Made by a program: the position numbers and the translations under genes. A model generated the notes under the pieces. The model searched no databases. It was not told the DNA's origin and was given only the letters and a program-made list of their open reading frames with translations. DNA of 64,000 bases from NCBI RefSeq assembly GCF_963668385.1, contig NZ_OY764327.1:5898724-5962723 (forward strand). The letters run 5' to 3'. Source of the DNA: an uncultured Carboxylicivirga sp. GTDB lineage: Bacteria; Bacteroidota; Bacteroidia; Bacteroidales; Marinilabiliaceae. Shown piece after piece: positions 1 through 64,000 of the stretch; the first letter of the stretch is position 1; each line of letters starts with the position of its first letter.

Positions 1-655
1 TAGTAACCGACATATTAGCATAATCAACACCCGAAATATTAGACCAGGTAAGTGGCAAATAGATGCACGCACTAAAAAGAAACATCCATTTCATAATGGT
101 AATGGAGTGATATTTTTTGATGATATTTTTAAAAAACACAAAGTATATAGCATAGCTAAACTGCGCCATAAAGCACAATAAAATTCCCTTTAATCCTAAT
201 TCGCCAAACGATTTACCCGACGAACTATTGAGGATAATAACAATGGCTCCGCTTGCCCCAATGGCAATACCAACCAGCTTTTTCCAGGTAACCGGTTCTT
301 TTAAATAAAAGGCCGAAATAACCATGGCAATAATAGGTAAAGTAGTAGTGACAATAGAAGCATTAATGGGCGAAGTATACGAAACACCAAACACAAATAC
401 TCCCTGATTAAGAATAATACCAAACAGAGCACCCAACACCAGCCATCGTAAATCTTTAAACGGAATGCGTTCTTTGGGAATAAACATCGAGGCAGTCCAA
501 AAAGCAATAGCTGCACCCGTTACCCGATAGGCAACGATCGTCCATGCATCAATATTACTGTTAACAACCACCGCCTTTACAAAAGGCGACATTAGACCCC
601 ATGCCATATTTGCAACTATCATTGCCATATGGCCTTTCACTTTATCTATTCTCAT
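1..655 (-). CDS. EamA/DMT-family transporter, 3' end outside window
   Basis: Reading from an ATG at 653-655 toward position 1, the frame stays open for 218 codons and leaves the window without a stop. The translation starts MRIDKVKGHMAMIVANMAWG and has several hydrophobic segments with the small-residue/Trp pattern typical of the first helices of EamA (drug/metabolite transporter) proteins, including an inner NQGVFVFGVSYTSPINAS stretch that matches the conserved end of the first EamA repeat. About 220 of an expected 290-300 residues are present. The family exports small metabolites across the inner membrane; the substrate cannot be told. The gene is separated from dps by about 140 bases with no clear terminator. 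Confidence 0.8.
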   Translation of the reverse strand, partial: MRIDKVKGHMAMIVANMAWGLMSPFVKAVVVNSNIDAWTIVAYRVTGAAIAFWTASMFIPKERIPFKDLRWLVLGALFGIILNQGVFVFGVSYTSPINASIVTTTLPIIAMVISAFYLKEPVTWKKLVGIAIGASGAIVIILNSSSGKSFGELGLKGILLCFMAQFSYAIYFVFFKNIIKKYHSITIMKWMFLFSACIYLPLTWSNISGVDYANMSVT

Positions 656-793
656 TTCGGATGCAAAAGTGAGAAAAGAAGCGATACTTTGTATCAACTT
701 GCCTTAATAATTAAAGTGCAAATCAAAAAAAGGTCCAACTTTTAAGCTGAACCCCACTAACTTTACTTAATCTTACACTAAACCGATAATTTG

Positions 794-1291
794 TTAGTTT
801 TTTGAATTATTTAACCACATGGTAAGCATCCAGTGTTCTTTCTCCAATGAACGAATCATAGAGTTCATCAAATCCAGTGTCGCCATATCACCGGCTTTTT
901 GAGCCGCCTCGGCAACATCCACCAATAATCCATCTAGTTTTTCAATATCACCCAAAACCTGTTGCGTCATTTGAATAGGTGTTAAATCGGTTCCGGTTTC
1001 TTTAATTTCGGCTACCTGCAAATACTCACCTAATGTACTCATGGGTGTTTTACCAAATACTCTGATGCGTTCGGCAACCTCATCAATATTAGTAACAGCA
1101 GCGGTATATAGCTCTTCAAACTTTTCGTGAAGGTCGAAGAAGTCGCCACCTTTAACATTCCAATGGTAGTTTCTTAATTTTTGATAGAAAATATGGTAGT
1201 TAGCCAATACAATGTTCATTGTTGATACCATTTCGGCAGTATCTAATCCTGTAAATCCTAATTTTCGGTATGTTTTTATTGTAGTTTCCAT
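794..1291 (-). CDS. dps: Dps-family ferritin-like DNA-protection protein
   Basis: A 165-residue protein of normal Dps length. It carries the intersubunit ferroxidase ligands in the usual order: His43 in NYHWNV, His55 and Glu59 in DLHEKFEE, and Asp70/Glu74 in the IDEVAER helix. The family forms 12-subunit shells that oxidise Fe(II) with peroxide, store iron and in many cases coat DNA during starvation or oxidative stress. It lies at the end of a stress-gene island on the same strand. The space before it holds a repeat element (1321-1548) that begins only 30 bases ahead of the start codon, so its promoter may have been altered or supplied by that element. Identification is secure. Confidence 0.95.
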   Translation of the reverse strand: METTIKTYRKLGFTGLDTAEMVSTMNIVLANYHIFYQKLRNYHWNVKGGDFFDLHEKFEELYTAAVTNIDEVAERIRVFGKTPMSTLGEYLQVAEIKETGTDLTPIQMTQQVLGDIEKLDGLLVDVAEAAQKAGDMATLDLMNSMIRSLEKEHWMLTMWLNNSKN

Positions 1292-1320
1292 GATATTATA
1301 TTTTTTAAAAATGATTAATT

Positions 1321-1548
1321 ATGCGAATCAACAGCTGACCCACTTTGGGAGTCCTTTATAATACGTTCATATTCCACGGGTTCCACCAGCGGCTATTCAT
1401 ATTAAATCCTGAAGGGATTTATAAATGTTTGAAGGACATTAAGAATAATAGCCTTGTGCGAAGCGCGGGGTGACTATTTGACTAATGATACAACTCCGAT
1501 AGTGGGTTGAACTATGATATAAAAACAATTTGAACTATTGATTCGCAT
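1321..1548. repeat. MITE/REP-like inverted-repeat element between usp and dps
   Basis: This element fills most of the 326-base gene-free gap 1292-1617. It is bounded by a perfect 11-bp inverted repeat, ATGCGAATCAA at 1321-1331 and its complement at 1538-1548. Further in, imperfect inverted copies of a GACCCACTTTGGGAGT-type sequence follow. Inside are small hairpins: CCACGGGT/ACCAGCGG (1374-1392, decayed) and AAATCC-5-GGATTT (1404-1420), and a locally GC-rich stretch (about 1453-1472). There is no ORF and no convincing target duplication. The hairpin-rich layout resembles non-coding repeats scattered through Bacteroidota genomes, but copy number cannot be assessed here. Confidence 0.55.
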
Positions 1549-1617
1549 TTATTATTTGATTGTATATTATTCGAAATTTATGGTCGCTATTGTGCCATAA
1601 CATTCTTTCACTTGAAT

Positions 1618-2454
1618 TTATTCGTAAAACATCAGAACAGGCTTGTCTGACTTACTTGATATTTCAATGGCCTGACTTTTATTAAACAGGTTCTCGAAAA
1701 AATCTTTCTTTTCGCGAAGCACAGCCACCAGATCGTAGCCATTTTGGGTGGCATAATTATTTATACCATCTGTAATATCTGATGCTTTAATGGTTCTTAC
1801 CACCAACTTGTTGTAGTTTACTTTATCAAGAATTTCTTTGCCGACATTAATGGTGTCAAATTTTTCGATTTCGTCGGCTGTGGCAATATGAAGCAGGGTT
1901 ACCTTTGCATTAAATACCTCTGCAATGGAAGTTAATTTCTGCAATTTAGGTATATCAACTTCCAGGAAGTTGGATGCATAAAGTATTTTCGTAAAAGGTT
2001 GATAATGATAGTCGCCTGGCAACCTTAAAATAGGACATTCTGCTACCTGCGAAAACTTATCAAAAAAGGTAATTAACGAAATATCCTGTCGATAATTATC
2101 ATCGGCCAGAACAATCATATAAGTATCTTGCTCTTTCGATTTTTGCTCAACCAAATGGTCAAGTGTTCCGGTTTGTACTTTTAAATTGATAAAAACATCG
2201 CGCGTTAAAGCTTTTAAGTTATCTATAACCTCTTTGGCTTTATTTTCCTGTGTCTCCAGGTATTGATAAAATTGGTTGGCTTCCTCCATGCTGGGAACCG
2301 GGTTCATTCCGGTGGGAATGCTCACCATACTCGGATCTGACACTAATATAAGCTCCAGATCTTTGTCTAATTTGTTACCTAACTTAACCAAGGCTTTGGT
2401 TGCTTCTTCGATGTTTTCGGTAGTTTGAATAAACTCTATTATCTTCTTTTTCAT
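1618..2454 (-). CDS. Universal stress protein, tandem-domain UspA type
   Basis: A 278-residue protein made of two degenerate UspA-like alpha/beta domains (about residues 1-140 and 150-278). The second begins with the typical strand FTKILYASNFLE. The ATP-binding G-2x-G-9x-G-S/T loop is not evident in either half, so nucleotide binding is doubtful. The open frame extends 17 codons further, but the start at MKKKIIEF (2452-2454) fits the family and leaves a leader. The long space upstream carries TGTGG/CCACA half-sites shared with neighbouring stress genes. Universal stress proteins support survival in starvation or energy stress by poorly defined mechanisms. Confidence 0.85.
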   Translation of the reverse strand: MKKKIIEFIQTTENIEEATKALVKLGNKLDKDLELILVSDPSMVSIPTGMNPVPSMEEANQFYQYLETQENKAKEVIDNLKALTRDVFINLKVQTGTLDHLVEQKSKEQDTYMIVLADDNYRQDISLITFFDKFSQVAECPILRLPGDYHYQPFTKILYASNFLEVDIPKLQKLTSIAEVFNAKVTLLHIATADEIEKFDTINVGKEILDKVNYNKLVVRTIKASDITDGINNYATQNGYDLVAVLREKKDFFENLFNKSQAIEISSKSDKPVLMFYE

Positions 2455-2614
2455 GATGTAAGTGTTTAATTTATTATTGTTTGCTATAAATAGTTCAAAT
2501 ACCATTCTACAAATACCAATAAATTATACATCTCACACACCACCTCTATATCCTACTTGTTTACTGCATGTTATAAACAGAAATATTTTTTAGTCCTTTT
2601 ACCAATTTGTAAAA

Positions 2615-2685
2615 GTGTGGTTAATTTTCAGCAATAATCGTAGAGATAAGTTGTTGAGTTTGTTCCACAGTTACTTATGTGTGGA
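2615..2685. promoter_or_regulatory. TGTGG/CCACA half-site cluster upstream of usp
   Basis: A lone GTGTGG sits at 2615-2620, and TTCCACA (2663-2669) faces TGTGGA (2680-2685), giving an everted pair. The cluster is 160-230 bases ahead of the usp start. The same half-sites recur in four other gaps of this island and are proposed as enhancer sites for the NtrC-type regulator at 7775-9160. No matching -24/-12 sequence was found between this cluster and usp, so this member is weaker than the others. Confidence 0.4.
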
Positions 2686-2688
2686 TAC

Positions 2689-2733
2689 AAAAAAGCAGAG
2701 CTCCTTCAATTATATAAAGAGATCTGCTTTTTT
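2689..2733 (-). terminator. Rho-independent terminator after the holin/YtxH cluster
   Basis: AAAAAAGCAGA (2689-2699) pairs with TCTGCTTTTTT (2723-2733), giving a stem with a T-run when read on the minus strand. It lies just past the stop of the gene at 2754, ending that three-gene unit. Confidence 0.75.
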
Positions 2734-2753
2734 ATAAACGGTTATTCTTTTAG

Positions 2754-2972
2754 TTAATTTGTGCTGTGGCGTTTCATCAATTTAATAAGGTATGATCTTA
2801 TCAGGTTCTGAAAGTACTCTTTAAGACTGTTAGCTGCCGAAACCTGTAGGTAAGTTTCAAATTCGTAGGCGGTATCTTTTAAAGCCAATTCGCTATACTT
2901 TAGTTGATATTGAAGATTTTGCTTGTAGTAAGCCAAATCATTAAAGGATTTTATTTTAGGTACTTTACTCAT
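2754..2972 (-). CDS. Small hypothetical protein in the holin/YtxH unit
   Basis: A 72-residue, helix-prone soluble protein beginning MSKVPKIKSFND, with no recognised domain. The frame opens nine codons earlier, but that would overlap the preceding gene; the ATG at 2970-2972 lies 7 bases after the preceding stop and is preferred. It is the last gene of a unit with a YtxH protein (3342) and a holin-fold protein (2980), followed directly by a terminator. The context suggests a partner of those two envelope/stress proteins, but no function can be assigned. Confidence 0.6.
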   Translation of the reverse strand: MSKVPKIKSFNDLAYYKQNLQYQLKYSELALKDTAYEFETYLQVSAANSLKEYFQNLIRSYLIKLMKRHSTN

Positions 2973-2979
2973 TACTTTA

Positions 2980-3327
2980 CTATTTATCATCGTCATCAAG
3001 TATTATAGACGCTAAGCCCCGTACTACCTGATCACCAATTATTTTATTTTTAAAAAGTAGTATTATAACAGCCAGTATTGCAAAAAACAACACCGAAATT
3101 AGTAAGCCTTGAACCATATTACCATACCAGAAACTAAATGCTAAAGCCAATAGTAATAAACAAAATAGCAGCGTAATAATAAGAGTAATGGATGTGATGA
3201 AATACGTGCCCACTTTACTTGATTTTTCGAGTAGGTTCACTTTGGTTAATTGAACCTTCACATCCATGTAATCTTTGACTGATTCGTTCAACTCTGAGAT
3301 GTTATCCTTTAATGATAATTTGTTCAT
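2980..3327 (-). CDS. Phage_holin_3_6-fold (DUF1469-like) membrane protein
   Basis: A 115-residue protein with a charged N-terminal helix (about 1-35), two adjacent transmembrane segments (about 40-65 and 70-92) separated by a short YGNMVQG turn, and a cytoplasmic tail ending in acidic residues. This is the layout of the Phage_holin_3_6 family, which despite its name is found mostly in ordinary chromosomes. There are no lysis or phage genes nearby. It is the middle gene of the YtxH - holin-fold - hypothetical unit, 14 bases after the YtxH stop. It probably acts in the inner membrane as part of an envelope-stress module. Confidence 0.8.
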   Translation of the reverse strand: MNKLSLKDNISELNESVKDYMDVKVQLTKVNLLEKSSKVGTYFITSITLIITLLFCLLLLALAFSFWYGNMVQGLLISVLFFAILAVIILLFKNKIIGDQVVRGLASIILDDDDK

Positions 3328-3341
3328 GTCCGGGGGTATTG

Positions 3342-3641
3342 TTAGGCTTCAACTTTATTTTTATCAACCTGATCTTTAATCTTTCCAATTTTCGATTTTA
3401 CTTCCGTTTCGGCCTCAGCATATTTGCCTTTCATGTCATCAACCATTTCTGTCATTTGCTCTTTTAAATCGTCCATTCGTTCGTTGATTTCACGTTGAGC
3501 ATCCGTTTTTATTTTTCTGGCTTTCTTTTTTACTCGCTTACGCGTTTTGTAACCTTTGTCGGGTGCAAATAAAATTCCTGTTATGGCACCTGCTGCTGCT
3601 CCGGCAATAAATCCTATTAATGTATTTGTTGTTTTAGACAT
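3342..3641 (-). CDS. YtxH domain-containing protein
   Basis: A 99-residue protein starting with one glycine/alanine-rich membrane segment, IGFIAGAAAGAITGILFAP, followed by the basic YtxH junction (DKGYKTRKRVKKKARK) and a long charged helical tail. That is the YtxH signature. Members are small membrane-anchored proteins induced by general stress; the biochemical role is unknown. It is the first gene of a three-gene unit. A sigma54-like -24/-12 sequence (3683-3698) and TGTGG half-sites (3741-3793) stand upstream, so stress-specific transcription of the unit is likely. Confidence 0.88.
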   Translation of the reverse strand: MSKTTNTLIGFIAGAAAGAITGILFAPDKGYKTRKRVKKKARKIKTDAQREINERMDDLKEQMTEMVDDMKGKYAEAETEVKSKIGKIKDQVDKNKVEA

Positions 3642-3682
3642 AACATATAAATTTTAGTTAAACAATTATTTATAAGTAGTAA

Positions 3683-3698
3683 TGAAAATACCTTGCCA
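3683..3698 (-). promoter_or_regulatory. Sigma54-like -24/-12 promoter of the YtxH unit
   Basis: On the minus strand the sequence is TGGCAAG-GTAT-TTTCA. Compared with the sigma54 consensus TGGCACG-N4-TTGCW, the -24 element has one mismatch, the spacing is exact, and the -12 element differs at one base (G to T). It is 42 bases ahead of the YtxH ATG. A closely similar sequence stands before csbD. Inferred from sequence only. Confidence 0.45.
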
Positions 3699-3740
3699 AA
3701 ACACAAATACTGGGTTTTGGCTACTTTTTAAGTTAAAAAC

Positions 3741-3793
3741 TGTGGCGCGTACTCCAAAGTTGTGGTGTAAAATACACAGTTTGTTTTTCCACA
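3741..3793. promoter_or_regulatory. TGTGG/CCACA enhancer-like sites upstream of the YtxH unit
   Basis: TGTGG occurs at 3741-3745 and 3761-3765 and CCACA at 3789-3793. A perfect 13-bp palindrome GTGTA-AAA-TACAC (3765-3777) overlaps the middle site. They lie 45-95 bases upstream of the sigma54-like promoter at 3683-3698, the usual enhancer distance for an NtrC-type activator. Confidence 0.45.
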
Positions 3794-3836
3794 TCACAAC
3801 CTCTACACAATTGGCATCATAAGATTAAAAAACAAA

Positions 3837-3862
3837 AAGCCATACACGATTTGGTATGGCTT
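3837..3862 (-). terminator. Terminator after mscS
   Basis: AAGCCATAC (3837-3845) pairs with GTATGGCTT (3854-3862) with an 8-base loop. On the minus strand the stem is followed by a T-rich run. It is 27 bases past the stop of the MscS gene. Confidence 0.75.
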
Positions 3863-3888
3863 CATTGGGGATGACCTAACAAATGGGT

Positions 3889-4794
3889 TTATTCTTTTTC
3901 GGTATTTACTTCTGAAAACACTTCACTTAACGATTTACCTCCCTTCATACCAAAATCTAATGTTCGTATTGGGAAGGTTATAGTAATATCGTTATGATCA
4001 TAGGCTTTTTTAATGTTTTTAATTCCTTGACTTTGTGCCCTCAAATAATCAGTTTCCCGGGCAAACTTTACCCAATACTGAATTACAAAGTTAATGGAGC
4101 TACTTCCGAATTCGGTATAGAAAAGCTCAACTGTAGTGCCAGGCTCGAGATAGCTTATTTTTCGGATTGCTTCTTTGGTCACTTCTTCTGCTTTTTCAAG
4201 ATCATCACCATAAGATATTCCAACTTCCAGATCAATTCTTCGATGACCATTAATGGTAAAATGGGTGTAATAATTCTCTACAATCAAACGGTTGGGAAAT
4301 ACCACATCCTGTCCCTGCATAGTTGTTATGGTAGTGGCGCGTATCCCTATTTCTTTAACTGACCCATATACATCGTTGTACTCAATAATATCGCCCACAT
4401 TAATAGGACTTTTAACAGCCATATAAATACCGGATAAAAAGTTAGATGCCACATCTTTAAATGCAAAACCAATAGCTAAACCGGCAATACCAATACCTGC
4501 CAGCAAAGAAGTAACTGTTTTATCAAGATTAAGCACATTTAATGCTACAAAAGCACCGGCAAATGATATTATCGAAAACACTATGGTTGATATTAAACTA
4601 TTGACAGAGTGGTTGGACGAAACTCTGAAAAGTGCCTTATTGAGAAATTTACGAACCCATTTAGCCACTATGTAAAATGCTACAACCACCAAAACAGCTA
4701 CTATTACATTGGGAAGCATGGTTATAAACGTTTCTATCCATCCTTGAATCTTGAGCAAAATCTTATCTGTAGCTTCACTTATTTTATCGAACAT
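3889..4794 (-). CDS. mscS: Small-conductance mechanosensitive channel (MscS family)
   Basis: A 301-residue protein of E. coli MscS length. It has an N-terminal amphipathic helix, three transmembrane segments (about 28-50, 62-88 and 92-125) and then the soluble beta and alpha/beta domains. The pore-lining third helix shows the Gly/Ala packing pattern, LLAGIGIAGLAIGFAFKD, followed by the NFLSGIYM bend. The channel opens under membrane tension to release solutes on osmotic downshock. It is a single-gene unit, flanked by hairpin terminators on both sides, within the stress island. No phospho-site or extra domain is seen. Confidence 0.93.
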   Translation of the reverse strand: MFDKISEATDKILLKIQGWIETFITMLPNVIVAVLVVVAFYIVAKWVRKFLNKALFRVSSNHSVNSLISTIVFSIISFAGAFVALNVLNLDKTVTSLLAGIGIAGLAIGFAFKDVASNFLSGIYMAVKSPINVGDIIEYNDVYGSVKEIGIRATTITTMQGQDVVFPNRLIVENYYTHFTINGHRRIDLEVGISYGDDLEKAEEVTKEAIRKISYLEPGTTVELFYTEFGSSSINFVIQYWVKFARETDYLRAQSQGIKNIKKAYDHNDITITFPIRTLDFGMKGGKSLSEVFSEVNTEKE

Positions 4795-4839
4795 TTTTAG
4801 TATGCTTTTATAATAATCAATAACGTAAGCTCAAAAAAC

Positions 4840-4872
4840 AAATGGATGCCGGTTCATCAACAGCATCCATTT
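4840..4872 (-). terminator. Terminator after the coiled-coil lipoprotein
   Basis: AAATGGATGC (4840-4849) pairs perfectly with GCATCCATTT (4863-4872), followed on the minus strand by a T-rich run. It closes the csbD - lipoprotein unit and separates it from mscS. Confidence 0.8.
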
Positions 4873-4922
4873 ATTTAATAGTTGGCTCCACAACCGTAAA
4901 AATACTTTATGATGATTGGCCA

Positions 4923-5381
4923 TTAAACATCGTTGTTAAAAAAATTTTTCACACTTTCGCCAAACTCATTAAAATCGTGCTTAATTTCTTTTTTTGCTTC
5001 GGCCCAGTTTTCTTTTCCATCTTCACCGGCTTCATTAATCTTTGCTTTCAGCTCTATGCTTTTATCTTTTAAATTGTCAATTGCTTCTTGAGTAGCATCA
5101 TCAATTTCTTCGCCTGTTTTTTCGGCATTATCTTCAAACTCTTCCAGTTTGTCATCAACATTATTAATCACAGTCTGAGCTTTATCTTTAAACTCTTCGC
5201 TGTTATCTTCAGCAGCCTCTTTAAACGATTCATTTAAATCTTTCAAATCTTGCTTTAATGCGGTTAAGCTTTTTTCAACTTCGGTTTTGTTGTTTTGCTT
5301 CTTAGCCTGATTACATGATGCAAACACTATAGTTGCTAATAAAATGGTAATAATGGGTAATATACTTAGTACTTTCTTCAT
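4923..5381 (-). CDS. Coiled-coil lipoprotein, hypothetical
   Basis: A 152-residue protein with a signal peptide and a lipobox ending FASC (Cys23), so it should be lipidated and membrane anchored. The mature part is almost entirely charged, low-complexity alpha helix rich in Glu, Lys, Asp and Asn with no aromatic core until the end, suggesting an extended coiled coil like those of YtxH or apolipoprotein-type helices. It follows csbD by 70 bases without a terminator in between and is probably cotranscribed with it. A structural role in the periplasm under stress is plausible, but no function is known. Confidence 0.75.
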   Translation of the reverse strand: MKKVLSILPIITILLATIVFASCNQAKKQNNKTEVEKSLTALKQDLKDLNESFKEAAEDNSEEFKDKAQTVINNVDDKLEEFEDNAEKTGEEIDDATQEAIDNLKDKSIELKAKINEAGEDGKENWAEAKKEIKHDFNEFGESVKNFFNNDV

Positions 5382-5451
5382 AGTTTTATTTTTTAAATTT
5401 GTAATTGATTATTAATTATCGAAGCTCGGAAAAGAGCAATTAAAAAACGGG

Positions 5452-5643
5452 TTAGTTTTTCATGTCGTTTAGTTCCTTAACAATTTCCTCTTTGGCTTTT
5501 CCGGTTTTTTCCTGAATCAAACCAACTAATTGATCTTCTACTCCATCGGAATAAACCATCTCATCATCGAAGATTTCACCATATTTTTGTTTTACTTTTC
5601 CTGTTACTTCTTTCCATTGTCCTTTTAATTCTAACTTATTCAT
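5452..5643 (-). CDS. CsbD-family stress protein
   Basis: A 63-residue protein starting MNKLELKGQWKEVTGKVK, the typical CsbD opening, with the later KTGKAKEEI helix. The frame has another ATG two codons earlier; the second was chosen because it matches the family start. CsbD proteins are small hydrophilic proteins strongly induced by general stress in many bacteria, with unknown biochemical action. A sigma54-like sequence (5691-5706) and TGTGG/CCACA sites (5816-5847) lie upstream, matching the arrangement before the YtxH unit. Confidence 0.88.
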   Translation of the reverse strand: MNKLELKGQWKEVTGKVKQKYGEIFDDEMVYSDGVEDQLVGLIQEKTGKAKEEIVKELNDMKN

Positions 5644-5690
5644 CGTCATTTCTTTTTTAGATTAATAATTAAATTGTTTGTCAGAAGTAA

Positions 5691-5706
5691 TGAGAATAAC
5701 GTGCCA
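5691..5706 (-). promoter_or_regulatory. Sigma54-like -24/-12 promoter of csbD
   Basis: The minus strand reads TGGCACG-TTAT-TCTCA. The -24 element matches the consensus exactly and the spacing is exact; the -12 element TCTCA keeps the central C but not the G. It lies about 50 bases ahead of the csbD start and aligns with the sequence before the YtxH gene (shared pattern TGGCAmG-N4-TnTCA, then ATTACT). Confidence 0.45.
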
Positions 5707-5815
5707 AAACAATAATTACACATCCATATATACACTCCTACATACTATTAATCAGCTAAATAAAAAGAATAACAAATTTATAAAATCTATTTTTTGAACT
5801 TTAAGGAAAGTAAAT

Positions 5816-5847
5816 TGTGGGTGTGACTTTCCACAAAAAAGTGTGGA
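5816..5847. promoter_or_regulatory. TGTGG/CCACA enhancer-like sites upstream of csbD
   Basis: TGTGG (5816-5820) and CCACA (5831-5835) form an inverted pair with a 10-base spacer, and a second GTGTGG follows at 5841-5846. They stand 110-140 bases upstream of the sigma54-like promoter at 5691-5706 and directly after the stop of the receiver gene. Confidence 0.45.
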
Positions 5848-5860
5848 GAAATATGAACAC

Positions 5861-6265
5861 TTATGCTTTTGAAATAAGTTCAGCCACATAATTATCCGGC
5901 AAAGGTTTCTCTTGATAACCTACTACAAAAGGAAACGACATTGCTTTTTGCTTATCTTTTTCGCGGGTAGAACTGGTAACGATGATAATTTTTGTAGATG
6001 AATGCCATGGATAAAACTGCTGCTTATATTGTTCCATAAACTCAAATCCATCCATTTCGGGCATGTTTAAATCCAGAAGTATATAATCGGGGCTTGGTTT
6101 ATTCTTGTGTTTTAAATCGGATATTAAAGACAGTGCTTCTTCTGCGCTGGTAGCAGTTGTAAAATATTTGTTCAATCCGTCCCATTCAACCATCATTTTA
6201 TTGAGTTCAATCAGAAATGGATCATCATCTATTAACAATACTTTATTGTAATTCATCTCAATCAT
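5861..6265 (-). CDS. Single-domain response regulator (CheY-like)
   Basis: A 134-residue stand-alone receiver domain. The acidic pocket is DDD at residues 13-15, the phospho-acceptor is Asp65 in LLDLNMP, the Thr/Ser switch is in VTSS, and the conserved Lys is in QEKPL. There is no output domain, so it should act by protein contact or as a phosphate shuttle. Its start overlaps the end of the kinase gene at 6258, so the two are translationally coupled; a second ATG at 6254-6256, after the kinase stop, is an equally likely start. It is probably the direct partner of that kinase. Confidence 0.9.
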   Translation of the reverse strand: MIEMNYNKVLLIDDDPFLIELNKMMVEWDGLNKYFTTATSAEEALSLISDLKHKNKPSPDYILLDLNMPEMDGFEFMEQYKQQFYPWHSSTKIIIVTSSTREKDKQKAMSFPFVVGYQEKPLPDNYVAELISKA

Positions 6266-7472
6266 ACTCTTTTAGAAACAAGTGTATTTTTGTGCCTTTA
6301 TTGAGTTCACTTTCTATTTCTACGTATCCACCATTTCGTTTCACCATGGTTTCAACAATATGCAAGCCCAACCCCATTCCTTTGGAATTTTGACTCAGCT
6401 TACCAAAGGGACGAAATAGTCTTTTTCTGTCTTTCTGCAAATCAATTCCAGGTCCATTATCTTCAATGGTAAGTTGAATGGTATCTTCATCTAACCTATG
6501 AGCTTCGATATTAATTATTGCTGAATGATTATAACAATACTCTATTGAATTGGATAATACATTGGTGATTATCACTTTGAGAAAAGCTTTTACATGGCTA
6601 AAAATCAATTTGTCAGAAATAGTTATATCTACCTCAATACGTTTTTCTTGCAGTTGTGCCTCAAGTTCTGTTAATACCTCATCTACCACCGCATACAAAT
6701 TAATATTATAAGATACCGGCTCATCTGCTTTTTGAATATCGATTACCCGTATCAACCCCATAAGTGTTTCATCCAAGCGATTTACATTACCGGATATGTT
6801 GGACATGAGTTTAACTTTATCCAATTCAGGGGCTTTATCAATTGCCTGTGCCAACATCTTTAAATTAGAAACCGGAGCTCGCAGATCATGCGCTACTGCA
6901 TGAACAAAATGTTCGAGATAATGATTCATGGCCAGCAGCTCGGCATTGCGTTTGTCCAGTTGTTTGGTTTGCAACACCTGTTCATGAACATCGGTGCCTG
7001 TACCAATCCAATTCACAACGTTATTGTCATCATCCTTCACTGGAATTAATGAAATTAAATGCCAACGATAATCTTGCTGATGTTGTATTCGAACTCTTAT
7101 TTCGGAAGCAATTCCTTTTTCTTTAATACGATCCCAAAAATTCTCCATTTCTGTGTGATCATCACGACAAATTACCTTCCACCACAATTTATTTAAATCA
7201 TCCTGATAAGCTGTGGCTGTATATTCATACCAGCGTTTATTAAAAAAGTCGATATGACCCGATTCAGAAGCAGTCCAGGCTATTTGAGGTAACACATCAA
7301 TTATGCGCTGCGCACGCTTGCTTTCATCCGATACAGATCTAAGGTAATCCAGCTCCTTGCCCAGACTTTGGGTTTTTCTGATAACTGTATTTTTATCCTT
7401 AAATTCCATTACAAAAACTTCGGATTCATTTTTATGCGTTAGCTTATCTTTATTTCTTCTCTCCATATCCAT
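6258..7472 (-). CDS. PAS-domain sensor histidine kinase, soluble
   Basis: A roughly 404-residue kinase with no transmembrane segment. It has a PAS_3-type domain (about 57-165, ending WIGTGTDVHEQ), a HisKA dimerisation helix with the phospho-His in HAVAHDLRAP (about residue 195), and a HATPase domain with the N-box NVLSNSIEY, DNGPGID and GMGLGLHI motifs. The layout resembles bacteriophytochrome-like kinases without the photosensor, so the signal is cytoplasmic. The longest frame begins at a TTG (7481); ATGs at 7470-7472 and 7464-7466 are better. It forms an operon with the receiver at 5861. Upstream lie a sigma54-like promoter (7566-7581) and a perfect TGTGGA palindrome (7725-7742). Confidence 0.9.
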   Translation of the reverse strand: MDMERRNKDKLTHKNESEVFVMEFKDKNTVIRKTQSLGKELDYLRSVSDESKRAQRIIDVLPQIAWTASESGHIDFFNKRWYEYTATAYQDDLNKLWWKVICRDDHTEMENFWDRIKEKGIASEIRVRIQHQQDYRWHLISLIPVKDDDNNVVNWIGTGTDVHEQVLQTKQLDKRNAELLAMNHYLEHFVHAVAHDLRAPVSNLKMLAQAIDKAPELDKVKLMSNISGNVNRLDETLMGLIRVIDIQKADEPVSYNINLYAVVDEVLTELEAQLQEKRIEVDITISDKLIFSHVKAFLKVIITNVLSNSIEYCYNHSAIINIEAHRLDEDTIQLTIEDNGPGIDLQKDRKRLFRPFGKLSQNSKGMGLGLHIVETMVKRNGGYVEIESELNKGTKIHLFLKEYD

Positions 7473-7565
7473 CTTATACAATTCTTATTTCTGCCCAATT
7501 ACTCGCAGCAGATTTAAACAAATAAACTTGTGTTGGTTTATTTACAATTGCTATAAAAAAAAGAA

Positions 7566-7581
7566 TTCAAGCACTATGCCA
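7566..7581 (-). promoter_or_regulatory. Sigma54-like -24/-12 promoter of the kinase-receiver operon
   Basis: The minus strand reads TGGCATA-GTGC-TTGAA. The invariant TGGCA is present, the spacing is exact, and TTGAA differs from TTGCA by one base. It lies about 95 bases ahead of the kinase start, with a perfect palindromic site about 145 bases further upstream. Confidence 0.45.
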
Positions 7582-7724
7582 TAGCACCATCAATACGCAA
7601 AGCCTCATCTTTTGTACCCAACATATACATCCACTAAATACATGTATAACAATCCAATATCGAAATTTACTTCATGGGTATTTTTTATAAGTTTTGACTA
7701 TTAATAAAATCTCGATCAACTACC

Positions 7725-7742
7725 TGTGGAAATACATCCACA
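7725..7742. promoter_or_regulatory. Perfect TGTGGA-N6-TCCACA palindrome
   Basis: TGTGGA (7725-7730) and TCCACA (7737-7742) form a perfect inverted repeat of 18 bases. This is the cleanest copy of the site found in this island. It lies between the sigma54 regulator gene (ending at 7775) and the sigma54-like promoter of the kinase operon. A dimeric Fis-type helix-turn-helix would bind such a site. Confidence 0.55.
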
Positions 7743-7774
7743 ACTATAAACTATCGATACAAAGGCTAAAAAGT

Positions 7775-9160
7775 TCACATTCTTTTCAGGGCTTTATAAT
7801 CAATATCTAATTGCTTCATTTTATTATATAGTGTTTTTCTGTCGATATTTAATTTTCGTGCAGCCTCGGATTTATTAAAATTAACTTCTTCAAGCGTATT
7901 AATAATCACTTCCTTCTCGAATTGATTGGCAGCACCTTTCAAGTCCGGAGCTTTATTATCGTCTTCCGATACATTCTCCAATACCTGACTAACCACATCA
8001 TATTCTTCCTTTTCTTTATGATTTTTGATTTCATCGGGCAAACAATCGAGTGTTATATTCGAAGCCGTTGATAACAATACTGATCGTTTGATTACATTCC
8101 TCAACTCACGAAGATTACCATGCCAAGAGTAATTTTGCATCGCAATAATTACATCCGGATCCATACCTTCCACTTCCTTGTACAAATCACCATTGGCCTG
8201 TTGAATAAAATGACGAGCAAAAACAAGAATATCCTCTTTTCTCTCGCGCAAAGCTGGCAATGAAATTTTAAATTCGTTCAAGCGATGGTACAGGTCTTCA
8301 CGAAAATTATTATTCTGTATATCCACTTCCAATTCATCATTGGTGGCAGCAATAATTCTAACATCCACATTAACGGATTTTGTACTACCTAATTTAGTAA
8401 TAACCCTTTCCTGAATGGCTCGTAGTAATTTCACCTGAAGATCATATGCAAGGTTCCCCACCTCATCTAAAAACAAAGTACCCCCGTTGGCCTGTTCAAA
8501 CACCCCTATTTTGTTATTTATGGCACCGGTAAATGCTCCTTTTAAATGCCCAAACAGCTCGCTGTTGGCCAAATCCTTTGGTATGGCTCCACAATCAACT
8601 GCAACAAATGGCTTATCGTTTCTTTTACTATTTTGATGGATAAACCGGGCGATATACTCTTTACCCGATCCGGTTTCGCCTTGTATTAGTACCGACATAT
8701 TGGTTGGCGCAACCACGTCGCATAAACGAATAATATCTTTTATTTCACTACTCTCTCCGATAATGAATTCCTTATTATCAGAGGCAGTATTTTTTTTATT
8801 TTCCTTTTTACTAACCTGCTTCACCAAACTCAAGAGCTCCTCTTGCTGCAATGGTTTGGTTACATAATCATACGCACCTAATTTCATTAGCTTAACAGCC
8901 ATGCGGACATCGGCATAAGCAGTAATGATGATTACTTTAGTCTCGGAATTTTTAGATTTGATGTTTTTCAACATTTCCAGCCCGTCGCTATCAGGCAAGC
9001 GGAAATCGCAAACTACTATATCGTATTTCTTTTTCTTGAGCAGAAGATTGGCTCCTTCGGCAGTATATTCGGCATCTACCTCATAACCATGATTTGTAAG
9101 ATAGGTTTCAAGCAGATTGCACATAAAAGTATCATCGTCAACGACTAATATTTTATTCAT
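7775..9160 (-). CDS. NtrC-family sigma54-dependent response regulator
   Basis: A 461-residue protein with the full NtrC layout: receiver (1-120, phospho-acceptor Asp52 in CDFRLPDSDG), AAA+ domain (about 132-370) with Walker A GETGSGKE (161-168), the sigma54-contacting GAFTGA loop (208-213) and Walker B GTLFLDEV (227-234), and a C-terminal Fis-type helix-turn-helix (about 420-458, NKSEAARKLNIDRKTLY). All residues for ATP-driven open-complex formation are present. It lies 30 bases downstream of the hybrid kinase gene on the same strand. I infer that it binds the TGTGG/CCACA sites in this island and activates the sigma54-like promoters, which would include its neighbours. Confidence 0.93.
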   Translation of the reverse strand: MNKILVVDDDTFMCNLLETYLTNHGYEVDAEYTAEGANLLLKKKKYDIVVCDFRLPDSDGLEMLKNIKSKNSETKVIIITAYADVRMAVKLMKLGAYDYVTKPLQQEELLSLVKQVSKKENKKNTASDNKEFIIGESSEIKDIIRLCDVVAPTNMSVLIQGETGSGKEYIARFIHQNSKRNDKPFVAVDCGAIPKDLANSELFGHLKGAFTGAINNKIGVFEQANGGTLFLDEVGNLAYDLQVKLLRAIQERVITKLGSTKSVNVDVRIIAATNDELEVDIQNNNFREDLYHRLNEFKISLPALRERKEDILVFARHFIQQANGDLYKEVEGMDPDVIIAMQNYSWHGNLRELRNVIKRSVLLSTASNITLDCLPDEIKNHKEKEEYDVVSQVLENVSEDDNKAPDLKGAANQFEKEVIINTLEEVNFNKSEAARKLNIDRKTLYNKMKQLDIDYKALKRM

Positions 9161-9190
9161 ATTGTATAAATGAGGTGTGTGGTGTTTGTA

Positions 9191-11290
9191 TTAGGCTGTT
9201 ATCTTTTCTTTTTCTATGGCTTCCAATATTGCTTCGATCTGATCAATCAAAACATGTAGCTTATCTGGTATTCCATCGAATTCTTTGTTAATCACCGATT
9301 TTTCTATGGATCGCAATACATCAGAAGCTTCATCAAGTTTAAAGTACCTGAAAGATGAAACCATCCGATGGGCCGTTTCGCGCAACAAATCCCAATTACT
9401 CTGTTTCAGCCCATGTTTTAGTTCTTCTAATCCTTTCTGCGTATTATCAATAAATGATTGCAGCATTTTATTAAACATCATTTGATTTCCACGGGTAGCT
9501 TTTTGCAAATCGGTAAAATCAAAAATAATGGTAGGTGTTTTTTCTGTTTCCATAATGGCTTGTTTAGGCATCTTCTTATTCGTATCAATTTGTATACCTA
9601 AAACATTACATACCTTATTAAAAAGCTCCTCTTCGGAGTATGGCTTGATTAAATAATCGTCCATGCCAAACTGCAAATATTCATTAATATCACTTTTGAC
9701 AATATTGGCAGTTAAGGCAACTATTTTAGTTTGTTTATTTGGATTTGGTTCCGTTCTAATCTGATGGGTTGTCTGCATTCCACTTAACTTTGGCATATGA
9801 ATATCCATAAGGATAATGTCATATGCCTTTTGATTGGCGAGGTTATATGCCTCTTCACCATTTTGGGCCAAATCAAAGTCTACATCCCAATTATTAAAAA
9901 TCGTTTGAGCTAATTCCCTGTTATACTGATCGTCATCGGCCAACAATATGTTTTTTCCTTTCAGATGATGGGCATCCACAACAAATACCTGATCTTCTTT
10001 AATAATATCTGTTTCGGATCCTTTTTTGTATGGAATAACAATACTAAAATGACTTCCTTTCTCCGGTTCACTTTTTAGTTTGATTTTCCCTTTCTGTAAC
10101 TCAATCAATTTCTTACTAATGGTCAATCCCAAACCTGTTCCTCCATGCTTTTCTTTAATCATATTCTCCGATTGCGAAAACTCATCAAAGATGATGGCTT
10201 GATCTTTTACAGGAATTCCAATACCGGTGTCTTTCACATCAATACGTAAACGGACTTTATCATACTCCTCTTTTTTTACCGAACATGAAAACCGAACAGA
10301 ACCGGCATCTGTGAATTTTACAGCGTTGCTAACCAAATTAATAAGTACTTGTTTCAATCGAAAAGGATCACCAACTAAAACCGGTGAGATGTCATCATCA
10401 ACCACATACATTAGCTCGATACCTTTTCGTTCAGCTTTTAACCTGAAAAACTGATAAACATCCTCAAAAACCTTTCGAACATCAAACGGAACTTCATCGA
10501 TAAACACTTTTCCCATTCCTATCTTCAATAAAATAAGAATCTCATTGACCAGAGAAAGCAATATATCGGATGATTCATTGACCAAATCGTTGAATTTCCT
10601 TTGCTCCGGTGTTAATTGTGTTTTGGCTAATTGCTCAGAGAAACCAATTATGGCATTGAGCGGAGTCCTGATCTCATGACTCATATTGGCTAAAAAGTTA
10701 GTTTTAGATCGGGCAGTGTTTTCTGCCTCGATCTTAGCTTTACGAAGTTTTTGTTGTGCTTTTTTTAATTTGGTGATATTGTGGCCAATTAAAATACCAT
10801 ACTCAATTTCACCATTATCATCGTAAATTGGCTGAGTAAGAATCTTATAAGCCTTACTTTTATTTTTAAATTCTGTTTCTACCTTATTACCAATGAGAGT
10901 ACTATCCAGTAGGTGTTTAAAACTATCCTGCAGGTTCTTATCCGAAATATCCAATATAGTTTTCCCTAAAAAATCCTGCTTTGAGTAGCCATACTTAGTT
11001 TTTTCCTGACCGCCTGTAAGAACAAACCTTTGTTTCTTATCGAACAGATAAACATCCATATCAGGCAAGTTATCGAGCATAGCCGCATATTGCTCTTTCA
11101 ACCTTTTATTTTCAGCCCTAAGCTTATTGTGTTCTTTTTCGAGTTGGTTATTACAATCTTCACATTCCTTCAAAGCCTTTTGAATTGATAATAACTCATC
11201 TGACATTGCCATGTTACATTTCGATTCAACCAATAGCTTTTCTAACTTTTGATTAATTGCATCAAATTTCTTCATTTGGCTGATCTCCAT
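9191..11290 (-). CDS. Hybrid sensor kinase: PAS, HisKA, HATPase, receiver, HPt
   Basis: A 699-residue soluble multi-domain kinase. It has an N-terminal coiled coil (about 5-70), PAS (about 72-180), HisKA with His205 in MSHEIRTPLN, HATPase with NLVSNAVKF, DTGIGIP and GGTGLGL motifs (to about 420), a receiver with Asp496 in LMDIHMP, and a C-terminal HPt domain with His641 in AHRMVSS. The His-Asp-His chain lets it pass phosphate to a separate regulator, most simply the NtrC-type protein encoded 30 bases downstream. No membrane segment is seen, so it senses a cytoplasmic cue. A TGTGG-N10-CCACA site lies about 70 bases ahead of the start, suggesting feedback. Confidence 0.92.
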   Translation of the reverse strand: MEISQMKKFDAINQKLEKLLVESKCNMAMSDELLSIQKALKECEDCNNQLEKEHNKLRAENKRLKEQYAAMLDNLPDMDVYLFDKKQRFVLTGGQEKTKYGYSKQDFLGKTILDISDKNLQDSFKHLLDSTLIGNKVETEFKNKSKAYKILTQPIYDDNGEIEYGILIGHNITKLKKAQQKLRKAKIEAENTARSKTNFLANMSHEIRTPLNAIIGFSEQLAKTQLTPEQRKFNDLVNESSDILLSLVNEILILLKIGMGKVFIDEVPFDVRKVFEDVYQFFRLKAERKGIELMYVVDDDISPVLVGDPFRLKQVLINLVSNAVKFTDAGSVRFSCSVKKEEYDKVRLRIDVKDTGIGIPVKDQAIIFDEFSQSENMIKEKHGGTGLGLTISKKLIELQKGKIKLKSEPEKGSHFSIVIPYKKGSETDIIKEDQVFVVDAHHLKGKNILLADDDQYNRELAQTIFNNWDVDFDLAQNGEEAYNLANQKAYDIILMDIHMPKLSGMQTTHQIRTEPNPNKQTKIVALTANIVKSDINEYLQFGMDDYLIKPYSEEELFNKVCNVLGIQIDTNKKMPKQAIMETEKTPTIIFDFTDLQKATRGNQMMFNKMLQSFIDNTQKGLEELKHGLKQSNWDLLRETAHRMVSSFRYFKLDEASDVLRSIEKSVINKEFDGIPDKLHVLIDQIEAILEAIEKEKITA

Positions 11291-11358
11291 AAATTCGTTT
11301 TAATACAAGTTGGTCACTTTTTGCTTTTGTAGAAAAAATGATACAATTTTTTTAGAAG

Positions 11359-11378
11359 TGTGGAAAAAATTCCCCACA
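11359..11378. promoter_or_regulatory. TGTGG-N10-CCACA site upstream of the hybrid kinase
   Basis: TGTGG (11359-11363) and CCACA (11374-11378) form an inverted pair with an A/T-rich 10-base centre, the same geometry as the pair at 5816-5835. It is about 70 bases ahead of the hybrid-kinase ATG. No sigma54-like sequence was found between them. Confidence 0.4.
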
Positions 11379-11413
11379 TCAAAATCCATTCCCAAATTTA
11401 ATTCTCACTCCAT

Positions 11414-12445
11414 TTAAATATAGCCCAATACCTTTGCATGATTAAAGGCTTCTTTGGTATGCTTTATTTGTATCAGATGTGTATGTGTATCAAACAAACT
11501 ATCTACTTCATTAGTTTTACCCCCCCACAAAGATTTAATTTGCCTGATATACACGGTTTCTATTCTACCCGGAAATTCCTTGGTCAATCTACCATAAATA
11601 ATTGGATCTTCCTGCCCGTTATCTCCCAGTAAAACAAATTTCTGGTAAGGATAAAAAGTCAGTAAGAATCGTATTTTATTATATTTTAAATCATGATGTT
11701 TCTTTCCGGATAACCACAATTTAATAATCCCTTCCGAGTACTTTTTAAGCAACAATGTTCCTTCTGGAATCTGGTTAAATTTAAAAAAATCATTCAATAA
11801 ATCGTATAAGTTCCATTCACTGCTGGAAACATAAAAGAATGGATGATCTGCATTATTAGACCTTCCTGACTTTAATTGTTGGTAAAACCTTGGTATATCC
11901 GGGAAAGGCAAACGACTTTCTGCATTCTTAAAAAGAATCAAATATAGTTTCCGAAATAAATGCGTTGAATGCGAAATAAGCACAGTATCATCAATATCTG
12001 AAATAAATATCCGCTCTTCGTCATCATTAATAATTTGTATTTGACCTGTAACCTTAACAGACGTATTAGGAATAATAGCTTTTACAGGAATCCATCTATC
12101 AGACTGTACTTTATGAAAACAAGGTAGTTTTAATTGAACAGAAAACGATCCGGATCCATCTGTTATCACCTTAGTTTGCTCACTTAGCAAATCAATTTTC
12201 ACCTCTTGATTAGCTACCGTCTTACGTGTAAAACGCTTAATCATAGCGCGCATATTTTCCCATTTACTATTATTTGAGAAAGATTGAACATTCTTTCCTG
12301 CGATCACCATTCCACTCACGAAAACTGTAGTGCTATTACCATAGCCTTTATACAAAACAATTTCCATATCATCTTTTAAGTCATCGTTAGACATTAAAAC
12401 ATCCTTGATTCTGAACATCCAATTCCGAAGAAAAATATTTTGCAT
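11414..12445 (-). CDS. APP1-like phosphatidate phosphatase domain protein (DUF2183)
   Basis: A roughly 343-residue protein. The N-terminal half is beta-rich. The C-terminal half is the APP1 catalytic domain with the haloacid-dehalogenase-type motif FISDIDDTV (about residues 148-156), a conserved FFYVSSSEWNLYDLL segment and the later LLGDNGQEDP. In yeast App1 this domain removes phosphate from phosphatidic acid; bacterial members are presumed lipid phosphatases. The longest frame starts at a GTG (12460); the ATG at 12443-12445 is preferred. It is divergent from a diacylglycerol-kinase-family gene, whose product would run the opposite reaction, which suggests joint control of phosphatidate and diacylglycerol. 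Confidence 0.82.
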   Translation of the reverse strand: MQNIFLRNWMFRIKDVLMSNDDLKDDMEIVLYKGYGNSTTVFVSGMVIAGKNVQSFSNNSKWENMRAMIKRFTRKTVANQEVKIDLLSEQTKVITDGSGSFSVQLKLPCFHKVQSDRWIPVKAIIPNTSVKVTGQIQIINDDEERIFISDIDDTVLISHSTHLFRKLYLILFKNAESRLPFPDIPRFYQQLKSGRSNNADHPFFYVSSSEWNLYDLLNDFFKFNQIPEGTLLLKKYSEGIIKLWLSGKKHHDLKYNKIRFLLTFYPYQKFVLLGDNGQEDPIIYGRLTKEFPGRIETVYIRQIKSLWGGKTNEVDSLFDTHTHLIQIKHTKEAFNHAKVLGYI

Positions 12446-12522
12446 GAATTTTTTATACACCGCTTCGCTTTTTTAGCACCAATTTTGATAATAGTATAAT
12501 CAAGTACTAAGCCATAAAACAT

Positions 12523-13404
12523 ATGAAGAAGAAAAAACTATTGTTTGTTATCAATCCACATTCTGGAAGTTCTGATTATTCCAATATGGATGATTTAATC
12601 ATCAGAGTTTGCCAACCAATGAATGTTGATTTGCAAATACTGCACACAACAGGCAAAAACGATTGTACCACGATTGGCAATAAAATAAAGGAATACAAAC
12701 CAGACACTGTAATAACTGCAGGCGGAGATGGAACGGTTAACCAGGTAGCATCCTTGCTTATTAATAGTAAAATAAAACTAGGAATTCTGCCCAAAGGTTC
12801 GGCTAACGGATTAGCCTATAATCTGAATATAGGTGACGATTTTGAGGAAGAGATTCGTAAAATAATAACGGGTAAAGTTCATCGTATGGATTCGCTACTG
12901 ATTAATAACAAGCATTACTGTTTTCACCTTAGTGATATAGGTATAAATGCTAGATTGATAAAACGATTTGAGGAAGACGATACCCGCGGCTTAATGGGTT
13001 ACGCCAAAGAACTATTGAATGAATTAAAGGATGGTAAAAAGGTATTTAAAACCATTATTGAAACCAAGGAAAAGAAGTATCGACTAAAAGCCGAAATGAT
13101 ACTATTGGCCAATGCCAAAAGTTTTGGAACTGGCGCCATCATTAATCCAAAGGGTGAAATTGATGATGGTTTATTCGAAATAATAGTATTAAAGCCTTAT
13201 CCATGGTGGAGCATTCTAAGCCTTTTCACTAAAATGTTTACCGGTAAAATCAATCATTTAAAATATATTAAAACCATTCGTACCACAAGTGCCATTATCA
13301 GATTAAATAGTCCACAAGTATTGCAATCGGATGGAGAGATTCTTGGCGAACCGGAAGAAATTACCATCAAAATTATTCCTAATTCGTTAAGCATTGTATA
13401 CTGA
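12523..13404 (+). CDS. Diacylglycerol kinase-family lipid kinase (YegS/BmrU type)
   Basis: A 293-residue protein with the DAGK catalytic fold. It opens with a VINPHSGSS nucleotide-site loop, has the hallmark GGDGTVNQVAS (about 66-76), then LPKGSANGLAYNL, and ends with the beta-sandwich domain including SDGEILGEP. Length and motifs match the YegS/BmrU/DgkB group, which phosphorylates diacylglycerol or related lipids with ATP at the inner membrane. It is divergent from the APP1-like phosphatase (77 bases between starts). Confidence 0.9.
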   Translation: MKKKKLLFVINPHSGSSDYSNMDDLIIRVCQPMNVDLQILHTTGKNDCTTIGNKIKEYKPDTVITAGGDGTVNQVASLLINSKIKLGILPKGSANGLAYNLNIGDDFEEEIRKIITGKVHRMDSLLINNKHYCFHLSDIGINARLIKRFEEDDTRGLMGYAKELLNELKDGKKVFKTIIETKEKKYRLKAEMILLANAKSFGTGAIINPKGEIDDGLFEIIVLKPYPWWSILSLFTKMFTGKINHLKYIKTIRTTSAIIRLNSPQVLQSDGEILGEPEEITIKIIPNSLSIVY

Positions 13405-13491
13405 GTTAATCAACAGAAGTAACTCTCCAAACACAGGCTTCAGTCATCCCTCTTCTAACTATTTTGCTATCTTCGCCGTCAAATTTGAAGG

Positions 13492-14535
13492 ATGAATAAG
13501 CGAGTGATTTTAGGAATGAGTGGTGGAATGGATAGCTCCATGTCAGCAATACTATTACAACGACAAGGATACGAAGTTATTGGAGCAACCCTTCAGACTC
13601 ATACCGAAGCCGATGATAAAAATATTGTTGATGCTCAAAACCTGGCTAAATCACTTAACATTCCGCATCATTTGATTGACTGCCGCGACAATTTCAAGAA
13701 GGAAGTCATTACTTATTTTGCAGACGAATATATCAATGGTCGCACTCCTAACCCTTGTGTTTATTGCAACCGTACTATCAAATGGAAATATCTTTTAGAA
13801 CTAGCTCAGCAATTGGATTGTGATCATATTGCCACCGGGCACTACGTTCGAGTATTGCAAGAAAACAATCATTACTACATTCAAAAAGGATTGGATCCGG
13901 CCAAAGATCAATCCTATTTTCTTTGGAACCTGAGTCAGGAAGTACTTTCAAAAGCTATTTTCCCTTTAGGGCAATTAAAGAAGACCGAAGTTAGAGAACT
14001 GGCTTCTGAATTAGGCTATCAGAACATTGCTGATAAAAAAGAAAGTATGGGGGTTTGCTTTCTGGCAGGCATCGATTACCGAGAATATCTCAAAAAACTC
14101 CTGACGGATGAACATCCATCCTTACAAGCGGGGCCGGTAATCGACAGCGAAAACAACGAATTGGGGCATCATGAGGGTTTTCCGTTTTACACCATTGGGC
14201 AACGAAGAGGTATTGAAGGAGTTGCCAACGGACAATGTGTTGTAAGCATTGATCCCAAACGCAAAGCTTTGATTACCGGAAACAGAAAAGACTTATATAC
14301 CAACCAGCTTCATTTAAAAGAGTATTCGCTTACACCCGATACTTCACTTTGGAAAGATCAAACCGTTTTTATTCGGGTAAGAGGATTGGATAGTGTACCT
14401 GGTTATAACGGCATCATCACTCCAAACGAAAATGGACTAAAAGTTCAGTTTGAAGATAAAGTATGGGCTATCACACCCGGACAATCCATAGTATTTTATC
14501 AGGATGATAAGTTGATAGGTGGAGGTATCTCTTAA
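13492..14535 (+). CDS. mnmA: tRNA-specific 2-thiouridylase MnmA
   Basis: A 347-residue enzyme that adds sulfur to C2 of the wobble uridine in tRNA Lys, Glu and Gln. The PP-loop is GMSGGMDSS (residues 8-16; most homologues have Val instead of the second Met). The catalytic Cys pair is present: NPCVYCN (about 89-95) and MGVCFLAG (about 184-191). The FYTIGQRRG motif of the C-terminal part is also seen. The start ATG follows a short 5' region with no overlap. It is convergent with tilS, another tRNA modification gene. Confidence 0.97.
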   Translation: MNKRVILGMSGGMDSSMSAILLQRQGYEVIGATLQTHTEADDKNIVDAQNLAKSLNIPHHLIDCRDNFKKEVITYFADEYINGRTPNPCVYCNRTIKWKYLLELAQQLDCDHIATGHYVRVLQENNHYYIQKGLDPAKDQSYFLWNLSQEVLSKAIFPLGQLKKTEVRELASELGYQNIADKKESMGVCFLAGIDYREYLKKLLTDEHPSLQAGPVIDSENNELGHHEGFPFYTIGQRRGIEGVANGQCVVSIDPKRKALITGNRKDLYTNQLHLKEYSLTPDTSLWKDQTVFIRVRGLDSVPGYNGIITPNENGLKVQFEDKVWAITPGQSIVFYQDDKLIGGGIS

Positions 14536-14551
14536 AAGATAATATTCTTAA

Positions 14552-15880
14552 TTAGTCTAATTTAATTTCTAAAATAACTTTCGTTCGTTTGGTTATTTTA
14601 AACCTATCATCGATACGGTGGCCGGCAATCCACACTATATCTTCGCCCGATATGACAAGCCACGTTTGTTCTTTATCAACCAGCGAAAACTTATTATCAA
14701 TAAAATAATCACTTATCTTTTTAAACTTCATCATACCCAAGGGCATAAACCGGTCGCCTTCTTCCCACTTACGAAACAGCAAAGGTAAATCAACCAAATC
14801 GGCATCTAAATGAATCAACTTAGGGTTGGTCGAAAACTGAAAATCATCGGACTTCTTATATAATCTTGCCGACACCTTAATGGGCGATTCAATGGTGGTT
14901 TCTTCCAACCAAAAATGATCAGTAGTAATCTCTTCGTTCGGAAGTACCAAAAGGTTATGCCTGTCTTTTATTAAACGATGTGTTTCGCTAAAAAACTGCT
15001 TTCCACTTTCTCCATCTAAATGCTGCAATACATCTTCTACCACCGAAGTATTAAAACCATAGGGACGTAAAACCTCAAACAGAATCGTTTTCTTTTCGGC
15101 AAATAAATGAAGCTTCGATATTGGAATCAACACCCTGTCGTGCTCATCAACCAACACCTCATCCCTAAAACGTTGTACCACTTGCTCAAGCATCATCTCA
15201 GCCTCGTGTACATGCTCCATATTGGTTAGCATGGTTGAAAAAAACGATGGATTCATCTGCTCTAACACAGGAATCACCTCGTGACGTATTTTGTTGCGAA
15301 GATACTTTACATCAGAGTTAGAGCTATCGTTACGATAGGCAATCTCATGCTGAAGACAGTATTCTTCAATCTGGTTTCGCGAAAAATCGAGAAGTGGTCG
15401 CACTATATTGCCATTTCGATGCTGAATACCCGATAAGCCCTTCACGCCTGTTCCGCGCACCAAATTTAGAAAAAACGTTTCGATGGAATCGTTTCCGTGA
15501 TGCGCCGTAAGTAATACGTCAACGCCCTTTTCAGCCATCAACTCGTTAAACCAATTATAACGCAAATCGCGCGCCGCCATCTCAATCGATATTTTGTGCT
15601 CTCTGGCATAAGTCGTAGTATCAAAACTCTTAATCGATAAAGGAATGTTTTGCTCAGCACAGTATGCCTCCACCAATTGCTGATCGCCATCGGACTCCTC
15701 TCCCCTCAGGTTAAAATTACAATGGGCGGCACTAATATCTATCCTTCTATTTTTAAGCAAATGCAGTAATGCCATTGAGTCGGCACCACCGCTTACAGCC
15801 ACCAATACGGGTTGATGTATAGATAAACCACATTTACTTTCCAATATTTTAAGAACATTTTTAGGAGTAAGATCCATCAT
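14552..15880 (-). CDS. tilS: tRNA(Ile)-lysidine synthetase TilS
   Basis: A 442-residue ATP-dependent ligase that attaches lysine to C34 of the CAU-anticodon tRNA Ile. The PP-loop is AVSGGADSMALL (about 28-39), followed by the family motifs TAHHGNDSIET and VRGTGVKGLSGI. The C-terminal TilS substrate-binding domains (about 210-442) are complete, with KKISDYFIDNK near the end. The start ATG overlaps the pabB stop codon by one base, so the two genes are translationally coupled. A second ATG follows immediately and cannot be excluded. Confidence 0.96.
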   Translation of the reverse strand: MMDLTPKNVLKILESKCGLSIHQPVLVAVSGGADSMALLHLLKNRRIDISAAHCNFNLRGEESDGDQQLVEAYCAEQNIPLSIKSFDTTTYAREHKISIEMAARDLRYNWFNELMAEKGVDVLLTAHHGNDSIETFFLNLVRGTGVKGLSGIQHRNGNIVRPLLDFSRNQIEEYCLQHEIAYRNDSSNSDVKYLRNKIRHEVIPVLEQMNPSFFSTMLTNMEHVHEAEMMLEQVVQRFRDEVLVDEHDRVLIPISKLHLFAEKKTILFEVLRPYGFNTSVVEDVLQHLDGESGKQFFSETHRLIKDRHNLLVLPNEEITTDHFWLEETTIESPIKVSARLYKKSDDFQFSTNPKLIHLDADLVDLPLLFRKWEEGDRFMPLGMMKFKKISDYFIDNKFSLVDKEQTWLVISGEDIVWIAGHRIDDRFKITKRTKVILEIKLD

Positions 15881-17181
15881 TACTTTTCGATATTAAATAC
15901 TTGCATAATGGCCGATGCCTTTAACATACACTCGTCGTACTCTTTTTGAGGATCGGACTGAGCTGTGATAGCACCCCCAACCATAAACGACATGTATTGC
16001 CTTTTTGCATTGTAAAGCACACTACGAATCACAACATTAAAATCGAAGTCGCCTTCAGGGGTTACATAGCCCACCGATCCGCTATACAAACCACGCTTGG
16101 TTTGTTCGTACTCTTCAATCAGCTTCATAGCACTAATCTTAGGCGCTCCAGTCATCGATCCCATAGGAAATGATGCTTTAATGGCATCAACCCAGTTCAA
16201 GTCTTCACGTAAGTCGGCCGATATGGTTGATATCATCTGATGAACCTGCCTGAACGAATACACTCCACACAGCTCATCAACGTTAACCGTGCCCCGCTTA
16301 GCCACCTTGGCCAAATCGTTACGCACCAAATCACATATCATTATATTCTCGGCCCTTTCCTTTACCGAATACGATAAGTAATCTTTATTGGCTTTATCGA
16401 TAAACGGGTGCTTATCGCGCGGCGAAGTTCCTTTAATAGGTTGTGAAACCATGCGACTTCCCTCCTTTTTCAAATAACGCTCGGGCGAAGCCCCCATTAA
16501 ATATTTGTCGTGATATTTTACGAAAGCCGAGAACGGTGTTGGCGATACTTCCTGCAAGCGATGATACACACACTGAGCAGTAAGTGGAATATCGTTGGCA
16601 AAAAACTCCATGCAATAATTCAACTCATACACATCGCCCCGCTGAATGTGCCACTGTATCTTTTCAATGGCATCAATATAATCGTTATGCGATACCTTAT
16701 GATTGATTTTTACCTGCTCATACTCCACTTCGGTATCGTCGCAATGTTTTAGATCAGCCACAAATTCAAGTACCGATTCTTCATCGTCGTATTCAGTAAG
16801 GTACCCCACCTGCCATGTTTGACCATCATTCAAAAACAAATACCGTGGACGAAAGAAGTAAACATCAGGTAACTCAATCTTATCAGGGTGAACCGATGAT
16901 AAATCCTCCAATTGGTTTTTAATATCATACGACAAAAAACCCAGCATCCAGTCTTTATATTCATCATAAAACAGCTGCACCTGATTAAGGTCATTACTGC
17001 AATCTCCCACACTATGCAACCCCGCCACAAATTGGTAGCTACGCTTAGCCTTCACTACTTCGGGCGACTCAAAACCGTTGCTATCCAAAATTACTCCGGC
17101 GCCTTCGTTACGCGTAGCCTGGCAAAGCAATTGTTTTAATTGGGCATCATCCTGCGGATGTATCTCAAGGTATTTTCGCAT
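15880..17181 (-). CDS. pabB: Aminodeoxychorismate synthase component I (PabB)
   Basis: A 433-residue chorismate-binding enzyme making 4-amino-4-deoxychorismate for folate. It carries ELNYCMEF, SPERYLKK, QPIKGTSPRD, MICDLVRNDL, PMGSMTGAPK and the terminal GGAITAQSDPQKEY motif. The lysine in PIKGT is the PabB nucleophile; anthranilate synthases have Ala there (PIAGT), which decides the assignment. No PabA or PabC domain is fused, and neither partner is in the window. It is the first gene of a two-gene unit with tilS. Confidence 0.93.
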   Translation of the reverse strand: MRKYLEIHPQDDAQLKQLLCQATRNEGAGVILDSNGFESPEVVKAKRSYQFVAGLHSVGDCSNDLNQVQLFYDEYKDWMLGFLSYDIKNQLEDLSSVHPDKIELPDVYFFRPRYLFLNDGQTWQVGYLTEYDDEESVLEFVADLKHCDDTEVEYEQVKINHKVSHNDYIDAIEKIQWHIQRGDVYELNYCMEFFANDIPLTAQCVYHRLQEVSPTPFSAFVKYHDKYLMGASPERYLKKEGSRMVSQPIKGTSPRDKHPFIDKANKDYLSYSVKERAENIMICDLVRNDLAKVAKRGTVNVDELCGVYSFRQVHQMISTISADLREDLNWVDAIKASFPMGSMTGAPKISAMKLIEEYEQTKRGLYSGSVGYVTPEGDFDFNVVIRSVLYNAKRQYMSFMVGGAITAQSDPQKEYDECMLKASAIMQVFNIEK

Positions 17182-17252
17182 GATGCAAAAGTAATAAATG
17201 CCACTTAATAGTTAAATAGGGTGATGGTTTATTCGTCTTATTAGAAAGATAC

Positions 17253-17284
17253 AAAAAAAGGCTTCTCAAATGAGAAGCCCTTTT
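17253..17284 (-). terminator. Terminator after the peroxiredoxin gene
   Basis: GGCTTCTCA pairs with TGAGAAGCC around a two-base centre (17260-17279), with A-runs and T-runs on both flanks. It ends the peroxiredoxin gene on the minus strand. Confidence 0.85.
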
Positions 17285-17303
17285 ATATACATCGTCGGAA
17301 TAA

Positions 17304-17936
17304 TTATTTATTACCTAAGTAATCAGCAATACCTTCTTGTGTAGCTGATAATCCTTTGTCGCCTTTGTGCCAGTTAGCAGGACAAACCTCTCCGTTTTCT
17401 TCGAAAAACTGAAGTGCATCAACCATACGAATAACCTCATCAACACTACGACCTAATGGCATATCGTTTACTACCTGATGGCGTACTACACCTTCTTTAT
17501 CAATTAAGAACAACCCACGGAAAGCTTGTGGAGTACCTTTAAATACTACCTGACCATCGTCGTTAAAATCATATTCTCCAGCTAAAACATCGTAGTTTTC
17601 AGAGATAGTCATGCTGCTATCAGCAACCAAAGGATATTTAACACCCTTGATACCACCTTCTTTAGGCTCAGTTTGTAACCATTTCCAGTGAGAGAATTCT
17701 GAATCAACAGAAACACCTACTAACTGAACATCGCGACTTTCGAACTCAGCCAATTTTTCTTGAAATGCGATAATCTCAGTAGGACACACAAAAGTAAAGT
17801 CGGCAGGATAGAAATAAAGAATTACATATTTCTTTCCTAAGAATTGATCCAATGAATAGTTTTCAACTATTTCACCACCGTTAACAACAGCGCTTGCACT
17901 AAATGATGGAGCTTTCTTTCCAACTAATACAGACAT
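17304..17936 (-). CDS. Typical 2-Cys peroxiredoxin (AhpC/Prx1 group)
   Basis: A 210-residue thiol peroxidase. The peroxidatic Cys lies in PADFTFVCPTE (about Cys51), and the resolving Cys in GEVCPANW (about Cys170), followed by the C-terminal tail of the Prx1/AhpC group. It reduces hydrogen peroxide and organic peroxides in the cytoplasm. The usual partner reductase AhpF is not adjacent, so a thioredoxin system may serve it. It is a single gene with its own terminator. Confidence 0.95.
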   Translation of the reverse strand: MSVLVGKKAPSFSASAVVNGGEIVENYSLDQFLGKKYVILYFYPADFTFVCPTEIIAFQEKLAEFESRDVQLVGVSVDSEFSHWKWLQTEPKEGGIKGVKYPLVADSSMTISENYDVLAGEYDFNDDGQVVFKGTPQAFRGLFLIDKEGVVRHQVVNDMPLGRSVDEVIRMVDALQFFEENGEVCPANWHKGDKGLSATQEGIADYLGNK

Positions 17937-18069
17937 AATTTTAATGTTTAAAAGTTAATATTTTATCTAATCAGAGTTAATTCAATGTAAGTATCTAAAC
18001 TCTTAAGACCGGTTAGATATTTAAATCAATCATTCAAACAAAACACTTTTGCTGTTGTTCAATGTGAAT

Positions 18070-19296
18070 TTATTTTTTTGCAACTAATTCAGCAATTTTA
18101 ACTATTACCTCCGTGGCTTTCATCATACTCTGCACCGGAACAAACTCAAAACGCCCGTGAAAATTAAGACCTCCTGCAAAAATGTTAGGAGTAGGCAAAC
18201 CCATGTATGATAAACGAGCACCATCAGTTCCTCCACGAATAGGCTTCACATTAGGATGAATACCCACTTCTTCCATGGCTTGTTTAGCAAAGTCAACCAC
18301 ATGCATAACAGGCTCTACTTTCTCGCGCATGTTGTAATATTGGTCTTTCATCTCAATTTCGGCAGTTCCTTCGCCATACTCCGAGTTAATTTTCTTAATC
18401 AAATGATCCAATTCTTTCTTTCGATCCTCGAAACGATCGCGTTTAAAATCGCGGATAATATACATCATTTCGGTTTTTTCTACATCACCATTAAACGACA
18501 TCAAGTGATAGAAACCTTCGTATCCTTCGGTATGCTCAGGCGTCTCATGACGAGGTAACATGGTCATGATTTGATTGGCAATACGCATAGAGTTACGCAT
18601 TTTACGTTTGGCATATCCAGGGTGAACCATACGCCCGTGAATGGTTAATTTAGCGTAAGCTGCATTGAAGTTCTCAAACTCCAACTCACCAACCTCAGAG
18701 CCATCCATTGTATAAGCAAATTCAGCACCAAATCGTTCCACATCGAAGTGGTCTGCTCCGGCTCCAATTTCTTCATCGGGAGTAAAACAGATACGAATTT
18801 TACCATGTTTAATTTCAGGATGCGCCAACAGATATTCCATAGCCGTTACAATTTCTGTAATACCAGCCTTATCGTCAGCTCCCAACAAAGTGGTACCATC
18901 TGTAACTACCAAATCCTGACCTTTGTATATTTCTACTTCCGGAAAATCAGATACTGTTAAAACAATATTCTGCTCTTTATTAAGTACAATATCACCACCC
19001 TGATAATTTTCAATAATAGCAGGTTTTACATGGCGCCCACTAAAATCAGGGCTGGTATCCATATGCGCAATAAAACCTACTACCGGTACATCACCCGCTA
19101 CTGTGGCAGGTAGAGTAGCCATAACATAGCCATTGTCGTCAACTTCAACTTCACTTAATCCAATGGTTTTTAGCTCTTCAACTAATTGCATAGCAAATTT
19201 CATTTGCCCAGGTGTTGAAGGAGTTAAACCGGTATCTGTATCTGATTGGGTATCAATTTTAACATAACCCAAAAATCGTTGTAATAAATTATCCAT
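18070..19296 (-). CDS. pepT: Peptidase T (tripeptide aminopeptidase)
   Basis: A 408-residue M20B metallopeptidase that removes the N-terminal residue of tripeptides in the cytoplasm. Zinc-site motifs are in order: [29 protein letters not shown] and MDGSEVGE, and near the end the [20 protein letters not shown] segment. The length is standard. It starts 12 bases after the stop of the upstream hypothetical gene (19309), so the two are probably cotranscribed. Confidence 0.96.
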
Positions 19297-19308
19297 TCTA
19301 TTTTGTTG

Positions 19309-20001
19309 TTACTGTTTTACATCATCTGCATTGTAAATGAATCCTAAACGCTTACCCGTTCGCACCTGCGAGTTCAACATTTCGTCATTCATCTGCAACA
19401 TTGAAATAATCTTCATATCGTCGTACGGAGGTACCAATAAATCAAATTCCAGAGCATACAAAACAGCTGTTTCTACAATTTGTTTCCAGCTGGTTTCATT
19501 CAACTCCGAAGTGCCAAAGTTATTAATACCGGTACCTCTCTGCCTTTTTCCTTCTACAAAGTAATGACCATCTTTATTAATAAACACTCTGGCAATAAGG
19601 TAACCCAGATCATTCAAGCGATTATACCTAAACGAATCGTGAAGGAAGTTATAGATATTAATTACCCCACAATAAGCATTGGTTAAATCAGCTTTTACAT
19701 ATTCGCTTTTCCAAACTTCGTGATCGCGATCAAAAACAAAAGCATTGGTATGCATATGAAATACCAACACATCACCAGCCACTTTTAGTTGAGCTACGAA
19801 TTCGCCTTTATCAGTATAACTAAGATCAAGCCTTTGATTATGTTGTTCAATTTGAGGATTATACAACTCCACTACTTCTTTTAGTACCTGCTTTAATACT
19901 TCGAAATACTTGTGCGTGGATACAAAAACGTTTTGTTTAACTACAGCTTTTGTATTAAGCAATTGCACAATTGTTTTAGGAATTTCATTCTTTGGTGTCA
20001 T
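19309..20001 (-). CDS. Conserved hypothetical protein upstream of pepT
   Basis: A 230-residue soluble protein without signal peptide, membrane segment or a domain I recognise. It contains mixed alpha/beta sequence, with notable segments VLVFHMHTNAFVFDRDHEVW, YCGVINIYNFLHDSFRYNR and EGKRQRGTG. There are no clear catalytic or metal-binding patterns apart from scattered His residues. Its close spacing to pepT suggests an operon, but pepT is a housekeeping peptidase and gives little functional hint. Confidence 0.7.
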   Translation of the reverse strand: MTPKNEIPKTIVQLLNTKAVVKQNVFVSTHKYFEVLKQVLKEVVELYNPQIEQHNQRLDLSYTDKGEFVAQLKVAGDVLVFHMHTNAFVFDRDHEVWKSEYVKADLTNAYCGVINIYNFLHDSFRYNRLNDLGYLIARVFINKDGHYFVEGKRQRGTGINNFGTSELNETSWKQIVETAVLYALEFDLLVPPYDDMKIISMLQMNDEMLNSQVRTGKRLGFIYNADDVKQ

Positions 20002-20182
20002 AGTTAGCTGTTTTTATATAGCTGTAACGCATGCTTTCCATTCTGCTTCAGATCAACCATAAGGTGTAATTGTCAAACTTTCAACATCATCATATTCTCT
20101 TTATCGAACTAAACTCATCTTACTATTCGAATCTAAAGCCTTAACATGTGCCGTACAGACAGACTATAAATAAAGCCAAAAA

Positions 20183-20209
20183 AAAGAGAAATCAAAATGA
20201 TTTCTCTTT
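20183..20209 (-). terminator. Terminator after proS
   Basis: AAAGAGAAATCA (20183-20194) pairs perfectly with TGATTTCTCTTT (20198-20209) around AAA, followed on the minus strand by a T-rich run. It lies 22 bases past the proS stop. Confidence 0.85.
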
Positions 20210-20230
20210 CTATATATCTTCGTTTGAATA

Positions 20231-21706
20231 TTAATAAGCTTTTGCAAACAATACTCGTTTTTTAGATGGTTTACCTGTAACCATACAAACACCTTCTTCT
20301 TCAGGTTGATCCAAAGGAATACAGCGAATAGTAGCCTTTGTTTCGTTTTTAATCTTCTCTTCAGTTTCTGGAGTACCATCCCAGTGAGCTAAGATAAAAC
20401 CACCTTTTTCTTCCAGAACTTTTTTAAACTCATCGTAAGTTTCAACTGGAGTTGTACTTTCAGCTCTGAAATCAATTGCCTTATTATATATATTTTCCTG
20501 AATTTGATCCAAAAGATCAGCGATATATCCATCAATACCATCTAAGGCAACCGTTTCTTTACTCAATGTATCGCGACGAGCAACTTCAACCGTACCGTTT
20601 TCAATATCACGAGGACCAATTGCCAAACGAACAGGCACCCCTTTTAATTCATATTCAGCAAATTTCCATCCTGGTTTTTTATTATCGCTAAAATCGAATT
20701 TCACATCAATACCACGTACAATTAGTTTTTTACGGATATCTTCAGCAACTACTTTAATTTTTTCCAACTCTTCATCTTTACGATAGATTGGAACAATAAC
20801 CACTTGGAATGGAGCCAATTTTGGAGGTAAGACCAAACCATTATCATCAGAGTGAGCCATTATTAAAGCCCCCATCAAACGAGTAGAAACCCCCCATGAA
20901 GTTGCCCATACATAATCTTCTTTTCCTTCTTTGCTGGCAAATTTCACATCAAATGCTTTGGCAAAATTCTGCCCAAGAAAGTGAGAGGTACCCGATTGAA
21001 GAGCTTTACCATCCTGCATTAATGCTTCAATGGTATAAGTTTCTAAAGCTCCGGCAAAACGTTCGCTAGCCGATTTTATTCCTTTAATAACTGGAACCGC
21101 CATAAATTTTTCAGCAAAATCGGCATAAACATTAATCATTGTTTCTGTTTCCTCAATTGCTTCTTCTTTGGTTGAGTGAGCAGTATGTCCTTCTTGCCAT
21201 AGGAACTCAGCAGTACGTAAGAACAAACGAGTACGCATCTCCCAACGAACCACGTTAGCCCATTGATTACATTTAATAGGAAGATCGCGGTATGATTGAA
21301 TCCAGTTTTTATAGGTATTCCAGATAATGGTTTCTGATGTTGGGCGAACAATTAGTTCTTCTTCCAATTTAGCATCCGGATCAACCACTACCCCATCACC
21401 ATTAGGGTTATTCATTAATCGATAATGCGTTACTACGGCACACTCTTTAGCAAACCCTTCTACATGATCGGCTTCTTTACTAAAGAATGATTTTGGAATA
21501 AAAATGGGGAAATACGCATTCTCATGACCTGTTTCTTTAAACATACGATCCAATTGAGCTTGCATTTTTTCCCAAATGGCGTATCCATAAGGCTTAATAA
21601 CCATACATCCTCTTACAGCTGAATTTTCAGCTAAATCGGCTTTCAACACAAGGTCGTTATACCATTGTGCATAACTTTCACTTCTAGGCGTTAACACTTT
21701 TGCCAT
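20231..21706 (-). CDS. proS: Prolyl-tRNA synthetase, archaeal/eukaryote-like type
   Basis: A 491-residue class II synthetase that charges tRNA Pro. The short length, lack of the large inserted editing domain and the C-terminal zinc-type extension mark the ProS type 3 group common in Bacteroidota. Visible motifs are the class II signature around [30 protein letters not shown] and [14 protein letters not shown]. The C-terminal stretch has a Cys pair (ATIRCIP and [10 protein letters not shown]) and ends in AKAY, as in that group. It is a single-gene unit. Confidence 0.96.
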
Positions 21707-21949
21707 ATCTATATTCTTATATTATTCCAAATTCTTGTAAAGTCGCACAAAATAACAAAAATTCATCCAAAACATTAGGCAGTTAACACCGTTTTTTTTA
21801 ACCTTGTCGATGCATTCTAAAAACACCTTACTTAAAACCCGGGGAATTAAAAGCAATATTTTTTAGCTTTTTTTGCATTTTTTATTGTTATGGTACGTTT
21901 TTTGTTCGTTATAACATACAAACAAACCGTATATTTTGGAGGATTCGTT

Positions 21950-23533
21950 ATGCGTTTAAAACCAATCATAGGCCTTATTTCACTATCACTCCTTGCAGCT
22001 TGTAGCTCTACACAATGGAATGACAGCAGTTATTATCAGGACGATCTTTATTACAGTCCGAACGAACAACCTTTAACTGTTTCCGACAATTACGCGCCGG
22101 TTCAGCCGAAGGAGCAAGTACAAAAGCAAGATGAAAAAGATTTTGCTCAACTAAAATACGAATACGAGAAATCGGAATTAACACAAGACGATAATCGAAA
22201 TTTTTCGCAAATACAAAGTGATTACTTATCGCTATTAGGCAATGATTCTATTGCTGAAGCAGACACTCTTGTATATTATAATGACGAGACAGGTTATTGG
22301 GTTAACGGCTTTGAGGGATCAAGTATGGATCAGGATTATGCCGAACGCTTAATAAGATTTCATGGTCCATTCAACGGAATTCCTTACTCATCTCCTTTAT
22401 ACAACGAACTTGTTTATATGAATAACGGCTTCGACTGGAATGTATATGTTGACGGTAACTATGCGTATATTTTTCCAAGTTGGAGTAACCCAATGTACAA
22501 CAATTACATGTACAATTACGGTATGTACAATAACCCTTGGCGTTGGAATGTATCCATTGGCTGGGGATGGGGTTATTCTTCGTGGGGTTGGCCTTATTAC
22601 GGATATGATGGCTGGGGATCGTGGTACGGATACGGTGGCTGGGGCTATCCAGGATGGGGTTACCCAGGATGGGGCTGCGGTTGTTGTGGTGGCTATTATC
22701 CCGGCTATGGTGGCGGCATAGCTTCTCGTCCACGCAACTATGCTCCACGTGGCATGAACACTCCTACAAGTAGATCAAGTAGCAGAGTTGCATCATCAAG
22801 AGCTAGCTCGCGCACAACTGACAGTCAACTAAAATCGGCACGTAGTACTTCAGGAAGAGAAGGTTATATAAGTGGAAGTACAAGAGTATCGTACAACGAT
22901 CGCAACCAAAGGATTATTACCGATACTAATTCGGGTAGAACATACACCCGATCAACTACAGGTAATGCTGCTAATAATACTGCAGCAAGTACTGCTGTAC
23001 GGTCTACACGCAGAAGTTACAACCCTACATCTAATACTTCCAGCTCAACAAGAGCCAGCTATAACAGAGTTTCGAACTACACACGATCATCAGCTTCAAG
23101 TAACTACACAGGCAATTCAAACAGAAGCAGCTACACCGGAAACACCAATAGAAGTAGCTACTCTTCTAGCAATAGAACAAGCAGTAGTTATCCGAGCAGG
23201 TACAGCAGTAATAGCAGCAATAGTAACCGAGCATCTTCTTCAAGATCTTCATACACACCTGCACGCTCATCAAGCTCCAGCAGAAGTTCATACACACCTT
23301 CTTCTTCGTCTAGCTCGCGAAGCTCATACAGTAATAGCTCAAGTAGCAATTCAAGAAGTAGTAGCTATAGTAACAGCAGCTCTAGATCTAGCTCTAGAAG
23401 CAGTTATAGTACAGGATCGAGCAGCAGTGGAAGTTCTCGTAGTTACAGTGGCAGCTCTAGTAGCGGAAGTTCAAGAAGCTCAAGTGGTGGATCACGTAGT
23501 AGCGGTGGCGGATCTACAAGAAGCAGAAGATAA
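21950..23533 (+). CDS. Large lipoprotein with Trp/Gly/Tyr-rich and Ser/Arg-rich low-complexity regions
   Basis: A 527-residue protein. The start at MRLKPIIGL (21950) was chosen over an ATG 20 codons upstream because it directly begins a signal peptide with lipobox LLAACS (Cys19) and follows a GGAGGA Shine-Dalgarno-like sequence. Residues about 130-190 are soluble; about 190-260 are extremely rich in Trp, Gly and Tyr (patterns such as YGGWGYPGWGYPG and a CGCCGG cluster); from about 275 to the end the protein is Ser/Arg/Tyr/Asn-rich, largely SSR and SSYT repeats. It is likely an outer-membrane or surface lipoprotein. It is 30 bases ahead of the porin gene, so the two probably form an operon. 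Confidence 0.75.
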   Translation: MRLKPIIGLISLSLLAACSSTQWNDSSYYQDDLYYSPNEQPLTVSDNYAPVQPKEQVQKQDEKDFAQLKYEYEKSELTQDDNRNFSQIQSDYLSLLGNDSIAEADTLVYYNDETGYWVNGFEGSSMDQDYAERLIRFHGPFNGIPYSSPLYNELVYMNNGFDWNVYVDGNYAYIFPSWSNPMYNNYMYNYGMYNNPWRWNVSIGWGWGYSSWGWPYYGYDGWGSWYGYGGWGYPGWGYPGWGCGCCGGYYPGYGGGIASRPRNYAPRGMNTPTSRSSSRVASSRASSRTTDSQLKSARSTSGREGYISGSTRVSYNDRNQRIITDTNSGRTYTRSTTGNAANNTAASTAVRSTRRSYNPTSNTSSSTRASYNRVSNYTRSSASSNYTGNSNRSSYTGNTNRSSYSSSNRTSSSYPSRYSSNSSNSNRASSSRSSYTPARSSSSSRSSYTPSSSSSSRSSYSNSSSSNSRSSSYSNSSSRSSSRSSYSTGSSSSGSSRSYSGSSSSGSSRSSSGGSRSSGGGSTRSRR

Positions 23534-23563
23534 CACTTAACCTAAACTCTTATTATTAGTATC

Positions 23564-25132
23564 ATGAAAAAATTATCATATATATTTTCATTAGGACTTG
23601 TATGCCTTTCAGTAAGTATGAGTGCTCAAAACCTTGACGATGCCATTCGGTTTAATAAGCGCGAACTAACCGGTACTGCCCGATCAATGGGTATGGCAAA
23701 TGCCTTTGGTGCTCTGGGAGGTGACCTTAGTGCCATTAGTATTAACCCTGCTGGTATCGCAGTTTATCGAAGTTCGGAATTTGCTTTTACTCCTTCGTTC
23801 TCGTTTAACCAATCAAAAGCTAGCTTTGGTGATTTCACCAATAAAGATGATGCCCATAGCTTTCCTTTTAATCAAATTGGAGGTGTTTCGACCTACCAAA
23901 CATTGCGCGAAAAGAAACAAGGAGTAATCAGTACTCACTTTGGTTTTACTTATAATCGTACGGCCGATTTTAATTCTAAAAGTCATACAATACTAGGTAA
24001 TAATGTCAAAGACATTTATGATGCCAATGGTAAACTTACAAGAGGAACACTTGTAACAAACATGTTATTAGATGCAAACGGGCACACTACTGAATCGATG
24101 AGCAACAGAGCTTATTATGCATATGACACCTACTTAATAGACGCTATATTTGATGGATCCACTGAATATTTTAGCCACTATGAGAACATTATAGACAATG
24201 GGGATGGTACTAGTACAATAGTAAATCGAAACACCCGTGGTGTAAACCAAAACTTTTTAATCGATCAAAGTGGTTATTCAGGTGAATACGGCTTAACTTT
24301 TGGTGCCAATATTAGCAATAAAATACTTCTAGGAGGTTCGGTTAATTTTCAATCATTCAAATACGAAGAACGAATGTCGTTTATTGAAGTGAATACTAAC
24401 GGATTTGATCCATCGTATAATACCGATCTAGATTATTACGATGCATATACCAAACTAAGACAAGATGGTTTTGGTATTAATGCTAAAGTAGGACTAATAG
24501 CAAATTTACATCCGTTAAAAATTGGGTTATCATTTCACACTCCCACCTTTTACAATATAGACGAAGAGTACTATGATGGCATTAACGCTTACTACCTTGA
24601 TAAAGAGAATTTTTATAGCCAAAATGACATTGGAACCTATACTTACAACTATCGAACACCATATCGCGCTCAAGGAAGCCTTGCTTTGGTACTAGGAAAA
24701 ATAGCACTAGTTTCTGTTGATTATGAAATGACGGATAACGCATCGTCAAAAATTTCATCGAGTGACAGATACGTTAGTGATTTCGATCTTCTTAACAAAG
24801 AGATAAGAAATTCGCTCAAACTAAGCCACGATGTCAAAGCTGGTATCGAAGTTAAACCTGTTCCTTTCTTTGCATTAAGAGCTGGTGCTGCGTATTACGA
24901 CTCACCTTATAAAGATGGCATTACAGATGTTAAACTAGATAAATGGATGTTTACCGGTGGTTTAGGCTTTAGAAACCGTAACTTCTTTTTTGATGCCGCT
25001 TATGCGATGACAAAATACGATGACAGTATATATTTGAATGCATACGATATGTTCTACGGTGTAACTGATGATATTATTAAGATGTCGAACACCAGACACC
25101 ATTCATCGTTTACATTTGGATGGAAGTTTTAG
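23564..25132 (+). CDS. FadL/OmpP1-like outer-membrane protein
   Basis: A 522-residue outer-membrane beta-barrel with a Sec signal peptide ending SMSAQ. The mature N-terminus has the family pattern TARSMGMANAFGALGGDLSAISINPAG, and the sequence ends in an aromatic barrel strand, FTFGWKF. Alternating hydrophobic strands cover the whole protein. Such proteins are often annotated as hemin receptors or long-chain fatty-acid porins; the substrate is not determinable here. It follows the Ser-rich lipoprotein gene by 30 bases. Its transcript now runs through an inserted 265-bp element before reaching the terminator at 25449. Confidence 0.85.
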   Translation: MKKLSYIFSLGLVCLSVSMSAQNLDDAIRFNKRELTGTARSMGMANAFGALGGDLSAISINPAGIAVYRSSEFAFTPSFSFNQSKASFGDFTNKDDAHSFPFNQIGGVSTYQTLREKKQGVISTHFGFTYNRTADFNSKSHTILGNNVKDIYDANGKLTRGTLVTNMLLDANGHTTESMSNRAYYAYDTYLIDAIFDGSTEYFSHYENIIDNGDGTSTIVNRNTRGVNQNFLIDQSGYSGEYGLTFGANISNKILLGGSVNFQSFKYEERMSFIEVNTNGFDPSYNTDLDYYDAYTKLRQDGFGINAKVGLIANLHPLKIGLSFHTPTFYNIDEEYYDGINAYYLDKENFYSQNDIGTYTYNYRTPYRAQGSLALVLGKIALVSVDYEMTDNASSKISSSDRYVSDFDLLNKEIRNSLKLSHDVKAGIEVKPVPFFALRAGAAYYDSPYKDGITDVKLDKWMFTGGLGFRNRNFFFDAAYAMTKYDDSIYLNAYDMFYGVTDDIIKMSNTRHHSSFTFGWKF

Positions 25133-25173
25133 TATTTCATATATTGCAAGTAGAAGCCAGATAAAACATATTA

Positions 25174-25438
25174 ACCTGAGTTCGATTTAAATTTTAAAAC
25201 TCAGATTGAAATAAAGAACTGATTTACAATGAATAATTTTAGAGTAATAGTGAACTATTGCGATTAAATTTGAAGCAGTTAATCAGTTATTTATTCAAAG
25301 CTTGCTAATTACCACTTACAAACAGCAATTTTCTTCGTGCAATCGACTCAAAATAGCCCGCTATTCCTTCGTCAATATACACTTGAAACTCACTATTTGT
25401 AAGCGTTCTGAGTTCAAAATTTTACGTCGAACTCAGGT
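25174..25438. mobile_element. 265-bp non-autonomous element with inverted repeats and TATTA target duplication
   Basis: Within the 671-base gap 25133-25803, the left end starting ACCTGAGTTCGA and the right end finishing with its complement form imperfect inverted repeats about 31 bases long (25174-25204 and 25408-25438, roughly 85% paired). Directly outside both ends is the 5-bp direct repeat TATTA (25169-25173 and 25439-25443), the footprint of a transposition event. The interior has no ORF of transposase size. It separates the porin gene from its terminator. I read it as a MITE-type derivative of an unidentified insertion sequence. Confidence 0.7.
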
Positions 25439-25448
25439 TATTATACAG

Positions 25449-25479
25449 AAAACGAATCGGATATCCGGTTCGTTTTTTT
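25449..25479 (+). terminator. Terminator of the lipoprotein-porin unit
   Basis: AACGAA and TTCGTT close a stem containing CGGAT/ATCCG, followed by TTTTTTT. It faces the + strand and lies immediately beyond the inserted element. Confidence 0.75.
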
Positions 25480-25577
25480 ATTACCCAATATACAACTCTA
25501 ACTACTATTAAACTAAATACTTTTTAGGTCAATATTCAAATATCAACAATTGTTGGTCGGCACTATCATCAATAGTT

Positions 25578-25654
25578 GGTACGTACCAACCATACCACTT
25601 GGTACGTACCTCACTCGAACATGGTACGTACCAATTTAAAGTGAGGTACGTACC
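25578..25654. repeat. Four copies of palindrome GGTACGTACC at helical spacing
   Basis: The perfect 10-bp palindrome GGTACGTACC occurs at 25578-25587, 25601-25610, 25623-25632 and 25645-25654. The centre-to-centre distances are 23, 22 and 22 bases, about two helix turns. Copies 2 and 4 also carry mirror-image flanks (TCACT after copy 2, AGTGA before copy 4), and copy 1 extends to TTGGTACGTACCAA. The array lies in a convergent intergenic region, 3' of both the porin gene and cysN, so it is not in a usual promoter position. The remaining sequence to 25740 shows nothing else. Confidence 0.75.
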
Positions 25655-25753
25655 TTCTGCAGCCCTTATCTGCACTAAGGTTCAGAAACCATAAATTTCG
25701 AAATACAATCACCACTTTTATTTATCAATAATCATAAAAAAAAGACAAAAAAA

Positions 25754-25776
25754 GAGGAAGCTAAAACAACTTCCTC
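25754..25776 (-). terminator. Terminator after cysN
   Basis: GAGGAAG (25754-25760) pairs with CTTCCTC (25770-25776), and the minus strand continues into a T-rich run. It ends the cysDN operon. Confidence 0.8.
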
Positions 25777-25803
25777 TCGTTTTATATATAGTATATATAT
25801 ATA

Positions 25804-27081
25804 TTAGATAATCATCCCTGCTGCAACCGTTTCGTTAGTTGCTTCATCAACTAAAATTAAACTACCTGTATTACGGTTTCTATTATATGAATCGAAAAAC
25901 AAAGGTTTAGTAGTACGTATTTTGATACGAGCAATATCATTCATACCTATTTCTTTATCTTCTTCATTCTTCTCAAGTGTATCGATATTCATTTTATACT
26001 GAATATCAGTCACCATAGCTCTGGCTTCAGCAGAAGTATGACGAACCACATACTTTCCTCTTGGGATAAGTTTGCGCTCGTTAAACCAACAAATCATCAC
26101 TTCAACATCCTGACTGTTCGTTGGTTTTGATCCATTATTGGATTTAACCAACATATCGCCACGACTAATGTCAATATCGTCTTCTAAAGTAATGGAAACC
26201 GATTGAGGAGCAAATCCTTCCTCGAGAGGCTCTTCCATCATATCGATAGTTTTAACCTTGGAAGTAAATCCGCTAGGAAGTACACTTACCTCATCACCTA
26301 ATTTAATGGCACCCGAGGCAATACGCCCTGCATAACCACGATAATCGGGCCATTCGGCCGATTGAGGACGAATTACGTACTGTACCGGAAAACGGAAATC
26401 GTCGTGATTGATATCACTGCTGATATGAATATTTTCCAACAAGTACATTAAGGTTGGGCCATCATACCAATCCATTTTTGTTGAACGCTCAACCACATTA
26501 TCACCTTTTAGTGCACTAATGGGTACAAAACGAATATCTTGAACCGATAATTTTGATGACACAGCATCAATATCAGATTTGATTTTATCAAAAGTTTCCT
26601 GACTGTAATCGACCAAATCCATTTTATTGATACAGAAGATTACATGAGGAATTTGCAATAATGAAGCAATGTAAGCATGACGTAAAGTTTGCTCTAACAC
26701 ACCATGACGGGCATCCACCAAAATTAAAGCCACATTAGCAGTACTGGCACCGGTAACCATGTTACGGGTATATTGAATGTGCCCAGGAGTATCGGCAATG
26801 ATAAACTTACGCTTAGGAGTTGCAAAATAACGATAAGCCACATCGATGGTAATACCTTGTTCGCGCTCTGATTTTAATCCGTCAGTTAACAACGCCAGGT
26901 TTACATCTTCATGACCAGCACGCTCACTTACTCGCTCAATTGCTTCCATTTGGTCTTCGAAAATTGCTTTACTATCGTATAACAACCTTCCGATTAAGGT
27001 ACTTTTACCATCGTCCACGCTACCAGCTGTGGTAAAACGTAAAAGCTCCATATTTAAATATCCTGATTCTTTTCCGGACAT
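25804..27081 (-). CDS. cysN: Sulfate adenylyltransferase GTPase subunit CysN
   Basis: A 425-residue EF-Tu-like GTPase that, with CysD, drives formation of adenosine 5'-phosphosulfate from ATP and sulfate. The G motifs are G1 AGSVDDGKST, G3 DTPGHIQYTRNM and G4 CINKMDLVD. The frame opens 48 codons further upstream, which would overlap cysD by over 100 bases; the ATG at 27079-27081 (MSGKES) lies 28 bases after the cysD stop and is preferred. No APS kinase (CysC) domain is fused. Confidence 0.94.
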   Translation of the reverse strand: MSGKESGYLNMELLRFTTAGSVDDGKSTLIGRLLYDSKAIFEDQMEAIERVSERAGHEDVNLALLTDGLKSEREQGITIDVAYRYFATPKRKFIIADTPGHIQYTRNMVTGASTANVALILVDARHGVLEQTLRHAYIASLLQIPHVIFCINKMDLVDYSQETFDKIKSDIDAVSSKLSVQDIRFVPISALKGDNVVERSTKMDWYDGPTLMYLLENIHISSDINHDDFRFPVQYVIRPQSAEWPDYRGYAGRIASGAIKLGDEVSVLPSGFTSKVKTIDMMEEPLEEGFAPQSVSITLEDDIDISRGDMLVKSNNGSKPTNSQDVEVMICWFNERKLIPRGKYVVRHTSAEARAMVTDIQYKMNIDTLEKNEEDKEIGMNDIARIKIRTTKPLFFDSYNRNRNTGSLILVDEATNETVAAGMII

Positions 27082-27109
27082 ATTATTGTGTTTTTCTGAT
27101 TTTACAAGT

Positions 27110-28015
27110 TTAGAAATATCCTTCACGCTTACGGTCTTCCATAGCTGATTCCGATCTCTTATCATCAGCTCGTCCGCCACGTTCAGTAGTACGTGTTGCC
27201 GCCACTTCATGAATAATATCTTCAATAGTATTGGCTGTTGATAATGTTAATCCGGTACAAGTAACATCACCAATAGTACGACAACGAACATCTCTCATTT
27301 CTAACTTCTCAGTATCTTTCAATTGCATACATGGCTCATTTGCCATCCACACACCGTCGCGGTTAAATACTTCACGTTTATGGGTAAAATATAAGCTTGG
27401 CAACTCTATTTCTTCCATGTAGATGTATTGCCAAACATCCATTTCAGTCCAGTTACTGATTGGGAATACTCGGAAGTGCTCTCCCATATTTTTACGCCCG
27501 TTAAAAAGATTCCACAATTCAGGACGTTGATTTTTAGGATCCCATTGACCAAATTCGTCACGATGTGAGAAAAAACGCTCTTTGGCTCGTGCTTTTTCTT
27601 CGTCACGACGACCACCTCCCATTGCTGCATCGAACTTATTACTTTCGATTGCATCCAATAAAGTAACCGTTTGTAATTTATTACGACTGGCATTAAATCC
27701 TTTCTCCTCAACAACTTTACCCTGATCAATAGAATCCTGAACCAAAGCAACAATACACTTCGTTCCGGTTTCTTCCATCAATTTATCTCGGTACTCAATG
27801 GTTTCAGGGAAATTATGACCTGTATCGATATGCATCAAAGAGAAAGGCACTTTGGCTGGCCAAAATGCTTTTCGGGCAAGATGAAACATTACGATTGAGT
27901 CTTTTCCGCCAGAAAATAACATCACTGGATTTTCAAACTGTGCAGCAACCTCTCGGATAACATAAATAGATTCTGCTTCAAGTTCTTTAAGGTGATTTAT
28001 CCGGTATTTATCCAT
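27110..28015 (-). CDS. cysD: Sulfate adenylyltransferase subunit CysD
   Basis: A 301-residue PP-loop enzyme, the catalytic partner of CysN. The PP-loop is LFSGGKDSIVM, and family motifs HIDTGHNFPET, GGGRRDEEKARAKER, and the terminal RGGRADDKRSESAMEDRK are present. It is the first gene of a cysDN operon. No reductase or transporter genes of sulfate assimilation are adjacent in this window. No known riboswitch structure was recognised in the 170 bases upstream. Confidence 0.96.
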   Translation of the reverse strand: MDKYRINHLKELEAESIYVIREVAAQFENPVMLFSGGKDSIVMFHLARKAFWPAKVPFSLMHIDTGHNFPETIEYRDKLMEETGTKCIVALVQDSIDQGKVVEEKGFNASRNKLQTVTLLDAIESNKFDAAMGGGRRDEEKARAKERFFSHRDEFGQWDPKNQRPELWNLFNGRKNMGEHFRVFPISNWTEMDVWQYIYMEEIELPSLYFTHKREVFNRDGVWMANEPCMQLKDTEKLEMRDVRCRTIGDVTCTGLTLSTANTIEDIIHEVAATRTTERGGRADDKRSESAMEDRKREGYF

Positions 28016-28156
28016 GATAATATTTAAAATTTCCTACTATAATTAAAGCCATTATTGATTTACAGGCCATTCAATGCAAAAACGTCGCCAAAGGTAATGA
28101 ATATCGCTAGAAATTGAAAATTTAAAGGTATGGTTTTCAAGAAACAATATCTACCA

Positions 28157-28181
28157 AAAAAGGGTGCTTTCAGCACCCTTT
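28157..28181 (-). terminator. Terminator after fabI
   Basis: GGGTGCT (28162-28168) pairs with AGCACCC (28172-28178) around TTC, with A-runs before and T-runs after. It directly follows the fabI stop. Confidence 0.85.
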
Positions 28182-28186
28182 CACAA

Positions 28187-29032
28187 TTAATACATATCCT
28201 TTAGATCGCTCTGATCAAAACTCTTATTGTATTGCGTCATCGCTCGCAAACTCATACCCACATTAGAGAATCCTCCATCGTGGAAAAGATTTTGCATGGT
28301 TACTTTCTTAGTCAAGTCCGAGAACATGGTAATACAGTAGTTGGCACAATCCATCGCATCAGCATTACCTAGTGGCGACATACGCTCCGAAAAGTCGATC
28401 AAACCATCAATACCTTTCACACCACTACCGGCAGTAGTAACTGTTGGCGATTGCGAAATTGTATTTACACGTACTTTACGCTCGCGGCCATAAATATAAC
28501 CAAAGCTACGTCCGATTGATTCTAACAATGCTTTAGCATCAGCCATATCATTATATCCATAAAATGTGCGTTGCGCAGCAACATAGCTTAAAGCCAAAAC
28601 AGAGCCCCACTCACTAATAGCATCCATTTTGAAACCTACCTGCAACATTTTGTGAAATGAAATAGCAGAAATGTCTAATGTTTTATTTAAGTAATTATAA
28701 TCAAGGTCGTGATAAACGCGCTTCTTACGCACATTCAATGACATACCGATAGAGTGCAATACAAAGTCGATTTTTCCACCTAAAGCTTCCATCGACTTGG
28801 CAAAAACATTCTCAAGATCTGCAACATTGGTTGCATCTGCAGGAATAATTTCAGCATTTAGTTTTTTACCTAGTTCCACTACTTCACCCATACGGCAGGC
28901 TACCGGAGTGTTCGACAAAGTAATTTGGGCACCTTCTTCTACTGCCCTTTCAGCCACTTTCCATGCAATAGACATGTCGTTAAGTGCTCCGAAAACAATA
29001 CCTCTTTTTCCTTTTAAAAGATCAAATCCCAT
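28187..29032 (-). CDS. fabI: Enoyl-ACP reductase FabI
   Basis: A 281-residue short-chain-dehydrogenase-fold enzyme performing the last reduction of each fatty-acid elongation cycle with NAD(P)H. It has the FabI cofactor loop GALNDMSIAW in place of a classical GxxxGxG, the HSIG motif, the catalytic Tyr-x6-Lys pair in YNDMADAKALLES, and a SPTVTTAGSGVKG substrate loop. It is a single gene with a good Bacteroidota promoter at 29054-29084 and its own terminator. Confidence 0.95.
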   Translation of the reverse strand: MGFDLLKGKRGIVFGALNDMSIAWKVAERAVEEGAQITLSNTPVACRMGEVVELGKKLNAEIIPADATNVADLENVFAKSMEALGGKIDFVLHSIGMSLNVRKKRVYHDLDYNYLNKTLDISAISFHKMLQVGFKMDAISEWGSVLALSYVAAQRTFYGYNDMADAKALLESIGRSFGYIYGRERKVRVNTISQSPTVTTAGSGVKGIDGLIDFSERMSPLGNADAMDCANYCITMFSDLTKKVTMQNLFHDGGFSNVGMSLRAMTQYNKSFDQSDLKDMY

Positions 29033-29053
29033 ATCAGTTTATTTTTGAGCGCA

Positions 29054-29084
29054 CAAATATATATTATATGTTGCACTTCACAAG
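29054..29084 (-). promoter_or_regulatory. Bacteroidota-type promoter of fabI
   Basis: On the minus strand CTTG (29081-29084) is separated by 19 bases from TATATTTG (29054-29061), matching TTTG-N19-TAnnTTTG at 11 of 12 positions counting N as free. It lies about 20 bases ahead of the fabI ATG. Confidence 0.6.
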
Positions 29085-29167
29085 TTACATTTTAAAAATT
29101 TCGTCTATGTTCAGCTTTTAATAACAAACAGAATTCATTTTAGTTCTTACAATTTATGAAGCTCTGT

Positions 29168-30823
29168 TCAGTTTTTCAATAGAGAACGAGCGTTTTCCAT
29201 TGCAGCATCGGTTAATGTTGATCCACTCAGCATTTTTGCAACCTCTACCACACGCTCTTCGTGAGAAAGTTTTTTAATTTGAGACACAGTTGTATGCTCA
29301 TTATCTGTTTTAAATACTTTATAATGATGATTTCCTTTCACTGTAATTTGAGGCAAGTGAGTTATACTTACTACCTGCATTGCTTCTGCCATTTCTGACA
29401 TGATTACACCCATTTGATCAGCTACTTCGCCAGACACACCTGTATCAATCTCATCAAAAATGATAGTAGGTAATCCTTTAGCCGATGATAATAATGACTT
29501 AATACTTAGCATCACTCTCGACATTTCTCCACCCGATGCTACTTTATGAATTGATGAAGGCGTACCGTTTTTATTTCCTGAGAATAAAAATTCAATTTGA
29601 TCTACTCCATAAGGCATATAATCATCGGCATTGGCCATCTGAACCACAAAATTAGCATGTGGCATACCCAAAGCATGCAGTTTTGATTCAACAGATGACT
29701 TTACAACAGGCAATACTTTCTTACGCGAATCACTTAACTTCTTCGCCTTTTCTTGAAGAGTCTTAGTCACCTCTTTTAACTGCTTTTTCAGTTTTTCTAA
29801 CTCATCATCAAAGAAGTTGATTTTATCAAGCTGCGATTGAAGATTATCTCTCAAAGCAATCAATTCCAAAACATCCTCAATATGATGTTTTTTCTGAAGA
29901 CTATAAATCAAATCCAGGCGATCTTGTACCTTTTGTATCTGTGCCGGATCGTATTCCATATCCTCAACCCGGGTTTCAAGGTCATCGGCTAAATCTTTTA
30001 AATCGAGATAAGCTGATTCTAAACGCTGTATAATTTCCTTTCCGTCATGAAGATATGGCTCAACCTTTTGAATCTTATTTAACGAGTCGCGTAGCGCTCC
30101 CACCACCATCTTAGGTTCTTCGTTTAAAGCTCCAACAACGTCGGCCAAATTCATCTTTATCTCTTCAACATGCGAAAGTTCTTGCAACTCTTTTTCAAGT
30201 TCTTCAAGTTCTCCTTCAACCAGATTTGCTTCATCTAATTGTTGAAACTGAAACTGAAGATAATCAAGATCATCTTTCTGCTTATTGTTCTCATCAATTA
30301 GCTTATCAATCTCAACTTTTAGTTTTCTGTACTCCTTAAAAGTTACCGAATATTCTTGTTGTAAAAATCTGTTATCAGCTACTGCGTCAACTATCATACG
30401 TTGAAAACCAACGTCATCCAACAATAAATTTTGGTGCTGCGAATGAACATCAATCAACTTAGATCCTATACCTTTCAAAAACTGTAGATTTACAGGTGTA
30501 TCATTCACAAAAGCCCTAGACTTACCCGATGGTAGCACTTCGCGACGAATGATGGTATACTCTTCAAAATCTACATCATGAGCCTCAAAATATTCTTTCA
30601 GCCCATTATTACCCACAAAAAATTCACCTTCAACAACACACTTCTTTTCCTTATTTAACAAAGCATTCAAATCACTCCTACTGCCTAAAATAAGAGAAAG
30701 AGCACCCAACATTACCGATTTACCGGCACCTGTTTCACCAGTAATCACAGTTAATCCATTATCAAAGCTAATGGTAACCTTATCAATTAATGCGTAATTT
30801 GATATAGAAAGAGACTTAAGCAT
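29168..30823 (-). CDS. recN: DNA repair protein RecN
   Basis: A 551-residue SMC-like ATPase used in double-strand break repair. The Walker A motif GETGAGKS is at residues 29-36. A long coiled coil spans about 155-370. The C-terminal half has the ABC signature KVASGGEMSRVML, Walker B TIIFDEIDTGVSGE and the H-loop SITHLPQ. It starts 4 bases after the stop of the PorD-like gene, forming the end of the conserved bamD - rpoZ - coaBC - porD - recN order. Confidence 0.96.
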   Translation of the reverse strand: MLKSLSISNYALIDKVTISFDNGLTVITGETGAGKSVMLGALSLILGSRSDLNALLNKEKKCVVEGEFFVGNNGLKEYFEAHDVDFEEYTIIRREVLPSGKSRAFVNDTPVNLQFLKGIGSKLIDVHSQHQNLLLDDVGFQRMIVDAVADNRFLQQEYSVTFKEYRKLKVEIDKLIDENNKQKDDLDYLQFQFQQLDEANLVEGELEELEKELQELSHVEEIKMNLADVVGALNEEPKMVVGALRDSLNKIQKVEPYLHDGKEIIQRLESAYLDLKDLADDLETRVEDMEYDPAQIQKVQDRLDLIYSLQKKHHIEDVLELIALRDNLQSQLDKINFFDDELEKLKKQLKEVTKTLQEKAKKLSDSRKKVLPVVKSSVESKLHALGMPHANFVVQMANADDYMPYGVDQIEFLFSGNKNGTPSSIHKVASGGEMSRVMLSIKSLLSSAKGLPTIIFDEIDTGVSGEVADQMGVIMSEMAEAMQVVSITHLPQITVKGNHHYKVFKTDNEHTTVSQIKKLSHEERVVEVAKMLSGSTLTDAAMENARSLLKN

Positions 30824-30827
30824 AGTA

Positions 30828-31724
30828 TTAGTTGCTACTTAACTTTTCGTATTTTTTACTGTTCGACGGATCTACTTCCGACAATACCTCCACCGCTTTA
30901 CTTCGTTCCATGGAGAAGGATTCTTCAAATATTTTTACAATTTCATCGCTTTTTGCAGTGAAGAACACCTGCATAAAAAAAGAACCGGGACGCTGACGTT
31001 GAACTTTCCTTAAGTCTTCCAAACTTTTTAGAATCTCAGCTCTTCCTGCCTCGGGTTTATCATTCATAATATCCAATCCTTTACGATGATAAGTATACAT
31101 ACATTTACGTAGAGGTTTGTGATACTCATTCAGGATATTTTCAGTTAACCAATAACGATTACGCTGGCTATCGAATGATTTCCACCCCAAATAACTTGAT
31201 CCCTGTGCCTGATTAACGATTTGTTCTGCTTTTTGGAAGTATTCAGTACCTCCATTGGGCGAAAAAGAATCGTAATCCATTCCCAAAATAATATTGGCAT
31301 AATAAGCTAATATACCTACCAAATTTGAATCAAAAGAGTTGGGATTATAGATTAATGGTTCAAACTCAACATACTTAAAATGCACATCTCCATCCTGATG
31401 ATTGAACAAAACAGTATAATAAGATGAGTTAAAAACCGGACGACGTGCTTGTATTTGAATCGAGCCTTTAAATTCGTCTACCGAAATCATTTCGGTTATA
31501 TTAATCATGATATTACAATCAATCCGTTCTTCAGGTTTAAATACATCATTTGTCCAGTTTTGGTTATTCATAAACTCCATTATTGAAGTTTGTAAAGTTT
31601 CGAAAACCTTTTTATTCGACCCCTGAATACTTGGAGAAACCACCTGAACTGCACACTTAAACTCTTGTGCTTTTAAGTAAACACCTGAAATCAAAAGAAA
31701 GATTGCAACTACAACACGTAACAT
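30828..31724 (-). CDS. DUF4835 / PorD-like protein (type IX secretion associated)
   Basis: A 298-residue protein with a Sec signal peptide (cleavage after YLKAQ). It matches the DUF4835 family as I recall it: an N-terminal beta-rich part with QVVSPSIQGSNKKVFETL, an ARRPVFNSSYYT segment, then EFEPLIYNPNSFDSNL and ILAYYANIILGMDYDSF. Members are annotated as PorD, a factor linked to T9SS in Porphyromonas. It lies between coaBC and recN, its usual place in Bacteroidota. A T9SS role fits the T9SS-sorted protein at 36920, but the exact function is not established from sequence. Confidence 0.8.
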   Translation of the reverse strand: MLRVVVAIFLLISGVYLKAQEFKCAVQVVSPSIQGSNKKVFETLQTSIMEFMNNQNWTNDVFKPEERIDCNIMINITEMISVDEFKGSIQIQARRPVFNSSYYTVLFNHQDGDVHFKYVEFEPLIYNPNSFDSNLVGILAYYANIILGMDYDSFSPNGGTEYFQKAEQIVNQAQGSSYLGWKSFDSQRNRYWLTENILNEYHKPLRKCMYTYHRKGLDIMNDKPEAGRAEILKSLEDLRKVQRQRPGSFFMQVFFTAKSDEIVKIFEESFSMERSKAVEVLSEVDPSNSKKYEKLSSN

Positions 31725-31746
31725 AAACCGATGTATTAATAAATAA

Positions 31747-32952
31747 CTATTTCAAGAGGCGTTCCAACTCATCAATAATATCACTCGCTACTTCCGCCTT
31801 TGATTTCAACGAAAAATCTTTCTTGTTATTTTGTTTATCGATGATAGTAATTTTATTAGTATCCACATTAAATCCCGCCCCACTATCTTCCAAACTGTTT
31901 AAAACAATCATATCAAGATTTTTTGAACTAAGTTTTTTTTGGGCATTTTGTTCAGCATTATTTGTTTCTAATGCAAACCCAACCATCACCTGATTATCGT
32001 TTTTAATAGCCCCCAAAGCTTTAGCAATATCAACCGTTGCCTTTAATTCTATGGTCAATTCATCTGCTTTGCGTTTCATTTTTTGATCAGCCTTTACAGC
32101 TGGTGTATAATCAGCCACAGCAGCTGCCATTATAGCAATATCAGAGTCAAAAAATGCTTTTTCGGAAGCCTGATACATATCGGCCGCACTAATTACATCC
32201 ACTCTACTAATATTGCTATTATGATGCTTTTGATTACTAGGCCCACTAATAAGGGTAACTTCAGCACCTCGTTCAGCAAGTTCTTCGGCAATAGCAAACC
32301 CCATTTTTCCTGAAGAATAATTCCCAATAAACCGAACAGGATCAATCATCTCATGTGTTGGACCGGCAGTAACCATTACTTTTTTACCAACTAATTTATC
32401 AGAGACTTTTTTTTTAAAGAAGGCCTTCAATTGCTCCACAATCTCTTCTGGTTCTGCCATTCTGCCTTTACCAACCAAACCACTAGCCAACTCACCCGAT
32501 CCGGGTTCAATCAATATGTTACCATACGATTTAAGAGCTTGCATATTACGTTTAGTCGAAGGATGCTGATACATATCCAAATCCATTGTAGGGGCAACAA
32601 AAACAGGACAACGAGCAGATAAATAAGTTGTAATTAATAAATTATCAGCAATACCATTAGCCATTTTACCCATTGTATTGGCAGTTGCTGGCGCTACAAT
32701 CATTGCGTCAGCCCATAATCCAGTATCAACATGACTGTTCCAATCTCCATTTTCCGGATTATAAAACTCAACCAAGATCGGTCGTTTTGATAAAGTTGCC
32801 ATTGTTAACGGAGTAATAAACTCCTTGGCCATTTTTGTCATCAAAACCTGCACCTCAGCCCCCTCTTTAACCAATAATCGAGTTAATTGAGCACATTTGT
32901 AGGCTGCAATACCTCCTGATATTCCAAGAATAAACTTTTTTCCTTTTAGCAT
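31747..32952 (-). CDS. coaBC: Bifunctional phosphopantothenoylcysteine decarboxylase / phosphopantothenate-cysteine ligase
   Basis: A 401-residue fusion acting in coenzyme A synthesis. The N-terminal CoaC flavoprotein (about 1-180) shows GISGGIAAYKCAQL and APATANTMGKMANGIADNLL; the CoaB ligase (about 187-401) shows TAGPTHEMIDPVRFIGNYSS and the MAAAVADYTP segment. The CoaB domain first activates 4'-phosphopantothenate and joins cysteine, then CoaC decarboxylates the product. A hairpin at 32968-33001 separates it from the RNA polymerase gene upstream. Confidence 0.95.
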   Translation of the reverse strand: MLKGKKFILGISGGIAAYKCAQLTRLLVKEGAEVQVLMTKMAKEFITPLTMATLSKRPILVEFYNPENGDWNSHVDTGLWADAMIVAPATANTMGKMANGIADNLLITTYLSARCPVFVAPTMDLDMYQHPSTKRNMQALKSYGNILIEPGSGELASGLVGKGRMAEPEEIVEQLKAFFKKKVSDKLVGKKVMVTAGPTHEMIDPVRFIGNYSSGKMGFAIAEELAERGAEVTLISGPSNQKHHNSNISRVDVISAADMYQASEKAFFDSDIAIMAAAVADYTPAVKADQKMKRKADELTIELKATVDIAKALGAIKNDNQVMVGFALETNNAEQNAQKKLSSKNLDMIVLNSLEDSGAGFNVDTNKITIIDKQNNKKDFSLKSKAEVASDIIDELERLLK

Positions 32953-32967
32953 AGCCTAAAATAAAAA

Positions 32968-33001
32968 AAAGATAAAAGAAGCACACTCTCCTTTTATCTT
33001 T
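32968..33001 (-). terminator. Hairpin between the omega-like gene and coaBC
   Basis: AAAGATAAAAG (32968-32978) pairs perfectly with CTTTTATCTTT (32991-33001), followed on the minus strand by a T-run. It would end or attenuate transcription from bamD and the omega-like gene before coaBC. Confidence 0.65.
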
Positions 33002-33038
33002 AATTTCGTATCATAAAACCATAATAGTGTTACAAACA

Positions 33039-33377
33039 CTATTCTCCGGCTTCAGTTTTATCAGTGTTGCGATGGTAAACATTACCTTCTACAAACTCTT
33101 GAGCAGCAATACACACTGGTTTTGGTAAACGCTCATAGAATCGAGAAATCTCAATCTGCTCACGATTTTCAAAAACCTCTTCTAAGTTATCAGTGTAAGA
33201 AGCAAATTCCTGAAGCTTTTTATTAAGCTCATCCTTCATTTCTCCACTAATTTGATTTGCACGTTTCGATATTACCACCAACGATTCGTATATATTATCT
33301 GTATCTTTAGATAATACGTTCTTATCCCATGTAATGGTTGAAACAGGTGCGTTTGTCTTTTTGTAATCGATTGACAT
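33039..33377 (-). CDS. rpoZ: RNA polymerase omega/Rpb6-like subunit (Bacteroidota type)
   Basis: A 112-residue protein, MSIDYKKTNAPVSTITWDKN at the start, with a central NIYESLVVISKRANQI helix that corresponds to the omega/Rpb6 core helix. Proteins of this kind between bamD and coaBC are annotated as Rpb6/omega in Bacteroidota; similarity to E. coli omega is low. The subunit helps assemble the beta' chain. The gene starts 15 bases after the bamD stop. Confidence 0.75.
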   Translation of the reverse strand: MSIDYKKTNAPVSTITWDKNVLSKDTDNIYESLVVISKRANQISGEMKDELNKKLQEFASYTDNLEEVFENREQIEISRFYERLPKPVCIAAQEFVEGNVYHRNTDKTEAGE

Positions 33378-33392
33378 ATCTATTGTAATTAA

Positions 33393-34223
33393 TTATACTT
33401 TTTCGTGATTATATCCTTTTAACATTCCTTCAGAATCGTCTAATATTTTATCAGCTCGCTTCTTATATTTACCTTCTGGAAACTCATTTACAAACGAATA
33501 ATATTCATCAATGGTTTCTCTAATCCTCTCTTCTTTCTTCTCTTCAATACTTTTTACAGCCTGAATATATTTCGATTCTAAAATCAAGAAAGATAACTCT
33601 TCTCTATATTTAGTATCAGGAAATTCCTTCAAACTATTTTGAGCTGCAATTACTGCTGATAAATAATTATTTCCTTGATAGTCACCCAAATCATAATATA
33701 ATTTAGCATTCAGATATGACTTATAAACTAATTTATCTCTCAATTCATCCATTAAACGAGTTGCTTCAGCAACCCTTGGACTATTGGGATACATATTAAT
33801 AAACAACTGAAATTCCTGTATTGCCTGTTGAGTGGGCGTTTGATCCAAACGAGGTTTCGGCGACATATTATAATAAGTAATGGCACTTAAATACTGACAC
33901 TCCTCTGCTTTATCACTTGCCGGAAAATTCTTTACAAATTCGCGGTAATAATGACCTGCAGACATATCCTGACCTAAACCATACAAACAATTAGCATACA
34001 CATAATTAAGCTCTTCAGCTTTGTCAGTACCTCTGTAAATATTAATTAATTGACTTAGTAATGTTGAAGCCCTTGTGTAGTCTTCTTTTTCATAATAAGA
34101 CATAGCTTCAGTGTACCACAACTCATAATCCTGACTTTTTAATAGCTTCTGATACTTACTGCAGCTTCCTAAAAACAAACTAACAGTTAATATTACTAAC
34201 AACGATAACCTTCTTACCTTCAT
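33393..34223 (-). CDS. bamD: Outer-membrane assembly lipoprotein BamD
   Basis: A 276-residue lipoprotein with signal peptide and lipobox FLGSCS (Cys21). The rest is a series of TPR-like helical repeats; visible units begin near WYTEAMSYYEKEDYTRA, NCLYGLGQDMSAGHYYREF and ATRLMDELRDKL, and PYxSP-like NMYPNSPRVAEA matches the BamD core. It works with BamA to insert barrel proteins into the outer membrane. It is the first gene of the block, with a promoter-like TATCTTTG at 34291-34298. Confidence 0.9.
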   Translation of the reverse strand: MKVRRLSLLVILTVSLFLGSCSKYQKLLKSQDYELWYTEAMSYYEKEDYTRASTLLSQLINIYRGTDKAEELNYVYANCLYGLGQDMSAGHYYREFVKNFPASDKAEECQYLSAITYYNMSPKPRLDQTPTQQAIQEFQLFINMYPNSPRVAEATRLMDELRDKLVYKSYLNAKLYYDLGDYQGNNYLSAVIAAQNSLKEFPDTKYREELSFLILESKYIQAVKSIEEKKEERIRETIDEYYSFVNEFPEGKYKKRADKILDDSEGMLKGYNHEKV

Positions 34224-34290
34224 AGAGTTTTGTTAATTAATTTTCTCAATTTATTAAGGGCGATTAAAAGATTCGTATTTAAACATCATG

Positions 34291-34322
34291 CAAAGATATA
34301 GTTTACATTAGAACCTCACAAT
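34291..34322 (-). promoter_or_regulatory. Putative Bacteroidota promoter of bamD
   Basis: The minus strand has TATCTTTG (34291-34298), an exact TAnnTTTG, with ATTG 20 bases upstream (34319-34322) as a weak -33 element. It is about 68 bases ahead of the bamD start. Confidence 0.4.
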
Positions 34323-34483
34323 ACTAAAAAGATATTAGTTATTAACCAAATATAATGCAAACACCCTCCATTCTACCTAACTACCAGACAATAAGACAAA
34401 ATTATATCCCTTTCTAAACATTCATCTATTTGATATGTTTAGATTTTTTAACGTGTTTTTTTCTCAATCAGTATCAAAAACAT

Positions 34484-34491
34484 TACATTTG
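34484..34491 (+). promoter_or_regulatory. -7 element TACATTTG ahead of the oxoamine synthase
   Basis: TACATTTG is an exact TAnnTTTG and lies 24 bases before the GTG at 34516. It falls inside the longest open frame (ATG at 34435), so transcription from here could only serve the GTG start. A T-rich stretch at 34455-34462 occupies the -33 position. Confidence 0.45.
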
Positions 34492-34515
34492 CCCGAAATT
34501 TTAAAGCTCAGTAAC

Positions 34516-35769
34516 GTGGACATTTTCGATAAGATAAAAGCACACATGGGTCCTTTGGGCCAATATGGTAAGGAAGCTCATGGATATTTTATGTTCCCTA
34601 AATTAGAGGGAGAGATTAGCCCAAAAATGAAATTCCGTGGTAAAGAAGTACTTACCTGGAGTTTAAATAACTATCTGGGATTAGCTAATCATCCTGAAGT
34701 TAGAAAAGCTGATGCTGATGCAGCAGCTGAATATGGTATGGCATACCCAATGGGTGCCCGTATGATGTCGGGACACACTAGCAAACACGAAGAATTAGAG
34801 TCTCAGTTGGCTGAATTCGTAGGTAAAGAAGATGCTTATCTTCTTAACTTCGGATACCAGGGAATGGTCTCGATCATTGATACTTTGGTTAGCCGTAAAG
34901 ATGTTATTGTTTACGACTCTGAGTCGCATGCTTGTATTATGGATGGTATTTTCCTTCATAAAGCAAAAGGTGGTAAAAGCTTCGTTTTTGCTCATAACGA
35001 CATGGCAAAATGCGAAAAAATGCTTGAGTTTGCTACCAAAAAAGCAGAAGAAAACGGCGGAGGTATCCTTGTTATTACCGAAGGTGTTTTTGGTATGGCA
35101 GGTGACTTAGGTAACTTAAAAGATATCGTTAAGCTTAAAGAGAAGTTTAACTTCAGAATATTAGTTGATGATGCTCACGGTTTTGGTACTATGGGTAAAA
35201 CAGGTGCTGGTGTACCTGAACACTTTGGAGTAACTGATCAAATTGATGTTCACTTCAGCACATTTGCTAAATCAATGGCTGGTATTGGCGCTTTTGTTGC
35301 AGGGAACGAAGATGTAGTTAGTTATTTACGTTATAACTTACGCTCTCAAATCTTCGCAAAATCATTACCTATGCCAATGGTAATCGGTGCTATGAAACGT
35401 CTTGAGATGTTACGCGATCAACCAGAACACAAAGCTAATTTGTGGAAAGTTGTTGAAGCACTTCAAAGTGGTTTGAAAAGCGAAGGCTTTAACCTTGGAC
35501 ATACAGAATCTCCTGTAACTCCTGTTTTCCTTGAAGGTGATGTACCAGAAGCAACTCAATTAACAATGGATTTACGTGAAAACTACAACATTTTTTGTTC
35601 AATCGTAGTTTACCCTGTAATTCCTAAAGATCAGATTATGCTTCGTATCATTCCTACAGCAGCGCACACTTTAGAAGATGTTGATTATACTATCAAAGCA
35701 TTCTCTGAAGTAAAAGAAAAGCTAAAAGCAGGGAAATACAAGTCTGATAAAATTGCAAACGTATTGTAA
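34516..35769 (+). CDS. Alpha-oxoamine synthase family PLP enzyme (KBL/serine palmitoyltransferase-like)
   Basis: A 417-residue fold-type I PLP enzyme. Family marks are the glycine/serine-rich AYPMGARMMSGHTSKHEELE, VYDSESHACIMDGI, the cofactor-contacting ILVDDAHGFGTMGKTGAG and the PLP lysine in FSTFAKSMAGIGAF. Such enzymes condense an amino acid with an acyl-CoA; in Bacteroidota the candidates are sphinganine or sulfonolipid base synthesis and 2-amino-3-ketobutyrate CoA ligase. The substrate cannot be decided. The start is set at GTG 34516 (MDIFDKIKAHMGPLG) rather than the ATG 27 codons upstream, because a -7 promoter element lies in the extra part. Confidence 0.82.
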   Translation: MDIFDKIKAHMGPLGQYGKEAHGYFMFPKLEGEISPKMKFRGKEVLTWSLNNYLGLANHPEVRKADADAAAEYGMAYPMGARMMSGHTSKHEELESQLAEFVGKEDAYLLNFGYQGMVSIIDTLVSRKDVIVYDSESHACIMDGIFLHKAKGGKSFVFAHNDMAKCEKMLEFATKKAEENGGGILVITEGVFGMAGDLGNLKDIVKLKEKFNFRILVDDAHGFGTMGKTGAGVPEHFGVTDQIDVHFSTFAKSMAGIGAFVAGNEDVVSYLRYNLRSQIFAKSLPMPMVIGAMKRLEMLRDQPEHKANLWKVVEALQSGLKSEGFNLGHTESPVTPVFLEGDVPEATQLTMDLRENYNIFCSIVVYPVIPKDQIMLRIIPTAAHTLEDVDYTIKAFSEVKEKLKAGKYKSDKIANVL

Positions 35770-35788
35770 TAAATATCATACACTCACG

Positions 35789-35818
35789 AAAGCCAGCTCA
35801 TTTGAGTTGGCTTTTTTT
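35789..35818 (+). terminator. Terminator after the oxoamine synthase
   Basis: AGCCAGCTCA and TGAGTTGGCT pair (35791-35812, one G-T pair), followed by TTTTTTT. Confidence 0.85.
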
Positions 35819-36052
35819 ATTTCCAACCCCAGCGACCTTCCTTTTACACAGCCCTTTTAATTTATTTAAAATAGAATATTTCATCGTTCATTCAAGAACA
35901 TTTGAAGAAATATTGAATAAAATATGCTTAAATAATTTCCTGTAAAGATACTTGTCCGAATTAAACCACTCTTATTTGCCATCAAGGCAAAACAATAATC
36001 AACTAACTGTCATTTACTTTATCCAAACACCTAAGCATTCACACCTTTTTAG

Positions 36053-36060
36053 TATTTTTG
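36053..36060 (+). promoter_or_regulatory. -7 element TATTTTTG ahead of the methyltransferase
   Basis: TATTTTTG is an exact TAnnTTTG, 12 bases before the ATG at 36073. It shows that the TTG at 36058 is not the real start. The gene-free stretch 35819-36052 before it is AT-rich and shows no ORF, RNA or repeat that I can recognise. Confidence 0.45.
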
Positions 36061-36072
36061 CATTTTAAACTA

Positions 36073-36792
36073 ATGACTATTATGCAGAACGATCCGATGG
36101 GGCAAGCCGCTCTTGAATATATCAGCGGCCAGCGTGGTCTTTCAATCAGAGTACGATCTAACATAGCTGAAGATGATTTTATACCCGTTGACTATCTATT
36201 CCGGTCATTCGATCAGATGCCTGAGATAGAACAAAAAGCATTAATGCTTTGTAAAGGTGATGTACTGGATATTGGTTCCGGCGTTGGCTCACATGCTTTA
36301 TATTTACAACAAAAAGGGCTACAAGTCGATTGTATTGATACATCTGCAGGCTGCAAAGAAGTGGCGTTACAAAGAGGTATTAAGCACTTCTATCTGGCTG
36401 ATTTTTATCAGTTTGAAACAGACAAAAAGTACGACACCCTACTCCTAATGATGAATGGCATTGGATTAGCCGGTAATCTTAAAAATCTGGATCATTTTTT
36501 ACAATGCCTCAAAAAGCATCTTAAACCTAATGGACAAATACTTCTAGATAGTTCTGATTTGCGTTATTTGTTTATTGATGAAGATAGTTACATGATGGTG
36601 CCAATGGAGAACTATTACGGGGAGGTTATTTATACCATGAAATTTAAAAACCACAAAACACAACCATTTCCTTGGCTTTTTATCGATCCGGCCCTGTTAG
36701 AAGATAAAGCAACTGTAAACGGTTTTGAATTTGAAAAACTGATTGACGGTCCGCATTACGACTATTTAGCACGCCTCATACTTAAACAATAG
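36073..36792 (+). CDS. Class I SAM-dependent methyltransferase
   Basis: A 239-residue protein with a Rossmann-type methyltransferase core. The SAM-binding motif I is DVLDIGSGVGSHALYL (about 66-81), followed by an acidic VDCIDTS loop (motif II), and DTLLLMMNGIGLAGNL in the place of motif IV. The rest of the C-terminal part has no substrate-telling feature. Start choice lies between ATGs at 36073 and 36082. The gene has its own -7 element and stands alone between a terminator and the large repeat protein. Substrate unknown. Confidence 0.82.
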   Translation: MTIMQNDPMGQAALEYISGQRGLSIRVRSNIAEDDFIPVDYLFRSFDQMPEIEQKALMLCKGDVLDIGSGVGSHALYLQQKGLQVDCIDTSAGCKEVALQRGIKHFYLADFYQFETDKKYDTLLLMMNGIGLAGNLKNLDHFLQCLKKHLKPNGQILLDSSDLRYLFIDEDSYMMVPMENYYGEVIYTMKFKNHKTQPFPWLFIDPALLEDKATVNGFEFEKLIDGPHYDYLARLILKQ

Positions 36793-36899
36793 GAAATAAC
36801 GTTTATCGCTATATATCAGCGATTCATCACAAACAAACGATTACTCAGAATTGTTTTAATTCAAAACTTTATCTTTACATTGCCGTAAAAACGTTTAAA

Positions 36900-36907
36900 T
36901 ACTTTTG
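36900..36907 (+). promoter_or_regulatory. -7 element TACTTTTG ahead of the repeat protein
   Basis: TACTTTTG is an exact TAnnTTTG, 12 bases before the ATG at 36920. The TTG at 36905 that would extend the frame lies inside this element, so ATG 36920 is taken as the start. Confidence 0.45.
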
Positions 36908-36919
36908 AAACATAATACT

Positions 36920-39900
36920 ATGAAAAAGTTCCATTTTTTAATTTCACTTTGTTTGACATTCATAGTTCTTATTGATATTTCTGCACAAACAGCTCCAGTT
37001 GTAGCCACGGACGGTTACTCTCCTGTGGTTAGTGCTACAGATGTTGATTATTCAACAATAGATCTGACTCTTACTTTCGATCAGAACATTAAAGAAGGTA
37101 CAACCGGAGGTTGGTTACAAATATACAGATATAATGACAATGTGAGACTTTCCAGATACTGGATTGAACTTAACAACTCTGATTCTGAAGTCAGTATCTC
37201 GGGAGCGGATCTGATTATCACAGACCCAACAATTCCATATCTGCAAGGAACTCAATATTACATTACTATTGCGGCTACAACGATCCAATCAAATGATAAC
37301 GATTTATATTTTGCTGGAATTACAAACAAAGACACTTGGTATTTTACTACCCAATTTGCTACTCCCATTGTAATTACAGATGGTTATACTCCAGCTTCAG
37401 GTGCTACGGATGTAGATGTAACAACTAATCTCCAATTAGAGTTTGATCAAGATATTCAATTCAATTCTACAGCTTCGGAATATACTATTGCTCTTTACTT
37501 AGATGGTAACCCCTTCCCTATTGAAACTTTTAATTTTATTTCGGGAAGCACTGACAAACCTTCTCAGGTTTCTATACAAAATAATAATCAACTGATTATT
37601 AACCCAGCTAACGATCTTGATTATTCTTCTACATACTATATTACTGTAGAGGCTGGTGCTATTGAAAACACTTCAAGTATTCCGTTTAGTGGATTCTCGG
37701 ATGCTAATACTTGGAGGTTCTCAACAATTTCTCAACCTATTAGTATTTCATCATATCTTCCTATTCAGGATGCTAGCGATATTGATGTTACAACAAACCT
37801 TGAATTAACTTTCAATCAAGACATACAATTCAACTCTACTGGTACCATTAAAACAATTAAACTCTTTGAAGAGGGTAATGTATTTGCAATTGAAACTTTT
37901 CAATTTGTATCTGGGATCACAGACAGAGATTCTGAAGTTTCAATACAAAACAATAATCAACTGATTATTAACATGACCGACGATCTGACTCCTTCAACTA
38001 CTTATTATATTACGATTGAAGATGGAGCTCTTGAGAACACTTCAAATATTGCATTTAGTGGTTTCTCTGATGCTAATACCTGGAGATTTACTACAGCATC
38101 CCAAGCTCCGGTTGTAATTACAGATGGTTATACTCCAGCTTCAGATGCTACGGATGTAGATGTAACAACTAATCTCCAATTAGAGTTTGATCAAGATATT
38201 CAATTCAATTCAACAGCCTCGGAATATACTATTGCTCTTTACATAAATGGTAACCCCTTCCCTATTGAAACTTTTAATTTTATTTCGGGAAGCACTGACA
38301 AACCTTCTCAGGTTTCTATCCAAAATAATAATCAACTGATTATTAACCCAGCTAACGATCTTGATTATTCTTCTACATACTACATTACCGTAGAGGCTGG
38401 TGCTATTGAAAACACTTCAAGTATTCCGTTTAGTGGATTCTCGGATACTAATACTTGGAGGTTCTCAACAATTTCTCAACCTATTAGTATTTCATCATAT
38501 CTTCCTATTCAGGATGCTAGCGATATTGATGTTACAACAAACCTTGAATTAACTTTCAATCAAGACATACAATTCAACTCTACTGGTACCATTAAAACAA
38601 TTAAACTCTTTGAAGAGGGTAATGTATTTGCAATTGAAACTTTTCAATTTGTATCTGGGATCACAGACAGAGGTTCTGAAGTTTCAATACAAAACAATAA
38701 TCAACTGATTATTAACATGACGGATGACTTGAGTCCTTCAACTACTTATTATATTACTATTGAAAATGGAGCTCTTGAAAACACTTCAAATATTGCATTT
38801 AGTGGTTTCTCTGATCCTAATACCTGGAGATTTACTACAGCATCCCAAGCTCCGGTTGTAATTACAGATGGTTATACTCCAGCTTCAGGTGCTACGGATG
38901 TAGATGTAACAACTAATCTCCAATTAGAGTTTGATCAAGATATTCAATTCAATTCTACAGCTTCGGAATATACTATTGCTCTTTACTTAGATGGTAACCC
39001 CTTCCCTATTGAAACTTTTAATTTTATTTCGGGAAGCACTGACAAACCTTCTCAGGTTTCTATACAAAATAATAATCAACTGATTATTAACCCAGCTAAC
39101 GATCTTGATTATTCTTCTACATACTATATTACTGTAGAGGCTGGTGCTATTGAAAACACTTCAAGTATTCCGTTTAGTGGATTCTCGGATGCTAATACTT
39201 GGAGGTTCTCAACAATTTCTCAACCTATTAGTATTTCATCATATCTTCCTATTCAGGATGCTAGCGATATTGATGTTACAACAAACCTTGAATTAACTTT
39301 CAATCAAGACATACAATTCAACTCTACTGGTACCATTAAAACAATTAAACTCTTTGAAGAGGGTAATGTATTTGCAATTGAAACTTTTCAATTTGTATCT
39401 GGGATCACAGACAGAGATTCTGAAGTTTCAATACAAAACAATAATCAACTGATTATTAACATGACCGATGATCTGACTCCTTCAACTACTTATTATATTA
39501 CTATTGAAGATGGAGCTCTTGAGAACACTTCAAATATTGCATTTAGTGGTTTCTCTGATGCTAATACCTGGAGATTTACTACAGCATCCCAAGCTCCGGT
39601 TGTAATTACAGATGGTTATACTCCAGCTTCAGATGCTACGGATGTAGATGTAACAACTAATCTCCAATTAGAGTTTGATCAAGATATTCAATTCAATTCA
39701 ACAGCTTCGGAATATACTATTGCTCTTTACTTAGATGGTAATCCCTTCCCTATTGAAACTTTTAATTTTATTTCGGGAAGCACTGACAAACCTTCTCAGG
39801 TTTCTATCCAAAATAATAATCAACTGACTATTAACCCAGCTAACGATCTTGATTATTCTTCTACATACTATATTACCGTAGAGGCTGGTGCTATTGAAAA

Positions 39901-42205
39901 CACTTCAAGTATTCCGTTTAGTGGATTCTCTGATGCTAATACTTGGAGGTTCTCAATAATTTCTCAACCTATTAGTATTTCATCATATCTTCCTATTCAG
40001 GATGCTAGCGATATTGATGTTACAACAAACCTTGAATTAACTTTCAATCAAGACATACAATTCAACTCTACTGGTACCATTAAAACAATTAAATTTTTTG
40101 AAGAGGGTAATGTATTTGCAATTGAAACTTTTCAATTTGTATCCGGGATCACAGACAGAGATTCTGAAGTTTCAATACAAAACAATAATCAACTGATTAT
40201 TAACATGACCGATGACCTGACTCCTTCAACTACTTATTATATTACTATTGAAGATGGAGCTCTTGAAAACACTTCAAATATTGCATTTAGTGGTTTCTCT
40301 GATGCTAATACCTGGAGATTTACTACAGCTGCATTGATTCCAATTACAACAATAACCCCGTCTGATGCTTCAACAAACGTAAATGTTCAAACACAAATCA
40401 TTGTTGACTTTGATCAATATGCTCAACTAATTGGAGGAACTGAAATTGATGATACTAATGTATCTTCTATTATTACCTTTACTCAAGGTATAGGAGGATC
40501 AGATGTTGGCTATAGCGCAACAATCAATGCAGGCAAAACACAAATTATTATTACACCTGATAATGACTTAGCAGCACAAACTCAATATTACATTGAAATT
40601 TCTGCTATTCAAAACACAGATGGAATAGAACAAACAAGTTCTACTTCATCAACGTTTACAACTGATAAATTTAGATATTGGAACGGATCTGTTTCTAATG
40701 ATGTAACAGTTGATGCAAATTGGGACTCAGCCTTACCTCTAGGAACTTTTAGTGCAATCATACCAGCATCAGCCACTACAATGCCTGTTTATAATACTTC
40801 TGGTGATTTTAATACTTTAATAATAGAAGCTGGTGCTTCATTCACTATTACAAGTGGAGCAACGTTAGATATTAATGATTTATTAGAAATAAATTCATCC
40901 AATACACCTAGTATTGGTAATGGAGTACTTTTAAACCAGGGAACATTAAACACATCAGCTGCTGAGGTTAAGATTCATCAGAACATAAGTTCAGAACCAT
41001 ATGATTACTATATATCAAGTCCTGTAACCAATGCTACTCCAGCAAGTATTGGGGTAAATGGTCAAGCTTTTAAATTTGTTCCTGACACCAAATGGGTTAC
41101 AATGAATCCGACTGAAACGTTTAATCCAGCTGAAGGTTATGTCGTATGGAGTACTTCTGGAACAGATCTAACTTTTTCTGGTAACATTAATAATTCAACT
41201 TCATATGCATTTCCTTGCTATAGAACAACATCTCCATACAAGAACTTTGGATGGAATCTAATTGGTAATCCATATCCATGTACAATTGACTTAAATGACC
41301 TAGACATAAGTGATAACATGAACTATCACTTTCAATTAAGATTAAATGACACAGGTCAATTAGGGGTTCTTAATGAGTCTGGTTACATTAATTTAAATGA
41401 CGAACACCCGACTTACCTACCTAGTATGCATGCAGTATGGGTTCAAGTAAATATTGATTACACTTCAGGAAGCATTACCATACCAAATACTTCCAGAAGA
41501 GATTATAATTATACTTACTTAAAATCTTCTAAAGCTACCATCCCCTTTATAAAATTGGCTGGTAAAAACAGCAATGGGATAAAAGACGAAGCATTAATTG
41601 CATTCAATCCTGATGCAGTCGAAGGAGACGGTAACTTTGATTCTAAAAAATCATTCATGAATTATAACAACTCAATTATTGAGTTATATTCAATTAAAAA
41701 CAACACACAACTTGCTATCAATACCATTTCAACAGAAGACCAAACACAAGATATCAATCTTGGATATTACGCGCCTTCAGCAGGAACATACAGTATTGAT
41801 TTAGTACGATTAAGTAATTTCGAGGATGCAGAAATTATTCTAGAGGATAAACTAATACCATCAGAAACATCGTTAACTAATGCTGGTGATTCTTATAGTT
41901 TTTATACTACAAAAGGAAATGTCGATAATAGATTTGTACTTCATGTTAACAATACTGCTACATCAATTTCTAAAGCAAAAGATGAACAAATTAACATCTA
42001 TAACAATCATAAAGACATTTATATTGAAATTCCCGATTTAATTGATCCAAAGGTTGAAGTTTATGACATTGCTGGTAAAAGCATCTTAAATAAAACTCTA
42101 AATTCTAATTCCACTAACAACTTAAACATTTCGTACGAAGGATTAATCATTGTAAAAATAATATCCAAAGAAAAAGTCTTTTCTAAAAAACTTTTAATAA
42201 AATAA
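36920..42205 (+). CDS. Giant secreted protein with tandem Ig-like (Big_5/SbsA-type) repeats and T9SS sorting domain
   Basis: A 1761-residue protein. A signal peptide (ending DISAQT) is followed by one diverged Ig-like domain (about 25-148), then eight Ig-like domains arranged as four near-identical A-B pairs of 248 residues (about 149-1136), then another diverged domain. Each domain shows the ATDVDVTTNLQLEFDQDI and YYITVEAGAI pattern of Big_5/SbsA-type domains. From about 1255 there is a region with WNGSVSNDVTVDANW, and residues from about 1680 form a T9SS type A sorting domain (VEVYDIAGKSILNK ... SKKLLIK). It should be exported by T9SS and fixed to the surface or released; adhesion is a likely role. 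It is followed by a 64-codon gene. Confidence 0.88.
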   Translation: MKKFHFLISLCLTFIVLIDISAQTAPVVATDGYSPVVSATDVDYSTIDLTLTFDQNIKEGTTGGWLQIYRYNDNVRLSRYWIELNNSDSEVSISGADLIITDPTIPYLQGTQYYITIAATTIQSNDNDLYFAGITNKDTWYFTTQFATPIVITDGYTPASGATDVDVTTNLQLEFDQDIQFNSTASEYTIALYLDGNPFPIETFNFISGSTDKPSQVSIQNNNQLIINPANDLDYSSTYYITVEAGAIENTSSIPFSGFSDANTWRFSTISQPISISSYLPIQDASDIDVTTNLELTFNQDIQFNSTGTIKTIKLFEEGNVFAIETFQFVSGITDRDSEVSIQNNNQLIINMTDDLTPSTTYYITIEDGALENTSNIAFSGFSDANTWRFTTASQAPVVITDGYTPASDATDVDVTTNLQLEFDQDIQFNSTASEYTIALYINGNPFPIETFNFISGSTDKPSQVSIQNNNQLIINPANDLDYSSTYYITVEAGAIENTSSIPFSGFSDTNTWRFSTISQPISISSYLPIQDASDIDVTTNLELTFNQDIQFNSTGTIKTIKLFEEGNVFAIETFQFVSGITDRGSEVSIQNNNQLIINMTDDLSPSTTYYITIENGALENTSNIAFSGFSDPNTWRFTTASQAPVVITDGYTPASGATDVDVTTNLQLEFDQDIQFNSTASEYTIALYLDGNPFPIETFNFISGSTDKPSQVSIQNNNQLIINPANDLDYSSTYYITVEAGAIENTSSIPFSGFSDANTWRFSTISQPISISSYLPIQDASDIDVTTNLELTFNQDIQFNSTGTIKTIKLFEEGNVFAIETFQFVSGITDRDSEVSIQNNNQLIINMTDDLTPSTTYYITIEDGALENTSNIAFSGFSDANTWRFTTASQAPVVITDGYTPASDATDVDVTTNLQLEFDQDIQFNSTASEYTIALYLDGNPFPIETFNFISGSTDKPSQVSIQNNNQLTINPANDLDYSSTYYITVEAGAIENTSSIPFSGFSDANTWRFSIISQPISISSYLPIQDASDIDVTTNLELTFNQDIQFNSTGTIKTIKFFEEGNVFAIETFQFVSGITDRDSEVSIQNNNQLIINMTDDLTPSTTYYITIEDGALENTSNIAFSGFSDANTWRFTTAALIPITTITPSDASTNVNVQTQIIVDFDQYAQLIGGTEIDDTNVSSIITFTQGIGGSDVGYSATINAGKTQIIITPDNDLAAQTQYYIEISAIQNTDGIEQTSSTSSTFTTDKFRYWNGSVSNDVTVDANWDSALPLGTFSAIIPASATTMPVYNTSGDFNTLIIEAGASFTITSGATLDINDLLEINSSNTPSIGNGVLLNQGTLNTSAAEVKIHQNISSEPYDYYISSPVTNATPASIGVNGQAFKFVPDTKWVTMNPTETFNPAEGYVVWSTSGTDLTFSGNINNSTSYAFPCYRTTSPYKNFGWNLIGNPYPCTIDLNDLDISDNMNYHFQLRLNDTGQLGVLNESGYINLNDEHPTYLPSMHAVWVQVNIDYTSGSITIPNTSRRDYNYTYLKSSKATIPFIKLAGKNSNGIKDEALIAFNPDAVEGDGNFDSKKSFMNYNNSIIELYSIKNNTQLAINTISTEDQTQDINLGYYAPSAGTYSIDLVRLSNFEDAEIILEDKLIPSETSLTNAGDSYSFYTTKGNVDNRFVLHVNNTATSISKAKDEQINIYNNHKDIYIEIPDLIDPKVEVYDIAGKSILNKTLNSNSTNNLNISYEGLIIVKIISKEKVFSKKLLIK
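37366..40341 (+). repeat. Four tandem 744-bp coding repeats
   Basis: The repeat unit is exactly 744 bp (248 codons, two Ig-like domains), as shown by the recurring TAATTACAGA at 37371, 38115, 38859 and 39603. Copies differ by only a few bases. Shared variants group copy 1 with 3 and copy 2 with 4 in the A half (TCAGGTGCT vs TCAGATGCT; TCTATACAA vs TCTATCCAA; TTCTACAGC vs TTCAACAGC), which implies duplication of a 1488-bp dimer; copy 2 has private changes in its B half. Confidence 0.95.
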
Positions 42206-42224
42206 CTATCTTTGAGCTGTTATT

Positions 42225-42419
42225 ATGAAAAGAAAAAGTAAAAAGACATACCAAAAACCAGAGATGGTTACATACAAAATAGACAATGAGATTTCTCTGG
42301 TTATGATGACAGATGAGGATAATGCACCAGGAGGCCCTGGTCGAACAGCTCCTTCAACTCAATCAGAACCTTTACAACAAAATAATTTCGAATCAAATCC
42401 CTTTGAGGAATCAAAATAA
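42225..42419 (+). CDS. Small hypothetical protein after the T9SS repeat protein
   Basis: A 64-residue protein with a lysine-rich N-terminus (MKRKSKKTYQKPEM), a hydrophobic EISLVMMTDED centre and a Gly/Pro/Asn/Gln-rich acidic tail with GGPG. There is no signal peptide or membrane segment. It starts 19 bases after the giant gene and its spacer contains an exact -7 element, TATCTTTG (42207-42214), so it may be read both with and apart from that gene. The form (basic leader, short conserved hydrophobic block, Gly/Pro tail) is reminiscent of peptide precursors, but no modification enzyme is nearby. Function unknown. Confidence 0.7.
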   Translation: MKRKSKKTYQKPEMVTYKIDNEISLVMMTDEDNAPGGPGRTAPSTQSEPLQQNNFESNPFEESK

Positions 42420-42420
42420 A

Positions 42421-42448
42421 AAAACCCCGCTTTAGCGGGGTTTTCTTT
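42421..42448 (+). terminator. Terminator after the small gene
   Basis: CCCCGC-TTTA-GCGGGG (42425-42440) followed by TTTTCTTTT. It closes the repeat protein - small protein unit. Confidence 0.9.
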
Positions 42449-42469
42449 TATCTATATTATTAGTCTACA

Positions 42470-42910
42470 TTACATAGTTACCGACCAATTATCTTCTAAA
42501 TTATTTTTCCAATCGCTAAAGTTTTCCTTACCACCTCGCACTTTCCAATCCGAATCAATGGTTAACTTAGAACTTATACCTCCACGTGGATTACATACCA
42601 TGGTAATTCTAATACGCTCCGGATCATATGTCTCCATCATATGATCGTAAAACACATTTATCAATCTTTCGTACGATACAGTAATATTACGCAAATGGTA
42701 AACATACTCCTTTAAAGATTTCAATTCAATTATCCTTTTTTTAGGATAAAAGGTGATAAATACATCAGCAAAATCTGGCTGTTTCTTCACACCTAAAAAT
42801 GTAAATTCAGGAATTTTAATTTTAATTTCATAAGCTTCTCCAGTTGGATTTGGTAACGATTTTAAAATACCAGAATCAATATCTTTGAATGTTAATACTT
42901 TTTCTTCCAT
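42470..42910 (-). CDS. QueF-family T-fold protein lacking the catalytic cysteine
   Basis: A 146-residue protein of type I QueF length. It keeps the family frame: PEFT..., QPDFADVFITF, the ESKSLK-like ELKSLKEYVYHLRN, and NPRGGISS. True QueF reduces preQ0 nitrile to preQ1 and uses a Cys in FTSLCPxTGQPDFA; here the segment is FTFLGVKKQPDFA, with Gly in place of Cys and one residue deleted. The FHE motif is also altered (VSYERL). The nitrile thioimide chemistry therefore cannot work as known. It may be a diverged paralogue with another role. The frame extends one codon to a TTG; the ATG at 42908-42910 is preferred. A promoter-like element precedes it. Confidence 0.8.
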   Translation of the reverse strand: MEEKVLTFKDIDSGILKSLPNPTGEAYEIKIKIPEFTFLGVKKQPDFADVFITFYPKKRIIELKSLKEYVYHLRNITVSYERLINVFYDHMMETYDPERIRITMVCNPRGGISSKLTIDSDWKVRGGKENFSDWKNNLEDNWSVTM

Positions 42911-42942
42911 CAAAATTGTGCTTTAGTGTTTTTAATGAAGTA

Positions 42943-42971
42943 CAAAACTACATAAATTATTATCATTCAAA
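42943..42971 (-). promoter_or_regulatory. Putative promoter of the QueF-like gene
   Basis: The minus strand reads TTTG (42968-42971), 17 bases, then TAGTTTTG (42943-42950), an exact TAnnTTTG. It is about 33 bases ahead of the start codon. Confidence 0.45.
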
Positions 42972-43100
42972 AATAAACTTCAAAACCATAAGAATCACAT
43001 TAACATTCAAACTTGAATCTATAAATACCATTCTTAATTATATTTAGATGTAATACATTCAACAATTTTAGTTAATTTTGCGGCCGAAAATATTGACATC

Positions 43101-44510
43101 GTGGGTAGATCAAGAAGAAACAAACCGCTGCTTAAACAAGTTGAAATAACTGATGTTGCAGCCGAAGGTAAAGCCTTATGCCGAATTGAAGACAGAGTAG
43201 TTTTTGTACAAAAAGCTGTTCCGGGCGACATTGTTGATGTTCAAGTAACCAAGAAACGTAAAAGTTATTACGAAGGTTATCCTGTACATTTTCATAAATA
43301 TAGCGATATAAGAACAGAACCAATTTGCGAGCACTTTGGTACGTGCGGAGGTTGCAAATGGCAAGCTCTGCCATACGAGCATCAGCTAAAATACAAAGAA
43401 CGCGAAGTATTAAACAACCTTCAGCGCATTGGCAAAATTGAATTACCTGAATCTTTGCCAATAAAAGGTTCTGATAAAACAGACTTTTATCGTAATAAGC
43501 TGGAATATACTTTTTCGAACAACCGTTGGTTATCGCCCGAAGAAATGAATTCTGATAAGGAAAATATTCAACGTAATGGTGTTGGTTTTCATATACCAGG
43601 AATGTTTGATAAAGTGATTGATGTCAATAAATGCCATTTACAACCCGATCCATCAAACCAAATTCGTTTGGAAATCAAAAGATATGCATTTGAAAACGAC
43701 CTAACTTTCTTTGACTTAAAGAAGCAAGAAGGATTTCTGCGTACTTTAATTATTCGTACTGCATCAACAGGAGAGATTATGGTGATTCTTACTCTTTTTC
43801 ATGAAGATGAGGAAAACAGAATTAAACTGTTAGAGCATATAAAAAATACATTTCCTGAAATTACATCATTACAATATGTAATTAATTCAAAAGCAAACGA
43901 TACAATTACTGATCAGGAGATTGTATTATTTAATGGTCGCGATCATATTTTTGAAGAAATGGAAGGATTACAGTTTAAAATTGGTCCTAAATCATTTTAT
44001 CAAACCAACTCAGAACAAGCCTACGAATTATATAAGATAACTCGCGATTTTGCTAACATCAACAGCAATGAAATCGTTTACGATCTATACACCGGAACCG
44101 GCACAATCGCCAACTTTGTTGCCCGTCAGGCTAAGAAGGTAGTGGGTGTTGAATATGTTCCAGAAGCTATCGAAGATGCAATTGAAAATTCAAAACTCAA
44201 CGAAATTACCAATACCGTATTTTTCGCAGGAGATATGAAGGATGTATTAAACTTCAACTTTTTGGAAGAAAATGGTCATCCTGATGTAATGATCGTGGAT
44301 CCACCAAGAGCTGGAATGCATGCAGATGTGGTTCAAACTATATTAAACTCAGCACCAGATCGCATTGTGTATGTAAGTTGTAACTCAGCAACCCAGGCAC
44401 GAGATATTAATATGCTAGATATTCGATATAAAGTTACAAAGATTCAACCAGTAGATATGTTTCCACATACACATCATGTTGAAAACGTAGTATTAATGGA
44501 AAGAAGATAG
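43101..44510 (+). CDS. rlmD: 23S rRNA (uracil-5-)-methyltransferase RlmD/RumA-like
   Basis: A 469-residue RNA m5U methyltransferase. It has a TRAM domain (about 8-65), the four-Cys iron-sulfur pattern beginning CEHFGTCGGCKWQ (about 76-88; fourth Cys near CHLQPD), the SAM site YDLYTGTGTIANFVA, and the catalytic pair DPPRAGMH and YVSCNSATQARD with the nucleophilic Cys. RlmD methylates U1939 in E. coli; the paralogue RlmC acts on U747, so the exact target is inferred. The start is a GTG, 20 bases after an exact -7 element TAATTTTG (43073-43080). Confidence 0.9.
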   Translation: MGRSRRNKPLLKQVEITDVAAEGKALCRIEDRVVFVQKAVPGDIVDVQVTKKRKSYYEGYPVHFHKYSDIRTEPICEHFGTCGGCKWQALPYEHQLKYKEREVLNNLQRIGKIELPESLPIKGSDKTDFYRNKLEYTFSNNRWLSPEEMNSDKENIQRNGVGFHIPGMFDKVIDVNKCHLQPDPSNQIRLEIKRYAFENDLTFFDLKKQEGFLRTLIIRTASTGEIMVILTLFHEDEENRIKLLEHIKNTFPEITSLQYVINSKANDTITDQEIVLFNGRDHIFEEMEGLQFKIGPKSFYQTNSEQAYELYKITRDFANINSNEIVYDLYTGTGTIANFVARQAKKVVGVEYVPEAIEDAIENSKLNEITNTVFFAGDMKDVLNFNFLEENGHPDVMIVDPPRAGMHADVVQTILNSAPDRIVYVSCNSATQARDINMLDIRYKVTKIQPVDMFPHTHHVENVVLMERR

Positions 44511-44511
44511 G

Positions 44512-44536
44512 AAAAGCGCTTAGGCGCTTTTTTGTT
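44512..44536 (+). terminator. Terminator after rlmD
   Basis: AAAAGCGC-TTAG-GCGCTTTT followed by more T residues. It lies directly past the rlmD stop and also faces the end of the convergent SDR gene. Confidence 0.85.
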
Positions 44537-44537
44537 T

Positions 44538-45404
44538 TTAACCCACTTCATGACACACCTCAATTTCCTCTTGCTTTTCCGTCTTTATATCTGCTATTTC
44601 AGGAGCATGATCCCGATTATTTAATCGCATTGTTATTTTATGAATTAGAGAAGAAAATACAGGACGCTTGTTAAACCAATATATCAAGCGATTAAATTGC
44701 CCCGGTATACAAATTACTTTTCGAGATTTTAAAGAGCGTAACGAACTATTAACAACGTCACTTACCGGAGTCCAGAAAAAATCCGGAATATTTTTCAAAA
44801 AGGCTAATTCTTTATGGATAGATTCATGAAACGATGTTGGAGTAAAAACCGGGCAAAGAGCCTGAATTTTGATATCATAATCACTCACCTCATATTGCAG
44901 CGTTTTTGAAAAATGTACAACAGCTGATTTGGTTGTGCTATACATCACACTACCTGGTACATCAATAAAAACCGAAAAAGAAGCTACATTAATTATATTT
45001 CCTTTTACTTGTTGTTTTGCCATTACAGGTATGGCAGCTCTACTAAACCGAATGGTACTATTTAAATGAACATTTACCATGTCCATTTGTCTTTGCATAG
45101 GCACCTCTACAAAATACCCTCCAACTCCAAACCCTGCATTATTAATAAGAATATCAATCCTCTTTGATGAAGCAATAACTTTTTCTACTTTATCAATATC
45201 ATTCTCCAGCGACAAATCGGCAACTACTCCTTCTATTTCAACAGAGTATTCTTGCTCCAAACGAATCTTCAGATCATTCAGCTTTTCTTCGTGCCGGGCA
45301 ATCAATAAAAGATTATACCCTTGCAACGCCAGCTTTTGCGCAAATGCTTTCCCTATCCCACTTGTAGGACCTGTGATAACGGCTACCGGCGTATTTCTTT
45401 TCAT
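44538..45404 (-). CDS. Short-chain dehydrogenase/reductase
   Basis: A 288-residue classical SDR. The cofactor loop is TGPTSGIGKAF (about 11-21), followed by NNAGFGVGG, and the catalytic Ser and Tyr-x3-Lys in SFSVFIDVPGSVMYSTTKSA. The Arg in the second strand (IARHEEK) suggests NADPH use. The closest named group is the DltE/YqjQ-like or sterol-type SDRs, but the substrate cannot be told. The C-terminal 25 residues are charged and extend past the fold. Confidence 0.88.
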   Translation of the reverse strand: MKRNTPVAVITGPTSGIGKAFAQKLALQGYNLLLIARHEEKLNDLKIRLEQEYSVEIEGVVADLSLENDIDKVEKVIASSKRIDILINNAGFGVGGYFVEVPMQRQMDMVNVHLNSTIRFSRAAIPVMAKQQVKGNIINVASFSVFIDVPGSVMYSTTKSAVVHFSKTLQYEVSDYDIKIQALCPVFTPTSFHESIHKELAFLKNIPDFFWTPVSDVVNSSLRSLKSRKVICIPGQFNRLIYWFNKRPVFSSLIHKITMRLNNRDHAPEIADIKTEKQEEIEVCHEVG

Positions 45405-45500
45405 TAAATGTTGGGTTAATTAAGTCTGCTACCATTTGAAGTAGCCTTAAATACTTTATTTCATCTAAAGTAAGGTTATTATACAATGGCAAAAATGTAT

Positions 45501-47036
45501 TTAAAAAGGCATATCCTTATCAAAACCTGCTCCCATATCAGGAAAATCAGGTAAATTTGATGCTCCTTCATCTCCTACCGAATTCATTTTTGAAGGTAGA
45601 CTTTGAGCTGTAGGTTCCTGACCAAAACCTCCACCATCATCAAACATATCTTCCTCAACATCCTGAAATCGGGCAAGCTCTGAGCGGAATCTTAAACGGA
45701 CATCAGCTGTTGGTCCGGCACGGTGTTTAGCAATGATTATTTCAGCCATTCCGATGAGTGAATTACCCTGCTCATCTTCCGTAATACGGTAATATTCCGG
45801 ACGGTGAATAAAACACACCATATCAGCATCCTGTTCAATCGCTCCTGATTCACGAAGATCGGATAACTGAGGTCTTTTACCCTCATTACCAGCACGAGAT
45901 TCAACACCACGATTCAACTGCGATAATGCGATTACCGGAACATCCAACTCTTTGGCCAAGCCTTTTAACGAACGAGAAATAATACTTACCTCTTCCTGAC
46001 GATTACCTGGACTCATACCACTTGCATTCATCAACTGAAGGTAGTCAATGATAATACATTTAATATCGTGCTGTTTTTTTAATCTCCTACACTTAGCTCT
46101 AAGTTCAAAAACCGATAATCCAGCTGTATCATCAACAAAAATAGGTGCATCAATCAAATTCTGGATTTTATGATCCAGCTGTTCCCATTCATATGGGGCA
46201 AGATTACCTTTTTTAATTTTATCAGCTGACAATTCAGTTTCGGAAACTACTAAACGGTTTACCAATTCCACGTTCGACATCTCGAGAGAGAAAATAGCAA
46301 CCGGAATATTATGATTCAAAGCCATTTGCCTTGTCATGGATAGTACAAATGCTGTTTTACCCATGGCAGGACGAGCTGCAATAATAATTAATGCTGAACC
46401 TTGCCATCCGGATGTAATACGATCTAAAGCTGTAAATCCAGAAGCCACACCACTTAATCCGTCACCGCGTTCCGCTGCAACTTTAATACGATCAATTGCC
46501 TCCTGAATAACCGGATTGATCTGAACAGCCTCTCTTTTCATACTTCCTTGTGAAAGCATAAAAAAGGTACTTTCAGCCTCTTCTAGCAAGTCGTTCACAT
46601 CAATTGCATCATCGTATGCTTTTGTTTGCAGTTCACTTGAAATCTGAATCATACGACGCTGCAAAAACTTCTGCCATATAATACGCGCATGAAATTCAAT
46701 ATGGGCAGCCGACGCAACTTTACTTGTTAACTGAGAAACATAAAATGCTCCACCTACTTCTTCTAATTTAGAAAGACGCTTCAACTCCTGAGTCACCGTT
46801 AACATATCAACGGGCTGCTCTTGCGCCTCCAAATTCATTATAGCCTGATAAATAAACTGATGGGCTTCTTTATAAAAATGCTCAGGCTTTAACAACTCCG
46901 AGATTTGAACAAAGGCATCTTTTTCCAACATAAGAGCTCCCAACACCGCTTCCTCAAGATCAAGAACCTGAGGAGGCAACTTACCCAACTCACTACCTAT
47001 CAACGCATTCTTATTATATTGTTGTTTATTGGCCAT
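45501..47036 (-). CDS. dnaB: Replicative DNA helicase DnaB
   Basis: A 511-residue hexameric helicase that unwinds DNA ahead of the replication fork. The N-terminal helical domain (about 15-125) begins PPQVLDLEEAVLGALML. The RecA-like motor has Walker A ARPAMGKTAF (about 223-232), Walker B IIIDYLQLM, and the arginine finger region with AKHRAGPTADVRLRF. The last 50 residues form an acidic, Gly/Pro-rich tail. No intein is present. An exact -7 element TATATTTG lies at 47066-47073 on the minus strand. Confidence 0.97.
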   Translation of the reverse strand: MANKQQYNKNALIGSELGKLPPQVLDLEEAVLGALMLEKDAFVQISELLKPEHFYKEAHQFIYQAIMNLEAQEQPVDMLTVTQELKRLSKLEEVGGAFYVSQLTSKVASAAHIEFHARIIWQKFLQRRMIQISSELQTKAYDDAIDVNDLLEEAESTFFMLSQGSMKREAVQINPVIQEAIDRIKVAAERGDGLSGVASGFTALDRITSGWQGSALIIIAARPAMGKTAFVLSMTRQMALNHNIPVAIFSLEMSNVELVNRLVVSETELSADKIKKGNLAPYEWEQLDHKIQNLIDAPIFVDDTAGLSVFELRAKCRRLKKQHDIKCIIIDYLQLMNASGMSPGNRQEEVSIISRSLKGLAKELDVPVIALSQLNRGVESRAGNEGKRPQLSDLRESGAIEQDADMVCFIHRPEYYRITEDEQGNSLIGMAEIIIAKHRAGPTADVRLRFRSELARFQDVEEDMFDDGGGFGQEPTAQSLPSKMNSVGDEGASNLPDFPDMGAGFDKDMPF

Positions 47037-47223
47037 TAATGTTTTTTGAAATTTTTAAAGGGTAACAAATATACTAATCACAACTGAGAAACAGGGAATA
47101 AATAGCTGAGTAAAATTGATTGAAATCAGATACTTCTTCATTCCCAATCGAATAAATTTACACACTCAATATTATGTAAGGATATTATATCAGAAATGAT
47201 TTAATTTGCCAAAAATTATTACA

Positions 47224-48042
47224 ATGATACAATTTCCAAATGCTAAAATTAATATTGGTCTGAATGTAGTTAAAAAGAGACCTGATGGTTACCATAACCT
47301 CGAAACAGTATTCTATCCAATTCCCCTTAGCGATGCTCTTGAAATTATCATTAACACCAACTTAGATAACGATTACAAATTATTTAATACAGGTATTGAA
47401 GTTGATGCTCCGGCAGAAAACAATATTTGTGTAAAAGCACTTCAAATACTTAAACAAACATATGATATCCCCTCTATAGAAATTCATCTGCATAAAGCAA
47501 CACCATTTGGGGCAGGATTAGGGGGAGGTTCTGCCGATGCTGCATTTATGCTAAACATGCTTAATTCCTTATTTGAATTAAACATTAGTAAGGCTGACTT
47601 AATATCAATAGCAAGTCAACTGGGAGCTGACGTTCCATTTTTTATAGATAATCAACCAGCCTATGCAACTGGCATTGGAGATATGTTATCACCTATAACT
47701 TTAGATTTGAGTCAGTACTATCTTTGTCTTGTAAAACCCAATATACATGTGAGCACTCCTGAGGCATATGCAGGGATTAATCCTCAAGCAGCTGATCGAT
47801 CGTTACAAAAGGACATTTTACTTCCTGTTGAAGATTGGAAGAATTGTATTAAAAATGATTTTGAAACAACTGTATTTCAGAAATATCCAGAAATTGAAAG
47901 CATTAAAAACAGACTATATTCAAATGGAGCTCTTTATGCTGCTATGTCGGGCAGTGGATCATCCGTTTTTGGCTTATTTAAAGAAGAACCTTCAGTAAAG
48001 TGGGATCCATCATACTTTACCTGGATTGGTAAAATGAAATAA
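47224..48042 (+). CDS. ispE: 4-diphosphocytidyl-2-C-methyl-D-erythritol kinase IspE
   Basis: A 272-residue GHMP kinase of the non-mevalonate isoprenoid pathway. It has the start motif PNAKINIGLNVVKKRPDGYHNLETVF and the ATP loop PFGAGLGGGSADAA. The later AAMSGSGSSVFGLF is the third GHMP motif. The frame runs six codons further to a TTG at 47206; the ATG at 47224 (MIQFPNAKIN) is the family start. Confidence 0.95.
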   Translation: MIQFPNAKINIGLNVVKKRPDGYHNLETVFYPIPLSDALEIIINTNLDNDYKLFNTGIEVDAPAENNICVKALQILKQTYDIPSIEIHLHKATPFGAGLGGGSADAAFMLNMLNSLFELNISKADLISIASQLGADVPFFIDNQPAYATGIGDMLSPITLDLSQYYLCLVKPNIHVSTPEAYAGINPQAADRSLQKDILLPVEDWKNCIKNDFETTVFQKYPEIESIKNRLYSNGALYAAMSGSGSSVFGLFKEEPSVKWDPSYFTWIGKMK

Positions 48043-48067
48043 AAAAAGCGGCTAAAGCCGCTTTTTT
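48041..48067. terminator. Bidirectional terminator between ispE and the biotin carrier gene
   Basis: GCGGC-TAAA-GCCGC flanked by an A-run and a T-run on each side, so it can serve both convergent genes. Confidence 0.9.
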
Positions 48068-48068
48068 C

Positions 48069-48395
48069 TTATTCTTCAACCTCAATCATAAGGTGATTTT
48101 TTGGTATCCTGTCGCCTTCCTTTACATAAATGGCTTTTACTCTTCCATCAAAAGGCATGGCAATCTGATTTCTCATTTTCATCGCTTCAAGAATCAACAT
48201 TGATTCTCCAGCTTTTACTTCCTGACCCACTTTCACAAACACTTCCTTGATTGTTCCCGGAATATAAGACAATACATGGTTTGGATTTGGATCTTCATAT
48301 GCAATACGATTTTCGAATTTCTTAGTTAATTTTGTTCTATACTTCATACTAAGTATAGCAAAATCGACCAATCCTTCTATTTTTTCTTTTGCCAT
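48069..48395 (-). CDS. Biotin carboxyl carrier subunit
   Basis: A 108-residue protein with a C-terminal biotinyl domain. The biotin attachment site is LEAMKM (Lys at about 78), and the typical GTIKEVFVKVGQEV and FDGRVKAIYVKEGD strands surround it. It starts 11 bases after the stop of the carboxyltransferase gene, so both subunits are made together. With that subunit it forms part of a biotin-dependent acyl-CoA carboxylase or sodium-pumping methylmalonyl-CoA decarboxylase. No biotin carboxylase or membrane beta subunit is in the window, so the choice is open. Confidence 0.9.
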   Translation of the reverse strand: MAKEKIEGLVDFAILSMKYRTKLTKKFENRIAYEDPNPNHVLSYIPGTIKEVFVKVGQEVKAGESMLILEAMKMRNQIAMPFDGRVKAIYVKEGDRIPKNHLMIEVEE

Positions 48396-48406
48396 AAAAC
48401 CTCCTA

Positions 48407-49951
48407 TTAAAATGGTGGAATTCCATGTTTTTTATCAGGACGATGATCGTGCTTATGAGCCGAAACTTCAATTGCATGAAGCAATAAATCGCGAGTTTCA
48501 CTAGGTTCAATTACAGAATCGATATATCCTTTAGCCGCAGCCACAAACGGGTTGGCAAATTTCTCTTTGTACTCTTCAACTTTCTTAGCACGCATTGCAT
48601 CCTTATCTTCAGCTTCTTCAATTTCTTTTCTGAAGATAATATTAGCAGCACCTTCTGGTCCCATTACAGCAATTTCAGCTGTTGGCCATGCAAACATAAA
48701 GTCAGCACCCAAGTGACGAGAGTTCATTGCAATATAACCACCACCATAAGCTTTACGCAAAATAACAGTGATTTTAGGCACAGTAGCTTCAGAGTATGCA
48801 TATAATACTTTTGCTCCGTGACGGATAACACCGGCATGCTCTTGGTCAGCTCCTGGTAAATATCCAGGCATATCTTCCAAGGTAACAATTGGAATATCAA
48901 ATGCATCACAGTAACGAATAAAACGAGCTGCTTTATCAGAACTATCACAATCCAATACACCGGCTAACACTAATGGCTGATTGGCAACAAAACCAACTGT
49001 TTCACCATTTAAACGCCCAAAACCAATTACAATATTAGCAGCCCAAAGCTCTTGAATTTCAAAGAAATCGGAGTCATCAACAATAGCTCTAATAACATCG
49101 CGTACATCATACGGCTGACGCGGATCTGAAGGAATCAAATCTTCGATATTACCGCTAAATTTCGGTGGTTTTGGAGGAAAAGCTTTTGCTCTTTTAGTGT
49201 TACTCCAAGGAATGAAAGTTATTAATTTCTTAATCTGCTCAAAACATTCAGCTTCACTATCAGCGAAGAAATGAGCATTACCAGTAGTTTCTGCATGTAC
49301 ACGGGCTCCTCCTAGATCTTCCATTGAGATCTTTTCACCCAAAACAGATTCGATTACACCTGGCCCTGTAATAAACATTTTAGAAATATTATCTACTACA
49401 AATACAAAGTCAGTCAAGGCTGGTGAATAAACAGCTCCACCTGCACATGGACCTAAAATAACCGAAATCTGAGGAATAACGCCTGAAGCTAGAGTATTAC
49501 GGTAAAAAATCTCACCATAACCAGCCAAGGCATTCACACCTTCCTGAATACGAGCACCTCCAGAATCGTTAATACCGATCAAAGGTACACGCATTTTAAT
49601 GGCGTGATCCATAATTTTAGTAATCTTACGGGCATGCATTAATCCTAATGAACCTCCTTCGACTGTAAAGTCCTGGGCATAAATACATATTGGAGCACCA
49701 TAAACAGTACCTGTACCAATAATTACTCCATCTCCATGAAGTTGTTTTTTGTCCATGCCGAAGTCACGAGCCTCATGTTCAACAAAAAGATCGTACTCGG
49801 TGAAAGAATCTTTATCCACAAGTGCAAGGATACGGTTACGAGCTGTTTGTTTACCTCTCGCCACCTGTTTTTCAATGGCTTTGTCGCCACCACCCTTTTC
49901 CACTTGTTCCTTTCGTTTACGAAGGTCAAGGATGTGTTTTTTCAATGACAT
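48407..49951 (-). CDS. Acyl-CoA carboxylase carboxyltransferase / methylmalonyl-CoA decarboxylase alpha subunit
   Basis: A 514-residue carboxyltransferase with two crotonase-like halves. It has GINDSGGARIQEGVNALAGYG and the biotin-side GPCAGGAVYSPALTDF in the N half, and the C half has DMPGYLPGADQEHAGVIRHGAK, ILRKAYGGGYIAMNS and MGPEGAANIIF. These match PccB and MmdA, which cannot be told apart by eye. Substrates are propionyl-/methylmalonyl-CoA in either case. It is the first gene of a two-gene operon with the biotin carrier. In propionate-forming Bacteroidota this pair is often part of the succinate-propionate route, which I infer for this organism. Confidence 0.92.
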   Translation of the reverse strand: MSLKKHILDLRKRKEQVEKGGGDKAIEKQVARGKQTARNRILALVDKDSFTEYDLFVEHEARDFGMDKKQLHGDGVIIGTGTVYGAPICIYAQDFTVEGGSLGLMHARKITKIMDHAIKMRVPLIGINDSGGARIQEGVNALAGYGEIFYRNTLASGVIPQISVILGPCAGGAVYSPALTDFVFVVDNISKMFITGPGVIESVLGEKISMEDLGGARVHAETTGNAHFFADSEAECFEQIKKLITFIPWSNTKRAKAFPPKPPKFSGNIEDLIPSDPRQPYDVRDVIRAIVDDSDFFEIQELWAANIVIGFGRLNGETVGFVANQPLVLAGVLDCDSSDKAARFIRYCDAFDIPIVTLEDMPGYLPGADQEHAGVIRHGAKVLYAYSEATVPKITVILRKAYGGGYIAMNSRHLGADFMFAWPTAEIAVMGPEGAANIIFRKEIEEAEDKDAMRAKKVEEYKEKFANPFVAAAKGYIDSVIEPSETRDLLLHAIEVSAHKHDHRPDKKHGIPPF

Positions 49952-50116
49952 AATCCAATAATTTGATTTAACCTACTATTAACCAGTTCTTATTACATCC
50001 TGACTAATAATTTTTCAGGGTGCATAATTACTAATTTATTTTTTTTAACAAAAGAAATTAGTTGTTTTAAATATATCTTAAATATTTAACATTGGTTATT
50101 AACATCTAGTATTGAG

Positions 50117-51199
50117 CTACTTTGGAGCTCTATGATAGAGGAATATTCCGATTATAGCAAACAGAATATTAGGTATCCAGACGGCCAGTAAAGGGTTCAT
50201 ACTACCGTTAATGGCAAAGGTGGTTGAAATTGTCATGAACAAAATATACGAAAAACTAAGTGCAATACCAACTCCAATGTGCAATCCCATACCTCCTCTA
50301 ACCTTACGCGATGCAAGAGACACTCCTATCAAGGTTAATATAAATGCACTAAAAGGGGATGCTATTCTCTTATATTTTTCTATATAAAACTCTTCCAAGT
50401 TACCGACCCCTCGAGCTGTTTGTTCTGAAATATAGCGATTTAACTCTGGGTTCGTCATCATCTCAAAATACTTACGCTCTTCTTTAAAGTCAATAGGCTT
50501 CATGTTAGGGATTAAGGTATCAATTTCATTCCCTTTACTAATAATCTGCTCCTCCCCATTTTCAAATTCCCGAATCAAATAACGATTCAAATGCCATCTT
50601 CCACTTGTAGTATCGTATTTAACCGTACGTGCCGACAGTTTTGATATCAAATGCTTTCCTTCGTATTTTTCTAGGTTGAAGTAATCGCCTTTTTCCTGAT
50701 ACGAATAGTATTTTCCTAAGAAAACAAATACGCCTGGTTCAATTTGCATATGAATATTACTCAACCCAACTTCTTTCTTATCTTTTACATAGGTAGCCTC
50801 AAACTTTAGCCTTGTTCGGTTTGCAGGCGGGATAATATAGCCTCCCAACAAAAACGAGAAAATGGCAATAATTGCAGCTCCCATAAAATATGGAAACATC
50901 AACCGTTTAAAACTAACCCCACTCGACAAAATGGCGATAATTTCTGTTTGATAAGCCATTTTAGATGTAAAGAAAATTACCGCAATAAATACAAATAAAG
51001 GGGTAAATAAATTGGCAAAATAAGGTATAAAGTTCTTATAATAATCAAAAACAATAGCCTGTAAGGGGGCATCCTTATCGATAAAATTATCAACCTTTTC
51101 AGTAATATCGAACACCACTGAAATACTAATAATCAAAAGAATGGCAAAAAAGAAAGTTCCAAGGAATTTTTTAAGAATATATAAATCCAGTTTTTTCAA
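50117..51199 (-). CDS. LptF/LptG-family permease (YjgP/YjgQ)
   Basis: A 360-residue inner-membrane protein with three transmembrane segments at the N-terminus (about 12-33, 55-75, 100-120), a periplasmic beta-rich domain (about 130-265) and three C-terminal segments. This is the layout of LptF and LptG, which extract lipopolysaccharide from the membrane with the LptB ATPase. Which of the two it is cannot be told. The start codon is TTG (MKKLDLYILKKF), as no other start fits the first helix. It is 89 bases downstream of tgt. Confidence 0.88.
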   Translation of the reverse strand: MKKLDLYILKKFLGTFFFAILLIISISVVFDITEKVDNFIDKDAPLQAIVFDYYKNFIPYFANLFTPLFVFIAVIFFTSKMAYQTEIIAILSSGVSFKRLMFPYFMGAAIIAIFSFLLGGYIIPPANRTRLKFEATYVKDKKEVGLSNIHMQIEPGVFVFLGKYYSYQEKGDYFNLEKYEGKHLISKLSARTVKYDTTSGRWHLNRYLIREFENGEEQIISKGNEIDTLIPNMKPIDFKEERKYFEMMTNPELNRYISEQTARGVGNLEEFYIEKYKRIASPFSAFILTLIGVSLASRKVRGGMGLHIGVGIALSFSYILFMTISTTFAINGSMNPLLAVWIPNILFAIIGIFLYHRAPK

Positions 51200-51288
51200 A
51201 ACGCCGGTTTTAGTTTAACAACGCCTCTTTTGAGCTTTATACAAAAGAACAAAAAAAATGTGTAATAAAAAGTTAAAACAATCACGTG

Positions 51289-52419
51289 CTACAAACGAGT
51301 AGTTATTTTTTTCACCATAACATCTTTCCAACTAGCAAAATCACCAGCGATTATATGCTTACGAGCCTCTTTTACCAACCATAAATAGAAGGTCAAATTA
51401 TGCATACTTCCTATTTGTGCTGCCAACATCTCTTTCGACACATAAAGATGACGCAAATAAGCTTTTGTATATTGATGATCAACAAATGAAGTTCCATTAG
51501 GATCGACTGGGGAAAAATCGTTTTTCCACTTCTCGTTTCTCATATTTAAAATACCTTCTGATGTAAATAACATTCCATTACGGCCATTTCTGGTTGGCAT
51601 CACACAATCAAACATATCAACACCCAAAGCAATATTTTCAAGCAAATTGGCAGGAGTTCCCACTCCCATTAAATAGCGTGGTTTGTCTTTGGGAAGAATA
51701 CCATTTACCAACTCAACCATTTCGTACATTACTTCGGTTGGCTCACCAACAGCTAATCCACCAATAGCATTTCCTTCACGATTTTGCTCAGCAATAAATT
51801 CAGCCGATTGTGTTCTCAAATCGCGATGTCCAGCACCTTGTACAATCGGGAAGAAAGTTTGCGAGTGACCATAATAAGGCTCTGTAGAATCAAAACGATC
51901 AATTCCTCTTTTCAACCAACGATGCGTTAACTCCATCGATTGCTTGGCATATTTATAATCCGAATCTCCTGGAGGACATTCATCTAATGCCATTATGATA
52001 TCAGCTCCGATGGTACGTTGTATATCAACTACATTCTCGGGAGTAAATAAATGTTTTGATCCATCAAGGTGAGAACGAAAAACGGCTCCCTCCTCCGTTA
52101 ATTTACGATTATCACTTAACGAAAAAACCTGATAACCTCCACTATCTGTTAATACAGGCTTATTCCAACCATTAAATTTATGTAATCCACCTGCAGCTTT
52201 TAACACATCCAATCCCGGACGTAAGTACAAGTGATAAGTATTACCCAATATAATTTGAGCCTGAACATCTTCATGTAAATCACGAAAATGCACACCTTTT
52301 ACTGATCCGACAGTACCTACAGGCATAAAAATAGGAGTTTCAATGTCTCCATGATCTGTAGTTATTTTACCAGCTCTGGCACTGGATTTTGAATCGGAAT
52401 ATTGCAGTTCAAACTTCAT
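51289..52419 (-). CDS. tgt: tRNA-guanine transglycosylase Tgt, zinc cysteines absent
   Basis: A 376-residue TIM-barrel enzyme that exchanges guanine-34 for preQ1 in queuosine tRNAs. The catalytic Asp residues are in DSGGYQVFSL and FDCVMPTR, and the substrate-specificity loop reads GGLAVGEP, the preQ1 type rather than the eukaryotic LSGGE type. In most bacterial enzymes a CxCxxC motif plus a His binds zinc after the DP pair; here that part is DPNGTSFVDHQY, with no Cys, though the His in MHNL is kept. The fold probably does without zinc. It is a single gene upstream of the lptF/G-type gene. Confidence 0.93.
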   Translation of the reverse strand: MKFELQYSDSKSSARAGKITTDHGDIETPIFMPVGTVGSVKGVHFRDLHEDVQAQIILGNTYHLYLRPGLDVLKAAGGLHKFNGWNKPVLTDSGGYQVFSLSDNRKLTEEGAVFRSHLDGSKHLFTPENVVDIQRTIGADIIMALDECPPGDSDYKYAKQSMELTHRWLKRGIDRFDSTEPYYGHSQTFFPIVQGAGHRDLRTQSAEFIAEQNREGNAIGGLAVGEPTEVMYEMVELVNGILPKDKPRYLMGVGTPANLLENIALGVDMFDCVMPTRNGRNGMLFTSEGILNMRNEKWKNDFSPVDPNGTSFVDHQYTKAYLRHLYVSKEMLAAQIGSMHNLTFYLWLVKEARKHIIAGDFASWKDVMVKKITTRL

Positions 52420-52632
52420 ATCTATCTATTTTACAAAACTTTAAATTAAAGATTTGTATTCTATTTTATTCAATTATCAAAAAGGGGCTGCAAATATACA
52501 AAACTCATCAACAGACTTTCTTGATAAACAGGTGTTTTTTACAATCACTACAATATTTAATCCAAAAAAAGATTCATATCATCGCACTTTGTAAAAAATT
52601 ATTGCAAATTTGAAGAAACATACAGACGGACG

Positions 52633-53751
52633 GTGAAAATTAATTTTGAGATAGTTTTTATAAGCATCCTGGGCTTAAGTTGGGCTATTCAGGTATTTTA
52701 TTATTTATGGTTTATGTTAAAAGTTGCCTATGTTAAACCGGCAACGGCAAGTTCTAATAAACCTCCCATATCAGTTATTATTTGTGCCAAAAATGAAGCA
52801 TACAACTTACAAAAACACTTACCTATCATCTTAAAGCAAGATTATCCAGATTACGAAGTGGTGGTTGTTAACGACGCATCTACAGATGATTCGGATATGA
52901 TTTTAGCAGAATTTAAAAGATCACATAGTAACCTATATTACACAACAATACCAGATAACAAGCAGTTTTATCAAGGCAAAAAACTAGCCTTGACATTAGG
53001 AGTAAAAGCTGCAAAAAATGAACATTTGGTATTTACTGATGCTGATTGTTATCCAGAATCGAATCAGTGGTTACAAGAAATGAGTAAAGGTTTCAATGAT
53101 TCGAAAGAAATTGTGATTGGGTACGGAAAATTTGAAAAGAAGAAATCGCTATTCAACCTTTTTCTTCGATACGAGACTTTCTTTAACACCGTCCAATATA
53201 TGGGTTTTGCCTTGCGTAAAAAACCTTTTATGGCTGTTGGACGAAATCTGGCTTATAAAAAATCTCTTTTCCAACAATCTAATGTATTTAAGCAATATTT
53301 AAACATAGCCTCTGGCGATGATGATTTATTTATTAAACAATGCGCCACTGAAACAAATACAGCTGTAGTTGCATCATCCAACAGCCAAACTATATCGCTG
53401 CCACCAGCTAACTTTGTAGAATGGTTAACACGGAAATCACGCCATTTAACCACATCAAAACATTATAAATTTAAAATAAAATGGTGGCTGACATTGGAAC
53501 CCTTAAGTCGCCAATTATTTTGGATCCTAGGAATTTGTTCACTTTTTTTTCATATTTTTGTAATAATTAGCTTAGCTTTGATAATATCACGAATTATTAT
53601 ACAATATATAGTTCTTGCCAAAGCAGGCAAAGCACTGAGTGAGAAAAAATTGTTTATATCAAGTTTGCTATTTGATGGGATCATCCCATTGATAATTGGA
53701 AGTGTATGGCTTCAAAATATTTTTAGCTCAAACAAAAAAAGATGGAAATAA
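52633..53751 (+). CDS. Family 2 glycosyltransferase, membrane bound
   Basis: A 372-residue protein with an N-terminal membrane segment (about 8-32), a GT-A domain (about 48-280) and two or three C-terminal segments. The GT2 motifs are SVIICAKNEAYNL, VVNDASTDDS, the metal site FTDADCYPES, SGDDDLFI and a RKSRH motif in the QxxRW position. It likely transfers sugars at the cytoplasmic face of the inner membrane. The start is a GTG. Its end overlaps the sigma factor gene by 10 bases. Confidence 0.88.
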   Translation: MKINFEIVFISILGLSWAIQVFYYLWFMLKVAYVKPATASSNKPPISVIICAKNEAYNLQKHLPIILKQDYPDYEVVVVNDASTDDSDMILAEFKRSHSNLYYTTIPDNKQFYQGKKLALTLGVKAAKNEHLVFTDADCYPESNQWLQEMSKGFNDSKEIVIGYGKFEKKKSLFNLFLRYETFFNTVQYMGFALRKKPFMAVGRNLAYKKSLFQQSNVFKQYLNIASGDDDLFIKQCATETNTAVVASSNSQTISLPPANFVEWLTRKSRHLTTSKHYKFKIKWWLTLEPLSRQLFWILGICSLFFHIFVIISLALIISRIIIQYIVLAKAGKALSEKKLFISSLLFDGIIPLIIGSVWLQNIFSSNKKRWK

Positions 53752-54350
53752 ACCCTAATCTATCGGACAAGGCGAAATACGATTTAGAGTTGGTAGATAG
53801 CGCTGTTAGCGGCGATCAGAAAGCTTTTGCTGAGTTAATGGGACGATATAGAGATGCAATTTACTTCATGTTATTAAAGATGGTTAATAACAAAAGTGAT
53901 GCAGAAGATCTTACTATAGAAGCTTTTGGAAAAGCATTTAAAAATATTCATCAATACTCGCCCAACTACGCATTTAGTACCTGGTTATTTAAAATTGCTT
54001 CTAATAATTGTATTGACTTTCTTCGAAAAAAGAGAAATAATTTAATTTCGATTGATGGTGGAATTACGGATGATAAAGAAAACGATCAACCAATCCACTT
54101 AAAAGACGAAACTCCTGATCCGGAAGAAAATCTGATTAAAGAACAAAAAAAGATTTTAATGCGTACAGTGGTTAAAAAATTAAAACCTCGTTATCGTATT
54201 TTAATCGAACTAAGGTATTTCAAAGAATTTTCGTACGAAGAAATTGCAGTAGAACTAGATTTACCATTAGGCACAGTTAAAGCTCAGTTATTCAGAGCTC
54301 GCGAGTTACTGTTCAATACATTAAAAAATTCAGATATTAAATTGGGATAA
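53742..54350 (+). CDS. ECF-type RNA polymerase sigma factor
   Basis: A 202-residue sigma-70-family protein with region 2 (about 25-90, DAEDLTIEAFGKAF and FSTWLFKIASNNCIDFLRKK) and region 4 (about 140-195, YRILIELRYFKEFSYEEIAVELDLPLGTVKAQLFRAR). No region 3 and no attached anti-sigma gene. It overlaps the glycosyltransferase gene by 10 bases and is 15 bases ahead of rsmG, so it sits in a three-gene unit without an evident regulator. Related sigma factors next to rsmG-type genes in Bacteroidota are often constitutive; its regulon is unknown. Confidence 0.9.
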   Translation: MEINPNLSDKAKYDLELVDSAVSGDQKAFAELMGRYRDAIYFMLLKMVNNKSDAEDLTIEAFGKAFKNIHQYSPNYAFSTWLFKIASNNCIDFLRKKRNNLISIDGGITDDKENDQPIHLKDETPDPEENLIKEQKKILMRTVVKKLKPRYRILIELRYFKEFSYEEIAVELDLPLGTVKAQLFRARELLFNTLKNSDIKLG

Positions 54351-54365
54351 TCCCAGTATTACAAA

Positions 54366-54986
54366 ATGGAATTAATAGATAAATATTTCCCTAAGCTAGA
54401 AGAGGATAAAAGGGAGAAGTTAAGCTTATTGGGTAAGTTATACAGTGATTGGAATAATAAAATCAACGTGATTTCAAGAAAAGACATGGATCATTTTTAT
54501 GAGAGACATGTTTTACACTCACTTTCAATTGCACTTTTTATTCAATTTACCAATAACACACGTATTTTAGACGTTGGTACAGGCGGAGGTTTTCCTGGTA
54601 TACCTTTGGCAATTATGTTTCCCCAATGCGAATTTCAGTTAATTGATTCGATAGGAAAAAAAATAAAGGTTGTTCAGGCTGTTGCCGAAGAATTAGGACT
54701 GAGCAATGTAAAAGCCCAACAAATAAGAGTTGAAAATCATCCCGAACAATACGATTTTATAATAAGTAGAGCAGTAACTGCTTTCCCTGCTTTTGTAAAT
54801 CTTTGCAAAAACAAAGTATCAAGCAATAATAAAAATGCCATTACTAATGGTATTATATATTTAAAAGGCGGTGATTTTGTTCAGGAATTGAACGATTTTA
54901 AAAAGCGAGTTGCAATAACACCATTAAGTAATTATTTTGAAGAAGAGTTTTTCGAAACAAAAAAAATCATCCATCTTTCGTTGTAA
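54366..54986 (+). CDS. rsmG: 16S rRNA (guanine527-N7)-methyltransferase RsmG
   Basis: A 206-residue SAM-dependent enzyme that methylates G527 of 16S rRNA. The SAM site is ILDVGTGGGFPGIPLAIMFP, followed by LIDSIGKKIKVV and the ISRAVTAFP motif. The length is normal. It is the last gene of the glycosyltransferase - sigma - rsmG unit. Confidence 0.95.
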   Translation: MELIDKYFPKLEEDKREKLSLLGKLYSDWNNKINVISRKDMDHFYERHVLHSLSIALFIQFTNNTRILDVGTGGGFPGIPLAIMFPQCEFQLIDSIGKKIKVVQAVAEELGLSNVKAQQIRVENHPEQYDFIISRAVTAFPAFVNLCKNKVSSNNKNAITNGIIYLKGGDFVQELNDFKKRVAITPLSNYFEEEFFETKKIIHLSL

Positions 54987-55032
54987 AAATGGGAAAAGAG
55001 TTAATCGATTGAAATAAAATTTGTAAATTTAT

Positions 55033-55062
55033 TTTGGAAGAAAAAAAAATCGATTATTTTTG
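55033..55062 (+). promoter_or_regulatory. Bacteroidota promoter of rpmH
   Basis: TTTG (55033-55036), an 18-base spacer, then TATTTTTG (55055-55062). Both elements match the phylum consensus exactly. It is 53 bases ahead of the rpmH ATG, as expected for a highly expressed ribosomal protein gene. Confidence 0.7.
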
Positions 55063-55115
55063 CAGTCCGAAAAACGAAGATAAAAGCATAAGTCGCAAGA
55101 TAAAAATACAGAACG

Positions 55116-55274
55116 ATGAAAAGGACATTTCAACCCTCTAACAGAAAGAGACGTAACAAGCACGGATTCCGCGAAAGAATGGCATCAGCCAATGGACGCA
55201 AAGTATTAGCTTCAAGAAGAGCTAAAGGAAGAAAGAAATTAACTGTTTCTAGCGAAAGAAGACATAAAGCTTAA
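55116..55274 (+). CDS. rpmH: Ribosomal protein L34
   Basis: A 52-codon gene. It starts [20 protein letters not shown], continues [19 protein letters not shown] and ends in a basic tail, the unmistakable L34 sequence of the large ribosomal subunit. It has a strong promoter and a terminator of its own. In many bacteria rpmH is next to rnpA and dnaA; neither is nearby here. Confidence 0.98.
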
Positions 55275-55301
55275 TCGCTAAAGCATACTTCAAGATATTT
55301 A

Positions 55302-55338
55302 AAAGTAAAGAATCCTTAATGGGTTCTTTACTTTTTTT
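55302..55338 (+). terminator. Terminator after rpmH
   Basis: AGTAAAGAATCC pairs with GGGTTCTTTACT (55304-55332, one T-G pair), followed by seven T residues. Confidence 0.88.
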
Positions 55339-55461
55339 ATGCCCTATGGTTTGCACAGCGTTTGATTGCATTTTTTGTATTACTTTTGGAAATCGGATAA
55401 CCGATAAAATACAGCATCTAGTTTTAGATGTTTTAATGTTGAATGATTAACAGACGTATAA

Positions 55462-56343
55462 ATGTCATTTCTTAAATTTCTTATCAGCAAAGTATTTCTT
55501 AAAAACTTGGGAATAGCCGTTGGCATATTAGCTATTTTACTTATAGGTACGTTTATATCCCTTAATATTTATACTTTACACGGAGTAACGCAACCGGTTC
55601 CTAATTGCACTGGATTAACTCAGGATCAGTTTGAAGAGCTTCTGAAAGAAAAAAACTTTCGATTTAACATTATTGATTCTGTACATATTACAGGCTTTAC
55701 CCCAGGGGCGGTTGTTGAGCAAATTCCGGCAGAAGGAAGCAGAGTAAAGAAAAATAGAACGATTCATTTTACCATTAATGCATATTCTGCAGAAAAGGTG
55801 CAGATGCCCAATTTAAGTAGCTATTCGCTTCGTAGTGCTAAAGCAATTTTAGAATCATATGGTTTAAAAACTGGTGAATTAATTTACATTCCTAGTGAAT
55901 ACACCAACGAAGTATTAGGTCAGCACTATAAGGGAAAACCTATTGAACCAGGAACTTCTGTTGAAAAAGGATCGGTTATTGACTTATTGTTAGGGCAAGG
56001 ATTAAGTGATAAAAAAACCAATATACCCGACTTAACAGGATTAGCAGCAGAAGAAGCTCGTCACTTTTTGGTTTCAGTATCACTTAATTTAGGCGCCACT
56101 ATTTACGATAGTACCGTTGTTACACAAGATGATTCATTATTTGCTTTCATCTGGAAACAACGTCCGCTACCCGAAGAAGGTTCGCGCATCCCACTGGGAG
56201 CATCTATTGATGTTTGGTTAAGTACCGACTCTTCAAAAATATTACCCGATACATTATCTATCGACAGTCTTTCGCTTAATGCGTTGAATATTGATCCACC
56301 CGTAGTTGAAGAACCTACAGGTGATAACATGGAGGAATTTTAG
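55462..56343 (+). CDS. PASTA-domain membrane protein
   Basis: A 293-residue protein with one N-terminal transmembrane helix (about 14-37) and three PASTA domains outside the cytoplasm (about 43-110, 111-180, 185-255), each with the PNxxGLxxxxA start and EGSxxKxG end (for example IPAEGSRVKKN and IEPGTSVEKGS). The C-terminal 40 residues are Ser/Asp/Pro-rich. No kinase or transpeptidase domain is fused. PASTA domains bind peptidoglycan or muropeptides. The gene is 2 bases ahead of rluD and followed by ddl, a cell-wall gene; the block is common in Bacteroidota. Confidence 0.9.
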   Translation: MSFLKFLISKVFLKNLGIAVGILAILLIGTFISLNIYTLHGVTQPVPNCTGLTQDQFEELLKEKNFRFNIIDSVHITGFTPGAVVEQIPAEGSRVKKNRTIHFTINAYSAEKVQMPNLSSYSLRSAKAILESYGLKTGELIYIPSEYTNEVLGQHYKGKPIEPGTSVEKGSVIDLLLGQGLSDKKTNIPDLTGLAAEEARHFLVSVSLNLGATIYDSTVVTQDDSLFAFIWKQRPLPEEGSRIPLGASIDVWLSTDSSKILPDTLSIDSLSLNALNIDPPVVEEPTGDNMEEF

Positions 56344-56345
56344 AG

Positions 56346-57395
56346 ATGGCTGAAGAAATTCAGAACGAATTTGACGAATTCGAAGAAAGCAATGAACTTT
56401 ATGAGCATTATCGTTTCGAAACCGATCCTGGTCAAAAACCATTGCGCATTGACAAGTTTTTGGTAAATCGAATCGAAAATGCTTCGAGAAATAAAATACA
56501 GGATGCAGCTGCCGCCGGGAATATTCGTGTAAACGACAAACCGGTTAAATCCAATTATAAAATAAAAGCCAACGAAGTTATCACCATAGTAATGTCATAT
56601 CCTCCACGCGAGATAGAGATTATTCCACAGGATATTCCTTTAGACATTATTTTTGAAGATGATGATTTAATCGTACTCAACAAGAAACCAGGGATGGTGG
56701 TTCATCCCGGGCATGGGAATTACACTGGCACCATGGTTAATGCATTGGCCTTTCACCTTAAAGACTTACCTCTTTTTAATTCTGAAGATCCACGTCCCGG
56801 CTTGGTTCATCGAATTGATAAAGACACATCAGGGTTATTGGTGATAGCTAAAACCGAGCATGCTAAAAACTTTTTAGCTCGTCAATTCTTCGAAAAAACA
56901 TCGAAACGGACCTATCGCGCCATTGTTTGGGGACAACCTAAAGAAGATGAAGGTACTATTGTTGGTAATATTGGCCGCAGTTTAAAAGACCGCAAACAAA
57001 TGGCGGTTTTCGAAGATGGAGAAAGAGGAAAACCAGCTGTAACCCACTATAAAGTATTGGAACGATTGGGATATGTTTCGTTGGTTGAATGCCGTCTAGA
57101 AACCGGACGAACACACCAAATAAGGGTGCATATGAAACATATTGGTCATCCATTATTTAACGATGAACGTTATGGTGGCGATCAAATTTTAAAAGGAACA
57201 ACTTTTACCAAATACAAGCAGTTTGTACAAAACTGTTTTAATATACTTCCTCGTCAGGCTCTTCATGCCAAAACACTAGGATTTGTTCACCCTACAACCA
57301 GAGAGTTTATGTCGTTTGACTCTGAGCTACCGGATGATATGGTGCAAGCCATAGAAAAATGGAGAGGCTATACTGCCGGCCGAGAAGATAACTAG
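56346..57395 (+). CDS. rluD: RluD-family 23S rRNA pseudouridine synthase
   Basis: A 349-residue enzyme with an N-terminal S4 RNA-binding domain (about 30-90) and the pseudouridine synthase core with the catalytic Asp in LVHRIDKDTSGLLVIAK (about 157-173). It also has the ETGRTHQIRVHMKHIGHPL motif. RluD acts on U1911, U1915 and U1917 of 23S rRNA; assignment to RluD over RluC rests on length and the S4 domain. It starts 2 bases after the PASTA gene stop. Confidence 0.88.
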   Translation: MAEEIQNEFDEFEESNELYEHYRFETDPGQKPLRIDKFLVNRIENASRNKIQDAAAAGNIRVNDKPVKSNYKIKANEVITIVMSYPPREIEIIPQDIPLDIIFEDDDLIVLNKKPGMVVHPGHGNYTGTMVNALAFHLKDLPLFNSEDPRPGLVHRIDKDTSGLLVIAKTEHAKNFLARQFFEKTSKRTYRAIVWGQPKEDEGTIVGNIGRSLKDRKQMAVFEDGERGKPAVTHYKVLERLGYVSLVECRLETGRTHQIRVHMKHIGHPLFNDERYGGDQILKGTTFTKYKQFVQNCFNILPRQALHAKTLGFVHPTTREFMSFDSELPDDMVQAIEKWRGYTAGREDN

Positions 57396-57411
57396 TATTA
57401 CAATTGTAGAA

Positions 57412-58395
57412 ATGATAAAAAAAAATATCGGCATCGTTTATGGCGGTTACTCATCTGAAGTAATTGTTTCGGAAAAGAGCAAAGATGGAATTTACTCTTT
57501 TATTGATGAATCGAAATATAACCGCTATCCGGTTTTAATCACCAAAGAAAAGTGGTGTGCAATTATTGATGGCAATGAATATCCCATCGATAAAAATGAT
57601 TTTAGTTTTGAACTAAACGGATCTAAAGTACATTTCGATTGTGCCTATATAACAATACATGGCACTCCGGGTGAAGATGGTTTATTACAAGGCTACTTTA
57701 AAATGCTAGACATACCACATAGCACATGTGATGTGGAAGCAGCCGCAATATCCTTTAATAAATTTACTTGTAACACTTATTTAAAAGGTTTTGGAGTTGC
57801 TGTGGCCGACTCTGTACTATTGCGCAAAGGACATAGTTATAATGCACCAGATATTATTACTCAATTAGGTCTACCCTTGTTTGTAAAACCTAATGCTGGA
57901 GGTTCTAGCTTTGGTATTTCAAAAGTAAAGGAAGGTAATGAACTAATTGCCGCCATCGAAAAGGCTTTCCAAGAAAGTAAAGAAGTTATTATCGAGCAAT
58001 TCATATCAGGTACTGAAGTTACATGTGGGCTTTATAAAACTTCGAATAACGAGGTTAAATTCCCACTTACTGAGGTTGTAAGTAAAAATGAATTCTTTGA
58101 TTTTGAAGCTAAATATACAGCCGAAAAAGTAGAAGAAATAACACCTGCTCGCATCGACAACAAAGTCAGAGATCGAATTCAATCGATTTCCTCACTTATC
58201 TATGATATTTTGGGTTGTCGAGGTATCATTCGTATCGATTACATTATTTCGGAAAATAAAATTTATATGCTCGAAGTAAATACGACTCCGGGTATGACTG
58301 TTACCAGCTTTATTCCTCAGCAAATAGCTGCTGCCGGGTTGGATATCAAGGAGGTATTTACCGAAATCATTGAAGATCAAATTGCAAGGAAATAA
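57412..58395 (+). CDS. ddl: D-alanine-D-alanine ligase
   Basis: A 327-residue ATP-grasp enzyme that joins two D-alanines for peptidoglycan. It has the GGYSSEVIVSEKS start motif, ITIHGTPGEDGLLQGYF, the ATP lid VKPNAGGSSFGISKV, and the metal-site ending YMLEVNTTPGMT. Length and order are standard. It lies 16 bases after rluD and is followed by a terminator. Confidence 0.96.
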   Translation: MIKKNIGIVYGGYSSEVIVSEKSKDGIYSFIDESKYNRYPVLITKEKWCAIIDGNEYPIDKNDFSFELNGSKVHFDCAYITIHGTPGEDGLLQGYFKMLDIPHSTCDVEAAAISFNKFTCNTYLKGFGVAVADSVLLRKGHSYNAPDIITQLGLPLFVKPNAGGSSFGISKVKEGNELIAAIEKAFQESKEVIIEQFISGTEVTCGLYKTSNNEVKFPLTEVVSKNEFFDFEAKYTAEKVEEITPARIDNKVRDRIQSISSLIYDILGCRGIIRIDYIISENKIYMLEVNTTPGMTVTSFIPQQIAAAGLDIKEVFTEIIEDQIARK

Positions 58396-58417
58396 AATAC
58401 AATTTTCAACTAAAATC

Positions 58418-58448
58418 AAAGACCACCCCACAAAGGATGGTCTTTTTT
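58418..58448 (+). terminator. Terminator after ddl
   Basis: AAAGACCA (58418-58425) pairs with TGGTCTTT (58438-58445), followed by TTT. It closes the PASTA - rluD - ddl unit. Confidence 0.85.
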
Positions 58449-58478
58449 GTATTCAAAAAGACACATAGGATAAAATTA

Positions 58479-58513
58479 AAAAGGCTGAACAACTAAACGT
58501 TGATCAGCCTTTT
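58479..58513 (-). terminator. Terminator after the DUF4097 gene
   Basis: AAAAGGCTGA (58479-58488) pairs with TCAGCCTTTT (58504-58513), with an inner CAAC/GTTG continuation. Read on the minus strand it ends in T-rich sequence. Confidence 0.85.
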
Positions 58514-58539
58514 CTTTGTGCTTAATTAATTATGACTCC

Positions 58540-59553
58540 TTAATAATAATTCTGTGCTCCGGTTGTACTATACGTAGTAATTAAAATGGCCCCCTTGCCC
58601 TGCTTATTTTTCTTTTTCTTCGCTTTTCCGTACACAACCATCATTCCCTTTTCTGATTCGCACTCAAAAGCCAATTCTTCTTTACTATTATCAAGCTTAA
58701 ATTTAATCTTTCCTTCGGTTGTTCTAATGCTTGATGATGCTGTAAATTTCACCCTTGCCCCAATCACATTACCTTTTCCTGATGTGATATCAAAAACACC
58801 TTGCACATTAAAGAAATTTAATGATCCGGTACCTGACATTGTAGTAATATTACCTGATGAATCCGATAATTTCATTGATCCAGAATTGGTTTTTAATTTG
58901 ATCTCTCCATTTATATTTTTCATTGCTAAATCACCATCGGTGGTTTCACCGGCACAATTTCCTTCAACATTTTCAATAATTAAGCTACCGCTATAGGAAA
59001 CAATCTTAGCATTTCCTTTGATATTTCGAACAGTTTGACTCCCTCCTTTACTCGATGTTTCAACATCTCCCGTAATATCTGCAACATCAATAGTGGCTGT
59101 TTTTGTGCTCAAATCAACACTTCCTATTATGTTACTCACATTAACTTTACCTGATTTTGATTCTGCCTTAACTGTTGTACTTTTAAAATCAGCTAAAGTG
59201 ATATAACCTGATGAAGTAGCTACTTCAATATTCACACCATCAGGTAAAGTAATAGTAACGGAACCTGAGTGTGAGCTCCAACCCGATGCTGGTTTTTTAA
59301 CTGTAACATTTAGTACTCCATCAACAACATCCATAGCTACATCGTAACCATCCAACTCTTTATTGGCACTTAACTCAGCAGTAACCGTAACATTATCGCC
59401 CTTAACAAATTCAACTTTACAAAAGTCGCCATCTACCTTAACGCCCGACACCTTCTCAAAAGACTTACTTCCTTCAAAAACCTTTTGCAGTCCTTGAGCA
59501 GACACAGTCGTTATTGCCACCAACAATACAAAAATCATGTACAATTTTCTCAT
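58540..59553 (-). CDS. DUF4097-family beta-strand repeat protein, exported
   Basis: A 337-residue protein with a Sec signal peptide (cleavage near TVSAQ). The mature part is a right-handed beta-strand repeat, seen as short alternating segments such as VKAESKSGKVNVSNI, ETSSKGGSQTVRNI, IVSYSGSLIIENV and LKTNSGSMKLSDS, typical of DUF4097. The C-terminal end is Lys-rich (KAKKKKNKQGK). It is probably periplasmic or on the cell surface. It is a single gene with its own terminator. The function of the family is unknown. Confidence 0.85.
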   Translation of the reverse strand: MRKLYMIFVLLVAITTVSAQGLQKVFEGSKSFEKVSGVKVDGDFCKVEFVKGDNVTVTAELSANKELDGYDVAMDVVDGVLNVTVKKPASGWSSHSGSVTITLPDGVNIEVATSSGYITLADFKSTTVKAESKSGKVNVSNIIGSVDLSTKTATIDVADITGDVETSSKGGSQTVRNIKGNAKIVSYSGSLIIENVEGNCAGETTDGDLAMKNINGEIKLKTNSGSMKLSDSSGNITTMSGTGSLNFFNVQGVFDITSGKGNVIGARVKFTASSSIRTTEGKIKFKLDNSKEELAFECESEKGMMVVYGKAKKKKNKQGKGAILITTYSTTGAQNYY

Positions 59554-59630
59554 CTCTATCTATAATTACAATTTGATTTCTGCTGTTGTGTTACGCCAAT
59601 GATCAAAGAAAGTTTCCGCTTTTGGACAAT

Positions 59631-59660
59631 AAAAAATCCCGTTGCCTTGCAACGGGATCA
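59631..59660 (-). terminator. Terminator after gcvP
   Basis: ATCCCGTTGC-CTT-GCAACGGGAT (59636-59658), preceded on the + strand by an A-run that becomes a T-run on the minus strand. Confidence 0.9.
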
Positions 59661-59682
59661 TCTTATATCAGATTAAAATATT

Positions 59683-62547
59683 TTAAATATAGCTTTCGAT
59701 AGGTGCACAACTACAAACCAAATTTCGATCACCATAAGCATCATCTACTCTAGCAACATCAATCCAGAATTTATTTTCGCGAATCCAGTCTAATGGATAT
59801 GCTGCTTTTTCTCTTCCGTAAGAGTGAGACCATTCATCAGAAACAACTTTATAAGCTGGATGAGGAGCATTTTTCAATACATTATCTTCCTTATCTGCCG
59901 AACCATTTTCAATCTCTTTAATTTCGTTGAAAATAGATTTCATAGCCGCGATAAATCGATCCAACTCTTGCAAGGATTCACTCTCTGTTGGTTCAACCAT
60001 TAATGTTCCATGAACAGGAAATGAAAGTGTAGGTGCATGAAATCCGTAATCCATTAAACGTTTGGCAATATCAGTTTCTGTGATTCCTGAAGAGGCTTTA
60101 AAATGACGACATTCAAGAATCATCTCATGAGCTACTCTACCATTGGAACCAGTATACAATATACCATAATCGTCTTTTAACGATGATGCCATATAATTAG
60201 CATTTAGAATAGCCATCTCTGTTGACTTTCTTAAGCCTTCGGCACCTAGCATTTTGATATAACCATAAGTAATAGGCAATACACTGGCACTACCCCAAGG
60301 AGCCGCGGCTACAGCTGTAATTCCTTTTCGTTCGTTATCAACAACAGGGTGAGTTGGTAAGAAATCAACCAGATGAGAAGCTACTCCAATAGGACCAACA
60401 CCCGGACCACCACCACCATGAGGAATGGCAAATGTTTTATGTAAATTCAAGTGACAAACATCGGCTCCAATTCTTCCCGGACTGGTAAAACCAACCTGAG
60501 CATTCATATTGGCACCATCCATATACACTTGTCCACCGTTATTATGAACAATTTGGCATACCTCAATAATAGATTCTTCAAACACACCATGTGTTGAAGG
60601 ATAGGTCACCATTAAGCATGATAAAACATCTTTATTGGCCTCCGCTTTTTCTCGAAGATCAGCAACATCAATATTTCCTTTTTCGTCGCATTTTACCACT
60701 AAAACATTCATACCAGCCATTACAGCACTGGCAGGGTTAGTTCCATGTGCAGAAGATGGGATGATAGCTACATTACGTTGCTCCTCACCTCTGCTACGAT
60801 GATACTCCTGAATTACCATTAGTCCGGCATACTCACCCGCTGCACCTGAGTTTGGTTGCAAACTAACATCAGCAAAACCTGTAATCTCCGATAAATCATG
60901 TCGTAATTCATCCATCATCAAATGATAACCAGCTGCTTGATCTTTAGGGATAAAAGGATGTAATCCATTGAATTCTATCCAACTTAAGGGCAACATTTCA
61001 GTAGCTGCATTCAACTTCATGGTACACGATCCCAACGAAATCATTGAGTGTGTAAGAGAAATATCTTTTCGCTCAAGCTTCTTGATATAACGAACCATTT
61101 CAGCCTCTGAATGGTACTTTTTAAAAATATCCTGACTTAAGAAATCAGACGTTCTTTTATAATCAGCTTTGATATTCGAGTCTGAACCGATGGTTGAAAT
61201 TCGAGGCACTTCTTTTCCTGCTGCTATTGCAAAAACTTCAACAATCCAATTGATATCATCCAAATTAGTTGTTTCATCAATGCTTATACCAACATCACCA
61301 TTATCGAAATATCGGAAATTCATTTCCAGTTTAAGACTATACCGTTCAATATATTCAATCTTTACTCCTTCTGGCAATGCAATTCGGATAGTATCGAAAA
61401 ACTCATCGTTCACTTGTTTATAGCCAAGTTTTTCCACTTCACGAGCTATTTGAAATGCAATTGAATGAACGCGTTCTGCAATACGAGTTATTCCTTCGTT
61501 ACCATGATAAACTGCATAAAAACCAGCCATTGTAGCCAACAAAGCCTGTGCTGTACAAATGTTGGATGTAGCACGTTCGCGCTTAATATGTTGCTCGCGT
61601 GTTTGCAAAGCCATACGTAAAGCTCTTCGGCCATTGGCATCTTTGGTAATACCAATAATACGTCCCGGTAACTGTCGTTTTAACTCTTCTCTAGTGGCAA
61701 AAAATGCTGCATGCGGACCTCCATATCCCATTGGGATACCAAAGCGTTGAGTGGTACCAAATACGACATCGGCACCCCACTCTCCCGGAGGTGTTAATAA
61801 TGCTAATGAAAGTAAATCGGTTGCTACAGCAACTTTACAATCATTATTATGTGCCTTTTCCGTAATCTCTATATAATCTTCAATCGATCCATTAGAATTA
61901 GGATACTGAACCATGATTCCGAATAATGCTTCACTATATTCCAGCTCATGTACATTACCAAATTTTAAATCAATGCCCAAAGGCTTAGCTCTGGTAATTA
62001 AAACCTCTTTAGTTTGAGGCCACATATTTTCGTCGGCAAAAAATGTACAAACTCCAGCTTTTGCCTGCTTACGGCTTCGTGAGTTAAAAAGCATTATCAT
62101 TGCTTCGGCTGCAGCTGTTGCTTCATCAAGCAATGATGCATTCGCAATTTCCATACCTGTGATTTCAGTTACAACCGTCTGAAAATTCAATAATGCCTCT
62201 AATCGTCCTTGTGAAATCTCAGCCTGATATGGAGTATAAGAGGTGTACCACACCGGGTTTTCAAGCACATTACGTAAGATTACAGCTGGTGTAATTACAT
62301 CGTAATATCCCATACCGATATATGTGTTGTATACCTTGTTTAATTTTGCAATATCATGTATCTTCCTAAAATACTGACGTTCTGTTAACCCTTCCGATAT
62401 ATTTAGTGGTTCTTCTAACCTAATGGAAGCAGGTATAGTTTGATTGATTAATTCATCGACTGATGAAACGCCAATACGATCGAGCATTGTACTAATCTCG
62501 TAATCTCTTGGACCAATGTGACGCGAGACAAACTTATCAGTTGCCAT
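59683..62547 (-). CDS. gcvP: Glycine dehydrogenase (decarboxylating), P-protein
   Basis: A 954-residue single-chain P-protein of the glycine cleavage system, with the N- and C-terminal halves fused as in E. coli. The N half starts FVSRHIGPRDYEISTMLDRIG; the PLP lysine is in the C half, HLNLHKTFAIPHGGGGPGVG. The enzyme decarboxylates glycine and loads the lipoamide arm of GcvH. No gcvT or gcvH is adjacent. The 294-base space upstream of the start (62548-62841) shows a short hairpin near 62638-62656 but no recognisable glycine riboswitch. Confidence 0.97.
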   Translation of the reverse strand: MATDKFVSRHIGPRDYEISTMLDRIGVSSVDELINQTIPASIRLEEPLNISEGLTERQYFRKIHDIAKLNKVYNTYIGMGYYDVITPAVILRNVLENPVWYTSYTPYQAEISQGRLEALLNFQTVVTEITGMEIANASLLDEATAAAEAMIMLFNSRSRKQAKAGVCTFFADENMWPQTKEVLITRAKPLGIDLKFGNVHELEYSEALFGIMVQYPNSNGSIEDYIEITEKAHNNDCKVAVATDLLSLALLTPPGEWGADVVFGTTQRFGIPMGYGGPHAAFFATREELKRQLPGRIIGITKDANGRRALRMALQTREQHIKRERATSNICTAQALLATMAGFYAVYHGNEGITRIAERVHSIAFQIAREVEKLGYKQVNDEFFDTIRIALPEGVKIEYIERYSLKLEMNFRYFDNGDVGISIDETTNLDDINWIVEVFAIAAGKEVPRISTIGSDSNIKADYKRTSDFLSQDIFKKYHSEAEMVRYIKKLERKDISLTHSMISLGSCTMKLNAATEMLPLSWIEFNGLHPFIPKDQAAGYHLMMDELRHDLSEITGFADVSLQPNSGAAGEYAGLMVIQEYHRSRGEEQRNVAIIPSSAHGTNPASAVMAGMNVLVVKCDEKGNIDVADLREKAEANKDVLSCLMVTYPSTHGVFEESIIEVCQIVHNNGGQVYMDGANMNAQVGFTSPGRIGADVCHLNLHKTFAIPHGGGGPGVGPIGVASHLVDFLPTHPVVDNERKGITAVAAAPWGSASVLPITYGYIKMLGAEGLRKSTEMAILNANYMASSLKDDYGILYTGSNGRVAHEMILECRHFKASSGITETDIAKRLMDYGFHAPTLSFPVHGTLMVEPTESESLQELDRFIAAMKSIFNEIKEIENGSADKEDNVLKNAPHPAYKVVSDEWSHSYGREKAAYPLDWIRENKFWIDVARVDDAYGDRNLVCSCAPIESYI

Positions 62548-62841
62548 AGTTAAATTTTTATATCAATTTGGTGTTACTTCCTAAACAATTCATGATTCAA
62601 ATAGAAGAAGAAATTTGGTAAAATTCAATGACTTTTACCACCTTCAAGGGAGGTTTTTAAAATATTATACTATTAATCTACCATTAGTGTATAAAAACAC
62701 TACCCTTTCTCTATTTTTTACTATCTCACAAAATACTTTCTTCTATAAAGATGAATCCGGTTCTTTTTGTTTGTAAAAACATCCAAAATTTTAAATACAA
62801 ACTACTTGATGGGCTAGGTCACAATAATCACTATTTCTGTT

Positions 62842-63486
62842 TTATGAAACCAAAAATGGATTACTCATTTTTTCCCGTCCAACGGTTGTTGATGGACCAT
62901 GACCAGGAAATAACTGGACATCATCATCCAATGTAAGAATTTTATCCTTTAAATTGGTAACAAGCGTATCGAAATCACCACCTGGCAGATCTGTACGACC
63001 AATGCTGCCCTGAAAAATAGAGTCACCCACAATGGCTATTTTATCCTCTTTACTGTAAAAGATAATTCCTCCCATTGAATGCCCCGGAACGTGAATAACT
63101 TCCAACGATGAATTTCCGAATTTAACTATATCTCCTTCGTTTAAATAATTAGATATAGACGGTGGATTTTGATCAACCTCAACCCCAAACTGTGCTGCAT
63201 AACTCACTGTTTGATCAATTAAAAATTCATCGCCTTTATGTGCTTCCATTTCCAAGTTGTATGTCTCAGCAATAAAAGTGGAGCCAAAAACATGATCGAG
63301 ATGTAAATGCGTTTGGAGCAACTTCACCGGTTTATAGCCATTGGTTTCGATAAATTCAGCAATAGAATTACGCTCAGCAGGAGATAAACAACCCGGATCG
63401 ATAATTGCACACTCTTTTGTCTCGTCTGAAAGAATATATGTATTTTCCTGCCACATATTAATTGGCAGCACGTCAATTTTAATCAT
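62842..63486 (-). CDS. Metallo-beta-lactamase fold hydrolase (glyoxalase II-like)
   Basis: A 214-residue protein with the MBL metal-binding pattern: QTHLHLDHVFG (HxHxDH), then VIHVPGHSMGGIIF, GDSIFQGSIGRTDLPGGD, and LFPGHGPSTT. It matches the short glyoxalase-II-like or persulfide-dioxygenase-like group; the long C-terminal substrate domain of true glyoxalase II is missing. The frame extends 17 codons further, into the end of pcm; the ATG at 63484-63486 (MIKIDVLPIN), 11 bases after the pcm stop, is preferred. Cotranscribed with pcm. Confidence 0.88.
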   Translation of the reverse strand: MIKIDVLPINMWQENTYILSDETKECAIIDPGCLSPAERNSIAEFIETNGYKPVKLLQTHLHLDHVFGSTFIAETYNLEMEAHKGDEFLIDQTVSYAAQFGVEVDQNPPSISNYLNEGDIVKFGNSSLEVIHVPGHSMGGIIFYSKEDKIAIVGDSIFQGSIGRTDLPGGDFDTLVTNLKDKILTLDDDVQLFPGHGPSTTVGREKMSNPFLVS

Positions 63487-63497
63487 CTGTATAATAT

Positions 63498-64000
63498 TTA
63501 ATTTACGGTTCCTTTTAACATAGGTACAAAAGCACATTCTCCTATTTGCTCTTGCTCAAAATCATCCTCCCCCAAACGCGTAATACGTGTCATCATTTGT
63601 TTTTGATCTCCAATAGGAATTACCATCACTCCACCTATTTTCATTTGTAATAATAACTTATCGGGTATAAATGGTGCTCCAGCTGTAATTATTACTTTAT
63701 CGAACGGAGCAAAAGATGGTAAACCTTCATATCCATCTCCCAGAAAAAAACGTCCACTGTACCCCATTTGTTTTAATAATTTGGTTGAACGTGTATATAA
63801 TTCCTTTTGTCTTTCGATGGAATACAAACTTACTCCCATTTGAATTAACACCGCTGCCTGATAACCCGATCCAGTTCCTACTTCCAACACTTTTTCGCCT
63901 GGTGTAATATTTAATAATTGAGATTGCAAAGCTACAGTATAAGGTTGCGAAATCGTTTGTCCGGCCGCAATTGGGAAGGCCTTGTCCTGATAAGCAAATG
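63498..64000 (-). CDS. pcm: Protein-L-isoaspartate O-methyltransferase, 5' end outside window
   Basis: The frame is open from 63498 to the window end, giving 167 codons. It includes AYQDKAFPIAAGQTISQPY (the Pcm hallmark before the SAM site), VLEVGTGSGYQAAVL (SAM motif I), and DKVIITAGAPFIP. A TTG at 63929 is only an internal codon, not the start. The enzyme repairs L-isoaspartyl residues in aged proteins by methylation with S-adenosylmethionine. The missing part is about 45-55 residues at the N-terminus. It is followed 11 bases on by the metallo-hydrolase gene. Confidence 0.93.
   Translation of the reverse strand, partial: FAYQDKAFPIAAGQTISQPYTVALQSQLLNITPGEKVLEVGTGSGYQAAVLIQMGVSLYSIERQKELYTRSTKLLKQMGYSGRFFLGDGYEGLPSFAPFDKVIITAGAPFIPDKLLLQMKIGGVMVIPIGDQKQMMTRITRLGEDDFEQEQIGECAFVPMLKGTVN

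Follow-up and report, generated by a model that had tools for sequence, protein, structure and literature searches.

The regulator pair and the stress-protein island

The window analysed here is a 64-kb stretch of DNA on one contig of 6.27 Mb, where it covers positions 5,898,724-5,962,723, and all coordinates below are window positions. It contains an island of about 8.8 kb on the minus strand, which begins with a hybrid kinase and an NtrC-type regulator, continues with a second kinase and a lone receiver, and then runs through CsbD, a lipoprotein-like protein, MscS, YtxH, a holin-like protein, a small protein, USP and Dps. The genes are as follows.

9191..11290, minus strand: hybrid histidine kinase with PAS, HisKA, HATPase, receiver and Hpt domains, encoded next to the NtrC gene on its upstream side (Pfam, translation)
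7775..9160, minus strand: response regulator of NtrC type with a receiver, an AAA+ domain containing GAFTGA and a Fis-type HTH, putative master regulator (Pfam, translation, tree)
6258..7472, minus strand: second PAS histidine kinase (HK), a predicted target preceded by a conserved site and a promoter-like element (Pfam)
5861..6265, minus strand: single-domain response regulator (RR), overlapping the HK gene (Pfam)
5452..5649, minus strand: CsbD-like stress protein (Pfam)
4923..5381, minus strand: small lipoprotein-like protein (YtxH and apolipoprotein matches under the Pfam cut-off; relatives)
3889..4794, minus strand: MscS mechanosensitive channel (Pfam)
3342..3641, minus strand: YtxH-like protein (Pfam)
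2980..3327, minus strand: holin-X-like membrane protein (match just under the Pfam cut-off)
2754..2999, minus strand: small protein without Pfam match
1618..2454, minus strand: universal stress protein, usp (Pfam)
794..1291, minus strand: Dps-like ferritin, dps (Pfam)

By its Pfam content the island is a stress-protein set, the named genes having been selected by the authors without a blind enrichment test. Two starts are placed downstream of those of the listed open reading frames: the likely start of HK is 7472, the listed frame beginning at TTG 7481, and that of usp is 2454 instead of 2505, giving 278 amino acids as in Carboxylicivirga linearis. Between the hybrid kinase gene and the NtrC gene lie 30 bp. 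The preliminary description of this DNA had recognized an NtrC-type protein with GAFTGA and a Fis-type HTH, and Pfam and the translation agree with it: the protein has a receiver (PF00072), an AAA+ sigma54-interaction domain (PF00158, E 4e-69) with GAFTGA present in the translation, and a Fis-type HTH (PF02954). The genome has one rpoN (a single PF04552 match) and 18 matches to the sigma54-activator domain, 12 of which are strong. An Rfam search of window positions 1-20000 gave no match, a scan for sigma70-type promoters found 34, under the shuffle expectation of 51.1, and a terminator scan found 6 against 6.5 expected.

Inverted repeats and promoter-like elements in the island

Several gaps between the island genes carry inverted repeats or elements resembling a sigma54 promoter. 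The half-sites and -24-like sequences named in the preliminary description all lie where it had placed them, and comparison with relatives has refined the conserved repeat to TGTDGA-N6-TCHACA, the best match to which was sought in each island gap at up to two mismatches. The candidate sites and promoter-like elements are listed here.

11359..11378, minus strand: putative site of autoregulation ahead of the hybrid kinase and NtrC genes; 1 mismatch (11359-11376), no -24/-12 seen
7725..7742, minus strand: putative HK-RR enhancer site, TGTGGA-N6-TCCACA; perfect (0 mismatches), kept in three genomes with a diverged spacer
7566..7581, minus strand: sigma54-like promoter of HK-RR, TGGCATAGTGCTTGAA; 16 of 16 positions identical in three genomes
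5830..5859, minus strand: putative CsbD enhancer region; 1-mismatch site 5842-5859 and outward-facing TCCACA-N6-TGTGGA 5830-5847
5691..5706, minus strand: sigma54-like promoter of CsbD, TGGCACGTTATTCTCA; pattern, conservation and comparison of CsbD upstream regions
3761..3778, minus strand: putative YtxH enhancer site, TGTGTA-N6-ACCACA; 2 mismatches, weak alone, three-way conserved AAACTGTGTA
3741..3758, minus strand: second match in the YtxH gap; 2 mismatches, weak alone
3683..3698, minus strand: sigma54-like promoter of YtxH, TGGCAAGGTATTTTCA; pattern and conservation, TTTGGCAAGGT being identical in three genomes
2652..2669, minus strand: putative usp enhancer site, TGTGGA-N6-TCAACA; 0 mismatches

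The gaps before MscS, the lipoprotein and dps have no match to TGTDGA-N6-TCHACA at up to two mismatches. In the usp gap a palindromic site is present, as had been proposed, at 2652-2669 rather than in the pairing of half-sites first given.

The repeat in its initial form, TGTGG-N6-10-CCACA, occurs three times in the 64-kb window (5816, 7725 and 11359) against 0.10 expected, and none of 100 shuffles reaches three. For single TGTGG half-sites the window shows no enrichment (82 against 90.6 expected), and they were dropped as a signal. Over the 6.27-Mb genome TGTGG-N8-10-CCACA is found at nine places and its reversed-pattern control at eight, so there is no genome-wide excess; three of the nine lie within the island, all intergenic (hypergeometric P 2e-7, for a test picked after the data were seen), and of the six outside it five are inside genes and one is intergenic. 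The exact refined motif TGTDGA-N6-TCHACA is present at eight places in this genome (control 0), of which two are in the island, five inside genes and one intergenic elsewhere. C. linearis has seven such places against five for the control, three of them within its island. Full-genome scanning of the kind proposed earlier bears out the concentration of sites in the island. The exact motif adds almost no intergenic sites elsewhere, and judged by exact matches the presumed regulon therefore looks local in this genome.

Three TGGCA-type -24 elements stand near gene starts in the island. None of them has GC at the consensus place of the -12 half (GG-N10-GC): the bases there are TC for YtxH and CsbD, and GA for HK. 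Because of this imperfection, already remarked on in the preliminary description, we call them only sigma54-like. The -24/-12 consensus at up to two mismatches occurs 33 times in the window against 30.0 expected; the pattern alone was accordingly abandoned as a signal, and it is conservation that supports the elements. The YtxH and CsbD elements are alike over 23 bp (TTTTGGCANGNTATTNTCATTAC), a pattern derived from both, which has two matches against a chance mean of 0.02. The canonical TTGGCAYN5TTGCW is rare, with five occurrences in this genome, seven in C. linearis and one in Plebeiobacterium sediminum (reversed control 2, 2 and 1). The gaps before usp and the hybrid kinase contain sites and no clear -24/-12, so that this weak point of the earlier proposal persists on re-inspection.

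Two relatives were compared, C. linearis of the same genus (NZ_JAGUCO010000007.1) and P. sediminum of the same family (NZ_JAPDPJ010000001.1). The regulator is 84% identical in the former and 75-76% in the latter, and gene order is kept in both; the small protein, holin-like and APP1 genes have no match in the P. sediminum island. Alignment of the orthologous gaps, which the preliminary description had suggested as a check, reveals islands of identity within diverged sequence, where most sites keep their positions upstream of conserved -24/-12-like elements, including the three TGGCA-type ones. At the HK site the three genomes have TGTGGATGTATTTCCACA, TGTGGATTCTTCTCCACA and TGTAGAAATCACTCCACA. 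The longest exact matches shared by all three are the HK promoter-like element and, in front of YtxH, TTTGGCAAGGT, whose distance from the likely YtxH start is equal in each of them. An apparent loss of the HK promoter in P. sediminum was ruled out, as the element, identical, sits in an over-long open reading frame call. The site before the hybrid kinase is kept in C. linearis and none was seen in P. sediminum. The CsbD element TTGGCANNNTNTTNTC is kept in all three islands; over whole genomes it occurs 13 times in C. linearis (control 1), 17 times in P. sediminum (control 2) and 10 times in this genome (control 7), where seven of the eight occurrences outside the island are inside genes.

Co-occurrence of the sites with a regulator clade

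The regulator was searched for at class level in 395 genomes (E 1e-150 or better), where only its own genome matched, and at order level, where 34 of 393 genomes, its own included, had a match of E 1e-140 or better. A scan of genome contigs yielded two orthologues; four further, partial matches at 32-33% identity were dropped. Surroundings of the regulator were taken for 20 of the 34 family-level matches (own excluded) and for 20 of the 32 further order-level matching genomes. From the own genome seven paralogous loci were tried for the tree, L003 and L007 being left out since the pattern found no GAFTGA in them, and four more strong paralogues lay outside this set; L059, a 5-kb fragment, is outside the tree and the counts, and L072 is in the tree and outside the sister set. 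In the resulting tree of 45 regulators, a hybrid-kinase-associated clade of 20 from 11 families has support 98/92. Eighteen clade regulators have an upstream hybrid kinase by BLAST match (at L144 with other genes between), to which L150 and L153 are added.

The conserved sites co-occur with this clade. Across 27 loci, seven of them sister-clade, TGTRGA-N6-TCYACA at up to one mismatch gives 36 hits, 32 of which are intergenic, intergenic bases making up 12%. In 149 permuted-arm controls the means are 4.4 in total and 0.74 intergenic and the maxima 26 and 21, so that none reaches 36/32. The motif had been derived from the three islands together with CsbD upstream regions, one from G657 included, and 21 of the 32 intergenic hits lie outside the three motif-defining islands. 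In the same form and at the same tolerance, 31 of 35 hits are intergenic at the 20 clade loci, with at least one at 12 of the 20, and five of seven at the 19 sister loci. When spacings of 0-12 were scanned in inverted, outward and direct arrangement, inverted N6 alone exceeded six intergenic hits; of the N6-10 spacer first proposed, the inverted arrangement stands and the range does not, and N8-10 as a general rule was replaced by N6. In whole genomes the perfect motif occurs 31 times against 14 for the control in 17 clade-positive genomes, and 13 times against 9 in 17 others, a modest excess that lends weak support to the regulon. At several of the other loci such a site lies shortly before the hybrid kinase gene, often within a gap that also precedes a divergent usp.

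Among the neighbours of the regulator elsewhere are genes for USP, Dps-like ferritin, Hsp20, OsmC, dodecin, DJ-1, Fe/Mn superoxide dismutase, EncFtn, encapsulin, and DUF2934 and PRC-barrel proteins, and also for a formate/nitrite transporter, a short-chain dehydrogenase and a baeRF protein; we selected which ones to name, and the list does not amount to a blind test of enrichment.

Promoter-like elements were counted in the same surroundings. A sigma54 score of at least 10 is found near the clade in 29 of 241 upstream regions on the sense strand, against nine on the opposite strand and two reversed. At sister loci the figures are 16 of 209, 11 and one; there is some sense-strand excess at these loci as well, a point against the regulon. 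Upstream of CsbD, 54 regions were compared (50 of the 52 whose match exceeded the family cut-off, 13 weaker matches being outside the set, and four from island relatives) and divided by an ad hoc sequence rule into types A and B. TGGYAYR lies within 160 bp of CsbD in 16 of the 28 type A regions (controls 0, 1 and 2) and in one of the 26 of type B (controls 1, 1 and 0), and in type A it is directional, with 16 sense and no reverse-complement occurrences. It is present at 14 of 16 loci from clade-positive genomes against three of 38 others (P 2e-8), or per genome in 12 of 14 against three of 37 (P 2e-7), relatedness being ignored in both tests; clade membership is known for retrieved regulators only, and G814, whose regulator match was unretrieved, is counted as without. 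When the four added known islands are removed, it is present at 10 of 12 clade-positive loci. Two of the three exceptions, G605 and G498, share a family with the clade-positive G768. ATTYTC is a frequent form of the -12 half; at L056 and L057 TTTTGC stands closer by one base, and a different conserved dyad precedes CsbD in the three relatives L055-L057. TGGYAYR occurs in 13 of 40 upstream regions with a site (four of 40 in each of two controls) and in 24 of 241 without one (Fisher P 0.0005, relatedness ignored), and is missing from 27 of the 40. The coupling of site and element is therefore clear but incomplete.

A candidate sigma54 regulon and its alternatives

From these sequence comparisons we consider it likely that the island is a local sigma54 regulon run by the adjoining hybrid kinase-NtrC pair through TGTDGA-N6-TCHACA; the palindromes are concentrated in the island, conserved in position and recur near the clade far more than near the sister clade. 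The hybrid kinase would sense a cue, presumably of stress, and phosphorylate the neighbouring regulator, which would bind the sites about 70-155 bp upstream of the -24/-12-like elements. Bound regulator would then activate sigma54 RNA polymerase at three promoters, those of HK-RR, CsbD and YtxH, of which the CsbD unit may extend through the lipoprotein to MscS and the YtxH unit through the holin-like to the small protein. The second kinase and lone receiver of the HK-RR unit could provide feedback, and usp, perhaps with dps, is probably a further target. The proposal of a local sigma54 regulon in the preliminary description appears to hold for its concentrated, conserved palindromes upstream of -24/-12-like elements and their recurrence around related regulators, but for the hybrid kinase-NtrC operon no sigma54 promoter was found; the site just upstream of it suggests autoregulation by another route.

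The island could instead be sigma54-controlled with its sites bound by another NtrC-type protein, or shared by several. The dozen strong activator-domain matches in the genome give this idea room, and the recognition helix DRKTLYNK is nearly identical in sister-clade regulators, so that another enhancer-binding protein could bind the sites; the sister-clade loci L061 and L071 even have TGTGGA-type palindromes about 0.4-0.65 kb upstream of the regulator. We nevertheless judge it unlikely, as the sites flank this very regulator gene and the clade loci hold 31 intergenic sites against the five of the sister loci. Alternatively, the palindromes could bind a conventional repressor or activator that works on a promoter of the housekeeping or an ECF sigma factor, with the TGGCA elements belonging to such a factor or to another sigma. 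This seems quite improbable to us: it would accommodate the poor -12 half and the two gaps whose sites lack a clear -24/-12, yet it does not account for TGGYAYR being directional before CsbD, standing at -24/-12-like distances before a conserved T-rich -12 sequence and co-occurring with a GAFTGA regulator. That the likeness has no regulatory meaning and merely reflects common descent or base composition is hardly credible, even though neither the -24/-12 pattern nor single half-sites are enriched in the window, since the arms and their N6 spacing persist while the spacers diverge, and the permuted-arm, reversed, spacing and sister-clade controls speak against it.

The preferred reading, a local sigma54 regulon, resembles regulons of the NtrC, ZraSR and AtoSC type in having a receiver-AAA+(GAFTGA)-Fis HTH regulator beside its kinase, neighbouring targets, and dyad sites at a similar distance upstream of the -24 element; it departs from them in its Hpt hybrid kinase, general-stress targets, a -12 mostly without GC and the TGTDGA-N6-TCHACA motif. 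Its targets, with CsbD, YtxH, Dps, USP, OsmC and superoxide dismutase, recall those of SigB in Bacillus, EcfG-PhyR in Alphaproteobacteria and RpoS, whereas the island, small and local-looking, would use sigma54 and an enhancer-binding protein in place of a dedicated stress sigma factor. The DosR dormancy regulon of mycobacteria likewise places USPs, Hsp20 and ferritin-type proteins under two-component control, but with a NarL-type regulator and ordinary sigma promoters.

To our knowledge, the co-ordination of general stress proteins in Bacteroidales is poorly known. No description of this regulon was found in the literature searched, from which subscription papers are mostly missing. Sigma54 regulons have been predicted across phyla, with chaperone and protease genes in Bacteroidota and sigma54-type control of UspA-type genes in Planctomycetia (PMC12316311); the available text of that study names no dedicated regulator, enhancer or island of such kind, and CsbD does not occur in its main text. 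More tentatively, and with considerable doubt, in many Bacteroidales the general stress response might depend on sigma54 and one dedicated pair of hybrid kinase and NtrC regulator, which would have TGTDGA-N6-TCHACA as an enhancer code of its own and use a modified -12 element, replacing the dedicated stress sigma factors of other phyla. An ATP-dependent sigma54 switch would set such proteins apart from the sigma-swap logic behind SigB, EcfG and RpoS. With a candidate regulator, an exact binding motif and a list of targets, the co-ordination of these proteins becomes a question for the bench.

A different dyad and promoter spacing before CsbD

In three regulator loci from relatives (L055, L056 and L057), a different dyad, GTGAGTA-N6-TACACAC, is conserved upstream of CsbD and is followed by a TTTGGCACA-type element. 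The regulators of these loci have the recognition helix NRKTLYNK, in place of which DRKTLY is found in all other aligned regulators except that of L072. The altered helix together with the different dyad points to a possible change in the binding specificity of the three regulators.

TTTTGC lies one base nearer to the -24 element in the sigma54-like promoters of CsbD in L056 and L057 and of dodecin in L151, another regulator locus, giving a GG-N9-GC spacing.

Intergenic elements

Window 1321-1550: MITE-like element of about 230 bp, between dps and usp
Window 2690-2740: hairpin with a T-run, 3′ of the YtxH-holin-small protein genes
G000:C1:1273484-1273502 (L014): TGTGG-N8-10-CCACA, the only other intergenic place with this pattern in the source genome

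The MITE-like element has the inverted ends ATGCGAATCAA and TTGATTCGCAT. In the two relatives, just 50 and 67 bp separate dps from usp. No second copy of the element was found in the window or in the set of loci searched. The hairpin looks terminator-like by eye and is absent from the list produced by the terminator scan; a similar hairpin occurs in aligned relatives. The L014 palindrome is located 67 bp upstream of a gene whose product, by eye, resembles an aquaporin.

Encapsulin and ferritin neighbours

Genes for EncFtn (encapsulated ferritin) are close to the regulator in L145, L147 and L151, accompanied in L145 by those for an encapsulin shell and an Fe/Mn superoxide dismutase, and an encapsulin gene is near the regulator in L149.
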